In this document: positions 1-55,084 of the stretch, piece by piece
Layout of the letters: each line of letters begins with the position of its first letter
Position numbering within the stretch: position 1 is the first letter of the stretch
NCBI RefSeq assembly: GCF_006363815.1
Contig: NZ_RRYT01000030.1
Coordinates: forward strand, 1 to 55,084
Direction: 5' to 3'
DNA: 55,084 nucleotides
Source of the DNA: Thermomonospora catenispora
Lineage (GTDB): Bacteria; Actinomycetota; Actinomycetes; Streptosporangiales; Streptosporangiaceae
The notes under the pieces: generated by a model
The model's input: the letters and a program-made list of their open reading frames with translations, nothing else
What the model was told of the DNA's origin: nothing
The model's database searches: none
Program-made: the position numbers and the translations under genes

Positions 1-33
1 GGCGGTGTGCCGGCGGGGCGGGCGCGGCCTGAG

Positions 34-93
34 GGCCGGGAGCGGCGCCGGGGGGACGCGCCGGCGCCGGAGGGCTTCGAAGCGCTCCCGGCC
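34..93. terminator. Nested GC-rich hairpin downstream of the diiron oxygenase
   Basis: An 11-bp perfect inverted repeat (34-44 with 83-93) encloses a second one (44-51 with 61-68). It lies just after the stop of the leftward diiron oxygenase gene. No T-tract is seen, as is common for actinobacterial terminators. Confidence 0.5.
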
Positions 94-104
94 GGACCGA
101 GGGG

Positions 105-1094
105 TCAGGCGGCCTGGGCGGCGCGGCGGGCGGCGGTGCGCCCGGCGGGGGCGTCCCAGATGCCCAGCGCCTGCCACACCCGCTTGCTGACCGGGTTGAT
201 CAGGCCGAGCTCGTGGGCCAGCTCCCGGGTCTTGGCGATGCAGTTGCGCAGCTCGGCGCGGAAGTCGGGGTGCCGGTAGGCCTCCTTGACGACCTCCGGG
301 GGGATGTTGAAGTAGCGCACCATCGGGCCCGGCGGGCACAGCATGATGCGGGCCATCGCCCCGAGCACGATCGGGGTCATGACGCTCAGGAAGCCGCGGC
401 GCAGCGGGCTGAGCCGGGGCACGCGGTGGCGCAGGAAGTGCCGGGCGAAGGAGATGTGCCGGGCCTCCTCCGCGATGTGGATCTGCATGATCTTCTTCTG
501 CAGCGGGTGCTTGGCGTACCCCTCCTTGAGGGTCCTGCGCTGCACGTAGTCGATCGGGTCCTCGCCGCCGAGCACGAAGACGAAGAACAGCTCGGTGCTG
601 ATCAGCGGGATCCACGGGGCGCTCTGGGCGATCACGGTGAGCGCGCGCGGCATGCCCCGGATCGGCATCTTGGTCCGGTTGACGAACTCCTGGAACATCA
701 TCGCGTGATGACATTCCTCGGTCGTCTCGTGCAGGACGTAGCGGAACTCGGGGCGGCCGTTGGGCAGCCAGTAGGCGTAGTTGAGCAGACCCCGCTTGAG
801 CAGGTTCTCGAACTGCAGGCCGACCTTCATGGCGGTGGCCGTCCGCCACAGCCCGATCCGCGCCTGGATGTGCTCGGGCTGCGAGGCGTACCAGTCGGTG
901 CGGGCCAGCGGGTCGAGGAAGGGCGACAGCGTCCAGCGCGGGTCGTCGGGGTCGATCTGGTAGTCGGGGTCGTCCCAGGGGATGTCGGCGTAGGCCTCCC
1001 AGTGCTTGTCCACCGAGGCCTTGCTCAGCCGGTTGATGACGCCGAAGTACGACGAGCGGTCCTTGGTCGGGGCGGGGGTGGAGGGTGCGGTCAT
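105..1094 (-). CDS. AurF-like diiron oxygenase
   Basis: A 329-residue protein resembling the AurF/p-aminobenzoate N-oxygenase family of ferritin-like diiron oxygenases. Visible candidate iron ligands are Glu96, the EExxH-type cluster Glu126-Glu127-His129-His130, His206, and Glu209-Glu210 followed by His213. These fit the family's pattern of helices carrying E, ExxH and HxxEExxH ligands. Such enzymes use O2 to oxidise amines or C-H bonds; members beside TetR genes in actinobacteria often have unknown substrates. The start overlaps the stop of the upstream TetR gene by 4 bp (ATGA), so the two are co-translated. The Ala/Arg-rich tail is probably disordered. Family placement is confident; the substrate is unknown. 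Confidence 0.8.
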   Translation of the reverse strand: MTAPSTPAPTKDRSSYFGVINRLSKASVDKHWEAYADIPWDDPDYQIDPDDPRWTLSPFLDPLARTDWYASQPEHIQARIGLWRTATAMKVGLQFENLLKRGLLNYAYWLPNGRPEFRYVLHETTEECHHAMMFQEFVNRTKMPIRGMPRALTVIAQSAPWIPLISTELFFVFVLGGEDPIDYVQRRTLKEGYAKHPLQKKIMQIHIAEEARHISFARHFLRHRVPRLSPLRRGFLSVMTPIVLGAMARIMLCPPGPMVRYFNIPPEVVKEAYRHPDFRAELRNCIAKTRELAHELGLINPVSKRVWQALGIWDAPAGRTAARRAAQAA

Positions 1095-1741
1095 GACGAT
1101 GCTCCCTTGTCGTCGGGAATGAGCATGTTGGCGATGGCCTTGACCTGGGCCAGCACGGCCGCCTGATGCCCGTTGACGTCGTTGTCGAGCGCGTTCTGCA
1201 GGGAGAGTCCGACCAGCAGGGCGAACAGCGCCCGAATGGCGATGTCGACCGTCTCCGGCGGCAGGCTCTCGGGGAACAGCTCGTGGAAGACCTCTTTGAT
1301 GATCGCCACGACGCGCTCATTGAGGTCGGCGCTGAGCTCGCGGAGGGACTCGTCGGTGCGTCCGGCCAGCGCCAGCTCCAGCAGCGCCCGGGCGGGGGGC
1401 TCCCGCAGCATCTCCCAGAACAGGTCCAATGCGCCCGCCACGTTGCGCCGGTCGTCCGGGAGCGCGGCGTAGGCCTGCTCGTACTCCTGGCGGAGCCGGT
1501 CGAGCAGGTGCTCCAGCGCGGCGGCCACCAGCGCCATCTTGGTCGGGTAGTGGTGCTGCTGGGCGCCCCGGGAGACGCCGGCGCGCCGGGACACCTCGGT
1601 GGTGGACAGGCCCGCCCAGCCGAGGTCGGCCAGCGCCTCGGCGGTGGCCTCCAGGAGCCGGGCCTGGGTGGCCGACCGCCGCTCCTGCTGGGTGCGGCTG
1701 CCGGTCGAGCTGCGTTGTCGCCTGCTTCCGTTGACGGTCAC
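1091..1741 (-). CDS. TetR-family transcriptional regulator
   Basis: About 216 residues. The N-terminal helix-turn-helix lies within residues 20-70 (LLEATAEALADLGWAGLSTT, then VSRRAGVSRGAQQHHYPTK), followed by an all-helical ligand-binding domain typical of TetR dimers. The GTG at 1741 is preferred over the GTG at 1762 because GAGG sits four bases before it and the earlier codon has no ribosome site. It probably represses itself and the coupled diiron oxygenase through the palindrome at 1764-1787. The effector is not evident; a small hydrophobic ligand would be typical of the family. Confidence 0.85.
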   Translation of the reverse strand: MTVNGSRRQRSSTGSRTQQERRSATQARLLEATAEALADLGWAGLSTTEVSRRAGVSRGAQQHHYPTKMALVAAALEHLLDRLRQEYEQAYAALPDDRRNVAGALDLFWEMLREPPARALLELALAGRTDESLRELSADLNERVVAIIKEVFHELFPESLPPETVDIAIRALFALLVGLSLQNALDNDVNGHQAAVLAQVKAIANMLIPDDKGASS

Positions 1742-1763
1742 ACCTCGACCGTAGGCCCGCACT

Positions 1764-1787
1764 TACAAGCAAGCAAGCCTGCTTGTA
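1764..1787. promoter_or_regulatory. Probable TetR operator, TACAAGCA-N8-TGCTTGTA
   Basis: A perfect 8-bp inverted repeat with an 8-bp spacer (1764-1771 and 1780-1787) lies about 20 bp upstream of the regulator's GTG start. It contains nested AAGCA/TGCTT repeats. Size and position fit an autoregulatory TetR operator that probably overlaps the promoter. Binding is inferred. Confidence 0.65.
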
Positions 1788-1898
1788 TGTTGCTCGAGTC
1801 ACATCGTCGGCGGCGCGCCGGAGGCGGGGGGATGCGGGCCGCCCCCGTCGCGACGGCCTCTTCGGCCTGCTCACGAGGGGTCGGCGCCCCTTCGAGAG

Positions 1899-2145
1899 CC
1901 CGGCGAGGGGACCTTCGACGGTCTGCGGGAGGGGCTTCGGCGGGTCTGCGACGGGGGCCTTTCACGGGCCTGCGCGAGGGGACTTCGCGGGGGGCCTGCG
2001 GGCCTGCGGAGAAGGCCCTCGAAGGACGCGGGAGGGCCTTCGAGGAGCCTGCGACAGGGTCTCGATGGTCCTGCGGGAAGGAAGAGGCCGTCGACGGGGC
2101 CTGCGAGGGGGCCTCCGGCGGGCCGGGGAGAGGCTTCGAAGGGGA
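1899..2145. repeat. Degenerate tandem GC-rich repeats, period about 22-24 bp
   Basis: The 515-bp gap 1788-2302 holds no convincing gene. About ten imperfect copies of a unit like CTGCGNGAGGGGNCTTCGNNGG run through 1899-2145. TGCG marks recur at about 1924, 1947, 1971, 1997, 2050 and 2072. Open frames crossing this stretch are compositional artefacts. Confidence 0.5.
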
Positions 2146-2205
2146 CGGCTCCGCTGCGCGGGGCGGCGGGGAGCCGGCCGGGACCGGGGCGAGGAGGTGG
2201 AGGCC

Positions 2206-2239
2206 GGAGGCCGGCGCGTGGACGGGCGCGCCGGCCTCC
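2206..2239 (-). terminator. Hairpin terminator of the exported Pro-rich protein
   Basis: A perfect 13-bp inverted repeat (2206-2218 with 2227-2239) with an 8-base loop, 64 bp after the stop of the leftward gene at 2303. Confidence 0.6.
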
Positions 2240-2302
2240 GGGGTCTGGAGGCGACCGCGGCGCGGTCCCGGGGCGGGGACCGCTCTGCGCGGTGCGTCGG
2301 GG

Positions 2303-3538
2303 TCAGGTCCCGACGGCGCCGTGGCGGACCTGCGGGTTCGGGCGGGGCGGCAGCCACGCCAGCCGGAACCGCGGGCGCGACCCGGCCGGCTGGGCGGGCA
2401 GCGGCGGCAGGGTGCGCAGCCGGGCGGCGGTGGGCCGCTTGCCGTTCAGCCGGGCGCGGACGTCGCGGTCCACCCGCAGGGCGCGCCCGAGGACCACCGT
2501 GCCGGTCCGCCGGTACGGGGACAGCCGCAGCGTGAGGAGCACCAGGGAGGTCGAGGTCAGCAGGGCGGCCAGCCAGCCGGCCTGCACGGCGGCGATGCGC
2601 AGCAGGACCGTGCGCTCACCGCCGTCGCCGGATCCGTGGCGCAGCGCGGCGACCGGGCTGACGACCATGAGGGTGGGGGCGAGCTGCGGGGACGCCACCG
2701 GGGGCAGCGCCACCTGGGGGAGGTTCGCCGCGGCGGCGGGCAGGGCCTCGTCGGGCAGCGCCGGCGGCAGCGAGGTCGGCAGCGCCGTGGCGTCGACCAC
2801 GCCGAACGCCACCGAGGCGGTCTGCGGCTTGCTCTGCGCCGCGGTGACGGTGGCGTAGACGGTGATCTGGCTGCCGGGGCGGGCGTCGGCCGGCACGTGC
2901 ACGGTGACCGGCACCGACCGGCCCTTGGAGGTGACCGTGCCGAGCTTGCACGGGACCCAGAGGGTGCACTGCTTGACGGTGAACCCGCTGCCCGACAGGG
3001 TCAGCCGCACGTCGCGGGCGGCGGTCTTGCCGGCGCGGATGTGGGTGGTGGCGGTGAGCGTGCCGCCGGGGGAGGCGACGGTGCCGGACAGCGACAGCTT
3101 GATCGCGACCGTGGAGCCGGGGGGCGGGGCGCCCGGGTCGGTGGGGTCGGTGCCCGTCGGCGGCGGCGTGGTGCCCGGGGTGGTCGGGCTGGGGCCGGGC
3201 GTGGTGGGGGAGGGGTCCGGGCTGGTCGGGTCGGGCCCGGGGCTGGTCGGGTCCGGATCCGGCGTGGTGGGCTCCGGATCGGGGTCGGGGTCGGTGGGGT
3301 CGGGCGACGGAGTGGTCGGGTCCGGGTCCGGGTCGGGCGGAGGAGTGGTGGGCTCCGGGTCGGTGGGGGTCGGCTCCTCCGGAGGCGAGGGCTCGGAGGT
3401 CGGCTCGGCGCTGGTCTCGCTGGGCGAGGCCGAAGGGTCGTCGGCGAACGCCGCCGCCGGGAGCGCCGCGTTCGTCCCAAGGATCACCGCAACGCCGAGC
3501 CCCAGCATGATCGGGGTTCCCGCCGATCGATTCGCCAC
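2303..3538 (-). CDS. Exported Pro/Asp/Thr-rich membrane-anchored protein
   Basis: 411 residues from a GTG start. Residues 1-31 are a signal peptide (hydrophobic run, likely cut after AFA). Residues 32-140 are a low-complexity Pro-Asp-Thr-Ser repeat (units like PDPTTP, PDPDPTSP) that should span the wall. Residues 140-245 look like one beta-sandwich, Ig/DUF11-like adhesion domain, with a Cys pair (QCTLWVPC). After a linker, residues 322-350 form a transmembrane helix, followed by a basic cytoplasmic tail of about 60 residues. This is the architecture of actinobacterial surface proteins held by the membrane rather than by sortase; no LPXTG is seen. Ligand and role are unknown. It is probably monocistronic. 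Confidence 0.75.
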   Translation of the reverse strand: MANRSAGTPIMLGLGVAVILGTNAALPAAAFADDPSASPSETSAEPTSEPSPPEEPTPTDPEPTTPPPDPDPDPTTPSPDPTDPDPDPEPTTPDPDPTSPGPDPTSPDPSPTTPGPSPTTPGTTPPPTGTDPTDPGAPPPGSTVAIKLSLSGTVASPGGTLTATTHIRAGKTAARDVRLTLSGSGFTVKQCTLWVPCKLGTVTSKGRSVPVTVHVPADARPGSQITVYATVTAAQSKPQTASVAFGVVDATALPTSLPPALPDEALPAAAANLPQVALPPVASPQLAPTLMVVSPVAALRHGSGDGGERTVLLRIAAVQAGWLAALLTSTSLVLLTLRLSPYRRTGTVVLGRALRVDRDVRARLNGKRPTAARLRTLPPLPAQPAGSRPRFRLAWLPPRPNPQVRHGAVGT

Positions 3539-3610
3539 GTCATCACCGCCTTACCGACTTCGTCGGGAACTCGGCCGGTCCGTCAACCAGCGATCGAACA
3601 TGAACGGATG

Positions 3611-3629
3611 CGACGGGGCAACCCCGTCG
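3611..3629. terminator. Short stem-loop, CGACGGGG-CAA-CCCCGTCG
   Basis: An 8-bp perfect stem with a three-base loop. It sits about 75 bp upstream of the exported protein's GTG (leftward) and just after the PucR-type regulator gene. It could act in the leader of the exported protein or assist termination. Confidence 0.4.
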
Positions 3630-3652
3630 GTAATTGTTATCGGAGGCCGCGC

Positions 3653-3679
3653 ATGCGCCGCCCCGCGGGTGCGGCGCAT
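3653..3679 (-). terminator. Terminator of the first PucR-type regulator
   Basis: A 9-bp perfect inverted repeat (3653-3661 with 3671-3679) just past the regulator's stop at 3690. The loop itself is palindromic (CCCGCGGG). Confidence 0.55.
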
Positions 3680-3689
3680 TTATCAGCGA

Positions 3690-4919
3690 TCACACATTCC
3701 GTGAGGCTTCCTCCCGGGCCGCCCGAGCCTGTTCCCGCAGCCACTGCGCGCGCAGCACCACTTCGATGGCGAAACGCGCATCGGGGTCGTTCAACTGGTC
3801 GCCGAGGATCTGTTCCAGTTTGCGGATCCGATAGCGCACCGTTTGCGGGTGGATGTGCAGGCGTTCGGCGATCTGCGCGGCGGTGCCGCGGGTGGTCAGC
3901 CAGGTCCGCAGCGTCTCGGTGAGCCGTTCCCGCTGATTGACGGTGAGCGCCTGCATGGGGCCCAGCCGGCGCCGGGCGAGCTGCTCGGTCAGCGCCGGGT
4001 CGGCCAGCAGCCACAGCGTCAGCAGGTGGTCGTGGCAGTAGACGATGCGTCCGCCCTCGATGACGCCGGTGACGGCCAGCTCCAGGGCCTGCCGCGCCCA
4101 GCGCAGCGAGTCGGCGGCCTGGGCCGGGTCCACGGTCAGCCCCACCGCCAGGCGGGTCTGCGGCAGCGCCGCCTCCAGCATCGCCCGGCGGCTGTCGTCC
4201 AGCGGGCCGGGGATCAGCAGGTGCGGCTCGTCGGCGGCCAGGTCGTAGAGGATGTCCTCGTCGAGGATGGTGCGGGCCGGCTGGGCGCCGGGCGGCATCG
4301 CCACCATGGTGACCTTCTCCGGCACCGGCCATTCGGCGAAGTGCGCCAGCTCGGCGATGGCCGCCTCGGGCACCGCGGGGCGGGCCAGGATGAGTCGCAG
4401 CAGCCGGCGGCGGCGCTCCTCCATCGCCCCGGCCGGGCGGGCCTTGGCCTCCAGGTAGCCTTCCAGCGACAGCGACGACAGCTCGTCGATGTAGTTGAAC
4501 AACCGGTCGGCCAGCTTGGAGATGATCGCCGCGGACACGTTGTAGCGGCTGCCGATCTTCATCACCCGCCGCCAGGCGACCTGCGCGCCGATCCGGTAGG
4601 CGGCCTGGAGGCTGTCGAGGCTGCGGCCCTCCAGGGCCTCGAACTGCCCGAGCCTCCGGCACAGCTCGTCCCGCCGCTCCAGGTCGTCGGTGACCCCGGA
4701 GATCTGGTCGACGAACGCGCTCAGCGCCCGCTCCACGCCCAGCCGCAGGGTCTGCCCGTAGGGGCCTTCGATGGGCCGGGCGTACTCGGGGATGGAACGG
4801 CGGATCTGCGCGATGATCTCGTTGGTGAGGCTGGGGAGCTCGGGCCGCATCAGCCGGGCCAGGTTCGGGGGCAGCGAGAACGGCTCCTCCAAGGTCTCCG
4901 GGCTGAGACCTTCCGTCAT
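3690..4919 (-). CDS. PucR/CdaR-type helix-turn-helix regulator (paralog 1)
   Basis: 409 residues. Residues 20-165 form a helical domain resembling the RsbRD/sensor N-terminal region of this class (IRRSIPEYA, then GRSLDSLQAAYRIGAQVAWRRVM). Residues 170-310 are a GGDEF-like/CdaR middle region (AADSLRWARQALELA). Residues 335-395 are the C-terminal HTH_30 (RGTAAQIAERLHIHPQTVRY). These proteins usually sense small molecules and activate nearby or distant genes. The 412-residue paralog upstream (start 6468) shares the architecture throughout, so they arose by duplication. The palindrome at 5078-5100 is a likely self-binding site. The target genes are unknown; exported or mce genes nearby are candidates by position only. 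Confidence 0.8.
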   Translation of the reverse strand: MTEGLSPETLEEPFSLPPNLARLMRPELPSLTNEIIAQIRRSIPEYARPIEGPYGQTLRLGVERALSAFVDQISGVTDDLERRDELCRRLGQFEALEGRSLDSLQAAYRIGAQVAWRRVMKIGSRYNVSAAIISKLADRLFNYIDELSSLSLEGYLEAKARPAGAMEERRRRLLRLILARPAVPEAAIAELAHFAEWPVPEKVTMVAMPPGAQPARTILDEDILYDLAADEPHLLIPGPLDDSRRAMLEAALPQTRLAVGLTVDPAQAADSLRWARQALELAVTGVIEGGRIVYCHDHLLTLWLLADPALTEQLARRRLGPMQALTVNQRERLTETLRTWLTTRGTAAQIAERLHIHPQTVRYRIRKLEQILGDQLNDPDARFAIEVVLRAQWLREQARAAREEASRNV

Positions 4920-5077
4920 CGGCTGTTACCTCCGTGTGCACCCCGGCGCGGGCCCTTCCTCGGGCGGAGGCGGCGGGGAACGTCCCGGGGCGGGCACCAC
5001 GGCGGCGTGGCGGTCGTGCGTCGGACCACGTCGGATGCGGACCGACCCCGACGTGATCCGGGACACACGAACGTTAA

Positions 5078-5100
5078 ACCATGACCCGATCGGTCATGGT
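5078..5100. promoter_or_regulatory. Perfect palindrome ACCATGACC-N5-GGTCATGGT
   Basis: Nine-base arms (5078-5086, 5092-5100) with a 5-base spacer, about 160-180 bp upstream of the first PucR-type gene in a 310-bp gap. It is AT-richer than its surroundings. Size and symmetry fit a dimeric regulator site. Confidence 0.6.
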
Positions 5101-5120
5101 AAAGAAAGGGTAAAGAAGAC

Positions 5121-5147
5121 TTTTTTGCTCATTTTCTGATAAACGGG
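5121..5147. promoter_or_regulatory. Shared TTTGCTCA...TTCTGA upstream element, copy 1
   Basis: The T-rich element TTTGCTCATTTTCTGATAAA resembles sequences at 6792-6818 and 7511-7537. It lies upstream of the first PucR-type gene and may be a promoter or activator site. Confidence 0.3.
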
Positions 5148-5175
5148 CCCCCGGTTACTCGCCGGTCACCGGGGG
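5148..5175 (-). terminator. Terminator of the second PucR-type regulator
   Basis: An 8-bp perfect stem CCCCCGGT/ACCGGGGG (5148-5155, 5168-5175), about 55 bp beyond the stop of the leftward gene ending at 5230. Confidence 0.5.
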
Positions 5176-5229
5176 GACCGCTATTGGGACGGTTGTCAGC
5201 AAGGTTCCGGTCCGCCAGTTGCCGACCTG

Positions 5230-6468
5230 TCAGGACGCGCGGAACGTCACCGCAGGCCGCTGCTCACCGGCCTGATAAAGACCTTCCCGTAGCCGCATCG
5301 CGCGCAACGCAACTTCCAACGCCAGCCGGGTGTCGGGATCCTCGAGCCGATCGCCCATGATCTCCTTGATCCGGCGGATCCGATACCGCACGGTCTGCGG
5401 ATGGACGTGCAGCCGATCGGCGATCTCGGCGGCGGTGCCCCGGCTCTCCAGCCACATCCCCAGCGTCTCCAGCAGCCGATGCCCCTGCGACAGCCCGGCC
5501 TGCTCGATCAGCCCCATGGTCAGCTCGTCGATGAGCGCCGTGTCGGCCAGCAGCCACAGCGTCATCAGATGGTCCTCGCACGACACCAGCCGCCCGTCGG
5601 CGATGATCCCGGAGCGGGTCAGCGACAGCGCCTGCCGCGCCCAGCGCAGCGAGTCGGCCGCCTCGGCGAGCGGGACGGTCAGCCCCACCGCGACCAGATG
5701 CTGCGCGGTGGCCCGCTCCAGCATCGCCCGCCGCTCCTCGGTGAACGGGCCGGGGATCAGCAGATGCGGCTCGGGCCCGCCCAGCTCCACCAGCAGGTCC
5801 TCATCCAGCGCCGAGCGGATCTCCGGCGCCTCCCCCGACAGGGCCGCCATGGTGACCTCCTCGGGCACCTTCCAGCGGGCCGCGGCGGCCAGCTCGGCGA
5901 TCGCGGCGCGCGGCACGGGCGGACGCTCCAGGATCAGCCCCAGCAGCCGGCGCCGCCGCTCCTCCAGCTCGCCCTCGAACCGGGCCATCGCGTCCTGGTA
6001 GCCGCGGCGCGACCGGTCCGACAGCATGTCCATGTAGGCGAACGCCGCGTCCGCCAGCACCAGCATCACCCCCGCCGAGAAGCGGTGCCGCCGCGCCAGC
6101 GCCATCACCCGCCGCCAGGCGAGCTGGGTGCCCGCCCGGTAGGCGGCCAGCAGGGTGTCCAGGCTGCGGCCCTGGTGGGCCTCGTACCGGCCGAGCTCCT
6201 CACAAATCTTCTGCACGCGCTCGTCGTCGGCGCGGCCGGGGTTGGCGATCCGGTCCACGAACGCCTCCAGGATCTCCTGGACGGCGCCCCGCAGCCCCAT
6301 GGAGCCCTCGCAGGAGTCCACGTCCGCGTACTCGGGGAACGAGCGGCGGATCTCGGCCTCGATCGTCCGGGCCAGACCGGGCAGCTCGGGGCGCAGCACG
6401 GCCGCCAACCTGGGCGGCGGACACGCAGGCGGCGCCGCCGTGCCGTGATGCGCGGTGCGGTAGGTCAT
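5230..6468 (-). CDS. PucR/CdaR-type helix-turn-helix regulator (paralog 2)
   Basis: 412 residues from the ATG at 6468, chosen because GAGGAGG lies about ten bases upstream and because the length then matches the 409-residue paralog. Residues 20-165 are the helical sensor domain (IRRSFPEYADVDSCEG, then GRSLDTLLAAYRAGTQLAWRRVM). The middle region carries LAEAADSLRWARQALSL, and the C-terminal HTH_30 is GTAAEIADRLHVHPQTVRYRI. The two paralogs align along their full length with conserved HTH helices and diverge most at both ends. Each has its own terminator, so they are separate transcription units. The signal and regulon cannot be read from sequence. Confidence 0.8.
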   Translation of the reverse strand: MTYRTAHHGTAAPPACPPPRLAAVLRPELPGLARTIEAEIRRSFPEYADVDSCEGSMGLRGAVQEILEAFVDRIANPGRADDERVQKICEELGRYEAHQGRSLDTLLAAYRAGTQLAWRRVMALARRHRFSAGVMLVLADAAFAYMDMLSDRSRRGYQDAMARFEGELEERRRRLLGLILERPPVPRAAIAELAAAARWKVPEEVTMAALSGEAPEIRSALDEDLLVELGGPEPHLLIPGPFTEERRAMLERATAQHLVAVGLTVPLAEAADSLRWARQALSLTRSGIIADGRLVSCEDHLMTLWLLADTALIDELTMGLIEQAGLSQGHRLLETLGMWLESRGTAAEIADRLHVHPQTVRYRIRRIKEIMGDRLEDPDTRLALEVALRAMRLREGLYQAGEQRPAVTFRAS

Positions 6469-6791
6469 CGCTGAGGCCTCCTCGTCGTAGCGCCCGCCCT
6501 GACGGCCATCCCACGGAAGGCGGCCCGGTGGCCGGCCGCTGCGGCCGGCTCCGTTTCCACCGGGGTCGCCGAGGATCACGAGCCGGAGGGTCTCGTGGGG
6601 TGGGTGGGGTGGGGTGGTAGTTGGTGACCCAGGACACATTAAAGGTAATTTAAGACGTCGCCCAGTGCACCGATGTGCGGAAATGTTGCGCTGCGGACAT
6701 GTGCGTGCACGAATGGTGCATCCGCCGAGGTCGGCTCAGCGGTGATACGACGGAACGCCTCCGGTGAGGCGAACACCGGTCACCTGGGACG

Positions 6792-6818
6792 GTTTTTGCT
6801 CAGCTTCTGACAAATCTG
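6792..6818. promoter_or_regulatory. Shared TTTGCTCA...TTCTGA upstream element, copy 2
   Basis: TTTGCTCAGCTTCTGACAAA lies about 325 bp upstream of the second PucR-type gene. It shares TTTGCTCA and TTCTGA at identical spacing with the copy at 5121. Confidence 0.3.
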
Positions 6819-7510
6819 GTGGGCTCGGGTCACGACGACGGGTGACCTGGGGGCGTGTCTTCGCAAGCGAACCGGAATTCCACAGGGCCGTTCTCCTCCG
6901 GTCGGATCCCTCCGGACGTGCGGGGACCGTTCCGGCGGAGCGGAGGCGAGGGGCCGTGCCGACGGCCCGTCCCGTCCGCTGCGACGGCGCCGGCGCGCCG
7001 CCTTCGGCGACTCCTTCTGACCGGGGCGACGGCCGCCGCCGGGACCGGGCTTTGCATGCGCCCTCGCGGATCTTCACGGGGTGGTGGGGCGCTCATCTGA
7101 TCGATGCGCCGCCGCGGCGGGTTCCCGTCGCGGCGTTCGCCGTGACGGCCGCCCCTGCGGGGCGGCCCGGTGAACGCGGCGACCCGGCGCCGCGCCGGAG
7201 CCGGCGAGACCGCGGGTACGGGGAGCGGGGACATGCCGGGGCCGTCCATCCGCCGGCGCGGGCCGATCCGCAAAGCGGAACGGGCACGGCTTTCACATGA
7301 CAGCGCTGTTGTCAAGACGCCGATCGCAGCAGTTTCCGCGCGATTGCGCGGCGGATCGCTCAGGCGACGCAGAAAACAGATGACCGTCGTCGCCGGACGG
7401 CGGGCGGGGGACCGGAAGATCGGCGGCAGTGAAAGGTGTGACGGATGAGACGAAGGGGATGCGGGCGCCCTGTATCCGATCCGGCATCCGGACGGGCGAA
7501 GATCACGAAA

Positions 7511-7537
7511 ATTTGCTGAGCCGCAGACAAGATCGGG
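7511..7537. promoter_or_regulatory. Shared TTTGCTCA-like element, copy 3 (weaker)
   Basis: TTTGCTGAGCCGCAGACAAG keeps the spacing of the two other copies with several substitutions. It is about 420 bp upstream of the first exported small protein. Confidence 0.2.
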
Positions 7538-7627
7538 ACGTGTAATGCGCGACCGATGACAAATTCTGCACGAATTCGGGAAATTCGGTCATACGGGTCT
7601 TGTCGGGCCTCTAGTGGCGATCTAACC

Positions 7628-7639
7628 TACTCGAGCGTA
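7628..7639. promoter_or_regulatory. Possible third TAC-N6-GTA site (TACTCGAGCGTA)
   Basis: Like the site at 10767, this 12-mer is followed by AG and, a few bases later, ATGG. It is about 315 bp upstream of the first exported small protein. The match is weaker than that between the sites at 10767 and 14911, so it is tentative. Confidence 0.2.
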
Positions 7640-7954
7640 AGCCGCGATGGCCCAGGAAAAGGCTATCGCACACCGACTAGTGATGTCCCGCGAACACTCC
7701 GATCGTGTGGTGAAAACCATGCGATCCGCCTCGCCGATGTCCGCCGAAACACTCTGCCGGCCGGCGGCGGACCAGGTCAGTGGGAGTGTCGCGGGAGGAA
7801 AGGCCGCCGAAGGAAGAACGCAGAACACCCCCGGATTCCGCTCCAACGGTCGAGGCGGAGAGCCGGTCCGGCACGACCTCCGCTCTCCGCGCTCGAACCA
7901 CGAACTGTCCACCTCCGCTCCAACCCCGAGCATCCTTTGAAAGGGAATGTCACA

Positions 7955-8536
7955 ATGCGCAAGCTCGTGAGAAACGCCCTGGTCACCGGCGCGACCGCCG
8001 CTGCCGCCGTCGCCCTGGCCGCCGCCCCGGCCAGCGCCGACGCCGGCTGGATCATCACCCCCGAGGGTGACTTCACGGCCGTCAGCACCGACTCCAAGCT
8101 GACCAACGGCAGCGCCACACTGCAGTGCGCCAAGGTCACCGCCAAGGGCCAGGTCTTCAGCAGCGACTCCAACCACGTCGGCAACATCACCAGCAGCACT
8201 TGGGAAAACTGCACCGGACCGTTCGGCCTCACCTTCGGTGTGCAGCAGGTCGGTGTCTGGACCATCAACGCGAACAACCCCAACTCCAGCGGCGGGATCG
8301 ACGGCGAGATCGGCAACATCACCGCGAACATCAGCGGTCCGCTGTGCACGGCCACGGTGACCGGCAAGGCCCACGGCACCTACGACAACGCCGGCACGCT
8401 CACGATCAACGAGCCTGCGGGCGGCGACCTGGTGGTCACCAGCGCCAGCTGCCTCGGCGTCCTGAACCCCGGTGACCGGCCGAGCTTCACCGCCACCTTC
8501 GCGGTCAGCCCGGCCTTCGTCGCCACCCCCGCCTGA
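7955..8536 (+). CDS. Exported four-cysteine small protein, copy 1
   Basis: 193 residues from the ATG at 7955 (GAAAGGGA upstream). Signal peptide 1-29, predicted cut after ASA-DA. The mature part is beta-rich and low in charge, with four cysteines at about 58, 86, 131 and 166 that could make two disulfides. Hallmarks: GW-x-x-x-PEG-x-F/Y at 31-40, LQCA at 56-59, GTYDNAGTL at 141-149, SASCLG at 163-168, NPGDRP at 171-176. It is the first of three tandem copies, and the same domain forms residues 514-691 of the protein at 10938. The function is unknown; secretion and a rigid extracellular fold are inferred. A 13-bp hairpin follows the gene. Confidence 0.85.
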   Translation: MRKLVRNALVTGATAAAAVALAAAPASADAGWIITPEGDFTAVSTDSKLTNGSATLQCAKVTAKGQVFSSDSNHVGNITSSTWENCTGPFGLTFGVQQVGVWTINANNPNSSGGIDGEIGNITANISGPLCTATVTGKAHGTYDNAGTLTINEPAGGDLVVTSASCLGVLNPGDRPSFTATFAVSPAFVATPA

Positions 8537-8854
8537 CCGAGGGCACGGGCCTGACCAACTGATCGGGGCTGTGCGGCGGAACCCCTCCGCCGCACAGCCT
8601 CATCTGGCTATGGAGAAGTCGTCCCGGGAGAGGCTCTGGAGTCCGGTGCCCTCCGGTGGCTTGGGCTCATGGGTGTGAGGGTGATCGGAGCGGGGCCGGC
8701 CCGGAGAGGAAAGCAAGAGAGTTCGTACGGGGAGGCCGATGCTCGGGCCGGGTGATGGGTGCTCCCGAGGCTGATGAGCGAGGGTGACCGACCTGCGTGC
8801 CGTCGTCTCTCCAGGAAACCCGGAAACTCAGGGGACCTCCCGGAGAGGAGCGCC
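8537..8854. other. 318-bp spacer between copies 1 and 2
   Basis: It contains the terminator of copy 1. From about 8630 the sequence is strongly similar to the spacer before copy 3 (about 9475-9704), including CCGATGCTCGGGCCGGGTGA-like and CCCGAGGCTGATGAG blocks. The 850-bp duplication unit therefore included the upstream region. Confidence 0.6.
8567..8599 (+). terminator. Terminator of exported small protein copy 1
   Basis: A 13-bp perfect inverted repeat (8567-8579, 8587-8599) with a 7-base loop, 30 bp after the stop codon. Confidence 0.7.
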
Positions 8855-9436
8855 ATGCGCAAGTTTCTACGACGTGTTCTGACCCTCGTTGCGGTTGTGG
8901 CCGCCGCCATCGGTCTGGCTGGAACTCCGGCCAACGCCGATGCCGGCTGGAACGTCAGCCCTGAGGGCTCCTACGCGGCTATCAGCACCGACTCCAGGCT
9001 GATCAACGGCAGTGGCATGTTGCAGTGCGCCATGGTCATCGCCTCGGGCCACGTCGCCAGCAGCACCGATAGCCAGGTCGGTACCGTCACTGACAACGCC
9101 TGGAGCAACTGCAGCGCGACATTCGGCTTCGTTTTCAGCGTGCAGCCGGCGGGTACCTGGACCATCCATGCGCTCGGCATCAACTCCAGCGGCTGGGTCG
9201 ACGTCGAGATCCGCAGTGTCAATGCGACCATCAGCAGCCCGCTGTGCTACGCCACGGTGACCGGCTCGGTCCGCGGCACCTACGACAACGCCGGTACGCT
9301 CAGGCTCTACGAGCCCCCGGGTGGCAACCTGGTGATCTCCAGCGCCAGCTGCCTGGGCCGCCTGAACCCCGGTGACCGGCCAGGCTACTCCGCCACCTTC
9401 ACGGTCTCTCCAGACCTCACTATCACTCCCGCCTGA
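8855..9436 (+). CDS. Exported four-cysteine small protein, copy 2
   Basis: 193 residues, exactly the length of copy 1, from the ATG at 8855 with GGAGAGGAG upstream. Signal peptide 1-29 (cut after ANA-DA). The mature domain keeps GWNVSPEG, the four cysteines, GTYDNAGTL, SASCLG and NPGDRP. Similarity to copy 1 is clear over the whole mature part; to the broken copy 3 it is closer, also at the DNA level including the upstream region. It may be co-transcribed or have its own promoter in the duplicated spacer. Function unknown. Confidence 0.85.
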   Translation: MRKFLRRVLTLVAVVAAAIGLAGTPANADAGWNVSPEGSYAAISTDSRLINGSGMLQCAMVIASGHVASSTDSQVGTVTDNAWSNCSATFGFVFSVQPAGTWTIHALGINSSGWVDVEIRSVNATISSPLCYATVTGSVRGTYDNAGTLRLYEPPGGNLVISSASCLGRLNPGDRPGYSATFTVSPDLTITPA

Positions 9437-9704
9437 TCGAGGGAACGACCCCGTCTCCTCATGGAGGAGCCGTCTCGGGAGACGCTCATGGGCCTGGTGT
9501 CCTTCGGTGGCCCGGGCTCATGAGCGTGAAGGTGACCTCGGTGGGGTCGATCCGGAATGGAAAGCAGGAGAGTTCGTGTGGGGAGGCCGGTGCTCGGGCC
9601 GGGTGATGTGCGTTCCCGAGGCTGATGAGTGAGTATGGCCGACCTGTGCATCGTCGTTTCCCCAGGAAGCCGGAAGTTCAAGGGATTTCTCGGAGAGGAG
9701 TGTC

Positions 9705-10286
9705 ATGCGTAGATTTTTGTGACGTGTTCTGGCCGTCGGCGCGGTTGTGGCCGCCGCCATCGGTCTGGCTGGAACTCCGGCCAACGCCGATGCCGGCTGG
9801 AACGTCAGCCCCGAGGATCCCTTCACGGCCGTCGGTGCCGACCCAGAGATGATCAACCGCAGTGCCATAACGCACTGCGAGACGGTCACCGCCAGCGGCG
9901 GCGTCTTCAGCAGCGACTCCAACCACGTCGGTAACATCACCAGCAGCAACTGGAACCGCTGCGAATGGTGGCTCGGCCTAGCCTGCAATATAGTGCAGAT
10001 CGGCACCTAGACCGTCAACGCGAACAACCCCAACGCTAGCGGTGGGATCGACGTTGAGATCCGCAACGTCAACGCGACCATCAGTGGCCCATTCTGCGAC
10101 GTCACGCTGACCGGCACACTCTGCGGCACCTACGACAACACCGGCACGCTTACGATCAACGAGCCCGAGGGCGGCAACCTGATGGTCACTTCCGCCAGCT
10201 GCTGGGGCATCTTTAACTCCGGTGACCGACCGGGTCTCTCCGTCACCCTCACGATGACCCCGTCCATCGTCGTTACCCCCGCCTGA
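9705..10286 (+). pseudogene. Exported four-cysteine small protein, copy 3, two nonsense mutations
   Basis: The reading frame from the ATG at 9705 to the TGA at 10284-10286 is exactly 193 codons, as in copies 1 and 2, with no net indel. It is interrupted by TGA at codon 6 (9720-9722, CGA in copy 2) and TAG at codon 102 (10008-10010, the conserved Trp of VWTI/TWTI). The ribosome site GGAGAGGAG is kept. Several conserved residues have also drifted, including the expected fourth-Cys neighbourhood (SASCWG). It is a recent duplicate of copy 2, 850 bp away, that has lost function, unless readthrough or sequencing error explains both stops. Confidence 0.85.
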
Positions 10287-10312
10287 TCTAAAACGCCGCT
10301 TTGGTGTCTCTG

Positions 10313-10355
10313 ACCGGGTTTGCACGGCGGTAGAGCCCCGCCGTGCAAACCCGGT
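10313..10355 (+). terminator. Strong hairpin after the pseudogene
   Basis: An 18-bp perfect inverted repeat (10313-10330, 10338-10355) with a 7-base loop. It is still intact although the gene before it is broken. Confidence 0.75.
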
Positions 10356-10766
10356 CGTCCACACAGAGCTGAAGTGCGTGGATGACCAGAGAGGTGGTCA
10401 CCGTATGCAGGGTGCCAGCGAGGCTGGTTTGGGGCAACACCTCCTGCCTGCGCGGAGCACGGCGACCGGGACGTCGGGTTCTTCTCGGTTGCAGCGACAG
10501 CGGTCGTCTGAACTCGGAGGCGGTTCCCCGGCCGATCTCATGCCCAACAGAATCCCGGCATGGGGGAAGAAGCGTCGAGCCCGGGCTAGGCGGGATGGGG
10601 CCGGAGCAGTGCGGGGCAGAGCGCCAGGAGTGACGGTGGAGCTGTCGTGGAGTACGCATGGACTGAGCAGGTGCCGAGGCGGGATTGTCAACTGGTGATA
10701 GCGGGTCGATCGGTTCGCGGTTCGATGTTCGGGATTGCTTGCACGGTGGGGGGTGCGGACGTAGCG

Positions 10767-10778
10767 TACCGGCCAGTA
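10767..10778. promoter_or_regulatory. TAC-N6-GTA operator-like site, also found before mce
   Basis: TACCGGCCAGTA is palindromic except for one pair. With flanks it reads GTAGCGTACCGGCCAGTA, then ATCAT. The copy at 14905-14930 reads GTAGCGTACCCGCCAGTA, then ATCAT at the same spacing. It is about 160 bp upstream of the exported-protein start. Confidence 0.5.
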
Positions 10779-10937
10779 AGAATCATGGTCCCGTCGCGCC
10801 TCGGTGGGATACCGGTGTGGAACAGGCGGCTCGGTTCGGCGGGGGAACGGATCGGGCGGCCTGCCGCCGGTATGCGTGAGGGTTTCCGGACAACGGCATC
10901 GGACGGTCACCGGCCGGCTCAGAACAGGTAGTCGCAA

Positions 10938-13013
10938 ATGAAAATAAGCGTGAACTGGGCGGCCCGCCGGCGGGCGTGGCCTGCTGCGATCGGTGGGCTC
11001 GTGCTGACGGCGGGACTGCTGTCGGGGTCCGGCGCGGTGGCCGCCGCGCGGGACATCGACGTCAGCCTGCGCTACCAGTGCCCTCGGGGCGATGAACTCC
11101 AGGTGGTCACTCTGCGGGTCCGTTCCAGCCTCCCGGAGACGGCCGCCGCGGGAAAGCCGATCACGCCGGGCAAGGCGACCGTCACCGCCACCATTCCGGC
11201 GGGCGCCCTGGCGGAGCTGGCCAAGGCCGGAGCGGCCACCGTGACCGGCTCCATGAGCCCGACCCTGCTGCTCGACCCCTCGCCGACCGGCAGGGTCGAT
11301 CAGCCGAGTTTGGAGATCGCGTCGGCGGCGTTGCGTGAGGGCGAGGATCTGACGGTGACGGCGTCCGGTGCGTTGCCGACGGTGACCCCTCAGGCCGGTG
11401 GTCCGCTGGTCTTCTCCGCGGGGCAGTTGGCGATCGAGCTGCGGGGGCGCAAGAGCGATGGGGCCGCCACCGCTCCTGCTTCCGTGTCGTTGACCTGTTC
11501 TCCGGCTCTGGGGCAGAACGCCACTTTGGGGACGGTCTTCGTGGAGGGTGCGGGGCAGACGCCGAAGCGGCAGACGACGCCACAGCCCGGCGCCTCGCAG
11601 CCTGAGACCGGGACACGGGCACAGCCCACATCCGGAGGACCGTTCCCAGAAAAGCCCGACGAGCTGAGTGACTTCTGCCCGGATCCGATCGACCTTCGCC
11701 CTCCCAAGCCTGAGTACCTCCCACCGACCGAGGACTTCCCGGACATCGAGTACGTCGGTGATCGTGCTGACCCGGTCAACCACCCCGGCTGGACGGAGTT
11801 CTTCAACGACAGAGGCGATCACGGGTGTGCCCTGCTCTATGGTTACTCCAACGCCAACAAGCCTGGTGGGGCGGCGCCGGTGAACGGGACGGCTTATCTC
11901 CGTCTCGTGATACGCTTTGTGTTCAACGGCCTCCCAGATATCAACTACGTTAGCCAATACTCGATTGGAAAGTTCTATCCGCAGACTTCCCGGGCCTCGT
12001 TCCTGACGTATGGGTTCATGCCGAGCACGGCCACCATGGAGATCATCCCCGTAGGGGAAGTGGACATCCTGGGAGTGGGTGCATTCAATGAGCAGGCGCC
12101 CGGTGCGCGACCGCAGAAGACGGTCGCCTACAGCAAGGTCATGATCCGCTTGAAGGATGTCGAGGTCAATGGGACTCCGCTGGATGTGGGTGACAACTGT
12201 CGCACCGCGCGGGTGATCGACCTGAAGCTGGAAGGCCGGAGCGACACCAACCCCTCCTACACGGTGCAGGGTGGGGGTGTTATGCAGGGATTCATCGACA
12301 TCCCTGAGTTCACCGGATGCGGGGTCGGGGAGGACCTGGATCCGCTGTTGACGTCATCGGTGTCGGGGAAGCGCAACTACGTGCGACTGGTCCAGGGGCC
12401 GGTTTGTAACACCAGTGGGTTCCCTGAATACCCGCAGGACGAAGCGCAGATGCCGTGTCCGATGCAGCGGTTCGGCTGGAAGGCGGAGCCGGCCGGGGAG
12501 TTCACCGCCACGGCGGTGGACGGTCTGCGGCTGGTCGGTGACAAGACCTCTATCACTTGCGCGTCTGCCGTAATGCGCGCAAGTATGAGAGAATTTGCTG
12601 CTAGTGGTGCCAACTTTTTCCAAGGTGTGAACTTCACTGGGTCAGGATGCACGGGTGAAGGTGAGCTGAGCACGCCGTTCAGCATCGACATCAGGGCTGG
12701 CTCCATTGATCTGCTCACCTTGTCGCCTGACGGACGATGGGTTCGTAGTAGGCTGGGCAATGTCTTCTCGGAAGGGGTGTCTATCAGCGACACCTGCTCG
12801 TTCGATCTGCTGACCACGTTGTCAATTGGATTGAGCTACGACAACGTGACTGGCAGATTCGAGCTTAATCCAGAAGTTTTGGCAGGAAAAAATGCGCTGC
12901 CGCTCCAGTTCGGCTGGAAAAAAGAGTGCGGTATTCCGCACGCGAACGGCGATGAGCTCAAACTGTACGGCACCTTCGTTCCGGACAAGCGGATCAAGAT
13001 AACCAAGCCGTAG
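10938..13013 (+). CDS. Three-domain exported protein (DUF6801-like plus two locus-specific domains)
   Basis: 691 residues. Signal peptide 1-37 (Arg-rich start, cut near AVAAA). Residues 38-190 resemble DUF6801 (SLRYQCPRGDELQVVTLRVR, then ATVTATIPAGALAELAKAGA). A Pro/Thr-rich linker covers about 200-240. Residues 305-470 match the single-domain protein at 13429 (VMIRLKDVEVNGTPLDVGDNC against VTLKLSNLKVAGIPTPVGDKC, then GGGVMQGFIDIPEFTGC against GGTLTGTYSIPKFEHC). Residues 514-691 match the small proteins at 7955 and 8855: W-x-x-x-P-x-GEFTA, four cysteines in the same order (ITCAS, SGCTG, DTCSF, KECGI), and an NGDE...GTFVP ending. The middle and C-terminal coding stretches are lower in GC than the neighbouring genes. 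Role unknown; probably cell-surface or secreted, possibly co-regulated with mce through the shared site at 10767. Confidence 0.85.
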   Translation: MKISVNWAARRRAWPAAIGGLVLTAGLLSGSGAVAAARDIDVSLRYQCPRGDELQVVTLRVRSSLPETAAAGKPITPGKATVTATIPAGALAELAKAGAATVTGSMSPTLLLDPSPTGRVDQPSLEIASAALREGEDLTVTASGALPTVTPQAGGPLVFSAGQLAIELRGRKSDGAATAPASVSLTCSPALGQNATLGTVFVEGAGQTPKRQTTPQPGASQPETGTRAQPTSGGPFPEKPDELSDFCPDPIDLRPPKPEYLPPTEDFPDIEYVGDRADPVNHPGWTEFFNDRGDHGCALLYGYSNANKPGGAAPVNGTAYLRLVIRFVFNGLPDINYVSQYSIGKFYPQTSRASFLTYGFMPSTATMEIIPVGEVDILGVGAFNEQAPGARPQKTVAYSKVMIRLKDVEVNGTPLDVGDNCRTARVIDLKLEGRSDTNPSYTVQGGGVMQGFIDIPEFTGCGVGEDLDPLLTSSVSGKRNYVRLVQGPVCNTSGFPEYPQDEAQMPCPMQRFGWKAEPAGEFTATAVDGLRLVGDKTSITCASAVMRASMREFAASGANFFQGVNFTGSGCTGEGELSTPFSIDIRAGSIDLLTLSPDGRWVRSRLGNVFSEGVSISDTCSFDLLTTLSIGLSYDNVTGRFELNPEVLAGKNALPLQFGWKKECGIPHANGDELKLYGTFVPDKRIKITKP

Positions 13014-13428
13014 TCGCCGCTGGGTGACCGTTCTGTCCGGTGCGCCCGGAGGGCTCTCGCGAGGGCTCCCGGGCGCGCCGGGATTCGGTGCGTCTGGAGC
13101 CTTCACTGCGCCGGTCCCTCGGAGTGTGCCGGGGCCGTTCACCGGCGGTGGTGGAAGGGTTCCCAGGTGGAGCAGGGTGTGGTCCCGTCATGGACTCAAC
13201 GGGCGACAATTGGGGGTGCCGAGATCATTCTCTGGTGATAAATAATCGGGATTTCTGGGCCGGCGGTCAGATGTGCGGGCGGTGTGTCTTGTCCTCGCCG
13301 TGTGGGCGGGGGTAGTTTCCGGGGTAATTGCGGAGGACGTTCGGCGGACCCGGTTCGGGGGCTTGCCGGGTGCGGATATTCGCCGCTGTCCGCTGAATTC
13401 CGCTTGGCGGATTTCCAAGGAGGAACCG
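13014..13428. other. 415-bp gap upstream of the single-domain exported protein
   Basis: No supportable gene. Around 13225-13250 an AT-richer stretch (CTGGTGATAAATAATCGGGA) is the likeliest promoter region. A canonical ribosome site AAGGAGG ends the gap (13417-13423). Confidence 0.4.
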
Positions 13429-14067
13429 ATGCCCCACCAGACCGGCTCATCGTGGATGCGCAGGACGGCGGCCGCGGCGGCCGTCGGGCTGGCGGCCACC
13501 GCCGGGGTCGTCGCCATGTCGGGGACCGCGCATGCGGCCACCCTGCGGGTGGACTATCCGGTGACCGGCACGACCCACCTGGCCTCGGTCAACTCGACCA
13601 TGTCGCTGGGGCCCGGCGTGCTGAAGTCGGAGCTGGACCTGACCACCGCTGATCTGACCGCCGACCTGGAGCTGCCGCCGGCGCACGGGGAGTTCAAGCA
13701 GTTCGGGGTCATCCCGGTCAGCGTCACCACGACGTTCATCCCCGAGGGCAAGACGGTCGGCAAGATCGATCAGGCCACCGGCAAGGTGACCTCCACCTCG
13801 AAGGTCACGTTGAAGCTCAGCAACCTCAAGGTGGCCGGCATCCCGACGCCGGTGGGCGACAAGTGCAAGACCAAGGAGCCGGTGACGATCACGGTGACGT
13901 CCGGTGATGATTGGAACGTCCTCACCGGCGGCACCCTCACCGGCACCTACTCCATCCCCAAGTTCGAGCACTGCCTGCTGGCCACCCCGCTGATCAACCT
14001 GATCGTCCCGGGCGGCGGCAACACCATCACCCTCAAGCTCGGCACCCCCACCGTTCCCTCTTCCTGA
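13429..14067 (+). CDS. Exported single-domain protein related to the middle domain of its neighbour
   Basis: 212 residues from the ATG at 13429, chosen for the AAGGAGG six bases upstream. Signal peptide 1-36 (RRTAAAAAVGLAATAGVV, cut after AHA). The mature part is beta-rich. SKVTLKLSNLKVAGIPTPVG, then DKCKTKEPVTITV and GGTLTGTYSIPKFEHC, align with residues 400-460 of the 691-residue protein, including two shared cysteines. The whole looks like a small extracellular beta-sandwich with one disulfide. It probably has its own promoter and ends at the 13-bp hairpin at 14095. Function unknown; homologous actinobacterial proteins are hypothetical. Confidence 0.8.
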   Translation: MPHQTGSSWMRRTAAAAAVGLAATAGVVAMSGTAHAATLRVDYPVTGTTHLASVNSTMSLGPGVLKSELDLTTADLTADLELPPAHGEFKQFGVIPVSVTTTFIPEGKTVGKIDQATGKVTSTSKVTLKLSNLKVAGIPTPVGDKCKTKEPVTITVTSGDDWNVLTGGTLTGTYSIPKFEHCLLATPLINLIVPGGGNTITLKLGTPTVPSS

Positions 14068-14094
14068 TCACCTTCCCGTCCGACTCCGGCCGCT

Positions 14095-14127
14095 TGAGGC
14101 GGGACCGCTTCTGCCGGTCCCGCCTCA
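14095..14127 (+). terminator. Terminator of the single-domain exported protein
   Basis: A 13-bp perfect stem (14095-14107, 14115-14127) with a 7-base loop, 27 bp after the stop. Confidence 0.7.
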
Positions 14128-14252
14128 CGCCTTTCACCCCTCCGGCCGGGTCGCCGAGCACGCCCCCGCCGGATGCCGGCGTTCACGGCGGCCCCCAGGC
14201 GCCGTTTCATGAGTTCACGGCGTGTCCGGCGGACCAGGGCATAGGGGGTGGG

Positions 14253-14459
14253 TCAGATGTCGAGGGCGCTGTGCTTGATGCGGGCGAGGAGGGAGCGCCA
14301 GTCCTCGGGAGCGAAGGTCAGGCAGGGGCCGTTCGGATCCTTGCCGTCCCGTACGGCGATGACGGCGCTCACCGCCGCGGCCTCGACGCATGTGGAGTTC
14401 TCGTCCATCGAGCTGTGGCTGCTCTTCCGCCAGCGGGTCGATGAGAAGTCAGGGGCCAT
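14253..14459 (-). CDS. DUF397 domain protein
   Basis: 68 residues from the ATG at 14459 (GGAGG seven bases upstream). The family signature is clear: W-RKSSHSSMDENSTCVEAA near the start, then VRDGKDPNGPCLTFAPEDWRSLL. DUF397 proteins are very common in filamentous actinomycetes, typically as small partners next to XRE-type helix-turn-helix regulators, and are tied to development and secondary metabolism. Here no XRE partner is visible; the coupled upstream ORF (stop overlapping this start as TGATG) is not a recognisable regulator. Confidence 0.85.
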   Translation of the reverse strand: MAPDFSSTRWRKSSHSSMDENSTCVEAAAVSAVIAVRDGKDPNGPCLTFAPEDWRSLLARIKHSALDI

Positions 14460-14674
14460 CACAGGTCCTCCAGGACGGGACGGATGAGTTTCTCTGACTT
14501 GACCGGCAGGGCTTGATCTTTCAGGTCGTGGTGCTCGTCGACGGCCGCAGGCTCGCCCTCCTCATGTGCCGTCAAGGCGCGCCGGCTCCGAAGCGTTTCA
14601 CCGGGCTCCGAAGCCCTGCCCGAAGGCTCAGTGATGCGCGGGGGCGGTGATGCTGAGTGAACAATTCGTAGCAT
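14459..14674 (-). CDS. Small hypothetical ORF coupled to DUF397 gene
   Basis: About 71 residues if the ATG at 14674 is used, though no ribosome site is visible there. It ends in EHHDLKDQALPVKSEKLIRP-VLEDL, with TGA overlapping the ATG of the DUF397 gene. Third-position GC is moderately high, and the one-base overlap suggests real translational coupling. The N-terminus is uncertain and could be a remnant: a different frame just upstream (LTEPVTECYELFTQHH) also looks partly coding. A possible promoter, TTGACC-N18-TACGAA, overlaps the ATG, which would require a start further in. No family recognised. Confidence 0.35.
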   Translation of the reverse strand: MLRIVHSASPPPRITEPSGRASEPGETLRSRRALTAHEEGEPAAVDEHHDLKDQALPVKSEKLIRPVLEDL

Positions 14675-15003
14675 TCGGTAACTGGTTCGGTCAAGCCCGA
14701 TGGAAGCGCGCCGGTCGCCCGGCGGGGGAAAGGCCGTGTGGGCGCGGGCGGTCGCGACCTGTCGACGACCTGATCGTGACCGTTCCGCGACCTGGATCTG
14801 CGCACCCGAGAACAACGCCGCAGAGCCGCTTATCACTCGATGACAATAAAATCCGGCCTGCTATTTTGGTTAGTCCATCTGCTTGAGCCGCGGCCGTCGC
14901 GCAAGTAGCGTACCCGCCAGTAGTGATCATAGGGTGCGCGTCGCCGCACTACATATTCGGGGGCCATCAGGCGCGGCGCGGCAGCGAATCGCAAGCGGGT
15001 GAG
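14675..15003. other. Promoter region of the mce operon
   Basis: This 329-bp gap contains an AT-rich block (14838-14870: GACAATAAAATCC, then GCTATTTTGG) that could supply -35/-10 elements, followed by the TAC-N6-GTA element at 14911. The long frame starting at 14923 runs through this element and is not used as the start. Confidence 0.5.
14911..14922 (+). promoter_or_regulatory. TAC-N6-GTA operator-like site before the mce operon
   Basis: TACCCGCCAGTA, flanked by GTAGCG and followed by an ATCAT block, matches the arrangement at 10761-10785. It is about 82 bp upstream of the ATPase start, overlapping the probable promoter zone. The half-site symmetry suits a TetR-type lipid regulator (inference). 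Confidence 0.5.
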
Positions 15004-16140
15004 ATGGGCGTCGAAGTGGTCGTCGAAGGGCTGTCCAAGTCCTTCGGCCAGCAGCAGATCTGGCAGGATGTCACGCTCACCCTGCCGGCCGGCGAGGTCA
15101 GCGTGATGCTGGGCCCCTCGGGCACCGGCAAGACCGTATTCCTCAAGTCACTGATCGGGCTGATCAAGCCGGAACGCGGCCGGGTGCTGATCAATGGCGT
15201 CGACATGGTCAACAGCCCCGAACGGCGGATCAACGAGATCCGCAAGATGTTCGGGGTCATGTTCCAAGACGGCGCGTTGTTCGGCTCGCTCAACCTCTTC
15301 GAGAACGTGGCGTTCCCGCTCCGGGAGCACACCAAGAAGAAAGAGCACGAGATCCGCCGGATCGTGCTGGAGAAGATGGAGATGGTCGGCCTCGCCGGGG
15401 CCGAGGACAAGCTGCCCGGCGAGATCTCCGGCGGTATGCGCAAACGGGCCGGCCTGGCCCGGGCGCTGGTGCTCGACCCGGAGATCATCCTGTGCGACGA
15501 GCCGGACTCCGGGCTGGACCCGGTCCGCACCGCCTACCTGTCGCAACTGCTCATCGATCTGAACGCGCAGATCGACGCGACCATGCTGATCGTCACCCAC
15601 AACATCGACATCGCCTCCAAGGTGCCGGACAACATGGGCATGTTGTTCCGCCGCAACCTGGTGATGTTCGGCCCTCGCGAGATGCTGCTGACCAGCGAGG
15701 AGCCGGTGGTGGCGCAGTTTTTGCGCGGACGGCGGCGCGGGCCGATCGGGATGTCGGAGGAGAAGGACGCGGCCACCCTGGCCGCCGAGGCCGCCTCCCC
15801 GCTCCCCGGGGACGAGGACGATGAGCCGTTCAGGATCCCCCGGCAGCTGCGGCCCAGCCCCGGCATGCCGCCGCGCAAGGCCGTGGCCCGCCGCCGCGAA
15901 CGGGTCCTGTCGATGCTGCACACCCTGCCGCCGCAGGCCCAGCAGGCGGTCCTGGAGAGCCTGAAGTACGACGCCGGCCTCCCGGCCGGAGCGCCGGCGG
16001 GCCAGGCCGGGCAGGCCGCGGCGCCGCCGCAGGGGGCGCAGCAGCCGCAGATCGTCCCGCCGCCGGGCGGTCCCCTCCCGCCGCAGGGGATGCAGCCGCC
16101 CGGGGGACCGGCCGGACCGGCCGCCGGGGGGCCGCGATGA
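15004..16140 (+). CDS. mceG: Mce transporter ATPase (MceG/MlaF type)
   Basis: 378 residues from the ATG at 15004. It is the ABC ATPase that powers Mce lipid import at the cytoplasmic membrane with the two YrbE permeases. Walker A GPSGTGKT at 37-44, Q-loop near 88, signature ISGGM at 141-145, Walker B EIILCDEP at 160-167, H-loop in VTHNID. Unlike M. tuberculosis, where mceG lies apart from the mce loci, this gene heads the operon. The core ends near residue 255; a further 120 residues form a charged segment (ATLAAEAASPLPGDEDDEPF) and a Pro/Gly/Gln-rich tail. MceG proteins carry regulatory C-terminal extensions, but this tail is long and low complexity. It overlaps the next gene by ATGA. Confidence 0.9.
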   Translation: MGVEVVVEGLSKSFGQQQIWQDVTLTLPAGEVSVMLGPSGTGKTVFLKSLIGLIKPERGRVLINGVDMVNSPERRINEIRKMFGVMFQDGALFGSLNLFENVAFPLREHTKKKEHEIRRIVLEKMEMVGLAGAEDKLPGEISGGMRKRAGLARALVLDPEIILCDEPDSGLDPVRTAYLSQLLIDLNAQIDATMLIVTHNIDIASKVPDNMGMLFRRNLVMFGPREMLLTSEEPVVAQFLRGRRRGPIGMSEEKDAATLAAEAASPLPGDEDDEPFRIPRQLRPSPGMPPRKAVARRRERVLSMLHTLPPQAQQAVLESLKYDAGLPAGAPAGQAGQAAAPPQGAQQPQIVPPPGGPLPPQGMQPPGGPAGPAAGGPR

Positions 16141-16925
16141 CCGCCCCCGCCCCCGCCGTCCCCGGCACCGGGGCGCTGCGCGAGACCGGCAAGCTGTTCG
16201 CGCTGGCCGGGGCCGTGCTCTCCGGCATGTTCAAGCGGCCGTTCCAGGTCCGCGAGCTGATCGAGCAGTTCTGGTTCATCGCCAGCGTCACCATCCTGCC
16301 GACCGCGCTGGTGTCCATCCCCTTCGGCGCGGTCATCGCCCTGCAGGTCGGCTCGCTCACCCAGCAGCTCGGCGCCCAGTCCTTCACCGGCGCCGCCAGC
16401 GTGCTGGCGGTCATCCAGCAGGCCAGCCCGCTGATCGTGGCGCTGCTGATCTCCGGGGCGGGCGGCTCGGCGATCTGCGCCGACATCGGCTCCCGCAAGA
16501 TCCGCGAGGAGATCGACGCGATGACCGTGATGGGCGTCTCGCCCATCCAGCGGCTCATCGTCCCCCGGGTGCTGGCCTGCATGGGCGTCGCCGTGCTGCT
16601 CAACGGGCTGGTCTCGGTGGTCGGCGTGGCCGGCGGCTACTTCTTCAACGTGATCATGCAGGACGGCACGCCGGGCGCCTACCTGGCCAGCTTCTCGGCC
16701 CTGGCCCAGCTCCCCGACCTGTACATCAGCGAGATCAAGGCGCTGATCTTCGGCTTCATCGCCGGGGTGGTGGCCGCTCACCGAGGGCTGAACCCGCGCG
16801 GCGGTCCCAAGGGGGTCGGGGACGCGGTCAACCAGTCGGTGGTGATCGCGTTCCTGCTGCTGTTCTTCGTCAACCTGGTGCTCACGGCCATCTACCTGCA
16901 GGTCGTGCCGCCCAAGGGAAGCTGA
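16137..16925 (+). CDS. yrbE1A: Mce permease YrbEA
   Basis: 262 residues, an MlaE/YrbE-family integral membrane permease with about five or six helices. It contains the conserved loop EEIDAMTVMGVSPIQRLIVPR (residues 122-142) that contacts the ATPase. With YrbEB it forms the membrane channel to which the hexameric MCE proteins dock. It overlaps the ATPase gene (ATGA) and is followed seven bases later by yrbEB. Length is normal for the family. Confidence 0.92.
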   Translation: MTAPAPAVPGTGALRETGKLFALAGAVLSGMFKRPFQVRELIEQFWFIASVTILPTALVSIPFGAVIALQVGSLTQQLGAQSFTGAASVLAVIQQASPLIVALLISGAGGSAICADIGSRKIREEIDAMTVMGVSPIQRLIVPRVLACMGVAVLLNGLVSVVGVAGGYFFNVIMQDGTPGAYLASFSALAQLPDLYISEIKALIFGFIAGVVAAHRGLNPRGGPKGVGDAVNQSVVIAFLLLFFVNLVLTAIYLQVVPPKGS

Positions 16926-16932
16926 GGGGCCG

Positions 16933-17772
16933 ATGACCGTCATCAACGGCAGGCTCGGCCGGCAGCTCGACCGCCGGCTGAGCTGGTTGGACACGCTGGG
17001 CGACCAGCTCCTGTTCTATCTGCGGGCACTGGCCTGGACCCCCCGGGCGGTGCTGCGCTACACCCGCGAGATCCGCCGGCTGCTGGCCGAGGTCAGCTTC
17101 GGCAGCGGCGCGCTCGGCATCATCGGCGGCACCATCGGCGTGATGGTGGCGATGACCCTGTTCACCGGCACCGTGGTGGGCCTGCAGGGGTACGCGGCGC
17201 TCAACCAGATCGGCACCAGCGCCTTCACCGGGTTCGTGTCGGCCTACTTCAACACCCGGGAGATCGCCCCGCTTGTGGCCGGGCTGGCGCTCAGCGCCAC
17301 CGTCGGCGCCGGGTTCACCGCCCAGCTCGGCGCGATGCGGATCAACGAAGAGGTCGACGCGCTGGAGGGCATGGGCGTCTCCAGCATCCCCTACCTGGTC
17401 ACCACCCGCATCGTGGCGGGCTTCGTGGCGATCATCCCGCTGTACGGGATGGGGCTGCTGTCGTCCTACTTCGCCTCCCGGTTCGTCACCACCGTCTACA
17501 ACGGGCAGTCGGCCGGCACCTACGACCACTACTTCGGGCTGTTCCTCTCGCCGGTGGACGTGGTCTGGTCGTTCGGCAAGGTGCTGGTGTTCAGCGTGAT
17601 GGTGATCCTGGCGCACTGCTACTACGGCTACCGGGCGGTCGGCGGACCGGCCGGGGTGGGCGTGGCGGTCGGCCGCGCGGTCCGCACCGCGATCGTGCTG
17701 ATCAGCGTGACCGACTTCTTCCTGAGCCTGGCGATCTGGGGCGCGACCACGACCGTGAAGGTGGCGGGCTGA
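16933..17772 (+). CDS. yrbE1B: Mce permease YrbEB
   Basis: 279 residues, the second YrbE/MlaE permease. The conserved cytoplasmic loop is NEEVDALEGMGVSSIPYLVTTR (about residues 137-158). The N-terminal 30 residues are amphipathic (RRLSWLDTLGDQLLFYLRAL). The pairing of two distinct YrbE proteins is standard in actinobacterial mce loci. The stop overlaps mceA's start as TGATG. Confidence 0.92.
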   Translation: MTVINGRLGRQLDRRLSWLDTLGDQLLFYLRALAWTPRAVLRYTREIRRLLAEVSFGSGALGIIGGTIGVMVAMTLFTGTVVGLQGYAALNQIGTSAFTGFVSAYFNTREIAPLVAGLALSATVGAGFTAQLGAMRINEEVDALEGMGVSSIPYLVTTRIVAGFVAIIPLYGMGLLSSYFASRFVTTVYNGQSAGTYDHYFGLFLSPVDVVWSFGKVLVFSVMVILAHCYYGYRAVGGPAGVGVAVGRAVRTAIVLISVTDFFLSLAIWGATTTVKVAG

Positions 17773-19055
17773 TGGCGCGGAGCACGACCATGACCACCGT
17801 CGGCCGCAGGCTGCTGGGACTGGTGTTCCTGCTGGTGCTGGCGCTGCTGCTGTGGCTGTCGGTGGCGATCTACAACAAGAAGTTCTCCCCGGCGGACCTG
17901 GTCACCCTGCGCACCGGGGCGACCGGCAACGAGATGCACCGCAACGCCGACGTCAAGCTGCGCGGCGTGGTGGTCGGCCAGGTCCGCGAGATCGAATCCA
18001 CCGGCGACGGGGCGCGGCTGACGCTGGCGTTCAAACCCGGGATGCTCCGGCACGTCCCCGCCAACGTCACCGCCCAGATGCTGCCGACCACGCTGTTCGG
18101 CCAGCGGTACGTGGCGCTGATCCCGCCGGCCCAGCCCTCTCCCGAGCCGCTGCGGCCCGGCGCCGTGATCACCCAGGACCGCAGCCAGAACGCCATCGAG
18201 CTGGAACAGGTCCTGGAGAACGTGCTGCCGCTGCTGACCGCGGTCAAGCCGGAACGGCTGGCGGCCACCCTCACCGCCCTGGCCGACGCGCTGGAGGGAC
18301 GGGGCGAGGAGCTCGGCGAGACACTGGTGACGCTGGACGCGCACCTGAAGAAGTTCAACCCCCACCTCCCGCAGATGAACCGCGACCTGAAGGAGCTGGT
18401 GCGGGTCGGACACGCCTACGCCGAGGCCGCCCCCGACATCCTCGACGCGCTGGAGGACTTCGCGATCACCAGCCGCACCCTGGTCGACCAGCGCGCCGAG
18501 CTGAGCGAGCTGTACGGGACGGTCACCTCCACCTCCCGCTACCTGCGGGACTGGCTGATCGCCCACCGGGACCACCTGATCCTGCTGTCGGACCACAGCC
18601 GGCCGACGCTGGAGCTGCTGGCCCGCTACTCGCCGGCGTTCCCCTGCACGCTGCGGATGCTGCGGGACTTCGTGCCCGCCATGGACCGGGCCCTGGGCAA
18701 GGGCACCGACAGGCCCGGCCTGTCGGTCACCGTCAAGGTCGCCCCCTCCCGCGGCCGCTACCTGCCCGGACGGGACCGTCCCGTCTACAACGCCTCCGGT
18801 GGACCGCGCTGCTACTCGGTCCCCTACGACGGCGTCGGCACCGTCCCCGCCGGGAACCAGCTCACCTCGGCCTCCGCCGCCGACCCCGCCGGCGTCGACC
18901 GGCAGCGGCTCGGCCCCCCCAACTCCCCGGAGGAGAACCAGATCCTCAATGAACTGCTGGCCCCGCAGGTCGGCAAGCCCCACGACGAGCTCCCCGACTG
19001 GAGCAGCGTGCTGGTCGGCCCCGTCTACCGCGGAACGGAGGTGCGGCTGAAGTGA
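17772..19055 (+). CDS. mceA: MceA, lipid-shuttle subunit
   Basis: 427 residues. One N-terminal transmembrane helix (15-36, LLGLVFLLVLALLLWLSVAI) anchors it. The MCE/MlaD beta-barrel domain covers about 40-120 (MHRNADVKLRGVVVGQVREI, then TLFGQRYVALI), followed by a long helical region to about 300 that builds the tunnel through the periplasm-like space. The C-terminal 100 residues contain a Cys pair (PRCYS and earlier PCTLRM). It belongs with MceB-F in one heterohexameric complex that carries lipids or sterols inward. The substrate is not evident. Confidence 0.9.
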   Translation: MARSTTMTTVGRRLLGLVFLLVLALLLWLSVAIYNKKFSPADLVTLRTGATGNEMHRNADVKLRGVVVGQVREIESTGDGARLTLAFKPGMLRHVPANVTAQMLPTTLFGQRYVALIPPAQPSPEPLRPGAVITQDRSQNAIELEQVLENVLPLLTAVKPERLAATLTALADALEGRGEELGETLVTLDAHLKKFNPHLPQMNRDLKELVRVGHAYAEAAPDILDALEDFAITSRTLVDQRAELSELYGTVTSTSRYLRDWLIAHRDHLILLSDHSRPTLELLARYSPAFPCTLRMLRDFVPAMDRALGKGTDRPGLSVTVKVAPSRGRYLPGRDRPVYNASGGPRCYSVPYDGVGTVPAGNQLTSASAADPAGVDRQRLGPPNSPEENQILNELLAPQVGKPHDELPDWSSVLVGPVYRGTEVRLK

Positions 19056-20122
19056 GACGCCGAAGCATCGCCGGCCCGCTGACCAAGTCGATCGTGTTCA
19101 TCGTGGTGACCGTGGTGGCCACCGCCGTGCTGGCGGTCAGCATCGCCAACACCGGCGTCGGGAACACCGTCTCCTACAAGGCGCGGTTCACCGACACCAC
19201 CGGCCTGATCGTCGGCGACAGCGTCCGGATCGCGGGCGTGCGGGTCGGCCAGGTCGAGAAGATCCGGGTGGTGGACCGCAGGCTCGCCGAGGTCACCTTC
19301 AGCGTCGAACGCGACCGCAAGCTGCCGGCCACCACCACCGCCACGATCAAGTACCTGAACATGGTCGGGCAGCGGTTCATCGAACTGGGCCGCGGTGAGG
19401 GGCAAGCCAGCGGGACCACCGCCTTCATGAGGCCCGGCGACACCATCCCCGAACAGCGCACCACCCCCGCGCTGGACCTGACCGTGCTGTTCAACGGGTT
19501 CCAGCCGCTGTTCCAGGCGCTGTCGCCCAACGAGGTCAACAAGCTGGCCGGCGAACTGATCGCGGTCTTCCAGGGCGAAGGCGCCACCGTGGAGTCGCTG
19601 ATCGCCACGGTCGGCTCGCTGACCACCACGCTGGCCAACAAGGACCAGGTCATCGGGCAGGTCATCGACAACCTCACCACGGTGATCGAGACGATCAACG
19701 ACCGTGAGGGCCAGTTCGTCCAGCTGATCACCACGCTGCGGCGGCTGGTGCACGGCTTCGCGGCCGACCGGAAGGCGTTCGGCGAGGCCATCACCGCGCT
19801 CGGCGACCTGGCCGACACCACCGCCGGCCTGCTGCGCGACTCCCGCCACCCGATCGCCCAGGACATCCGGCAACTGGACCGGCTGTCGCGGAACCTCCTC
19901 GACCACGAGGCCACCGTGGAGACCTTCCTGCAGCGCCTGCCGGTGAAGCTGCAGACGATCGGGCGGGTCGCCTCCTACGGCTCGTGGCTCAACTTCTACC
20001 TGTGCGAGGCCAAGGTGACGGGCGCGGAGTGGAACACCGACGACACCGGCCTGCTGGCGCCCACCCCGTCCGGCCCGCCGCCCACCGGGCTCCCGCTGGT
20101 CGACCACCCGAGGTGCAAGTGA
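19052..20122 (+). CDS. mceB: MceB
   Basis: 356 residues from a GTG overlapping mceA's stop (GTGA). Transmembrane helix about 10-30 (VFIVVTVVATAVLAVSIANT). MCE domain about 38-115 (FTDTTGLIVGDSVRIAGVRV, then LNMVGQRFIELGRG). Helical tunnel region to about 320 with coiled-coil-like heptads, ending in a short Pro-rich tail with Cys (LCEAK and HPRCK). A second subunit of the Mce complex. The stop overlaps mceC (TGATG). Confidence 0.9.
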   Translation: MRRRSIAGPLTKSIVFIVVTVVATAVLAVSIANTGVGNTVSYKARFTDTTGLIVGDSVRIAGVRVGQVEKIRVVDRRLAEVTFSVERDRKLPATTTATIKYLNMVGQRFIELGRGEGQASGTTAFMRPGDTIPEQRTTPALDLTVLFNGFQPLFQALSPNEVNKLAGELIAVFQGEGATVESLIATVGSLTTTLANKDQVIGQVIDNLTTVIETINDREGQFVQLITTLRRLVHGFAADRKAFGEAITALGDLADTTAGLLRDSRHPIAQDIRQLDRLSRNLLDHEATVETFLQRLPVKLQTIGRVASYGSWLNFYLCEAKVTGAEWNTDDTGLLAPTPSGPPPTGLPLVDHPRCK

Positions 20123-21150
20123 TGAAGCCGATCACCGAACGCAACCCGGTTCCGATCGCGGTGATCGGGCTGGTGCTGCTGCTGATCCTGGGCCTGGTGG
20201 CCTACCGCGCCGACGACCTGCCGGTGATCGGCGGCGGCACCACCTACACCGCCCACTTCTCCGAGGCCGCCGGACTGAACACCAGCAGCGAGGTCCGCGT
20301 CGCCGGAGTGAAGGTCGGCAAGGTCACCGGGGTCGAACTCGACCGCGGCAAGGTCAAGGTCAGCTTCCGGGTCAAGGACGTGTGGATCGGCGACCAGAGC
20401 CTGGCGGCGATCTCCATCCAGACCCTGCTCGGCGACAAGTACCTGGCGATCACCCCGCTCGGCGGCGCCCCCCAGGACCCCCGCAAGACCATCCCGCTGG
20501 AGCGGACCCGCGCCCCCTACGACGTCACCGAGGCGTTCCAGGAGCTGGGCCGCACGGCCGGGCAGTTGGACACCGAGAAGGTCGCCGAGAGCCTGCGGGT
20601 GATCTCCGACACCTTCAAGGACACCCCGGCCGACGTGCGCAAGGCGCTCGACGGGATGACCGCGCTGTCGAAGACGATCTCCTCCCGCGACGACCGGCTG
20701 GCCCGGCTGCTGCAGGGCTCCGACCGGCTCACCGGCACCCTGGCCAACCAGAACGCGCAGTTCGAGGCGTTGCTGAAGGACGGCAACCTGCTGCTGGAGG
20801 AGCTGCGGCTGCGGCGCGAGGCCATCCACCGGCTGCTGGTGGCCACCCGGGAGCTGTCCCGCCAGATCATCGGGCTGGTCGAGGACGCCGAGAAGAACCG
20901 CATCCGGCCGATGCTGCAGTCGCTGGACCGGGTCACCGACATCCTCAAGGCCAACCAGCAGAGCCTGGACAAGGCGCTGGCCACCGTCGGGCCGTACTTC
21001 CGGCTGGCCAACAACGCGCTGGGCAACGGCCGCTGGACCGACAGCTACCTGTGCGGCCTGATCACCCCGGAACTGCTGCGGGACACCCCGTACGAGGGCA
21101 ACACGCCGCCTGAGGGCTGCATGCCGCCCAAGGTCGGAGGCGAGGGCTGA
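20122..21150 (+). CDS. mceC: MceC
   Basis: 342 residues from the ATG at 20122, which overlaps the mceB stop. The frame extends further upstream but only inside mceB. Transmembrane helix about 10-30 (IAVIGLVLLLILGLVAYRAD), MCE domain about 37-115 (FSEAAGLNTSSEVRVAGVKV, then TLLGDKYLAITP), helical region to about 310. The C-terminus has two short Cys-containing motifs (YLCGL, EGCMPP). The stop overlaps mceD (TGATG). Confidence 0.9.
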   Translation: MKPITERNPVPIAVIGLVLLLILGLVAYRADDLPVIGGGTTYTAHFSEAAGLNTSSEVRVAGVKVGKVTGVELDRGKVKVSFRVKDVWIGDQSLAAISIQTLLGDKYLAITPLGGAPQDPRKTIPLERTRAPYDVTEAFQELGRTAGQLDTEKVAESLRVISDTFKDTPADVRKALDGMTALSKTISSRDDRLARLLQGSDRLTGTLANQNAQFEALLKDGNLLLEELRLRREAIHRLLVATRELSRQIIGLVEDAEKNRIRPMLQSLDRVTDILKANQQSLDKALATVGPYFRLANNALGNGRWTDSYLCGLITPELLRDTPYEGNTPPEGCMPPKVGGEG

Positions 21151-22331
21151 TGGCGAACATGGGACGAGAACGCCTGGTCGGACGGACGCTCGCGGCGGGC
21201 GTGGCGCTGCTGGCGGCGCTGGTGGTGATCGCGTTCATCGTGGCGCCCGAGGGCGGCATCCGGATCGAGGCCTTCTTCCCCCGGGCGGTCGGCGTCTACG
21301 AGGGCTCGGACGTGCGGGTGCTGGGGGTGCGGGTCGGCGAGATCGAGTCGATCGACCCGATCGGCAAGGAGGTCAAGATCACCCTGCGGGTCGACGAGGG
21401 CGTCGAGGTGCCCGCCGACGCCCGCGCCGTGGTGGTCGCCCCCAGCGTGGTCGCCGACCGGTACGTGCAGCTCACCCCCGCCTACACCGGCGGGCCCCAG
21501 ATGCGCGACGGCGCGGTCATCCCCGCCTCCCGCACCGCCGTCCCGGTCGAGATCGACCAGCTCTATGAGAGCCTCACCCGGCTCACCGACTCGCTCGGCC
21601 CCGACGGGGTCAACTCCACCGGGGCGCTGTCGGACGCGCTGCGCACGGGCGAGGCCAACCTCCGCAGCAACGGCGAGGCCATCGCCGACCTGATCCGCGA
21701 GGTCGGGCAGGCCACCCGGACCCTGTCGGGCACCAGCGACCAGTTCTTCGGCACGCTGGAGAGCCTGCAGAAGTTCACCACCATGCTGAAGAACAACGAC
21801 GCCCAGGTCAGCCGGGCCGAGCGGCAACTGGCGGAGGTCAACGAGTTCCTGGCCGCCGACCGCGAGGAGCTGGTGGGGGCGCTGCGCGAACTGGCCGTCG
21901 CGCTGCGCGAGCTGGAGCGGTTCGTGCGGGAGAACCGGACGCTGCTGCACAAGAACGTCGACAAGCTCGCCGACATCACCCAGGTGCTGGTCAAGCAGCG
22001 GGCCTCGCTGGCGGAGATGATGGACGTCGCCCCGCTGGCCGCCGGGAACCTGGTGAACGCCTACGACCCGGTGACCCGCTCCATCCTCGGCCGAGGCAAC
22101 CTCAACGAGATCAGCCTCGGCGGCACCCGCGCCACCACCACCTCCGCCCCGCTCGGCCGGCAGCTGTGCGGCGACGTCGACGCCGACTCCGCGCTCGGCG
22201 AGCTGTGCGCCAAGCACCGGCTCGGGCCGCAGGACCTGGTGCCGCTGTCACGCGAGCAGGCGCGCAACGCTCCGCCGCTGCCGCTGCCGGCGGCCGGCGA
22301 CGTGTACGGGCAGAAGGGGGACCGCCGGTGA
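21150..22331 (+). CDS. mceD: MceD
   Basis: 393 residues. Transmembrane helix about 9-30 (LAAGVALLAALVVIAFIVAP), MCE domain about 36-115 (FPRAVGVYEGSDVRVLGVRV, then PSVVADRYVQLTPAY), a helical tunnel to about 310, and a disordered tail (SLGGTRATTTSAPLG). It keeps GVRVGEIESI, the Mce signature loop. The stop overlaps the mceE GTG (GTGA). Confidence 0.9.
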   Translation: MANMGRERLVGRTLAAGVALLAALVVIAFIVAPEGGIRIEAFFPRAVGVYEGSDVRVLGVRVGEIESIDPIGKEVKITLRVDEGVEVPADARAVVVAPSVVADRYVQLTPAYTGGPQMRDGAVIPASRTAVPVEIDQLYESLTRLTDSLGPDGVNSTGALSDALRTGEANLRSNGEAIADLIREVGQATRTLSGTSDQFFGTLESLQKFTTMLKNNDAQVSRAERQLAEVNEFLAADREELVGALRELAVALRELERFVRENRTLLHKNVDKLADITQVLVKQRASLAEMMDVAPLAAGNLVNAYDPVTRSILGRGNLNEISLGGTRATTTSAPLGRQLCGDVDADSALGELCAKHRLGPQDLVPLSREQARNAPPLPLPAAGDVYGQKGDRR

Positions 22332-23647
22332 GACGTCCCATCGTCAAGACGATCGTGGCCGGGCTGGCGTTGGCGCTGGCCGCCGGATGCAGCACCGGAG
22401 ACGGCGGCTACCGCGGCATCTACGACCTGCCGCTGCCCGGCGGCGCCGACGTGGGCGACGACCCCTACACGGTGAAGGCGCGCTTCGACAACGTGCTCAG
22501 CCTCGTCCCCCACGCGGCGGTACGGGTCAACGACGTGGCGGTCGGCCGGGTCACCGACATCACCCTGCCCAAGGACGGCTGGCAGGCCGAGGTCACCATG
22601 GTGATCAACCGGAAGGTCCGGCTGCCCGCCAACGCCATCGCCCGGCTGGAGCAGTCCAGCCTGCTGGGCGAGAAGTACATCCAGCTCATGCCGCCGCCCG
22701 ACGGCACCGCCCAGGGCACCCTGCGCGACGGCGCGGTGATCCCCGAAGACCGCACCAACCGCTACCCGGAGGTCGAAGAGGTCTTCGGCGCGCTGTCGAT
22801 GCTGCTCAACGGAGGCGGGATCGCCCAGCTCCAGACCATCACCCGGGAGCTGAACCGGGCGCTGGAGGGCAACGAGCCGCAGATCCGCTCCATGCTCAAG
22901 CGGGTCAACGAGCTGACCTCCACGCTGAACGACCACGCCGACGACATCACCGCCGCGCTGGACGCCATCGACCGGCTCTCGGCCACCCTGGCGTCCCGCA
23001 AACAGCAGATCAACGTGGCATTGGGCGACATCGCACCCGGCCTGGACGTGCTGGAGGACCAGCGCGGCCAGCTGATGACGATGCTGCGGGCGCTGGAGGA
23101 CCTCGGCGAGGTCGCCGTCGACGTGATCGAGAAGAGCAAGGACGACATCGTCGCCGACCTGCGGGCGCTGGCGCCGATCCTGCAGCGGCTGGCCGACGCC
23201 GGCAGCGCCCTGCCCAAGTCGCTGGAGGTGCTGCTGACCTACCCGTTCACCGACCAGGTGCTGAACGCCGTCAAGGGCGACTACCTCAACGTGTACCTGT
23301 CGACGACCGCGATCGACGGCTTCTCGATCATCCCGTTCATCACCTGCGGACAGGTCGGCGACAATGACGACTTCGCCGACCGGCACGAGGGCTGCAAGGA
23401 CGGCCCGGCCGCCGGCGGCCGGGCGAAGACCATGAAGCTCAAGCACGCCCCGCTGCCGCTGCCCTCCGTCGGCGTCCCGACCACCACCGCGTCCTCGCCC
23501 GAGGGCACCGCCACGCCGCGGCGGACCTCCTCGCCCACCACGCCGGCCGGCACGGCGCCCGGGACGGGCACCGCCACGCCGACCTCCCCGGCGGGAACGT
23601 CGCCCAGCGCGCCGCCGGCGGCCACCCCCCACGCTGGAGGCAACTGA
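22328..23647 (+). CDS. mceE: MceE lipoprotein
   Basis: 439 residues from the GTG at 22328, in the usual overlap with mceD. A lipobox (ALALAAGC, Cys near residue 19) shows it is a lipoprotein, as MceE (LprK-type) usually is, instead of having a transmembrane helix. MCE domain about 45-125 (VNDVAVGRVTDITLPKDGWQ, then SSLLGEKYIQLMPPP), helical region to about 330, then a Pro/Thr/Ser-rich tail of about 60 residues. It probably caps or completes the hexamer. Confidence 0.9.
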   Translation: MRRPIVKTIVAGLALALAAGCSTGDGGYRGIYDLPLPGGADVGDDPYTVKARFDNVLSLVPHAAVRVNDVAVGRVTDITLPKDGWQAEVTMVINRKVRLPANAIARLEQSSLLGEKYIQLMPPPDGTAQGTLRDGAVIPEDRTNRYPEVEEVFGALSMLLNGGGIAQLQTITRELNRALEGNEPQIRSMLKRVNELTSTLNDHADDITAALDAIDRLSATLASRKQQINVALGDIAPGLDVLEDQRGQLMTMLRALEDLGEVAVDVIEKSKDDIVADLRALAPILQRLADAGSALPKSLEVLLTYPFTDQVLNAVKGDYLNVYLSTTAIDGFSIIPFITCGQVGDNDDFADRHEGCKDGPAAGGRAKTMKLKHAPLPLPSVGVPTTTASSPEGTATPRRTSSPTTPAGTAPGTGTATPTSPAGTSPSAPPAATPHAGGN

Positions 23648-24900
23648 TGCTGACCCTCGGCACCAGGCTGAAGAACTACGCGTTCCTCGTGCTGAGCATC
23701 GTGGTGATCTCCTACGTGGGGATCCGGTACGCCGACCTGTCCCGCTACGTCGGGATCCGCGACTACTACGTGGTCAAGGTCGAGCTCGCCGAGACCGGCG
23801 GCCTGTACACCAACGCCGACGTCACCTATCGGGGAGTGTCGGTCGGCCGGGTCGGGCCGATGGAGCTGACCGACCAGGGGCTGCGCGCGGAACTGCGCAT
23901 CCGGCGGTCCGCGCCGAAGATCCCCGCCCGGCTGCGCGCCGTGGTCTCCAACCTCTCGGCGGTCGGCGAGCAGTACATCGACCTGCGGCCGGAGACCTCC
24001 GAAGGCCCCTACCTGCGCGAGGGGTCGGTGATCCCGCAGGCGATGACCGCCACCCCCGCCCCGGTCACCAACCTGCTGACCAGCCTGAACGACTTCGCCG
24101 CCTCGGTGCCGCTGGAGTCGCTGCGGGTGGTGGTCGACGAATTCGGCAGGGCCTTCGAGGGACAGGGCCCCAACCTGCAGGCGCTGCTGGACACCAGCCG
24201 GGAGTTCATCAACGCCGCCGACACCGCGCTGCCCACCACCAGCCGGCTGATCATCGACGGGGAGACGGTGCTGCGGACGCAGAGCGCCCAGAGCGACGCG
24301 CTCAAGTCGTTCGCCGCCAACGCCCGGCTGCTGGCCGACCGGCTCGGCCGCGCCGACGCCGACCTGCGTCGGCTCATCGTCACCGCCCCGGAGGCCGCCA
24401 CTCGTTACACCGAGCTGCTCCGGGAGCTGGATCCGGAGTTCAGCGTGCTGGTCGCCAACCTGCTGACGACCTCCGACCTGGCGCTGACCCGCCAGCGGGG
24501 GATCGAGGAGCTGATGGTGCGGCTGCCGCAGGCGGTGGCGGTCGGCTCCACGGCGATCACCCCGCGCGGCGCCAACTTCGGGATGGCGTTGACGTTCTTC
24601 TCCCCGCTGCCGTGCGTGCGCGGCTATGAGGGGACCGTCTACCGCAACGGCAACAACATCACCGCCGGGCCGGCGTTCAACACCGCCGCCCGCTGCACCG
24701 AGCCGGCCTCCAGCGGCAAGAACGTCCGCGGCTCCGCCAACGCCCCGCGCGGACCGGTGCCGCCGGCGCGCGTCCCCAACCCGGTGGACGCCCGGGTCAC
24801 CTCCAGCGGCCTGCCGGGCGCCCTGGGGCTGCCGTCGGTGGAGACGGGGGCGACCGACATGAGCGGGCTGCTCGGGCTGAGCGGATGGGCGGTCCGATGA
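23647..24900 (+). CDS. mceF: MceF
   Basis: 417 residues, the sixth MCE subunit. Transmembrane helix about 9-27 (NYAFLVLSIVVISYVGIRYA), MCE domain about 38-115 (LAETGGLYTNADVTYRGVSV, then NLSAVGEQYIDLRPE), long helical region, and a C-terminal part with Cys pair (PCVRG, AARCTE). ATG overlaps the mceE stop; its own stop overlaps the next gene (ATGA). This completes a canonical A-F set. Confidence 0.9.
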   Translation: MLTLGTRLKNYAFLVLSIVVISYVGIRYADLSRYVGIRDYYVVKVELAETGGLYTNADVTYRGVSVGRVGPMELTDQGLRAELRIRRSAPKIPARLRAVVSNLSAVGEQYIDLRPETSEGPYLREGSVIPQAMTATPAPVTNLLTSLNDFAASVPLESLRVVVDEFGRAFEGQGPNLQALLDTSREFINAADTALPTTSRLIIDGETVLRTQSAQSDALKSFAANARLLADRLGRADADLRRLIVTAPEAATRYTELLRELDPEFSVLVANLLTTSDLALTRQRGIEELMVRLPQAVAVGSTAITPRGANFGMALTFFSPLPCVRGYEGTVYRNGNNITAGPAFNTAARCTEPASSGKNVRGSANAPRGPVPPARVPNPVDARVTSSGLPGALGLPSVETGATDMSGLLGLSGWAVR

Positions 24901-25433
24901 AGGAGACGCTGTCCACGGTGCTGAAGGCGCTCCGCGGCCGGGCCGTCGGGCGGATCGTCCTCGCGGTCGCGGTGGTGTTCGCCGCCTGCGGCGGCTGGTC
25001 GTACTGGCGGGCCTCCCAGGACGAGGCGATCAACTTCGGCGCCGAACGCGACCGGGTGCTGGAGGCCGGCAAACAGGCCGTCGCGGTGCTCAACACCATC
25101 GACTCCGCGCAGGCCGAACGGGATCTGCGGGCCTGGCTGGAGGCCTCCACCGGCTCGCTGCGCACCGAGCTGGAACGCGCCCGCCCGCAGCACCTGCAGC
25201 GGGTGCAGCAGATGAAGACCAGCACCCGCGGCACCGTCACCGACGCCGCCGTCACCCAGCTGGACACGCGGGCCGGCACCGCCCGGATGATCGCGATGGT
25301 CCGCATCGAGGTGACGCCGGCCTCCGGCGGCGGTGCCACCATTGAACGCAAACGCTTCGAGGCGGGCCTGTCCCGTACCTCTGAGGGCTGGAAGCTCCAG
25401 TCGCTCACCGCGATCCCGGTCAACACGAGCTGA
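24897..25433 (+). CDS. Mce-associated membrane protein, type A (copy 1)
   Basis: 178 residues from the ATG overlapping mceF's stop. One helix near 21-38 (VLAVAVVFAACGGWSYW). The outer domain is predominantly helical, then beta, like Mas/VirB8-type Mce-associated proteins (NTF2-like fold). The hallmarks DRVLEAGKQAVAVLNTIDS, TQLDTRAG and EGWKLQSL recur in the protein at 26414, so these two are paralogs. Mas proteins help assemble or stabilise Mce complexes. Confidence 0.8.
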   Translation: MKETLSTVLKALRGRAVGRIVLAVAVVFAACGGWSYWRASQDEAINFGAERDRVLEAGKQAVAVLNTIDSAQAERDLRAWLEASTGSLRTELERARPQHLQRVQQMKTSTRGTVTDAAVTQLDTRAGTARMIAMVRIEVTPASGGGATIERKRFEAGLSRTSEGWKLQSLTAIPVNTS

Positions 25434-25435
25434 CC

Positions 25436-26392
25436 ATGGAGAACAGGAACGTGAGCACCGACGACGGCCCGGCGGGCACCGCCGTGTCCGACCCCCGGGC
25501 CGAGACCTCCGACGCCGCCGAGACCGCCGAGCGGGCCGCGGACGCGGAGAAGGACGCGGAGAAGACCGTGAGCGCCGAGAGGCCCCAGGAGACCGGGCGG
25601 GCCGGCGAGACCGGCGAGACGGCGGCGGAGGCCGAGGAGAACGCGGAGTCCGGGGGGTCCGGAAGGTCCGCGGAGAGCACGGGCGCCGGGGAGCCGGCGG
25701 AGACCGGGCGGGCCGCGAAGACCGACGAGAGCGCGGAGGGCGCGAAGGGCGGGCGGGCCGCGGACGCCGCCGCGGACGCGGAGGAATCCGGGGGCTCCGA
25801 GGACCCCGAGGGCGGCGAGGACGGGTCCGCGGAGGAGAAGGACCCGGCGGAGGACTCGGCGGGCGGCAAGGCCGCGGGCGGGAAGCGGTCGCGCCTGGCG
25901 TGGGTGCGGAACCCGCTGGTGATCGCGCTGGTGCTGGTGGTGGCCGGGACGGCGCTGATGGTGCGGGCCGCCCAGCTGCGCGGCAGCGACGCCGCCCAGA
26001 ACCGGGCGCTGACCGACGTCGAACGCACCGAACGGGTGATCGGCGACATCAGCAACGACATCGCCCGGATCTTCTCCTACACCTACGCCGACACCGCCAC
26101 CACCGAGCAGGCCGCCCGCGAAGTGCTGGCCGGGCGGGCGGCCGACCAGTACCGCACCCTGTACGCCCAGGTGAAGCAGCAGGCGGGCAAGCAGCGGCTC
26201 ACCCTGACCAGCCGGGTCGTGCGGGCCGGGGTGATCAGCATGACCGACCGGGAGGCCCGGCTGCTGATCTTCCTGGACCAGACGGTGCGGCGCCGCGACA
26301 AGCCCGCCGGCACCACCGCCGCCGCCCAGCTCGTGGTCACCGCCCGGTTCGCCGACGAGCAGTGGCGCATCGTCGACATCCGGGCACGCTGA
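25436..26392 (+). CDS. Mce-associated membrane protein with long acidic N-terminus, type B (copy 1)
   Basis: 318 residues from the ATG at 25436; a GTG at 25451 with GGAG nine bases upstream is an alternative. Residues 1-145 are an unusually long Glu/Ala/Asp/Gly-rich disordered cytoplasmic segment. The helix is about 160-180 (PLVIALVLVVAGTALMVRAA). The external domain is Mas-like (NDIARIFSYTYADTATTEQA, then RQARLLIFLDQTVRR-type strand and EQWRIVDI). The protein at 26990 shares the domain (FSYRYTDMAKTEQAA). It follows the type A gene after 2 bp. Confidence 0.78.
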   Translation: MENRNVSTDDGPAGTAVSDPRAETSDAAETAERAADAEKDAEKTVSAERPQETGRAGETGETAAEAEENAESGGSGRSAESTGAGEPAETGRAAKTDESAEGAKGGRAADAAADAEESGGSEDPEGGEDGSAEEKDPAEDSAGGKAAGGKRSRLAWVRNPLVIALVLVVAGTALMVRAAQLRGSDAAQNRALTDVERTERVIGDISNDIARIFSYTYADTATTEQAAREVLAGRAADQYRTLYAQVKQQAGKQRLTLTSRVVRAGVISMTDREARLLIFLDQTVRRRDKPAGTTAAAQLVVTARFADEQWRIVDIRAR

Positions 26393-26413
26393 AGCCCGAA
26401 CGAGGAGCACACC

Positions 26414-26968
26414 TTGGCACGCATCATCGCCCGGCTGCCCCGCCCGGACGACCCGGTCCGGACGACGGCGCTGACCCTGCTGGTCATCGCGGCCCTGTGC
26501 GCGGCGTGGTTCGGCTGGTCCTGGTACAGCGCCGCGCACGACGAGGAGCTGGCCTACTCACGCACCCGCGAGGAGGTGCTCCGGACCGGGGAGCAGGCGG
26601 TCCAGAACCTCAACACGCTGGACTACCGCAACATCGACGCCGGCCTGAAGGTCTGGCTGGACTCCTCCACCGGCGACCTGAACAAGCAGATCAGCGGGAG
26701 CCGGACGAGCTTCGCCGACAAGGTCCGGCAGGCGCGGACCGTCACCAGCGCCCGGGTGCTGGAGAGCGCGCTGACCGAACTGGACACCCGGTCGGGCAAA
26801 GCGGTCATCATGGTGGCGTTGCAGATCACCGTCACCCCGCAGGAGGGAAAAGCGGTCACCAAGCAGAGCCGGATGCTGGGTGAGCTGACCCGCACCCGCG
26901 CCGGCTGGAAGCTCAGCGCGCTGGAGCCGGCCTCGGTCGGCGACACCGGCGGCGCACCCGCCCAGTGA
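26414..26968 (+). CDS. Mce-associated membrane protein, type A (copy 2)
   Basis: 184 residues from a TTG start with GAGGAG seven bases upstream. Helix about 20-40 (LLVIAALCAAWFGWSWY). The outer domain matches copy 1 along its length: TREEVLRTGEQAVQNLNTLD, LKVWLDSSTGDL against LRAWLEASTGSL, TELDTRSG, and AGWKLSAL. It lies between the two type B genes, giving the A-B-A'-B' order. Confidence 0.8.
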   Translation: MARIIARLPRPDDPVRTTALTLLVIAALCAAWFGWSWYSAAHDEELAYSRTREEVLRTGEQAVQNLNTLDYRNIDAGLKVWLDSSTGDLNKQISGSRTSFADKVRQARTVTSARVLESALTELDTRSGKAVIMVALQITVTPQEGKAVTKQSRMLGELTRTRAGWKLSALEPASVGDTGGAPAQ

Positions 26969-26989
26969 CCCCTGGAGAGGACGACACCG

Positions 26990-27730
26990 ATGCCCATTCC
27001 CCACCACGTCCTCCAGCAGCGGCGGCGCGGCGGCGCGACGCTCGGCCGGGACGCCCGCAGGGAGGCCGCCGAGCCGGAGGAGCCGATCCGCCCCGCGGAC
27101 GCCGAGAGCGCCGGGGAGGCCGAGGAGAAGAAGCCCGCCGCGGCCTCCGCGCCGGGACGGGAGGAGACGGAAGAGAAGAAGGAGACCGCCCCCGGGCGGG
27201 TCGCCCGGCTGCGGGCGCTGCTGGACCGGCCGGTCGCCCTCGGGGTCGCCACGGTGCTGCTCGGGGCGGTGGCCGCCTGGTCGGCGGTGCAGGCCGACCG
27301 GCTGCGCAGCGGATCGGTCGCCGAGAACGTCGCGCTCACCGACACCGCCCTCACCAGCGAGGTCAAGGGCCAGCTCGGGGACGCGGTGAACGAGCTGTTC
27401 TCCTACCGCTACACCGACATGGCCAAGACCGAGCAGGCCGCCAAACGGCTGCTCACCGGCAAGGCCGTGCAGCAGTACCAGAACATGATGGCGCCGATCC
27501 GGCAGCAGGCCGCCGAGCAGAAGCTGGTGCTCACCACCACCGTCACCGACAGCGGCGTGCGGATGCTGTCCGAAGACCGCGCCCGGGTGCTGTTCTTCGT
27601 GGACCAGCGCAGCACCCGCACCGCGAAGGAGGAGACCACCTACGCGGGGGCGATGCTGGCGGTGGACGCGGTCAAGGTCGGCGACGCCTGGAAGATCAGC
27701 AACATCGACACGCTCGACGTCCCCCGCTGA
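26990..27730 (+). CDS. Mce-associated membrane protein, type B (copy 2)
   Basis: 246 residues from the ATG at 26990 (GGAGAGGA upstream). The acidic/charged cytoplasmic segment is shorter (1-72), then helix about 85-103 (LGVATVLLGAVAAWSAVQA) and a Mas-like domain with ELFSYRYTDMAKTEQAAKRL, ARVLFFVDQRSTR and DAWKISNID, all parallel to the protein at 25436. It is the last gene of the operon; a short hairpin and a convergent gene follow. Confidence 0.78.
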   Translation: MPIPHHVLQQRRRGGATLGRDARREAAEPEEPIRPADAESAGEAEEKKPAAASAPGREETEEKKETAPGRVARLRALLDRPVALGVATVLLGAVAAWSAVQADRLRSGSVAENVALTDTALTSEVKGQLGDAVNELFSYRYTDMAKTEQAAKRLLTGKAVQQYQNMMAPIRQQAAEQKLVLTTTVTDSGVRMLSEDRARVLFFVDQRSTRTAKEETTYAGAMLAVDAVKVGDAWKISNIDTLDVPR

Positions 27731-27733
27731 CCC

Positions 27734-27750
27734 GCCGCCGGGCCGGCGGC
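27734..27750. terminator. Short stem between the convergent mce operon and aminotransferase gene
   Basis: GCCGCC-N5-GGCGGC fills most of the 27-bp gap between the two convergent stops, so it could serve both directions. The stem is only 6 bp. Confidence 0.4.
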
Positions 27751-27757
27751 CGGCCGG

Positions 27758-28972
27758 TCAGCTCGGCCAGCGGCGGGTCAGGAACGTTCCGATGCGGGTG
27801 ATGGCGTCCTCCAGCTCGGCGGCCCACTGCAGGGTCACGATCCGGAAGTGGTCCGGCCGCGGCCAGTTGAAGCCGGTGCCCTGCACCAGGAGGATCTTCT
27901 CCTCCTCCAGCAGGTCCAAGATGAGCCGCTGGTCGTCCTCGATCGGGTAGACCTCCGGGTCCAGGCGCGGGAACGCATACAGCGCGCCCTTAGGCTTGAC
28001 GCAGCTCACCCCGGGGATCTCGTTCAGCAGCTTCCACGCCCGGTCGCGCTGCTCGCCGAGCCGGCCGGTGGGCAGCACCAGCTCCTCGATGCTCTGGTTG
28101 CCGCCGAGCGCCGCCTGGATCGCGTACTGGGCGGGCACGTTCGCGCACAGCCGCATGTTGGCCAGGATGTCCAGGCCCTCGATGTAGGACTCGGCGTGGT
28201 CCTTGGGGCCCGACAGCACCACCCAGCCGGAACGGAACCCCGCCACCCGGTAGTTCTTCGACAGCCCGCCGAAGGTCAGGCACAGCAGGTCGGGGGCCAG
28301 GGTGGCGATCGGCACGTGCTCGGTGCCGTCGTAGAGCACCCGGTCGTAGATCTCGTCGGAGAAGATGATCAGGCCGTGCCGGCGGGCGATCTCGGTGATC
28401 CGGGTCAGCACCTCGCGGGAGTAGACCGCGCCGGTGGGGTTGTTCGGATTGATGATCACCAGCGCCTTGGTGCGGTCGGTGATCTTGGATTCGATGTCGT
28501 CCAGGTCGGGGGACCAGTCGGCCGCCTCATCGCACAGGTAGTGCACCGGGGTGCCGCCGGCCAGGCTCACGCAGGCGGTCCACAGCGGATAGTCCGGCGC
28601 CGGGATCAGCACCTCGTCGCCGTTGTCCAGCAGCGCCTGCAAGGTCATCTGGATCAGCTCGGAGACGCCGTTGCCGAGGTAGACGTCCTCCACGTCCAGG
28701 CCCTCGATGCCGATCCGCTCATAGTGCTGCACGATGGCGCGGCGGGCCGGGAGGATCCCCTTGGAATCGCTGTAGCCGTGCGCCACCGGCAGGTTCCGGA
28801 TCATGTCCTGCAGGATCTCCGGCGGAGCCTCGAAGCCGAACGGGGCCGGGTTGCCGATGTTCAGCTTGAGGATCTTGTGGCCCTCGGCCTCGAGCTGGCT
28901 GGCCCGCTTGAGGACCGGCCCGCGGATGTCGTAGCAGACGTTCCTGAGCTTCTCCGACTGGGTGACCTGCAT
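27758..28972 (-). CDS. PLP-dependent aminotransferase, AlaT/AlaA type
   Basis: 404 residues from the ATG at 28972 (a TTG at 28981 is possible). Class I/II fold: IINPNNPTG at 173-181, DEIYDRVLYDG near 206-216, and the PLP-binding Lys239 in GGLSKNYR; the Arg in FRIVTL near the end binds the substrate carboxylate. The sequence LRNVCYDIRGPVLKRA at the start is characteristic of the AlaA/AlaT alanine (pyruvate-glutamate) transaminase group. It is convergent with the mce operon and probably monocistronic. The exact amino acid preference is inferred from the family. Confidence 0.88.
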   Translation of the reverse strand: MQVTQSEKLRNVCYDIRGPVLKRASQLEAEGHKILKLNIGNPAPFGFEAPPEILQDMIRNLPVAHGYSDSKGILPARRAIVQHYERIGIEGLDVEDVYLGNGVSELIQMTLQALLDNGDEVLIPAPDYPLWTACVSLAGGTPVHYLCDEAADWSPDLDDIESKITDRTKALVIINPNNPTGAVYSREVLTRITEIARRHGLIIFSDEIYDRVLYDGTEHVPIATLAPDLLCLTFGGLSKNYRVAGFRSGWVVLSGPKDHAESYIEGLDILANMRLCANVPAQYAIQAALGGNQSIEELVLPTGRLGEQRDRAWKLLNEIPGVSCVKPKGALYAFPRLDPEVYPIEDDQRLILDLLEEEKILLVQGTGFNWPRPDHFRIVTLQWAAELEDAITRIGTFLTRRWPS

Positions 28973-29039
28973 GGCAGTCAAGCCTAACCAGCGCGCGAAA
29001 TGCGATTCACGGCGGCCGAGGCCATAGGCGGGAAACCTC

Positions 29040-29185
29040 CGCCGTGCTCGGCGTGTCGCGCTCCCGCCCCGGCCCGCGTCCCGGCGGTCACTCCCCGGTG
29101 ATCGCGCCCCGGTGGTCGCGTCGTGACGATCACTCCTCGGCGGTCGCGTCCCGGCGATCGCTCCCGGCGGGTCGCGTCATGGTGC
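29040..29185. repeat. Short degenerate CGGTCGCG-type repeats
   Basis: Between the helicase stop and the aminotransferase start, units like CCCGGCGGTCAC and CGGTCGCGTC recur about seven times at irregular 15-20 base intervals. No gene is present. Confidence 0.4.
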
Positions 29186-31399
29186 TCACGTCCCGGCGGT
29201 CACCGCCGCGTCCAGCCGGCGCAGCGCCCCCCGCACCACCTCCGGGTCGGTGGTCGCCCAGAACGGCGGCAGCGAGGACTTCAGGAACGCCCCGTAGCGG
29301 GCGGTGGCCAGCCGCGGATCCAGCACCGCCACCACCCCCCGGTCGTCCATCGACCGCAGCAGCCGCCCCGCCCCCTGCGCCAGCAGCAGCGCCGCGTGCG
29401 TGGCCGCCACCGCCATGAACCCGTTGCCGCCCCGCGCCGCCACCGCCCGCTGCCGCGCCGACGCCACCGGGTCGTCGGGCCGGGGGAAGGGGATCCGGTC
29501 TATGATCACCAGTTGCAGGGAGGGGCCCGGCACGTCCACCCCCTGCCACAGCGACAGCGTCCCGAACAGCGAGGTCCGTTCCTCGGCGGCGAACTGCTTC
29601 ACCAAGAGCGGGGTCGCGTCGTCCCCCTGGCACAGCAGCGGATGCGGCAGCAGCTCCCGCAGCTCCTCGGCGGCCTGTCGGGCCGCCCGCATCGACGAGA
29701 ACAGCCCCAGCGTCCGTCCGCCCGCCGCCTCGATCAGCTCCCTGATCTCCGTCAGGTACTCCTTCGGCAGCCCGTCCCGCCCCGGCTGCGGCAGATGCCG
29801 CGCCACGTACAGGATCCCCGACCGGGCGTGGTCGAACGGCGAGCCCGCGTCCAGGCACGTCCACCGGATCGGCCTCTCCGCGCCGTCGGCGTCGCCCGCG
29901 GTGTCCACGCCGTTCGCGGCCTGCGCCGCGGCCGTGCCGTCCGCGGCGTCCGCGGCGGTCGCGTCGTTCGGGCCGGTCGCGTGCTTCGCGGCGTTCGCGG
30001 CGCCGCGGGGCGCGGCGCGGCCGGTCCCGGCCGACAGCGGGGGGAGGCCCCACTGCCGGGCCAGCGGCTCGAAGGAGCCGCCCAGCGTCAGCGTGGCGGA
30101 GGTCAGGATCGTGGTGCGGGACTGGAACAGCGCCTCGCGCAGCAGCCCGCCCACGCCGATGGGGGCGATGTACAGCGTGGGCGGACGCGGAGCCCGGTCG
30201 GCGGGCGCCCCCGGGCCGGGCTTGTCGAGCCAGACCACGTCCTGGCGGGCGGAGATCTCCGGCTCGAACGACTCCAGGACCCGGACGGCGGTGTCGTGCA
30301 GCTCCTCCACGGCGGCCCGGGCGGCACGCCGGGCGGCCAGACCGGCTGGATCCTCACCGTCCCCCGCCCCCGTCTGACGGTCCGAGCCCAACGCGGTCAG
30401 GCAGGTGTGGGCGGCGTCCCGCACCGCCGCCAGAGCACCCCCCAGGGCGGGGGAGAGCACGTCCATCCGGCCCGCCGGGAGATCCTCCAGCAGGACCGCC
30501 AGCCCTTCGGCGGCCTCCTTGAGCCGGTCGGCCAGCCCTTCTTCGATGAGCCTGCCGCAGCGGCGGGCCGCGGCCTCCCCGGCGGGGCCGCTGAGCGCGC
30601 CGGTGGCGACCGAGGTGACCCGGTCCACCAGCTCGTGCGCCTCGTCGACGATCACCACGTCGTGCTCGGGCAGCACCGAGAACTCCTCCAACGCGTCGAT
30701 CGCCAGCAGCGCGTGATTGGTGACCACGATGTCGGCCTCGCCCGCCTCGGCCCGCGCCAGCTCGGCGAAACAGGACGCGCTGTGCGGACAGCGGTGGGCC
30801 CCCAGGCACTCGCGGGCGGTCACGGAGACCTGCCGCCACGCCTGCTCGCTCACCCCCGGCACCAGCTCGTCCCGGTCGCCGGTGACGGTCTCCTCCGCCC
30901 ACTCGTGCAGCCGCTTGACCTGCCGGCCCAGCGCCGACAACTGCTGCGGGTCGAACAGCCCCGCCTCCTCCGGCTCGTCCGGGACCCCGGCCTGCACCCG
31001 GTGCAGGCACAGATAGTTGCGGCGGCCCTTGAGGATCGCGTACCGGGGCTCCCTGCCCAGCAGCGGCGTCAACGCCTCCGCCAGCCGCGGCAGGTCGCGG
31101 TCCACCAGCTGACGCTGCAACGCGATCGTCGCGGTGGACACCACCACCGTGGAGCCGCTCTCCACCGCATGCCGGATCGCGGGCACCAGATAGGCCAGCG
31201 ACTTGCCGGTGCCCGTCCCGGCCTGCGCGGCCAGATGCTCCCCGGTGGCGATGGCGCGGTCGACGGCCTCGGCCATCTTCACCTGACCGGGGCGTTCCAC
31301 GCCCCCGATCGCCGCGACCGCGGCGGCCAGCAGCGTGGCCGTGTCGGGAACGCGGTCCTCACCCGGGCTCGACAGATCTGCGGAGGACACGTCGGCCAA
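29186..31399 (-). CDS. dinG: DinG/XPD-family ATP-dependent DNA helicase
   Basis: 737 residues from a TTG at 31399 (GGCGGG upstream). Superfamily 2 helicase: Walker A AGTGTGKS at 60-67, DEAH box in VIVDEAHEL, and the C-terminal QGAGRLLRS motif VI. Cysteines in NYLCLHR and in ECLGAHRCPHSASC lie where DinG and XPD proteins hold a 4Fe-4S cluster. DinG unwinds forked, D-loop, G-quadruplex and RNA-DNA structures and is often damage-linked. An Ala/Asp-rich low-complexity insert (AANAAKHATGPNDATAADAA) sits in the middle. No SOS box is seen in front. The 90 bp to the divergent acylase gene must hold both promoters. Confidence 0.88.
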   Translation of the reverse strand: MADVSSADLSSPGEDRVPDTATLLAAAVAAIGGVERPGQVKMAEAVDRAIATGEHLAAQAGTGTGKSLAYLVPAIRHAVESGSTVVVSTATIALQRQLVDRDLPRLAEALTPLLGREPRYAILKGRRNYLCLHRVQAGVPDEPEEAGLFDPQQLSALGRQVKRLHEWAEETVTGDRDELVPGVSEQAWRQVSVTARECLGAHRCPHSASCFAELARAEAGEADIVVTNHALLAIDALEEFSVLPEHDVVIVDEAHELVDRVTSVATGALSGPAGEAAARRCGRLIEEGLADRLKEAAEGLAVLLEDLPAGRMDVLSPALGGALAAVRDAAHTCLTALGSDRQTGAGDGEDPAGLAARRAARAAVEELHDTAVRVLESFEPEISARQDVVWLDKPGPGAPADRAPRPPTLYIAPIGVGGLLREALFQSRTTILTSATLTLGGSFEPLARQWGLPPLSAGTGRAAPRGAANAAKHATGPNDATAADAADGTAAAQAANGVDTAGDADGAERPIRWTCLDAGSPFDHARSGILYVARHLPQPGRDGLPKEYLTEIRELIEAAGGRTLGLFSSMRAARQAAEELRELLPHPLLCQGDDATPLLVKQFAAEERTSLFGTLSLWQGVDVPGPSLQLVIIDRIPFPRPDDPVASARQRAVAARGGNGFMAVAATHAALLLAQGAGRLLRSMDDRGVVAVLDPRLATARYGAFLKSSLPPFWATTDPEVVRGALRRLDAAVTAGT

Positions 31400-31488
31400 C
31401 GCTACCCGCCCGGGTGTCCTCGTGTGCGCACCGAATCGGGATCTCCTGTCCTAAGCTGCGGAAATCCCCCGCGTGGAAGGAGCCCCGA

Positions 31489-34191
31489 GTGAGTCTTTTC
31501 CAACGTCGCCGCCGCCCTGATCCGGCCGCGGAACCGGCGGAGGAGGGCACCGGCCGCCCCGGACCGGACGAGCCCGGCGAACCCGCCGGCGCACGCCCGG
31601 ACAAGGACCCGGCCGCGGGTCCGGAGGAAGGCACGGAGCCGGGGACGGACCCGGAAGAAGGCCGGGAGAAGGGCCCGGAGGGGCCGCGGGAGGAAGGAAC
31701 GGGGAGAACCCCCCGACGCAGGCTGCCCGGGCCGGCGCGCTGGGCGGTGCGCGTCCTCGCGGCGCTGCTGGCGCTGGTCCTGGTGGCGACGCTGTGGGGG
31801 GTGTGGACGGTGCGCCGCTCCTTCCCCTCCCTGGAGGGCGAGATCCGGCTGCCGGGCCTGACGGCCGCGGTCACCGTGCACCGCGACCGATGGGGGATCC
31901 CGCACATCTACGCCGAGACCGGCGAGGACCTGATGCGGGCGCAGGGGTACGTGCACGCCCAGGACCGGTTCTGGGAGATGGACCTGCGGCGGCACATCAC
32001 CGCCGGACGGCTGTCGGAGCTGTTCGGCGAGACCACCCTGGAGACCGACAAGGTCGTCCGCACCATGGGATGGCGGCGGATCGCCGAACAGGAGATCGCG
32101 CTGCTGGCCCCCGACACCCGGCGCTACCTGGAGGCCTACGCCGAGGGCGTGAACGCCTGGCTGCGACGGCACCCCAAGACCGCCGCCCAGAGCCTGGAGT
32201 ACGCCGTGCTGGGCTTCCAGCGCTCCGGCTATGAGCCCGAGCCGTGGACCCCCGCCGACTCGGTGGCCTGGCTGAAGGCGATGGCCTGGGACCTGCGCTC
32301 CAACATGGAGGACGAGCTCGGCCGCGCCCTGGCCGCCACCAAGGTCCCCGCCGAACGGGTGGCCCAGCTCTACCCCGACTACGACCACTCGCGCTGGCCG
32401 TCGATCGTCACCGGCGGGAAGGTCGACGACGGCGAGTTCCGGCCCGCCGGGGAGGCCGCCCGCGCCCGGGTGCTCAGCTCCTCCCTCCGCGACGCCCTGG
32501 AGGGAGTGCGGCGTGCGGCCGAGGCGATGCCCACGATGATGGGCAACGGCGCGCCCGGCATCGGCTCCAACTCCTGGGTGGTCGCCGGCTCCCGCACCGC
32601 CACCGGCAAGCCGCTGCTGGCCAACGACCCGCACCTGGCGCCCAGCATCCCCTCCATCTGGTACCAGGCCGGCCTGCATTGCACCCGGGTGTCGCGGGAG
32701 TGCCCGTTCGACGTCACCGGGTTCACCTTCTCCGGCCTGCCCGGCGTGGTCATCGGGCACAACGGGCGGATCGCCTGGGGATTCACCAACCTCGGTCCCG
32801 ACGTCACCGACCTGTACCTGGAGAAGGTGACCGGCTCCACCTACGAGTACAAGGGCGAGCGGCTCCCGCTGCAGACCCGGGTCGAGGAGATCAAGGTGGC
32901 CGGAGGCGACCCGGTGCGGATCACCGTGCGCTCCACCCGCCACGGTCCGCTGATCTCCGACGTGCTGAAGGACGCCGAGACCGCCGGCCGCGGCATGGCC
33001 GTGGCGCTGCGGTGGACGGCGCTGGAGCCCCGTCCCGTCGCCGACGCCATCGTGGCCATGAACACGGCGCAGAACTGGGAGCAGTTCCGCGCGGCGGCGG
33101 CCAAGCTCGAGGTGCCGGCGCAGAACCTGGTGTACGCCGACGTCGACGGCAACATCGGCTACCAGGCGCCCGGACGCATCCCGGTGCGCGCCAAGGGCGA
33201 CGGCACCTGGCCGGTGCCCGGCTGGACGGGAGAGCACGAATGGGAGGGCTACATCCCGTTCGAGGAGCTGCCCAGCGTCTACAACCCGCGGAGCGGCTAC
33301 ATCGTCACCGCCAACAACTCCGTCATCGGCCCCCAGTACCGGCACCTGCTGACCAAGGACTGGTCGTACGGGTACCGCGCCCAGCGGATCGATGAGCTGC
33401 TGCGCTCGGCGACCGGCCTGGACGCGGCCGCGATGGGGCGGATCCAGATGGACGACCGCAACGGGTTCGCGCCCGTGCTGGTGCCGCACCTGCTGCGGGT
33501 GGGCGGCCCCGACATCTCCCTCCTGCGGGACTGGGACCACCGGCAGGGGCGGGACTCGGCGCCCGCGGCGTACTTCAACGCCGTCTGGCGGCACCTGCTG
33601 CTGCGGACGTTCAACGACGAGCTGCCCGAGGGGGCGCGCCCCGACGGCGGCGATCGGTGGTTCGAGGTCGTCCGGGCGCTGCTGGACCGGCCCGAGGACC
33701 CCTGGTGGGACGACGTGCGCACCCCGGCCAAGGAGACCCGGGACGACATCCTGCGCCGCGCCGTGGCCGACGCCCACGCCGAGCTGACCGAGCGGCTGGG
33801 CTCCCGGGCGCGCGAATGGAAGTGGGGCGAGCTGCACACGCTGACGCTCACCAACAGCACGTTCGGCACCTCGGGGATCGCGCCCATCGAGTGGCTGTTC
33901 AACCGCGGCCCGCTGAAGCTGTCGGGCGGCTCGTCGATCGTGAACGCCACCGGCTGGGACGCCCAGAAGGGGTACGAGGTCACCTGGGTGCCGTCCATGC
34001 GGATGGTGGTGGACCTGGCCGACATGGACCGCTCGCGGTGGATCAACCTGACCGGGGCGTCGGGACACGCCTTCCACGGCAACTACCACGACCAGGCGGA
34101 GCTGTGGGCCACCGGCCGCACGATCCCGATGCGCTCCGATCCCGCATCGGTGCGCCGCGCGGCCGAGCACACCCTCACGCTGACGCCGTGA
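31489..34191 (+). CDS. Membrane-anchored penicillin-acylase-family Ntn hydrolase
   Basis: 900 residues from the GTG at 31489, chosen for GGAAGGAG seven bases upstream. Residues 1-80 are a Pro/Glu/Gly-rich cytoplasmic segment, 85-106 a transmembrane helix (AVRVLAALLALVLVATLWGV), and the rest a penicillin-amidase domain outside the cell. The fold has VHRDRWGIPHIYAE, then QGYVHAQDRFWEMDLRRH. The precursor should self-cleave before Ser360 in GIG-SNSW, making that Ser the N-terminal nucleophile. The beta chain continues with LLANDPHL and GHNGRIAWGFTN, and late catalytic Asn (NNSVIGP). The family cleaves amides of beta-lactams, acyl-homoserine lactones or other N-acyl compounds; this substrate is unknown. 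Confidence 0.88.
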   Translation: MSLFQRRRRPDPAAEPAEEGTGRPGPDEPGEPAGARPDKDPAAGPEEGTEPGTDPEEGREKGPEGPREEGTGRTPRRRLPGPARWAVRVLAALLALVLVATLWGVWTVRRSFPSLEGEIRLPGLTAAVTVHRDRWGIPHIYAETGEDLMRAQGYVHAQDRFWEMDLRRHITAGRLSELFGETTLETDKVVRTMGWRRIAEQEIALLAPDTRRYLEAYAEGVNAWLRRHPKTAAQSLEYAVLGFQRSGYEPEPWTPADSVAWLKAMAWDLRSNMEDELGRALAATKVPAERVAQLYPDYDHSRWPSIVTGGKVDDGEFRPAGEAARARVLSSSLRDALEGVRRAAEAMPTMMGNGAPGIGSNSWVVAGSRTATGKPLLANDPHLAPSIPSIWYQAGLHCTRVSRECPFDVTGFTFSGLPGVVIGHNGRIAWGFTNLGPDVTDLYLEKVTGSTYEYKGERLPLQTRVEEIKVAGGDPVRITVRSTRHGPLISDVLKDAETAGRGMAVALRWTALEPRPVADAIVAMNTAQNWEQFRAAAAKLEVPAQNLVYADVDGNIGYQAPGRIPVRAKGDGTWPVPGWTGEHEWEGYIPFEELPSVYNPRSGYIVTANNSVIGPQYRHLLTKDWSYGYRAQRIDELLRSATGLDAAAMGRIQMDDRNGFAPVLVPHLLRVGGPDISLLRDWDHRQGRDSAPAAYFNAVWRHLLLRTFNDELPEGARPDGGDRWFEVVRALLDRPEDPWWDDVRTPAKETRDDILRRAVADAHAELTERLGSRAREWKWGELHTLTLTNSTFGTSGIAPIEWLFNRGPLKLSGGSSIVNATGWDAQKGYEVTWVPSMRMVVDLADMDRSRWINLTGASGHAFHGNYHDQAELWATGRTIPMRSDPASVRRAAEHTLTLTP

Positions 34192-34686
34192 CCGCACGTC
34201 CCGCCCCTTGAGGCCCGCGAACGCGTCCGGGGCGTGCACGGCGGCGAACGCCGGCACGCCCCGGACGCCGAGGGCGGATCCCTTCCAACCTGCACGGATC
34301 CAGTGCGGAACCGCGGCACACTCCGGGCGCCGGGGCGGACAAGCTGACCGACCTGCTCGACACCGCCGCCGCGCGGCACGCCCCGGACGCCGAGGGCGGC
34401 CCCTCGACGCACCGTCGGCCCCGCAGGCGCGGGCGCTCCCCGGACGCCGCCGGGCACGGGGCCTGACGGGCGGGGCGGGGAGTGCGGGGAGCGGCGCGAC
34501 GGGTCGGCCGGCGGATCGCCGCGGCGTCGGGTGCTGCTCTGCGGTGGGCGCCGGGCAGCGGACCACGGAGACGCCGGGCAGGCGGGTCGCGGCGGAGTCG
34601 CGGCGGATCGACCGCAGTGGTGAACGGTCGTCCACAATCGACCGCATGTGTTCTGCTCTGCGGCCGGCGTTGCCAGGCTCGAGGGC
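34192..34686. other. 495-bp gap with a 26-bp direct repeat
   Basis: A 26-bp sequence (CGGCACGCCCCGGACGCCGA plus GGGCGG) is perfectly repeated at 34252-34277 and 34374-34399. Flanking sequence can be read as ADKLTDLLDTAAARHAPDAE in one frame, which may be the decayed end of a gene, but no start or complete product is supportable. Confidence 0.4.
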
Positions 34687-35748
34687 ATGAACGACTCCAC
34701 CGCACGCGCCGACCGGCTCACCCTGACGATCCGGTCGCCCCAGGACGCCGTCTCCGCCGTGCCCTACCTGCTGGGCTTCCATCCGGCGCACAGCCTCGTC
34801 GCCGTGGGCTGCGCTGGCCCCGACCGGGACACCTGCGCCCTCCGGCTCGATTTACCGCGGCCCGGCGACCCCGACCTGGCGCAGGCCGTCGCGGACCGCG
34901 TGGCCGAGGCGCTCACCCGGAACGCCTACCGGGACGCCCTGCTCCTCGGCTACGGCGACGCCGCCCACGTCACCCCGGTCATGGACCGCACCCGGCGCGT
35001 CCTCCACGCCCGCGGCGTCTCCGTCCGGGAGGCCCTGCGGGTCCACGACGGCCGCTGGTGGTCGTATCTGTGCGACGACCCCGCCTGCTGCTCGCCGGAC
35101 GGCACCCCCTACGACATCTCCTCCAGCGTCGTGGCCGCCCAGGCCGCCTACGCCGGCCGCGTCGCCCACCCCGACCGCGACGCCCTGGCACGGAGCGTCC
35201 GCCGCCTCCCCGACGCCGACGGCCGCATCCGCGCCGCCACCGACCGAGCCGAGCGGCGGCTCATCGGCCAGATGACCGCCGGCCGCCCGCTCGCCAAGGT
35301 CCGCGCCGACCTGATCGCCGAGGCCGTCTCCCTGACCTCCCGGCTGACCGCCGCTCCGGCGGGCGCGCCCCCCACCGACGAGGAGACCGCCCGGCTGGGG
35401 GTCCTGCTGACCGACCTGCGGGTGCGCGACGAGGTCTGGGTCCGCGTGAACGTCGAGGACCCGACCGGCGACATCGCCCTGTGGCGCCACGTCGTTCAGC
35501 GCGTGGAGACCCCCTACGTCCCGGCCCCCGCCTGCCTGCTGGCGTACGCGGCCTACTGCCGGGGCGACGGCGGGCTGGCCAACGTGGCCCTCGACCGGGC
35601 GTTGGAGGCCGACCCCGGCTACTCCCTGGCCCTGCTGTTCCGCCAGGTGGTCCATGCGGCCATCCCGCCGGGCCGTGCCCGCCTGCACATGACCCCCGAG
35701 CAGCTCGCCGCCGCCTACGCCGACCAGGAGGAGCCCGCCCCGCCCTGA
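34687..35748 (+). CDS. DUF4192 family protein
   Basis: 353 residues from the ATG at 34687 (GAGGG before it). Matches the actinobacterial DUF4192 family: opening TLTIRSPQDAVSAVPYLLGF-HPAHSLVAV, the central WWSYLCDDPACCSPDGTPYD with four close cysteines and a conserved Trp pair, and the helical C-terminus CLLAYAAYCRGDGGLANVAL (TPR-like ALDRALEADPGYSLA). It is cytoplasmic. Function unknown; members are common and solitary in high-GC actinobacteria. Confidence 0.85.
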   Translation: MNDSTARADRLTLTIRSPQDAVSAVPYLLGFHPAHSLVAVGCAGPDRDTCALRLDLPRPGDPDLAQAVADRVAEALTRNAYRDALLLGYGDAAHVTPVMDRTRRVLHARGVSVREALRVHDGRWWSYLCDDPACCSPDGTPYDISSSVVAAQAAYAGRVAHPDRDALARSVRRLPDADGRIRAATDRAERRLIGQMTAGRPLAKVRADLIAEAVSLTSRLTAAPAGAPPTDEETARLGVLLTDLRVRDEVWVRVNVEDPTGDIALWRHVVQRVETPYVPAPACLLAYAAYCRGDGGLANVALDRALEADPGYSLALLFRQVVHAAIPPGRARLHMTPEQLAAAYADQEEPAPP

Positions 35749-35789
35749 GCCCGGCCGCCGACCGGGCGGCGGATCCCAGGCACGGGGCC

Positions 35790-35975
35790 GGTGCGGAACC
35801 GGCATGGAGCCGGACCGGAGCCGACCGGGAGCAGAGAGAGCCGGCGCGGAGCCCCGGATCGGAGCCGAGCAGAGCCGGCACGGGGCCGGCACAGGGGCGG
35901 TGCAGAGCCTGCACAGTGCCGACGCGGCGCCGACGCGATGCCGGCACAGGGCCGCACGAAGCCGATGCGGGGACC
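35790..35975. repeat. Degenerate GAGCCGG repeats
   Basis: The 345-bp gap 35749-36093 contains many short imperfect copies of GGAGCCGG and GCCGGCAC (about 7-12 bp spacing). No gene is supported. The long frames through it are compositional. Confidence 0.4.
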
Positions 35976-36093
35976 GGTGCGTCCGCGTCGACCGGGGGGC
36001 GACGCGGACGCACCATGGACCTCCGGGCCGCGCCGGTCCGGTCCGAGCGCCGCGCTCTCACGGGCGGGACCCGTCCGCGCGAGCACGGACGGG

Positions 36094-36462
36094 TCAGGAG
36101 ACGGCTTCGCCGGGCGTGCCGGGATCGAGCCGCCGGTCGCGGTTGCGTTCGTTCCAGGCCCGCATCCGCGCCGGATAACCGACGAGCTGCACGTCGTACA
36201 CCGGGAGCCGCAGATCACGGGCGACCTTGTGGATGACCTGCGGGGATCCCACGCGGCGGCGGGTCCACTCGCCGTCGGCGGCGACCGCGACCGCGGTGGT
36301 GGCGGTGGCGAAGGTCTCCGGCTCGACGAAGAACTCCACTCCCTGCCGGCTGCGCGCGAACTCGATCAGCGCCTCGATGTCGGCGTCCGTCGCCTCCCGG
36401 TCGAGCCGGTTGATCCTGGGGCCGCGCAACTTGCGGAGGCCGAATCGGTCACGGAACCTCAT
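36094..36462 (-). CDS. Conserved hypothetical protein
   Basis: 122 residues from the ATG at 36462 (GGCAGGGCA upstream; the frame upstream is not protein-like). Mixed alpha/beta: LDREATDADIEALIEFARSR, GVEFFVEPETFATATTAVAV, then GEWTRRRVGSPQVIHKVARD and LPVYDVQLVGYPARMRAWNE. I recognise this as a small actinobacterial conserved protein of unknown function. It has no signal peptide or membrane helix and is likely cytoplasmic. Divergent from the DUF1707 gene. Confidence 0.7.
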   Translation of the reverse strand: MRFRDRFGLRKLRGPRINRLDREATDADIEALIEFARSRQGVEFFVEPETFATATTAVAVAADGEWTRRRVGSPQVIHKVARDLRLPVYDVQLVGYPARMRAWNERNRDRRLDPGTPGEAVS

Positions 36463-36885
36463 CCGACTGCCCTGCCGTTCGTACGGGGGTGACCCCGATC
36501 CCCCGTAGGGGGTGTGCACTGTCCGGTACCCCCGTCAACGACCGCCCCCGCCGTCGGGTTCCCGCGCTCCGCCGACAGCCGCCGACAGCTCGTCGGCGCT
36601 CCGCCGGCACCCGGTGACGCCCGGCCGACGCGCGTTCCGCACTCCTTCCCGACCTCGGAGAAGAGTTCCGAGCGGGAGCGGGCCGCGCACCGGCCCGGGG
36701 TCGCGGAACACGCCGCGGCGCCGCCGGCGGGCCCCGGTGAGCGGACGGGCGACGGGCGGGGGACGGGCGGGCGGCGGACGGAGAAAGAGGCGGGGATCGG
36801 GTGTATCCCCGGCACGGGGGAAATGGGGGACGGGTCAGGGACTTCCCTGATGGCGGCGCGGAAGAGGGGGACGGAGGATGGAGGC
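36463..36885. other. Divergent promoter region with hairpins
   Basis: A 423-bp gap between divergent genes. Near its left end are ACGGGGGT (36483-36490) paired with ACCCCCGT (36528-36535) and, inside, CCCCC-GTA-GGGGG (36500-36512). Sequence beyond 36540 shows no supportable gene. Confidence 0.45.
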
Positions 36886-37413
36886 ATGGATGACGGTGAA
36901 CGCGGGGGCGTCCAGCTGAGAGTCGCGGACTCGGAGCGGGACCCGGTGCTCGAGCTGCTCAAGGAGGCGTACGCGGAAGGGCGGCTGGAGCACGACGAAT
37001 TCGAGATGCGGATGCATCTGGCGATGACCGCCAAGACCCGGGGCGATCTGGCGGCGGTGACGGCGGACTTGAACGCGCCGCAGCCGCAGACCTCGCCGCG
37101 GCAGGCGCCCGAGCGGCTCCCCGACGAGGAGGCCCGGCTGTGGGCGGCGGCCGCGCACGGCACGGGGCTCGCGCCGGTGATCATCCCGCCGCTGGTGATC
37201 ATGCTGCTGGCCGGGCGGCGGTCGGAGTACGTGCGCCGCCAGGCGGCCGAGGCGGTCAACTTCCAGCTGACGCTGTTCCTGGTGACGCTCGTGACGTTCG
37301 GGCTGGGCGGCATCCTCTACACGGTGGCCTGGATCCCGGCGGTGATCGGGGCGGTCTTCGCCCTCGGCGGCCGGGACTTCTGCTACCCGTGGATCTTGCG
37401 CCTGGTCAAGTGA
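36886..37413 (+). CDS. DUF1707/DUF4870 membrane protein
   Basis: 175 residues from the ATG at 36886 (GGAGG upstream). Residues 8-62 are a DUF1707 domain (LRVADSERDPVLELLKEAYA, then GRLEHDEFEMRMHLAMTAKT, TRGDLAAVTADL). Residues 95-170 are DUF4870 (VRRQAAEAVNFQLTLFLVTL) with two or three membrane helices. DUF1707 is a small cytoplasmic module in many actinobacterial membrane proteins; this pairing is common. Function unknown. Confidence 0.85.
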   Translation: MDDGERGGVQLRVADSERDPVLELLKEAYAEGRLEHDEFEMRMHLAMTAKTRGDLAAVTADLNAPQPQTSPRQAPERLPDEEARLWAAAAHGTGLAPVIIPPLVIMLLAGRRSEYVRRQAAEAVNFQLTLFLVTLVTFGLGGILYTVAWIPAVIGAVFALGGRDFCYPWILRLVK

Positions 37414-37766
37414 CCCGGGCCGGGCGGCCCCGACCAGGTGCCCCGGGCCGGACGCCCCGAGGCGGGCGACCCCGATCAGGCGCCCCGGACGATCGTCCGC
37501 GCACGCGGCCCGGCGCGGCGCAGCCGGGCCGCCCCTGAATGTCCCCGAACACTCCCGAACACTCCCGGACGCTCCTGAACGCGGTCGGCGCCCCCCGCCC
37601 GATCGCGCCCACGACCCCGGTCTCCGACCGCTCCCTCCGGCCTCGACCGGCCGCCGGCCAAGCTTTCTCCAAGCATCCCGGCGCCGCCGCTGTGACGACC
37701 GCAACGGGTGGGACGTCTGGAACAGACATGGGATGATCGGTTTACTTGGTCACGGGAAGGGGCGCG
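37414..37766. other. 353-bp gap with tandem repeats upstream of tmsA
   Basis: Imperfect CCCCGACCAGGTGCCCCGG-type repeats lie at 37421-37490, and four 10-bp tandem units (GTCCCCGAAC, ACTCCCGAAC, ACTCCCGGAC, GCTCCTGAAC) at 37541-37580. The right end holds GTCTG-GAA-CAGAC (37715-37727). Confidence 0.5.
37715..37727 (+). promoter_or_regulatory. Palindrome GTCTG-GAA-CAGAC before tmsA
   Basis: Perfect 5-bp arms with a 3-bp spacer, 40 bp upstream of tmsA. Its position overlapping a likely promoter suggests an operator. Regulator unknown. Confidence 0.35.
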
Positions 37767-39134
37767 ATGACGAACCTGGCGGTCCACGACGACCACGACC
37801 GAGCGGTCGAAGCACTGCAGAGGTCCTACCGGAGCATCCCACCGGGCACCCCGATACGCCTCGCCAAACGAACGTCCAATCTCTTTCGTTTCCGCGAACC
37901 CGTCTCCACGCCGGGCCTGGACGTGTCCGGCTTCAACCGGGTGCTGTCGGTGGACCCCGAGGAACGCGTCGCCGAAGTGCAGGGCATGACCACCTACGAG
38001 GACCTGGTCGACGCCACCCTGCCGCACGGGCTGATGCCGCTGGTGGTGCCGCAGCTCAAGACGATCACGCTGGGCGGGGCGGTCACCGGCCTGGGCATCG
38101 AGTCCACCTCGTTCCGCAACGGCCTGCCGCACGAGTCGGTGCGGGAGATGCAGGTCATCACCGGCGCGGGCGAGGTGATCACCGTCCGCAGGGACAACGA
38201 GCACGCCGACCTGTACTGGGGCTTCCCCAACTCCTACGGGACGCTCGGCTACACCCTCAAGCTCACGATCGAGCTGGAGCCGGTCAAGCCGTACGTGCGG
38301 TTGCGGCACCTGCGGTTCGACGATGCCGAGAAGTGCGCCTCCGCGATCGCCGAGCTGTGCGAGAGCCGCGTCCACGAGGACGACCCGGTCGACTTCCTGG
38401 ACGGCACGGTGTTCGGGCCGCGCGAGATGTACCTGACGATCGGCACGTTCACCGACACCGCCCCGTACGTGTCGGACTACACCGGCCGGCTGATCTACTA
38501 CCGCTCCATCCAGCAGCGGTCGATCGACTTCCTCACCGTCCGCGACTACATCTGGCGGTGGGACACCGACTGGTTCTGGTGCTCGGCCGCGCTCGGCGTG
38601 CAGCACCCCCTGATCCGCCGGCTGTGGCCCGCCCGCGCCAAGCGGTCCGACGTGTACCGCAGGCTCGTGGCCTATGAGAAGCGGTACGGCTTCAAGGCCC
38701 GGTTCGACCGGTGGACCGGCCGGCCGCCCCGCGAGGACGTCATCCAGGACATCGAGGTCCCGGTCGACCGACTTCCGGAATTCCTGGACTTCTTCCACGA
38801 GAAGATCCGGATGCGGCCGATCTGGCTGTGCCCGCTGCGGGCGAAGGAGCGGTGGCCGCTGTACCCGCTCAAGCCCGGCGAGACCTACGTCAACGTCGGA
38901 TTCTGGGGCACCGTTCCGCTGGCCCCCGGTCAGATGCCCGAATACCACAACCGCCTGATCGAGCGGAAGGTGGCCGCTTTGGACGGTCACAAGTCGCTGT
39001 ATTCGACGGCGTTCTATTCGCGTGAGGAGTTCTGGCGGCACTACGACGGGGAAACCTATCGGCGGCTGAAGAGCACCTACGACCCCGACGCGCGCCTGCT
39101 CGATCTCTACGACAAGTGCGTGCGGGGACGCTGA
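37767..39134 (+). CDS. tmsA: FAD-binding reductase of 10-methyl fatty acid synthesis (TmsA/BfaA type)
   Basis: 455 residues from the ATG at 37767 (GGGAAGGGG upstream). FAD-binding PCMH-type fold: VLSVDPEERVAEVQGMTTYE, PLVVPQLKTITLGGAVTGLG, then GWGFPNSYGTLGYTLKLT-like substrate-side strand. The family's relatives include DHCR24-type delta-24 sterol reductases, but adjacency to a CFA-synthase-like methyltransferase matches the actinobacterial tmsA-tmsB pair. TmsA reduces the 10-methylene intermediate to 10-methylstearoyl (tuberculostearoyl) chains on phospholipid. tmsB follows 52 bp later. The identification rests on context plus family and is strong. Confidence 0.85.
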   Translation: MTNLAVHDDHDRAVEALQRSYRSIPPGTPIRLAKRTSNLFRFREPVSTPGLDVSGFNRVLSVDPEERVAEVQGMTTYEDLVDATLPHGLMPLVVPQLKTITLGGAVTGLGIESTSFRNGLPHESVREMQVITGAGEVITVRRDNEHADLYWGFPNSYGTLGYTLKLTIELEPVKPYVRLRHLRFDDAEKCASAIAELCESRVHEDDPVDFLDGTVFGPREMYLTIGTFTDTAPYVSDYTGRLIYYRSIQQRSIDFLTVRDYIWRWDTDWFWCSAALGVQHPLIRRLWPARAKRSDVYRRLVAYEKRYGFKARFDRWTGRPPREDVIQDIEVPVDRLPEFLDFFHEKIRMRPIWLCPLRAKERWPLYPLKPGETYVNVGFWGTVPLAPGQMPEYHNRLIERKVAALDGHKSLYSTAFYSREEFWRHYDGETYRRLKSTYDPDARLLDLYDKCVRGR

Positions 39135-39186
39135 ACCGCACATCAGGGGGTGTGGTCCCGCGCCGGGGCCGGAGAGGAGAGAGGCG

Positions 39187-40449
<1,263 letters not shown>

Positions 40450-40488
40450 GCACGGGGCGCCGACCCGGTGAGGAGGGTCTGATCAGCT

Positions 40489-40533
40489 CGGGCCGGTGCC
40501 GGTCCCGCCGGCCGGGGGACCGGCACCGGCCCG
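40489..40533 (+). terminator. Strong terminator of the tms operon
   Basis: An 18-bp perfect inverted repeat (40489-40506, 40516-40533) with a 9-base loop. It lies between tmsB and the convergent membrane-protein gene, so may serve both. Confidence 0.75.
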
Positions 40534-40729
40534 TTCCGCGGGCGCCGTGCGCCCGTGGTCCGCGGCCGTTCTCCGGGCGGAGACGCCGCCCCGGTCCCGC
40601 CCGGGCCGGGCCCGTCCAGGTCCAGCCCGGCCTGCGCCCCGGTCCCGCCTGGTCCGCCTCTCGCCTCGGCCCGGTTCTCGGCCGGCCCGACCGGGGCTCC
40701 CGCGGAGTGCGGACGCGGTGGGGCGGGCG

Positions 40730-41626
40730 TCACGGGCCGGGGTCCTCCTCCGGGAGGGTGGCGGTGTCGTGCACGGGCGGGGGATCCTCGTCGCCGGCGG
40801 CGGCGCCCCCGACGGAGTGCGGCGGGCCCTGGGGACGCCCCGGACGGTCGGGCGGCCGGTTCGCCTGAGACGGGAGGACGGGGGTGTGCGGCCGGGCGGT
40901 GGGGGAGCCGGGCCGGCCCCGCGCCCGGCCGGAGGCCGGCCCGGGATGATCGGACGGGGAGTCCGCGGTCGGAGGGCCGCCGCTCGGGGAGGCGCCGGAC
41001 GGGACGGGGCCGCGGGAGGCGGCCTCCAGCGCGCCGGCGCAGAACGCGGCGATCCGGTCGGGCCCGCCGGCCTGGGCGGCCAGCGGGGCGAACCGGGGGT
41101 CGTGGGCGGCCCGCGGGTCGGTCGCGGCGGCGGCCGTGTAGGCGCGGCACAACCGCACCGTCCGGGGCGGGAGGGGGCTTCGGAACGTCGTGGGCGTCGG
41201 CCGGTCTCGGTCGCGGCGCGGGCTCGTGGACGCGGACGCCGAGACGGTCGTGACGGGCGCGGCGGGACCGTCGTCGATCAACGGCAGTCCCGGGGCGCCC
41301 GCCGTCCAGCCGACCCCCACCGAGGCGACGAACAACACGACTCCGACCTTCACCGACAGCAGGGAACGCACCGTGACGCGGCGGCGGCTCGCCCTGGCGG
41401 CGGCGCGGGCGGCGGTCGCCTCCCGGAACGCCCGCACGGCGGCCTCCTCCCCGGCCGGGTCGACCCGGTCGTCGCCGGCGGCGGCCGCCAGCAGCAGCCG
41501 GCGCAGCGGGTCGGCGGCCTCCTCCCCGGCGTCATCGGCCCGCGGACCGCCGCGCGCGCACGCCGTCACGGCGTCGAGCAGCTCCTCGGCGCTCCCGCGG
41601 TCGATCCGGCGGCCGTGTGCATTCAT
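40730..41626 (-). CDS. Sigma-coupled membrane protein, probable anti-sigma-like regulator
   Basis: 298 residues from the ATG at 41626, which overlaps the sigma gene's stop (ATGA). Residues 1-80 are cytoplasmic and helical (AEELLDAVTACARG, DPLRRLLLAAAAGDDRVDPA). One transmembrane helix is at about 92-115 (SLLSVKVGVVLFVASVGVGW). Outside are a helical patch (RLCRAYTAAAATDPRAAHDP) and a Pro/Gly-rich tail. Translational coupling to an ECF sigma gene and one membrane span suggest it holds or senses for the sigma factor. No zinc-binding anti-sigma HxxxCxxC motif is visible, so this is context-based. Confidence 0.65.
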   Translation of the reverse strand: MNAHGRRIDRGSAEELLDAVTACARGGPRADDAGEEAADPLRRLLLAAAAGDDRVDPAGEEAAVRAFREATAARAAARASRRRVTVRSLLSVKVGVVLFVASVGVGWTAGAPGLPLIDDGPAAPVTTVSASASTSPRRDRDRPTPTTFRSPLPPRTVRLCRAYTAAAATDPRAAHDPRFAPLAAQAGGPDRIAAFCAGALEAASRGPVPSGASPSGGPPTADSPSDHPGPASGRARGRPGSPTARPHTPVLPSQANRPPDRPGRPQGPPHSVGGAAAGDEDPPPVHDTATLPEEDPGP

Positions 41627-42321
41627 TTTGTTCCTTCTGCGTCGTGTGCCCGATTCGCATCGCACTTTTCGGGTCCGTTCGCCGCTCGTTCACCTCCGCT
41701 CATCTGCTCCAAATGCTCGGCCAGCCGGCGCAGCCCCCGGTAGGCGGCGGTCCGCACGCTCCCGGCGCGCTTGCCCAGCACCCGGCCGGCCCCTTTGGCG
41801 TCCAGCCCGATCACCACCCGCAGCAGCACCGCCTCGGCCTGGTCCTGCGGCAGCCGGGCGATCATCGCGACGGCGTCCTCGGTGGACAGCCGCTCCAGCG
41901 CCGCGCTCTCGGTGTCGTGCTCGCTGGCCGGCTCGGGCAGCTCCTCCATCGGCAGGCTCGTCCCGGGCCGCCGGCCGGCCCTGCGCAGATGGTCCAACGC
42001 CCGGTTGCGGGCGATCCGGGTGCTCCAGCCGCGGAACCGGTCGTAGTCGCCGCGGAACGATCCCAGGTCGCGGGCGATCTGCAGCCACGCGTCGGAGGCG
42101 ACGTCGTCGGCGTCCTCGCCCACCAGCGCCCGCAGATACCGCAGCAGCCGCGGCTGCATGTCCCGATAGACGGCACGGAACGCCAGCTCGTCTCCCTTGA
42201 GCGCCGCCTGCAGGGCCTCCTCGAGGGCCTCGGGCTCGGCCCCGGGGCGCGACGCTCCGGAGGGCGCGGGGCGTTCTCGGGAAGGCTCGGCCACAGGAAA
42301 GCGGTCCCGCGCGCCGTCCAT
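41623..42321 (-). CDS. ECF-type RNA polymerase sigma factor
   Basis: 232 residues from the ATG at 42321; ATGs at 42363 or further up are possible but lie before a leader hairpin. Sigma region 2 at about 35-105 (AFRAVYRDMQPRLLRYLRAL, then DDVASDAWLQIARDLG, STRIARNRALDHLRRAGRR). Region 4 at about 150-205 (MIARLPQDQAEAVLLRVVIG, LGKRAGSVRTAAYRGLRRLA). The DLGSFRGDYDRFRGW motif is typical of this actinobacterial ECF group. It is coupled to the membrane protein downstream. A 9-bp inverted repeat (42335-42343, 42376-42384) sits just ahead of the start. Regulon unknown. Confidence 0.85.
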   Translation of the reverse strand: MDGARDRFPVAEPSRERPAPSGASRPGAEPEALEEALQAALKGDELAFRAVYRDMQPRLLRYLRALVGEDADDVASDAWLQIARDLGSFRGDYDRFRGWSTRIARNRALDHLRRAGRRPGTSLPMEELPEPASEHDTESAALERLSTEDAVAMIARLPQDQAEAVLLRVVIGLDAKGAGRVLGKRAGSVRTAAYRGLRRLAEHLEQMSGGERAANGPEKCDANRAHDAEGTK

Positions 42322-42334
42322 GAGGTAGATGATG

Positions 42335-42384
42335 CAGGCTGCGGCGGAGCGTGGGGTGATCATTCGATTGATCCGCGCAGCCTG
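42335..42384 (-). promoter_or_regulatory. Leader inverted repeat ahead of the sigma factor gene
   Basis: CAGGCTGCG (42335-42343) and CGCAGCCTG (42376-42384) are perfectly complementary across a 32-base loop. In the mRNA this would form directly before the ATG at 42321, possibly limiting translation. Confidence 0.35.
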
Positions 42385-42572
42385 AATCACTTTTTGTGGT
42401 TTATGTTCCGATTTTTATCGGCGATGTCGAGTATTGGCGCGCAGTGCCATTACCGTGCATTTGACCGTCGTTCGCGCGCGAAGAGGGCGACGGCTTGACA
42501 GGACCGCGGACCGCCGGCCGCGGGCCTCGGGGTCGGCCGTCGTCCCTTCGCGCAGACCGCCTGCGCGGGTCG

Positions 42573-42665
42573 CCTGCGGAGTCCGCCCGGGAGGCCTGCG
42601 GAGCCCGCCCGTGCGGATCACCCGTGGGGTCCTGCGGAGTCCGCCCGTGCGGATCGCCCGCGACG
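42573..42665. repeat. GC-rich direct repeats
   Basis: CCTGCGGAGNCCGCCCG starts at 42573, 42595 and 42631; the last two copies share about 30 bp (through GTGCGGATCNCCCG). The surrounding gap (42385-42771) holds no supportable gene. Confidence 0.5.
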
Positions 42666-42771
42666 GCGCCGATGATCGCCCGGGCGCGCCGGGACCGGGG
42701 CGGGGCGGACAGGAGGGAGGGCCGGGAGGGGTCCGCTGGGAGGCGTGATCCCGGCCCTCGGGTGGAGGGGG

Positions 42772-43191
42772 TCAGCGACGGGTGTAGACCTTCTCCACGA
42801 ACCTGGCGATCTGCTCGTCGGACAGCGTCCGGCCCAGGTCGGCCTCGCTGATCATGCCGACCAGCCGCTTGTTCTCGATCACCGGGATGCGCTTGATCTG
42901 GTGGGAGGACATCTCGTCGAGCACCTGCTCGACGTCGGCGTCGGCGTCGACCCACCGCGGGGTGCCCTCGGCGAGCTCGCCGGCGGTCACCCGGGAGGGG
43001 TCGTGGCCGGCCGCGATGCACTTCACCACGATGTCCCGGTCGGTGATGATGCCGTGCAGCCTGTCGTCGTCGCCACAGATGGGCAGGGCGCCGACGTCCA
43101 GGTCGCGCATCTTCTGGGCGGCGCGGTCGAGCGTCTCGTGGATGGGGATGCACTCCACTCCGGTGTGCATCACTTCGCGTGCCTTGGTCAT
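42772..43191 (-). CDS. CBS-pair protein, HRP1 (hypoxic response protein 1) family
   Basis: 139 residues from the ATG at 43191 with AGGGGGG upstream. Two CBS motifs: first ETLDRAAQKMRDLDVGALPI-CGDDDRLHGIITDRDIVVK, second VEQVLDEMSSHQIKRIPVIE-NKRLVGMISEADLGR. The sequence is close to M. tuberculosis Rv2626c/HRP1 (GALPICGDDDRLHG, ITDRDIV, ATAGELA-like). CBS pairs usually bind adenine nucleotides; HRP1's exact role is unresolved. No DosR-type GGGACTTNNGNCCC box was seen in the 198-bp divergent gap. Confidence 0.85.
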   Translation of the reverse strand: MTKAREVMHTGVECIPIHETLDRAAQKMRDLDVGALPICGDDDRLHGIITDRDIVVKCIAAGHDPSRVTAGELAEGTPRWVDADADVEQVLDEMSSHQIKRIPVIENKRLVGMISEADLGRTLSDEQIARFVEKVYTRR

Positions 43192-43389
43192 CGATGAAAC
43201 CCCCCTGGGTCGATGGTCGCGGCGAGCGTTCCCGGCAAATAGGGCGTAATTCACTGTTTTGGACATTTGTGGTGATGTGCTTGCCGGCCGATGGCCGGTC
43301 TCGGCCGCGCGATCACCCGCATGGGCCCCGGCGTCCGCCGGTGGCAATCGCCGTCGCCGCCGGCCGAGACGGCGTGTCATGCTGCGATC

Positions 43390-44229
43390 ATGACAACCCC
43401 CCAGGACGCGAAGGCGGCCATCGCCGGGATCTTCGGCCGGTCCGCCGCCGACTATGAGCAGATCGGGCCGGAGTTCTTCGCCCCGATGGGTCGGGAGCTG
43501 GTACGACGCGCGGCGCCCCGGGCGGGCGAACGGGCCCTGGACGTCGGCTGCGGACGCGGGCACTGCCTGTTCCCGCTGGCGGAGGCGGTCGGCCCGCAGG
43601 GCGAGGCGCTCGGCCTGGACCTGGCCCCGGCGATGGTCGAGGCCACCGCCGCCCAGGCCCGCGCTCGGGGCCTGAGCCAGGTGAAGGTGCGGATCGGCGA
43701 CGCCGCCGACCCGGAGGTCGAGCCCGGTTCGTTCGACCTGGTCACCGCCGGGTTCGTGATCTTCTTCCTGCCCGACCCGGCCGCCGGGGTCGCCGCCTGG
43801 GCCCGCGCGCTGCGCCCCGGCGGCAGGCTGGCGATCAGCACGTTCGTCGCCCAGGGCGTGCACGAGCAGGTGATGAAGACGATCGGGCGGTTCATCCCTC
43901 GCGACGGGGGCGACGGGCCCAAACGCCGGGTCGAGCGGTTCCGCTCCGCCGAGGCCCTCACCGCGGTGCTCGTCGAGGGCGGCTTCACCGGCATCGAGCA
44001 CCGCAACGTCACCTTCCGGACCCGATTCACCGGACCCGACCAGTGGTGGCGGTGGATCGGCTCGCACGGGGGACGCGCAGCGCTCGAACGGCTCCCCGCA
44101 GACCGTCTCGAAGAGGCCCGCGCCGCCGCCTACGAGGTCATGGAGACGGCGCGCGCCTCCGACGGCGCGCTCGTGCTCCACACCGAGGCCAGGTTCACCA
44201 CCGCCCGCCTTCCCCAGAGCCCGTCCTAG
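43390..44229 (+). CDS. Class I SAM-dependent methyltransferase
   Basis: 279 residues from the ATG at 43390. Motif I ALDVGCGRGH about 50-59, motif II-like GLDLAPAMVEAT, post-I GDAADPEVEPGSFDLVTAGF, and LRPGGRLAIST: a UbiE/small-molecule methyltransferase fold. C-terminal part holds WWRWIGSHGGRAALER. Substrate unknown. It is divergent from the CBS gene and 181 bp before the epoxide-hydrolase-like gene. Confidence 0.82.
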   Translation: MTTPQDAKAAIAGIFGRSAADYEQIGPEFFAPMGRELVRRAAPRAGERALDVGCGRGHCLFPLAEAVGPQGEALGLDLAPAMVEATAAQARARGLSQVKVRIGDAADPEVEPGSFDLVTAGFVIFFLPDPAAGVAAWARALRPGGRLAISTFVAQGVHEQVMKTIGRFIPRDGGDGPKRRVERFRSAEALTAVLVEGGFTGIEHRNVTFRTRFTGPDQWWRWIGSHGGRAALERLPADRLEEARAAAYEVMETARASDGALVLHTEARFTTARLPQSPS

Positions 44230-44362
44230 GCCGTGATCGCACGCATCGGGGCGGAGCCGGCGACCGCGCCGACGCGTCCGCGTCGCCGACCGGTCGCGAA
44301 GCGGCCGGCCTGATCCGTTCAGGGTGGGGCCGACCGCGTCGCCGACATCTACCGAACGGCGC

Positions 44363-44391
44363 TCGGTCGGCGTACCGTCGGCTCCGACCGA
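44363..44391. promoter_or_regulatory. Inverted repeat upstream of the epoxide-hydrolase-like gene
   Basis: TCGGTCGG (44363-44370) pairs with CCGACCGA (44384-44391) across 13 bases, ending 20 bp before the GTG start. It may be an operator. Confidence 0.3.
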
Positions 44392-44410
44392 CCACCGACG
44401 GGAGGCGAGC

Positions 44411-45271
44411 GTGCACACCATCACCGCGAACGGCCTGGAGTTCGGATACCTGGCCGAGGGGCCGCAGGACGGCCCGCTGGCGCTGTGCCTGCACGGATTC
44501 CCCGACTCGGCGCACACCTGGCGGCACCTGCTGCCGAGGCTGGCCGAGGCCGGATACCGCGCGGTCGCCCCCTTCATGCGCGGCTATGCCCCCACCTCGG
44601 TGCCGGCGGACGGGGCGTACCAGACCGGGGCGCTGGGGACGGACGTCAACGCGCTGCACGAGGCGCTCGGCGGCGGCCCGGACGCGGTGCTCATCGGACA
44701 CGACTGGGGCGCCGCCGCCGCGTACGCCGCCCTGGCCCAGCAGCCGGAGCGCTGGCGGCGGGCGGTGACGCTGGCGCTGCCCCCGATCCCGGCGCTGGCC
44801 GCGGGGTTCCTCTCCTACGCGCAGCTCAAGCGGTCGTTCTACATCTTCCTGTTCCAGACGCCGCTGGCCGAGGCCGCGCTCGACCGGGCCTTCGTGGCGG
44901 GGCTGTGGCGGGACTGGTCGCCCGGCTACGACGCCGCCGAGGACGTGGCGTACGCCATGAACTGCCTGGCCGGCCCCGCCAACGTCGCCGCCGCGGTGGG
45001 CTACTACCGCGCCATGCTGGACCCCTCCCGGCACCTGCCCGCCTACGCGGCGGCGCAGGCGGCGGCCGAGAAGGTCGCGGCGCGGCCGATCCTGTACCTG
45101 CACGGGACTGACGACGGCTGCCTGGGCGTCGAGATCCTCGGGGAGGAGGCCGATCTGCTGCGGCACCTGCCGCCGGGGTCGCGCGTTGAGCTGATCGAGG
45201 ACGCGGGCCACTTCCTGCACCTGGAGCGGCCCGAGGAGGTCGGCGAACGCGTCCTGCGGTGGCTCGGGTGA
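44411..45271 (+). CDS. Alpha/beta hydrolase, epoxide-hydrolase-like
   Basis: 286 residues from the GTG at 44411, chosen for GGGAGG before it. Oxyanion segment LHGFPDSAHTWRHL, nucleophile elbow LIGHDWGAAAAY (Asp in HDW, as in epoxide hydrolases and haloalkane dehalogenases rather than the Ser of esterases), acid residue in LHGTDDGCLG, and final His in DAGHFLHLERPEEV. The Asp nucleophile and HGFP favour epoxide hydrolase. Substrate unknown; the neighbouring P450 could supply epoxides (inference). Confidence 0.82.
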   Translation: MHTITANGLEFGYLAEGPQDGPLALCLHGFPDSAHTWRHLLPRLAEAGYRAVAPFMRGYAPTSVPADGAYQTGALGTDVNALHEALGGGPDAVLIGHDWGAAAAYAALAQQPERWRRAVTLALPPIPALAAGFLSYAQLKRSFYIFLFQTPLAEAALDRAFVAGLWRDWSPGYDAAEDVAYAMNCLAGPANVAAAVGYYRAMLDPSRHLPAYAAAQAAAEKVAARPILYLHGTDDGCLGVEILGEEADLLRHLPPGSRVELIEDAGHFLHLERPEEVGERVLRWLG

Positions 45272-45379
45272 GCGGAAGACGGGCGGAAAGCGGACGGAGG
45301 GCGGGCGAAGGGTGGTGCGCGGTGCTTTACTTTGGCACACTTCGTGTAAACCGAATTGGGTTCTAGTGGGGGTCTCCGC

Positions 45380-46624
45380 GTGATCAAGGCAGCCGACATC
45401 AACCTCACCAGCTGGGAGTTCTGGGAGCGTCCGCTGGAGTGGCGGGCCGAGGCGTTCCGCGCCCTGCGGCACGAGCCCGACCTGCCGCACTACGACGAGC
45501 CCGTCACGATCATGGAGCCCGGGCCCGGCTACTACGCGCTCACCCGGCACGCCGACGTGGTCGAGGCGTCCCGCCGCCCGCAGGACTTCTGCTCCGGGCG
45601 CGGCGCGATCAGCATCCCCGACATGCCGGACGACCTGAACGAGTACTTCGGCTCCATGATCAACATGGACGATCCCCGGCACGCCAAGATCCGCCGGATC
45701 GTCTCGCGGGCCTTCTCCCCGCGGATGATCCAGCGGTTCCAAGACCACGTGGAGGAGGTCGCCGCGCGGATCGTCGGCCGCGTCCGCGACGGCGAGGGGA
45801 CCGGGGACTTCGTCTCCGACATCGCCGCCCGGCTCCCGCTCACCATCATCTGCGAGCTGATGGGCATCCCCGACGAGCACTACCAGACGGTGCTGGACTG
45901 CAGCAACGTCATCCTGGCCGGCGCCGACCCGGAGTTCGTGAACATCGACGACTTCGAGTCCGTCGCCGCCGGGCTGCTGAACGCCGGGCAGACGCTCAAG
46001 GACATCGTCGAGGAGCTCGGCCGGCAGCGCCGCGCCAACCCCACCGGCGACCTCACCTCCGCCCTGGTCAACGCCAACATCGACGGCGAGTCGCTGACCG
46101 ACCAGGAGCTGGGCTCGTTCTTCATCCTGCTGGTGGTGGCCGGCAACGAGACCACGCGCAACGCCATCGCGCACGGCCTGCACCTGTTCACCACCCACCC
46201 CGACCAGCGGGCGCTGCTGACCGAGGACTTCGAGGGGCGCATCGCCGGGGCGGTCGAGGAGATCGTCCGCTACGCCTCCCCGGTCATCTGGATGCGCCGC
46301 ACCGCCACCCGCGACACCACCCTCAACGGGCACGAGATCAAGGCCGGCGACAAGCTGCTGCTGTACTACTGGTCGGCCAACCGCGACGAGTCGGTCTTCG
46401 ACGACCCCGAGAAGTTCGACATCCTCCGCTCGCCCAACCCGCACGTGGGCTTCGGCGGCCCCGGCCCGCACTTCTGCCTGGGCGCCCACCTGGCCCGCCG
46501 CGAGATCACCGTGATGTTCCGGGAGCTGTTCAAGCAGGTGCCCGGCATCCGCGCGACCGGGGAGCCGGAGCGGCTGCTGTCCAACTTCGTCAACGGCATC
46601 AAGCGCCTGCCGTACGACTTGTGA
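45380..46624 (+). CDS. Cytochrome P450, CYP125/142-like group
   Basis: 414 residues from the GTG at 45380. Oxygen-binding I-helix LLVVAGNETTRNA, ExxR-type EIVRYASPVIWMRRTA region, and heme loop FGGPGPHFCLG with the thiolate ligand Cys366. The opening INLTSWEFWERPLEWRAEAF is typical of soluble actinobacterial P450s acting on sterol side chains, terpenoids or fatty acids. The short ACAC-TTC-GTGT repeat at 45337-45347 in front may matter for control. No ferredoxin gene is adjacent, so electron partners come from elsewhere. Confidence 0.88.
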   Translation: MIKAADINLTSWEFWERPLEWRAEAFRALRHEPDLPHYDEPVTIMEPGPGYYALTRHADVVEASRRPQDFCSGRGAISIPDMPDDLNEYFGSMINMDDPRHAKIRRIVSRAFSPRMIQRFQDHVEEVAARIVGRVRDGEGTGDFVSDIAARLPLTIICELMGIPDEHYQTVLDCSNVILAGADPEFVNIDDFESVAAGLLNAGQTLKDIVEELGRQRRANPTGDLTSALVNANIDGESLTDQELGSFFILLVVAGNETTRNAIAHGLHLFTTHPDQRALLTEDFEGRIAGAVEEIVRYASPVIWMRRTATRDTTLNGHEIKAGDKLLLYYWSANRDESVFDDPEKFDILRSPNPHVGFGGPGPHFCLGAHLARREITVMFRELFKQVPGIRATGEPERLLSNFVNGIKRLPYDL

Positions 46625-47161
46625 CCGGCTCCCGGTGGGACGCGCCCCGTCCCGAGTCCCACCGGGTCCGCCCACCGGCGGACGGGCGCCCGGCCCGGGA
46701 ACGTTCCAGACGTCCCGCGGGCCGGGCGCCGTGGACGGGAACGCCCCCGCGCCGCCTCCGCCTCCCCGCTCTCGGCGGTGCACCGGCGGGCGCGCCCGGG
46801 CGTCGCCCGGCGCCGGGCGGGCGGCACCGGGCCGGGCGATGCCCTCCGGGGACGCCGGTCCGGTCGAGGGCGACCGACCGAGAGCGTCGAGAACCCCGGG
46901 AACGATCGGCGTCGCCCGACCGGTCCCGATCGCTCCCGGCCGTGTCCGGCCGGTCCCGGCGCCGCGGTGCGCCGGAGGCCGCGTGCAGCGCCGACCCCGC
47001 GGAGGGGGACGGGGCGTGAGAAGGCGAAGCGGCGGGCGAGGCCGACCCTCGCCCGCCGCTTCCTCATGTTCCTCGTGGCCGTCCCACCGGAGCGGCGCCG
47101 CGGCGCGGCCGGCGAGCGGCTCCCCGGGCCCGCCGGGGCCGCGCCGCGGAGGACCGGCGGG
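46625..47161. other. 537-bp gap with P450 terminator
   Basis: A 12-bp perfect inverted repeat (46685-46696, 46719-46730) after the P450 probably terminates it. The remainder, between convergent genes, is GC-rich with no supportable gene. Confidence 0.5.
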
Positions 47162-48718
47162 TCAGCGCAGCTCGCGCTTGAGGATCTTGCCGGTGGCGGT
47201 CATCGGCAGCTCGTCGCGGAACTCCACGATCCGCGGGTACTTGTAGCTGGCGAACTGCTTCTTGCCCCACTCCACCAGCTCCTCCTCGGTCACGGTGGCG
47301 CCGGGCTTGCGGATGATGAACGCCTTGATCTCCTCGCCGTGGGACTCGTGCGGCACGCCCACCACCGCGGCCAGCGACACGTCGGGGTGGGTCATGAGGA
47401 CCTCTTCGATCTCCCGCGGGTACACGTTGTACCCGCCGCGGATGATCATGTCCTTCGACCGGTCGATGATGTAGTAGTAGCCCTCCTCGTCGCGGCGGGC
47501 GATGTCCCCGGTGCGGAACCAGCCGTTCTTGATGGCCCACGCGGTGGCGTCGGGGCGCTTGTAGTAGCCCTTCATCACGTTGGGGCCGCGCACCACGATC
47601 TCCCCGGGCCCCTCGCCCTCGATGAACTTCCACTCGTCCTCGGACTCGGGGTCGATGAGCTTCATCTCCACGCCCCAGACCGGCAGGCCGATCGAGCCCG
47701 GCTTGGTGGGCCGGTCGGGACGGTTGAAGGAGCAGACCGGGGAGGTCTCCGACAGGCCGTAGCCCTCCAGGACGTCGACGCCGAACTTCTCCTTGACCCC
47801 CTTGAGGACCTCCATCGGCAGCGACGCGCCGCCGGACACCGCCACCCGCAGGTTCTCCCGGATCGTCGCCACGTCCTCGGGGGAGGTGTCGTCGGTCAGC
47901 AGCGACCACCACATGGTGGGCACGCCGGCGAAGTGGTTGATCTTCTCCTTGACCATCAGCTCGATGGCCGCCTTGGGCTCGAAGCGCGGCATCAGCACCA
48001 GCGTGGCCCGCCGGTAGAAGCCGACGTTCATCACGCACGTCTGCCCGAAGATGTGGAACAGCGGCAGCGTGGCCATGAAGACGTCGTGCGGGTACCGCTC
48101 GAACAGCGTGTCGGCGACCATGATGTTGGTCAGCAGGTTGCTGTGCGTCAGCTCCGCGCCCTTGGGCTGACCGGTCGTGCCGCTGGTGTAGAGCACCACG
48201 GCGGTGTCCTCGGGGCGGGTCACCACCGTCTCGAAGGTGTTCGGCTGACCCTGCAGGGCCGCCCAGAACAGCTCGGCGCCCTCGATGGGCGACTCGGTGA
48301 CGTCCAGCCCGGCCGGCAGCAGGAAGAAGTGCTCGCAGCCCTCCGCCTCCTGGAAACCGGCCCATCCCCGCTCGCCCAGGGGCAGCTCGGGCGTGCCCTG
48401 GAAGCAGAAGTACGCCTTGGCCTCCGAGTCGTTCAGGTGGTAGGCGATCTCGCGCGGCTTGAGCAGCACGTTCAGCGGGACCAGCACGGCGCCCGCCTTG
48501 AGCGCCCCGTAGTACACCATCGGGAAGTAGGGGAGGTTGGGCGAGGAGAGCGCGACCTTGTCGCCCGGCTTGATGCCCCGCGAGACCAGCAGGTTCGCCA
48601 CCTGGTTGGCCACGGCGTCGATGAACGCGTACGACAGCCGCATGTCGCCGAAGACCACGGCCTCCCGGTCCGGGGTCTCCCGTGCGGCGTCCTCGAGAAG
48701 GATGGAGAGGTTGAGCAT
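47162..48718 (-). CDS. Long-chain fatty acyl-CoA ligase (AMP-binding family)
   Basis: 518 residues from the ATG at 48718 (GAGGAG six bases upstream; upstream in-frame codons lack this). Adenylate-forming motifs: A3 VVLYTSGTTGQPKGAELTHS, A5 EGYGLSETSPV, A7 GWFRTGDIARRDEEGYYYII, A8 DMIIRGGYNVYPREIEEVL, and the catalytic Lys near the end in TGKILKREL. It activates a carboxylic acid, most likely a fatty acid, as AMP then CoA ester. It is convergent with the P450. No second gene in its operon. The chain-length preference cannot be read. Confidence 0.88.
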   Translation of the reverse strand: MLNLSILLEDAARETPDREAVVFGDMRLSYAFIDAVANQVANLLVSRGIKPGDKVALSSPNLPYFPMVYYGALKAGAVLVPLNVLLKPREIAYHLNDSEAKAYFCFQGTPELPLGERGWAGFQEAEGCEHFFLLPAGLDVTESPIEGAELFWAALQGQPNTFETVVTRPEDTAVVLYTSGTTGQPKGAELTHSNLLTNIMVADTLFERYPHDVFMATLPLFHIFGQTCVMNVGFYRRATLVLMPRFEPKAAIELMVKEKINHFAGVPTMWWSLLTDDTSPEDVATIRENLRVAVSGGASLPMEVLKGVKEKFGVDVLEGYGLSETSPVCSFNRPDRPTKPGSIGLPVWGVEMKLIDPESEDEWKFIEGEGPGEIVVRGPNVMKGYYKRPDATAWAIKNGWFRTGDIARRDEEGYYYIIDRSKDMIIRGGYNVYPREIEEVLMTHPDVSLAAVVGVPHESHGEEIKAFIIRKPGATVTEEELVEWGKKQFASYKYPRIVEFRDELPMTATGKILKRELR

Positions 48719-48929
48719 GGTACTCCTCGCGAAATGGCCCGCCATGTGCGTGGGCTCACACGGCGAATGTGGGGAACATCCTGACCTACCGGGTGATATT
48801 GACGCTACCTGCACATAGTCCTCTGTTGGTGACCCAGACCACTTCCTCGCCCCTCCTTGTGCAGGATTCCCGCCGCGGGGCGGGCGGGACGTGACGGCGG
48901 CACAATCCGGCCGCCGGTCGCCGCGGACG

Positions 48930-49060
48930 AGTCTTGAGCGCCCGGCTTGCCGCTGCGCTACCCTTGTTGCTATGCGAGCGCGCCTGCTTCTCGGCCCGCC
49001 GCGCTGACTCCACGAGTCTGCGCGGCGACCCCTCCTGCGTGAGGGGTCTTGTCATGTAAG
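48930..49060 (+). promoter_or_regulatory. leuS attenuator: leader peptide, stem and terminator-like hairpin
   Basis: The peptide ORF (48972-49007) has three consecutive Leu codons. Its 3' end lies inside a stem (48997-49004 with 49020-49027, plus GACTC/GAGTC 49006-49010/49014-49018 around a CAC loop). The hairpin GACCCCTC-N6-GAGGGGTC (49027-49034, 49041-49048), followed by TTGT, is terminator-like. The stem and hairpin share base 49027, so alternative folding is plausible. This fits ribosome-mediated leucine attenuation of leuS. Antiterminator pairing was not established. Confidence 0.65.
48972..49007 (+). CDS. leuS leader peptide MRARLLLGPPR
   Basis: Eleven codons from ATG at 48972 to TGA at 49005-49007, with CTG-CTT-CTC coding three Leu in a row. 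No ribosome site is present. A candidate -10 (TACCCT, 48959-48964) lies seven bases before the ATG, with a TTGAGC candidate -35 (48934-48939), so translation would be leaderless, as is frequent in actinobacterial leader peptides. Too short for ordinary gene finding. It would sense charged tRNA-Leu. Confidence 0.6.
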   Translation: MRARLLLGPPR

Positions 49061-49139
49061 GGGCCGGATCGGCGGCGATCCCCAGGCAGTTCCGCACGAC
49101 GTTCCTACGTCCATATCTCGAAGACCGGAGTTGGTGAAC

Positions 49140-51644
49140 GTGAGCACCGACGAGAGCACCCGCGAGGCCGGAGGCGGGGTCACGGCCCCCGACTCCTACG
49201 ACCCGCGGGCGGTGCAGGACAAGTGGCAGGCCCGCTGGGCGGAGATGGACCCCTACCGGGCCGAGGAGTCCGACGACGATCCCCGCGAGCGGCGCTATGC
49301 GCTCGACATGTTCCCCTACCCCTCCGGTGACCTCCACATGGGGCACGCCGAGGCGTTCGCCATCGGCGACGTGCCGGCCCGCTACTGGTTCCAGCGCGGC
49401 TACAACGTGCTGCACCCCATCGGCTGGGACTCCTTCGGCCTGCCCGCCGAGAACGCCGCCATCAAGCGCAACGAGCACCCGGCCACCTGGACCTACGCCA
49501 ACATCGAGACCCAGGCCGAGTCGTTCCGGCGCTACGCCCCCTCCTTCGACTGGTCGCGGCGGCTGCACACCTCCGACCCGGAGTACTACAAGTGGACGCA
49601 GTGGCTGTTCCTGCGCTTCTACGAGCGGGGGCTGGCCTACCGTAAGGACGGCCGGGTCAACTGGTGCCCCAACGATCAGACCGTGCTGGCCAACGAGCAG
49701 GTCGTCGGCGGGCACTGCGAGCGCTGCGGCGCCCTGGTCGAGCGGCGCTCCCTGACCCAGTGGTACTTCCGCATCACCGCCTACGCCGACCGGCTGCTGG
49801 ACGACATGGAGCAGCTGGAGGGCAACTGGCCGGACCGGGTGCTGCTGATGCAGCGCAACTGGATCGGCCGCTCCACCGGCGCCGACGTGCAGTTCACCAT
49901 CGAGGGGCGCAAGGAGCCGGTCACCGTCTTCACCACCCGGCCCGACACCCTGTACGGGGCCACGTTCTTCGTGGTCGCCGCGGACGCGCCGCTGGCCGAT
50001 GAGATCTGCGCCCCCGAGCAGCGGGCGGCGTTCGAGGCCTACCGCGAGCAGGTCTCCCGCGAGAGCGAGATCGACCGGCTGTCCACCGAGAAGGAGAAGA
50101 CCGGCGTCTTCCTGGGCCGGTACGCGATCAACCCGCTGAACGGCGAGCGCATCCCGGTGTGGGCGTCGGACTACGTGCTGGCCGAGTACGGGCACGGCGC
50201 GATCATGGCGGTGCCCGCGCACGACCAGCGCGACCTGGACTTCGCCCGCGCCTTCGGGCTGCCGGTGCGGGTCGTGGTCGACACCGGCGAGGGGGATCCG
50301 GCCGAGACCGGCGTCGCCACCACCGGCGACGGCCGCCTGATCAACTCCGGTCCGCTGAACGGGCTGAACAAGGCCGACGCCATCGCCAAGGCCATCGAGA
50401 TCCTGGAGGAGAAGGGCCTGGGCAAGGCCGCGGTCAACTACCGGCTGCGCGACTGGCTGGTGTCCCGGCAGCGGTTCTGGGGCTGCCCGATCCCGATCAT
50501 CCACTGCCCCTCCTGCGGGGAGGTCCCCGTCCCCGACGAGGACCTGCCGGTGCGGCTGCCCGACCTGCGCGGCGCGGACCTGGCCCCCAAGGGAACCTCG
50601 CCGCTGGCCGCCGCCGAGGACTGGGTGAAGGTGTCCTGCCCCAAGTGCGGCGGCGCCGCCAGGCGCGACACCGACACCATGGACACGTTCGTCGACTCCT
50701 CCTGGTACTACTTCCGGTACTGCTCGCCGGACTACACCGAGGGGCCGTTCGACCCCGAGCAGGTCCGCAAGTGGATGCCGGTCGACCAGTACACCGGCGG
50801 TGTCGAGCACGCCATCCTGCACCTGCTGTACAGCCGGTTCTTCACCAAGGTGCTCCACGACATGGGGATGGTGGACTTCACCGAGCCGTTCCGCCGGCTG
50901 CTGAACCAGGGCCAGGTGATCCTGAACGGCAAGGCGATGTCGAAGTCCACCGGCAACCTGGTCGACCTGGGCGACCAGATCGCCGAGTACGGCGTGGACG
51001 TGGTGCGGCTGGCGATGCTGTTCTCCGGGCCGCCCGAGGACGACATCGACTGGGCCGACGTCTCCCCGCAGGCGATGACCAAGTTCCTGGCCCGGGTGCA
51101 CCGGATCGCCGTGGAGACCGCCGCCCCGGTCGGCGCCGACCCGACGACCGGCGACGCGGCCCTGCGCCGCATCACCCACCGGGTCATCCACGAGACCACC
51201 GCGATGGTGGAGGCGCAGCGCTTCAACGTCGCCATCGCCCGGATCATGGAACTGGTGTCGGCCACCCGCAAGGCCATCGACTCCGGCCCCGGCCCCGCCG
51301 ACCCGGCCGTGCGGGAGGCGGCCGAGACCATCGCGATCCTGCTGTCGCTGTTCGCCCCCTACACCGCCGAGGAGGCGTGGGAGCTGCTGGGCCGCCAGGC
51401 CCCGGTGATCCGCGCCGGCTGGCCGTCGGCCGACCCGTCCCTGCTGGTGGAGGAGCAGGTCACCTGCGTGGTCCAGGTCGCCGGCAAGGTCCGCGACCGG
51501 CTGCAGGTCTCCCCGGACGTCACCGAGGAGGAGCTGGAGAAGCTGGCGCTGGCCTCGGAGAAGGTGAAGGCGGCGCTGGGCGGGGCGGACATCCGCAAGG
51601 TCATCGTCCGCGCCCCCAAGATCGTCAACATCGTCCCGGCCTGA
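49140..51644 (+). CDS. leuS: Leucyl-tRNA synthetase
   Basis: 834 residues from the GTG at 49140 (GGAG nine bases upstream; TTG 49131 and GTG 49134 are too close to it). Class I motifs: HIGH as HMGH at 66-69 in [17 protein letters not shown] as K598-A-MSKS, and the CP1 editing domain in between ([20 protein letters not shown]). It has the zinc-like Cys pairs [10 protein letters not shown] and CPKCGG. It charges tRNA-Leu. Length is in the bacterial range. Upstream lies the attenuator described at 48930. Confidence 0.95.
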
Positions 51645-51658
51645 CCGGACGCGTCCCG

Positions 51659-51691
51659 GACGGGCCCGCCGCGGCGCGCGGGGGGCCCGTC
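51659..51691 (+). terminator. leuS terminator
   Basis: A 9-bp perfect inverted repeat GACGGGCCC/GGGCCCGTC (51659-51667, 51683-51691), starting 15 bp past the stop. Confidence 0.55.
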
Positions 51692-51830
51692 GGCGTTCTC
51701 AGGTCCGCATGAGGGGCGCCTGTCCGGGCTGAGGGGCCGTCGGCGTGCTTCTTGGGCCGTCCTTCCCGGCGGCGGGTCCGTCGGCGTTCTCAGGCCCGCG
51801 TGAGGGGCGCCTGTCCGGGCTGCGGGGCCG
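51689..51830. repeat. 51-bp direct repeat downstream of leuS
   Basis: 51689-51739 and 51780-51830 are the same over 51 bp except three positions, offset by 91 bp. A shorter GGGCCGTC unit recurs between them. The 333-bp gap has no supportable gene. Confidence 0.7.
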
Positions 51831-51977
51831 GGCGGGGCGGAAGTCTCGGGCGGCGGAGCGTGCGCTCGGCCCCGGTGGCCGCAACGGCCAATGCGAGGGA
51901 CGATCATTGTCCGCGGCGGCCATGGGTCGGCGGTGTGATCGGAGTCACCATCGCGGCAGAGGCCCGCGGAGGTGATC

Positions 51978-53567
51978 ATGCCCGTTCCCCGCACGGCGGC
52001 GGCCCGGCTCGGAGCCGTCGCCCTGCTGCTGTGTTCCCTCATCATCGCGGCCGAGGCCGCCGCGTCCCGCCCGACCGCCGCCCAGGACGGCCCCGGGCCG
52101 GTGCGCGGATTCCTCGACGCGCACAGTCATCTGCACTCGCACGAGTCCTTCGGCGGCATGCTGCTGTGCGGCAAGCCGTTCGACCCGGACGGCATCCAGA
52201 AGGCCCTGCACGACTGCATCGACCATTACCCGGGCGGCGAGCTGGCGTTCTTTGAGAACTTCCTGCGCAACGGCTCGCCGTTCGGCACCCACGACCCCAA
52301 GGGCTGGCCGACCTTCAAGGACTGGCCCGCCTGGAACTCCCTCACCCACCAGACCGCCTACCACGAGTGGGTCGAGCGGGCCTGGCGCGGCGGCCAGCGC
52401 ATCCTGGTCAACCACATGGTCGCCAACCGGCAGCTGTGCGAGGTCTATCCGCTCAAGCGCACCTCCTGCGACGAGATGACCAGCATCCGGTTGCAGATCC
52501 GCCGCGCCCACGAGCTCCAGGACTACATCGACTCCCTGCACGGCGGACCCGGAAAGGGCTGGCTGCGGATCGTCCGCTCGCCCGAGGAGGCCCGTCAGGC
52601 GATCGCCCAGGGCAAGCTGGCGATGGTGCTCGGCGTGGAGACCTCCGAGCCGTTCGGCTGCCGCATCGTGAACGGGACTCCCGGATGCACCGAGGCCGAC
52701 ATCGACCGGGGCCTCGACGAGCTGCACGCGCTCGGCGTGCGCAGCATGTTCCTGTGCCACAAGTTCGACAACGCGCTGTGCGGGGTGCGTTTCGACGGAG
52801 GCGTGCAGGGACTGATCGTCAACGCCGGGAACAAGCTCGGCACCGGGAAGTTCTGGCAGGCCGAGACCTGCACCACCGCCGAACACGACAACACCGTCAC
52901 CGGCGGCACCCTCCCCAAGGAGCTGAGCTGGATCGACCCCGGCGGCGCGTTCCCCCTCTATCCGCCCGCCCCCCACTGCAACAAGCTGGGACTGACCGAC
53001 CTGGGCGAGCACATGCTCCGCGGCATGATGCGGCGGAACATGTGGATCGAGATCGACCACATGAGCGTGCGCGCGGTCGCCCGCACCCTCGACATCCTCG
53101 AGCAGGCCGGCTACCCCCGCGTCATCTCCTCCCACAGCTGGACCGACCCCGGCTTCTATCCGCGCATCTACCGGCTGGGCGGCATGGTCGCCTCCTACGG
53201 GCACGGCTCGGAGGAGTTCGTGCGGAACTGGCGAGCCGCCAAGGCCGTCCGCGACCCCTCCCGCCTGTTCGGCTACGGCTACGGCATGGACGCCAACGGG
53301 CTGGGACCCCTGCCGCCGCCGCGCGCCGGCAACGCGGCCAACCCCGTCCGCTACCCGTTCACCAGCCATGACGGCAGCGTGACGCTGGACCGGCTGCGCA
53401 CCGGGGAGCGCACCTGGGACGTCAATGTGGACGGCGTCGCCAACTACGGGCTGATCCCGGACTGGATCGAGGACATGCGCATCCTCGCCGGCCGGGAGAT
53501 CGTCGACGACCTGGCCTGGGCCGCCGAGGCCTACCTGCGGGCCTGGGAGGCCCCGCCCGCCTCCTGA
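51978..53567 (+). CDS. Secreted metal-dependent hydrolase (amidohydrolase/membrane-dipeptidase-like)
   Basis: 529 residues from the ATG at 51978, preceded by GGAGGTGATC, a full match to the 16S anti-Shine-Dalgarno end. Signal peptide about 1-33 (LGAVALLLCSLIIAAEAAAS). Likely metal ligands: HSHLHSH at 49-55, His in EIDHMSV, and SSHSW later; VLGVETSEPFG is the strand with a conserved Glu. TIM-barrel amidohydrolase-like; several Cys suit an exported protein. Substrate unknown, possibly a peptide or lactone. Monocistronic, ending at the 15-bp hairpin. Confidence 0.75.
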   Translation: MPVPRTAAARLGAVALLLCSLIIAAEAAASRPTAAQDGPGPVRGFLDAHSHLHSHESFGGMLLCGKPFDPDGIQKALHDCIDHYPGGELAFFENFLRNGSPFGTHDPKGWPTFKDWPAWNSLTHQTAYHEWVERAWRGGQRILVNHMVANRQLCEVYPLKRTSCDEMTSIRLQIRRAHELQDYIDSLHGGPGKGWLRIVRSPEEARQAIAQGKLAMVLGVETSEPFGCRIVNGTPGCTEADIDRGLDELHALGVRSMFLCHKFDNALCGVRFDGGVQGLIVNAGNKLGTGKFWQAETCTTAEHDNTVTGGTLPKELSWIDPGGAFPLYPPAPHCNKLGLTDLGEHMLRGMMRRNMWIEIDHMSVRAVARTLDILEQAGYPRVISSHSWTDPGFYPRIYRLGGMVASYGHGSEEFVRNWRAAKAVRDPSRLFGYGYGMDANGLGPLPPPRAGNAANPVRYPFTSHDGSVTLDRLRTGERTWDVNVDGVANYGLIPDWIEDMRILAGREIVDDLAWAAEAYLRAWEAPPAS

Positions 53568-53870
53568 CCGTCACCGCCGCGCCGCCGGCGCGGCGACGTC
53601 CCTCGCCGCCGCGCATCGCCCGGATCCCGCCCTCTGGGGCGCGGGCGATGCGCGGCGACGGCGCGAAGGGCGGACTCGCATCCGCCGGGCCGGACGCCTT
53701 GGGCGCGCCGGGGCGGCGGACGCGTGAGCGACGGCCTCAGGCCCCCGCCGGGGTCCGTTCTCGGAAGCGGCCGGGTCGGGGGCCGGGGCCGGAAGCGGCC
53801 GGGGCGGGGCGATGCGCGAGGGGCGGATCCGCGCCCTCCACGGCCCGCCCGGAGCGCCGGGGCGGCGGGG
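53568..53870. other. 303-bp convergent gap with strong hairpin
   Basis: It contains the hairpin at 53607-53657, then GC-rich sequence (GGCCGGGGCCGGAAGCGGCC) with no supportable gene. Confidence 0.5.
53607..53657. terminator. Strong bidirectional terminator hairpin
   Basis: A 15-bp perfect inverted repeat (53607-53621, 53643-53657) whose 21-base loop can add an inner CCCGCCC/GGGGCG stem. It lies between the hydrolase and the convergent lexA. Confidence 0.7.
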
Positions 53871-54572
53871 TCAGATCTTGCGGAGGACGGCGACCACGCG
53901 GCCCAGGATGGAGGCCTCGTCCCCGGGGATGGGGTCGTAGGCGGCGTTCTGCGGCATCAGCCAGACGTGGCCGTCCTTGCGCTTGAAGGTCTTGACGGTG
54001 GCCTCGCCGTCGATCATGGCGGCGACGATGTCGCCGTTCTCGGCGACCGGCTGCTGCCGCACCACCACCCAGTCGCCGTCGGCGATGGCGGCGTCGATCA
54101 TCGAGTCGCCGGAGACCTTGAGCAGGAAGTGGGTGCCCTCGCCGACCAGCTGCCGGGGGAGGGTGAACACGTCCTCCACGCTCTCCTCGGCCAAGATGGG
54201 CCCGCCGGCGGCGATCCGCCCCACCAAGGGCACCAAGGCGGGGGCGGGAACCTCCTCCCGCCCGGTAGAGTCCTCTACGGACTGCGAAGCGGTGCCCCGG
54301 AAACGGTCCGGTGCGGCACCGGGCATGCGGACCTCCACGGCGCGCGGGCGGTTGGGATCGCGCCGCAGGAAGCCCTTGCGCTGCAGGGTCCGCAGCTGGT
54401 GGGACACGCTGGAGGTGCTGGTCAGCCCGACGGCTTCACCGATCTCCCGCATCGACGGGGGATAGCCGCGCCGCTGCACCGAGTCCCGGATCACCTCGAG
54501 CACCATCCGCTGGCGCGGGGTGAGACCGCTCTCGTCCATCGGCCCGTCGGGCATCTCCCGGACCTTGCTCAT
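53871..54572 (-). CDS. lexA: LexA repressor
   Basis: 233 residues. Winged helix at about 20-80 ([38 protein letters not shown]). Self-cleavage site Ala122-Gly123 in GRIAAGGPI, with catalytic dyad Ser157 (SGDSM) and Lys194 (ATVKTFK). Represses SOS genes until RecA-ssDNA triggers cleavage. It is likely autoregulated through the site at 54677. Divergent from an SOS-linked gene. Confidence 0.95.
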
Positions 54573-54676
54573 CGCTCTGACCGCCTCCTGGGCGCCGGGC
54601 GTGCCCGACTGACCGGCACGCCACCCGTACGGGGACCTCGCTCCTGGCAGGCACGTTAGCGCGGATCCCGCTGATG

Positions 54677-54694
54677 ATCAAACAATTGTTCGAA
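54677..54694 (-). promoter_or_regulatory. SOS box of lexA
   Basis: Read leftward, TTCGAACAATTGTTTGAT matches the actinobacterial TCGAAC-N4-GTTCGA consensus with one mismatch, about 105 bp upstream of lexA. Confidence 0.75.
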
Positions 54695-54757
54695 GAAACC
54701 GGCGTGTTCCTCTCGCCTCTTTCGACGCCCTGCGCTACATATCGTACATCCGTTCGA

Positions 54758-54773
54758 TCGAACTGGCATTCGA
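54758..54773 (+). promoter_or_regulatory. SOS box of the divergent gene
   Basis: TCGAACTGGCATTCGA matches TCGAAC-N4-GTTCGA with one mismatch, 22 bp before the ATG at 54796. Confidence 0.65.
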
Positions 54774-54795
54774 ATCCCTCGATCGGAGGCCACGC

Positions 54796-55084
54796 ATGGC
54801 GAGCCTGACCCGGATCACGCCCACCGGCCGTTCGATGCGCACCCGCAAGCACCTCGTCCTCCTCCCCGGCGGCGACGCCGCCTCTTCCGCCTCTTCCTCC
54901 TCTTCTTCCTCCTCCTCCCAGAGCTGCGCCCCCTCCCGCCGCGCCCCACGCGGCGCCGACCCCGCCGCGTCCCAGGGCGGCCCGGACCAGGCGTCGCCGC
55001 GCCGTCGCCCCGCCGCGCCCCATGCGGCGCCGACGCCGCCCCCCGCCCGCGACGGGGAGGGCGCCGGCGCCCGCGGCTCGTGCG
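54796..55084 (+). CDS. Partial gene divergent from lexA, probable SOS-induced cell-division suppressor
   Basis: Open from the ATG at 54796 (GGAGG eight bases upstream) to the window end, at least 96 residues. The visible part begins MASLTRITPTGRSMRTRKHL, then a poly-Ser tract (about 31-41) and Pro/Arg/Ala-rich sequence, with no membrane helix yet. In M. tuberculosis (Rv2719c/ChiZ) and Corynebacterium (DivS) the gene divergent from lexA is an SOS-induced division inhibitor, often with LysM. That identity is inferred from position and the SOS box; the diagnostic domains lie beyond the window. Confidence 0.55.
   Translation, partial: MASLTRITPTGRSMRTRKHLVLLPGGDAASSASSSSSSSSSQSCAPSRRAPRGADPAASQGGPDQASPRRRPAAPHAAPTPPPARDGEGAGARGSC

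Follow-up and report, generated by a model that had tools for sequence, protein, structure and literature searches.

Side by side in one stretch of Thermomonospora catenispora DNA (contig NZ_RRYT01000030.1, 55,084 nt, hereafter the window) lie two kinds of small exported proteins and a 691-aa protein that joins their domains. This arrangement raises the question of whether these proteins belong to one extracellular system, and which process such a system might serve. The open reading frames listed in an earlier sequence-only reading were confirmed at their positions and are given in Table 1 with the neighboring features.

Table 1. Features of the window around the exported-protein genes
Feature	Position	Strand	Remarks
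PucR-type regulator 1	3690..4919	-	HTH_30 PF13556, 8e-22
PucR-type regulator 2	5230..6639	-	paralogue of regulator 1; HTH_30, 3.5e-22
Small exported protein A	7955..8536	+	193 aa; single C-terminal-type ('GEF') domain
Small exported protein B	8855..9436	+	paralogue of protein A
Third small-gene copy, decayed	9705..10285	+	stops at codon 6 (TGA) and codon 102 (TAG)
Promoter/operator-like element before 691-aa gene	10739..10786	+	TTGCAC, 17 nt, TAGCGTACCGGCCAGTAAGAATCAT (10762-10786)
691-aa exported fusion	10938..13013	+	DUF6801 (~41-202), middle domain (~297-490), GEF domain (~513-688)
212-aa exported protein	13429..14067	+	single middle domain
Same element before mkl	14883..14930	+	TTGAGC, 17 nt, TAGCGTACCCGCCAGTAGTGATCAT (14906-14930)
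Mkl/MceG-type ABC ATPase	15004..16140	+	PF00005, 2.5e-28; named Mkl by position and literature
Two YrbE permease genes	16137-16925, 16933-17772	+	MlaE PF02405, 1.3e-66 and 3.3e-61
Six genes in the mceA-F place	17772..24900	+	first: MlaD 2.3e-13, Mce4_CUP1 5.3e-81; other five named by position and mutual similarity, outside the Pfam scan
Four mas-like genes	24885..27730	+	after the mce genes; assigned by position and recurrence; name Mas after PMC1810536

Domain families of the exported proteins

The 691-aa protein had been described as a DUF6801-like domain followed by a middle domain like the 212-aa protein and a C-terminal domain like the 193-aa proteins, and this description held. Residues 55-198 scored 62.4 bits against the DUF6801 model (PF20611; curated cut-off 26), so the protein is a member of that family, and its gene was the only one above the cut-off in its own genome. 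For the 212-aa protein and the small proteins, no Pfam or NCBIfam model scored above its cut-off. The middle domain of the fusion matched the 212-aa protein in BLASTP with an E-value of 3e-13. The small proteins A and B, which share 58% identity, matched the fusion C-terminus marginally in single-sequence BLASTP (E=0.001 and 0.005); a GEF profile built from single-domain proteins alone matched residues 513-687 at E=8.6e-10. Moreover, the four Cys columns lined up in the order noticed before, with positions 58/86/131/166 of the small protein aligned to 541/571/620/664 of the fusion.

Profile searches gave reciprocal matches for the middle and GEF domains, in sets whose membership came from iterated profiles mixing the single-domain and fusion kinds. 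The single-domain GEF profile matched 9/9 fusion C-termini, and the fusion-C-terminus profile matched 12 of the 18 small proteins, including both of the window (7.8e-10 and 3.7e-6). Similarly, 16/20 fusions were matched by the single-domain middle profile (1.1e-15 for the 691-aa fusion) and 6/6 single-domain proteins by the fusion middle-domain profile. On these mixed-membership sets, hhalign between single and fusion domains reached 99.1% for GEF and 99.8% for the middle domain. Against shuffled proteins (n=7040), three of the four profiles gave no match, and the best E-value of the fusion middle-domain profile was 4.5e-4. The idea that DUF6801, middle and GEF are copies of one fold was rejected, as hhalign gave at most 4.2% for every cross pair; between DUF6801 and the other two, no kinship was detectable (at most 1.0%). 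Judged by these comparisons, they are three separate families, used singly and fused. In a GEF-domain tree aimed at dating the fusion, 13 of 16 fusion GEF domains fell into one clade (0.93), and the 691-aa fusion of the window was placed outside it with weak support (0.46).

P300 is a fourth family of exported proteins, about 270-320 aa long; in 43 of the 80 named loci described below, it lay no more than three genes away from a domain gene. Two P300 proteins were scanned, with no Pfam match at E 0.01. Kinship of P300 with the middle domain was considered and not accepted: the Cys residues are colinear, and the hhalign value against the fusion middle domains (13.6%) was not significant.

Purifying selection was seen in 14 locus pairs, with a median w of 0.36 for GEF (n=8), 0.38 for DUF6801 and 0.21 for the middle domain. 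The w between small protein A and its closest relative was 1.2, and a sister copy has decayed; thus, constraint on the small copies of this locus may be weak. This decayed third copy and the adjoining mce operon had both been overlooked in the sequence-only reading.

Predicted structure and export

The AlphaFold model of small protein A was an all-beta meander of high confidence (pLDDT 90.9), which predicts a well-folded protein, and the model of the 691-aa-type fusion was all-beta as well. Hydrophobic residues alternate along the strands of the small-protein model, a pattern that cannot separate inside from outside. Before modelling, L167, whose start is incomplete, and a single row of L150 were left out of the triple fusions, and L124 and the second row of L159 were then removed, so that 74 of 76 prepared rows were used; among the small proteins, a row of L138 and all proteins shorter than 181 aa were dropped. 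Foldseek found no match at E<=0.001 for the small-protein and fusion models. A sequence search of the PDB returned no relative, the best E-value being 0.0059 for a viral VP8* domain.

Export and anchoring were screened in 215 domain-bearing proteins with a heuristic of our own in place of SignalP. By this heuristic, a signal-like N-terminal stretch was present in 192/215, whereas anchors were rare, with a lipobox in two proteins, an LPXTG-like motif in two and, in seven, a TM-like stretch within the mature protein. The DUF6801, middle and GEF proteins are thus apparently exported via an N-terminal signal without an anchor, and the three families are probably soluble.

The adjoining mce operon and its recurrence in relatives

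As read from its genes, the window holds a Mce (mammalian cell entry) lipid-import locus directly after the exported-protein cluster, with a Mkl-type ATPase, two YrbE/MlaE permeases and six genes in the mce place in line, the first of these six with a MlaD domain. The mkl frame is open from 14923; the ATG at 15004 matches the start in a relative (L082). Two mas-like genes were scanned by Pfam, giving one weak SnoaL_4 match and one no match. Among the matches listed at 1e-5, the DUF6801, middle and GEF genes matched the window's own such genes and not the mas-like ones. The available part of PMC1810536 (Casali & Riley 2007) places Mkl upstream and Mas proteins downstream in Mce systems, and exported genes of this kind before mkl are without mention there.

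The families recur together in relatives, as a co-occurrence survey of the kind proposed in the sequence-only reading showed. In 80 named loci retrieved via a middle-domain motif, yrbE/mce genes were found in 73 (blastp 1e-20), any mce or mas label in 75 (1e-6) and PucR-like genes in 61. The typical gene order was PucR, small protein, DUF6801-middle and mkl-yrbE-mce, and in Streptomyces loci the cluster regularly lies directly before mkl. Other loci carry the exported genes divergent from mkl (L140, L144, L152, L176, L179 and L180) or after the mas genes (L154, L156, L160, L162, L164, L167, L169, L174 and L178). Streptomyces, Actinomadura, Thermomonospora, Kitasatospora, Actinacidiphila and other genera have these families beside mce. 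Streptomyces sp. SirexAA-E (L112), for instance, has small-protein and DUF6801-middle genes together with mce.

In a sample of the order, MlaE/YrbE was present in 16/16 genomes with the middle domain versus 43/150 overall (hypergeometric 1.9e-10, relatedness ignored). By hand count among the MlaE listed, at least 34 of 62 middle-domain matches lay within 20 kb of MlaE, and G095 and G103 had middle-domain matches without a linked one. In a phylum sample, MlaE occurred in 5/5 middle-domain genomes versus 48/296 overall, each of the five having a MlaE copy within about 6 kb of the middle domain. DUF6801 alone was found in two genomes of this sample without MlaE (G267 and G443), both times below the cut-off. 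GEF matches in two genomes without MlaE (G059 and G072) were not found by our own GEF profile in their fetched stretches; when G014 and G101, which had given weak matches, were checked by GEF profile, neither was confirmed. Mce does not generally require the middle domain, since some genomes with at least nine MlaE matches (such as G187, G199 and G223) lack it. The genome of the window itself has MlaE pairs on four contigs, and the exported families at this contig only. Taken together, the link between the exported families and Mce is strong.

With up to three mismatches allowed, a search of the 5.35-Mb genome located the 25-bp part of the promoter-like element at two sites only, one ahead of the 691-aa gene and the other ahead of mkl; the reversed-pattern control gave one match. 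The element was retained in genus relatives. Within five mismatches it was found in only 7 of 101 stretches searched, and hence is not general to such loci. A wider operator search with an iterated matrix gave 27 of 209 upstream regions versus 2 expected, with mixed site types; since training and scoring used the same regions, this count is not relied on.

In the literature searched, no description of this exported system was found and DUF6801 was absent. In the accessible portion of PMC3087709, a table lists SCO2423 of S. coelicolor, numbered next to mkl (SCO2422), as a 'secreted protein'; the promoter region of Sven_0812 is given there as enriched with GlnR.

Candidate roles and known systems

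Signal-like N-termini, recurrence together and the shared element all favor the proposal of the sequence-only reading that these proteins belong to one extracellular system. The role, then given as unknown, can be narrowed to that of a Mce accessory, elsewhere beside a secretory lipase. We hold it somewhat probable that the locus encodes secreted accessory proteins of the Mce lipid importer, which most likely bind lipids or dock at the Mce needle. The three families, single or fused, would act outside the membrane. The neighboring PucR regulators would probably control the exported genes and the importer together via the shared element. The exported proteins would bind sterols, fatty acids or similar lipids, or dock at the outer end of the needle, and the lipid would then be handed to the Mce tunnel. 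Here, lipid binding, Mce contact, transport direction and co-regulation by PucR are what we infer.

A different role on the cell surface was weighed, in which matrix proteins for adhesion, a hyphal sheath or envelope stability are made with Mce in a lipid-rich growth state and handle no substrate. Such proteins could well have signal-like N-termini and conserved Cys, and be beta-rich, variable and often multi-copy as these are; clusters free of mce exist, and the small protein weakly resembles the OmpA, NspA, OmpX and Ail barrels. Nevertheless, wall-sorting or membrane anchors are rare, and the regular place before mkl in Streptomyces together with the element common with mkl argues for one functional unit, which leaves this role unlikely. 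We regard as more unlikely still that the proteins are helpers of secreted lipases (in folding, interfacial binding or product removal), tied to mce indirectly via lipid use. A secretory lipase (PF03583) was indeed confirmed in 11/11 proteins scanned from clusters with DUF6801-middle genes (L101 and L153 being the same place); three of these clusters lie apart from mce, and PucR genes were present in all three when inspected. However, counted up to three genes away from a domain gene, this lipase was seen in just 5 of the 80 named loci, far from the frequency of yrbE/mce, and the scan of the window, which covered 13 genes as far as position 19,055, gave no match to it.

The neighborhood might also reflect descent only, the exported genes hitch-hiking beside mce with no functional link. 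The relatives are actinomycetes and not independent, and 28 of the 62 middle-domain matches in the order were not near MlaE, among the MlaE listed. Nevertheless, the link outlasts rearrangement, being kept before mkl, divergent from it and after the mas genes, and the fusion gene shares its element with mkl; we consider descent alone very improbable. A shade less probable again is a sensing role, in which the exported proteins would detect lipid outside the cell and pass the signal on to the PucR regulators. The frequency of PucR genes beside the families, including the three mce-free clusters, would suit such sensing, but neither a receptor nor a partner spanning the membrane was identified, and PucR proteins are cytoplasmic and generally held to sense intracellular ligands.

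Returning to the Mce accessory role, a more specific form can be put forward tentatively, as possible rather than probable: in non-mycolate actinobacteria, secreted disulphide-stapled beta proteins, comprising GEF proteins, middle-domain proteins and DUF6801 fusions and induced along with the importer via an operator shared with Mce, might form a modular relay that carries lipase-released lipids to the needle mouth. In its accessible part, the Mce1 structure preprint (PMC9882608) leaves open the lipid route to the far end of the needle, entry being direct or via additional unknown factors. If the relay is true, the exported proteins would be the additional factors that this model allows for. 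With three exported families beside mce, and relatives in ordinary soil Streptomyces, what happens outside the cell during Mce transport becomes open to experiment.

Several known systems invite comparison. Among the top Foldseek matches of the small protein were barrels that bind ligands, YceI-like ones included (PDB 3q34, 2x32 and 6ubl), which are barrel-type meanders of similar size; these matches were not significant (E 0.14 or worse, TM 0.24-0.45) and came with no sequence match. DynF was among the matches of the small protein (E>=0.14). The small protein showed a weak likeness to the outer-membrane barrels OmpA, NspA, OmpX and Ail, and the fusion model to OmpW; the best TM-scores were 0.52 of target for Ail (E 0.77), 0.49 for OmpW (E 0.22) and 0.57 for a predicted phage barrel of the viral library (E 0.025). 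Eight-stranded outer-membrane barrels reached E>=0.06 in the PDB and 0.025 in the viral library. The small protein, with its four conserved Cys, differs from small outer-membrane barrels, and the hosts are not known to have an outer membrane. The substrate-binding proteins (SBPs) of ABC importers, to which the Mce proteins themselves are likened in the available part of PMC1810536, are two-lobed, whereas the small-protein and fusion models are all-beta, with no Pfam SBP match; the part proposed for the exported proteins would nevertheless be the same, namely to bring ligands to an ABC importer from outside the cell.

Exported proteins and their domains

The four open reading frames that the sequence-only reading had described were found in place, with lengths of 193, 193, 691, and 212 residues. 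The genes of the exported cluster and their neighbours are listed below. In this genome, the exported families were confined to this one cluster, while eight MlaE (YrbE permease family) matches lay in pairs on four contigs. Several relatives have retained the gene for the 411-aa protein close to the PucR pair.

Features of the exported cluster and its surroundings
Feature	Position	Remark
AurF-like diiron oxygenase	105-1094 (-)	PF11583
Exported-looking 411-aa protein	2303-3538 (-)	Pfam: no family over cut-off
PucR-type regulators, two	3690-4919, 5230-6639	Border one side of the exported cluster
Small protein A, 193 aa	7955-8536	GEF domain alone
Small protein B, 193 aa	8855	GEF domain alone
Small-gene copy 3, tandem, decayed	9705-10285	TGA at codon 6, TAG at codon 102
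25-bp promoter/operator-like element	10762-10786	Before the fusion gene
Fusion, 691 aa	10938	Pfam DUF6801 at 62.4 bits
212-aa protein	13429	Middle domain alone
25-bp promoter/operator-like element	14906-14930	Before mkl
Mkl-type ATPase	15004 (ATG)	Opens the mce operon on the cluster's other side
mce operon after mkl		Two MlaE/YrbE permeases, six genes in the mceA-F place (Pfam scan of the first), four mas-like genes

The C-terminal family of the fusion was named GEF from its G-E-F-T-A start. Small proteins A and B shared 58% identity, as did copy A and the decayed copy 3, and Pfam gave no match over the cut-off in the small proteins or the 212-aa protein. In BLASTP, the 212-aa protein matched residues 351-487 of the fusion (3e-13, 31% identity), and the single-sequence matches of the small proteins to the fusion C-terminus were marginal (E of 0.001 and 0.005). 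Among the profiles, all built from relatives, that of single GEF proteins alone matched 9/9 fusion C-termini (8.6e-10 for the window fusion), and the fusion C-terminus profile matched 12 of the 18 small proteins, a weaker test for the latter because the profile sets were picked with mixed single and fusion profiles. Of 20 middle domains in fusions, 16 were matched by the single middle-domain profile; in the opposite direction, 6/6 were matched. The hhalign comparison of single with fused domains yielded 99.1% for GEF and 99.8% for the middle domain. Against 7040 shuffled proteins, three profiles had 0 matches and the fourth reached a best E of 4.5e-4. The reciprocal profile matches and hhalign bear out the earlier proposal that the fusion contains both single-domain families, its middle and C-terminal regions matching the small families both ways. 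No relationship of DUF6801 to the middle and GEF domains was detected by profile or hhalign comparison.

The fusion model had a mean pLDDT of 70.9 (DUF6801 mostly >90, middle domain mostly 60-95, GEF 40-80). When modelled alone, the small protein reached 90.9, with about 97 across the mature part, and formed an antiparallel beta meander of 13 listed strands, some very short. Foldseek returned no match at E<=0.001 for either model. The weak matches of the small protein were outer-membrane barrels (OmpA, NspA, OmpX, and Ail; TM <=0.52 of the target), ligand-binding barrels (YceI-like, DynF, and HtaB), and, in the viral library, a barrel predicted for a phage protein (E 0.025, TM 0.57). Those of the fusion included outer-membrane barrels such as OmpW and the TRAP, ApaG, and beta-glucosidase domains, which are Ig-like. 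Hydrophobicity alternated along the sequence in beta-strand fashion (z of 4.0-4.9 against shuffled columns), which is compatible with outer-membrane and ligand-binding barrels alike.

Linkage to mce genes in relatives

A survey of relatives had been suggested along with the domain proposal, and the exported domains indeed recurred: among the named loci (the best 80 of 87 fetched from actinomycetes by the middle-domain motif), 73 carried yrbE or mce genes (blastp 1e-20), and 75 had at least one label of the mce or mas kind at 1e-6. Among the seven loci without yrbE/mce, L138 had MlaE 13-17 kb off on its contig, and L160, a contig of 5.6 kb, carried mas-like genes. PucR-like genes were present in 61/80, a single GEF gene in 52/80, and a DUF6801-middle protein in 75/80; the triple fusion occurred in nine, all titled Actinomadura. 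The usual Streptomyces order was PucR (opposite strand), GEF, DUF6801-middle, mkl, yrbE, and mce; alternatively, the exported genes were divergent from mkl or lay 3' of the mas genes. Long proteins of 871 to 1099 aa, in which two DUF6801 domains are joined to a middle domain, were seen in L159, L177, L141, and L185:575-3457.

Two samples, picked independently of the middle-domain motif, were also searched. In the phylum sample (296 genomes), the middle domain was present in five, all among the 48 MlaE genomes, and in each of the five an MlaE copy lay no more than about 6 kb away; DUF6801 was found in seven, with weak, below-cut-off cases without MlaE in G267 and G443. In the order sample (150 genomes), MlaE occurred in 43, which included all 16 genomes with the middle domain and 12 of the 14 with GEF. 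Probabilities calculated for these overlaps treat the genomes as unrelated. However, in a hand count against the MlaE matches listed, at least 34 of 62 middle-domain matches lay within 20 kb of MlaE, and G095 and G103 had no match that close to a listed MlaE, which counts against a strict linkage.

Three mce-free multi-gene clusters were inspected (L184 with L185, L186, and L187). In each, several DUF6801-middle genes were accompanied by PucR genes, a secretory lipase, and a small gene of lipoprotein-like type, and two (L184 and L187) also had an AurF-like oxygenase related to that of the window. L188, with a lone DUF6801-middle gene, had no PucR, lipase, lipoprotein-like, or AurF-like gene in its stretch. 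All 11 lipase proteins scanned, two being the same place, proved to be of family PF03583; they lay in clusters alongside DUF6801-middle genes (L099, L100, L101, L114, L153, L157, L159, L177, L184, L186, and L187). The lipase and the content of the mce-free clusters speak for lipid use as the common theme. Among the 80 named loci, the lipase was found in 5.

Other genes recurred as well. A further family, exported-looking and some 270-320 aa long, was seen in 43/80 named loci (e.g. L104:11440-12468 and L089:11743-15447), where it frequently separated DUF6801-middle from mkl or followed the fusion as a tandem array; two proteins scanned had no Pfam match, and no window gene was so labelled. Near DUF6801 genes, an O-mannosyltransferase-like gene was seen in seven loci (L098:3439-5145, L100, L114, L124, L129, L150, and L157; the one scanned matched Pfam PMT), and a cupin/JmjC-like gene in six.

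Shared element and selection

Upstream-region comparison revealed an element 5' of both the fusion gene and mkl: TTGnnC, 17 bases, TAGCGTACC[G/C]GCCAGTA..(A/G)ATCAT. With <=3 mismatches, the 17-base core matched the window at exactly these two places (0.12 expected), and the 25-base pattern matched the whole 5.35-Mb genome at these two alone (reversed control, one). The closest relative had it at both places with 0 mismatches, and two further genomes of the genus had it before mkl with 0 mismatches; in one of these, a version 5' of the fusion gene differed at 4 positions. Within 5 mismatches, it was found in 7 of 101 stretches searched and thus belongs to this genus and not to such loci in general. 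The PucR pair would be our guess for the binder of this putative promoter-like element.

Purifying selection acted on the exported domains in 14 locus pairs (Streptomyces, Actinacidiphila, and Actinomadura), with median dN/dS of 0.36 for GEF (n=8), 0.38 for DUF6801 (n=14), 0.21 for the middle domain (n=14), and 0.07 for mkl. The small-gene copies of the window have changed fast, one having decayed: by simple Nei-Gojobori counts on GC-rich DNA, in which single values are rough, small protein A had a dN of 0.178 and a dS of 0.147 against the closest relative, L082 (dN/dS 1.2), and dN/dS was 0.86 for the 212-aa protein, 0.29 for mkl, and 0.19-0.43 for the fusion domains. An excess of dN over dS set small protein A apart from mkl, yrbE, PucR, and the fusion.

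Proposed role and known systems

To the computed homology, mce linkage, shared element, and beta fold of the model, we add a reading of the exported proteins, whose export signals were assigned by a heuristic: they are most likely secreted lipid-handling partners of the Mce importer. They would be released or loosely wall-bound, bind lipid, and then hand it over to the Mce needle; lipid binding, docking, and PucR regulation are what we infer. The available part of the Mce1 preprint (PMC9882608) has lipid entering the needle directly or via additional unknown factors. It is also possible that the exported proteins belong to a surface structure, help the lipase, or serve in sensing.

In the part consulted, PMC3087709 has one entry for SCO2423, annotated 'secreted protein' in its GlnR target table, and the promoter region of the gene's S. 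venezuelae counterpart, Sven_0812, was enriched with this nitrogen regulator. Being numbered beside the S. coelicolor mkl, SCO2423 fits the locus pattern by number and annotation, and GlnR enrichment at such a gene is a possible regulatory lead. PMC1810536, as far as it was available, places Mkl upstream of the mce genes and Mas downstream, and no mention of these exported genes was found in that portion. Among the 5.39 million papers searched, none mentioned DUF6801. Mce operons are well known; what appears to be new is that this one comes with a set of modular exported proteins of its own.
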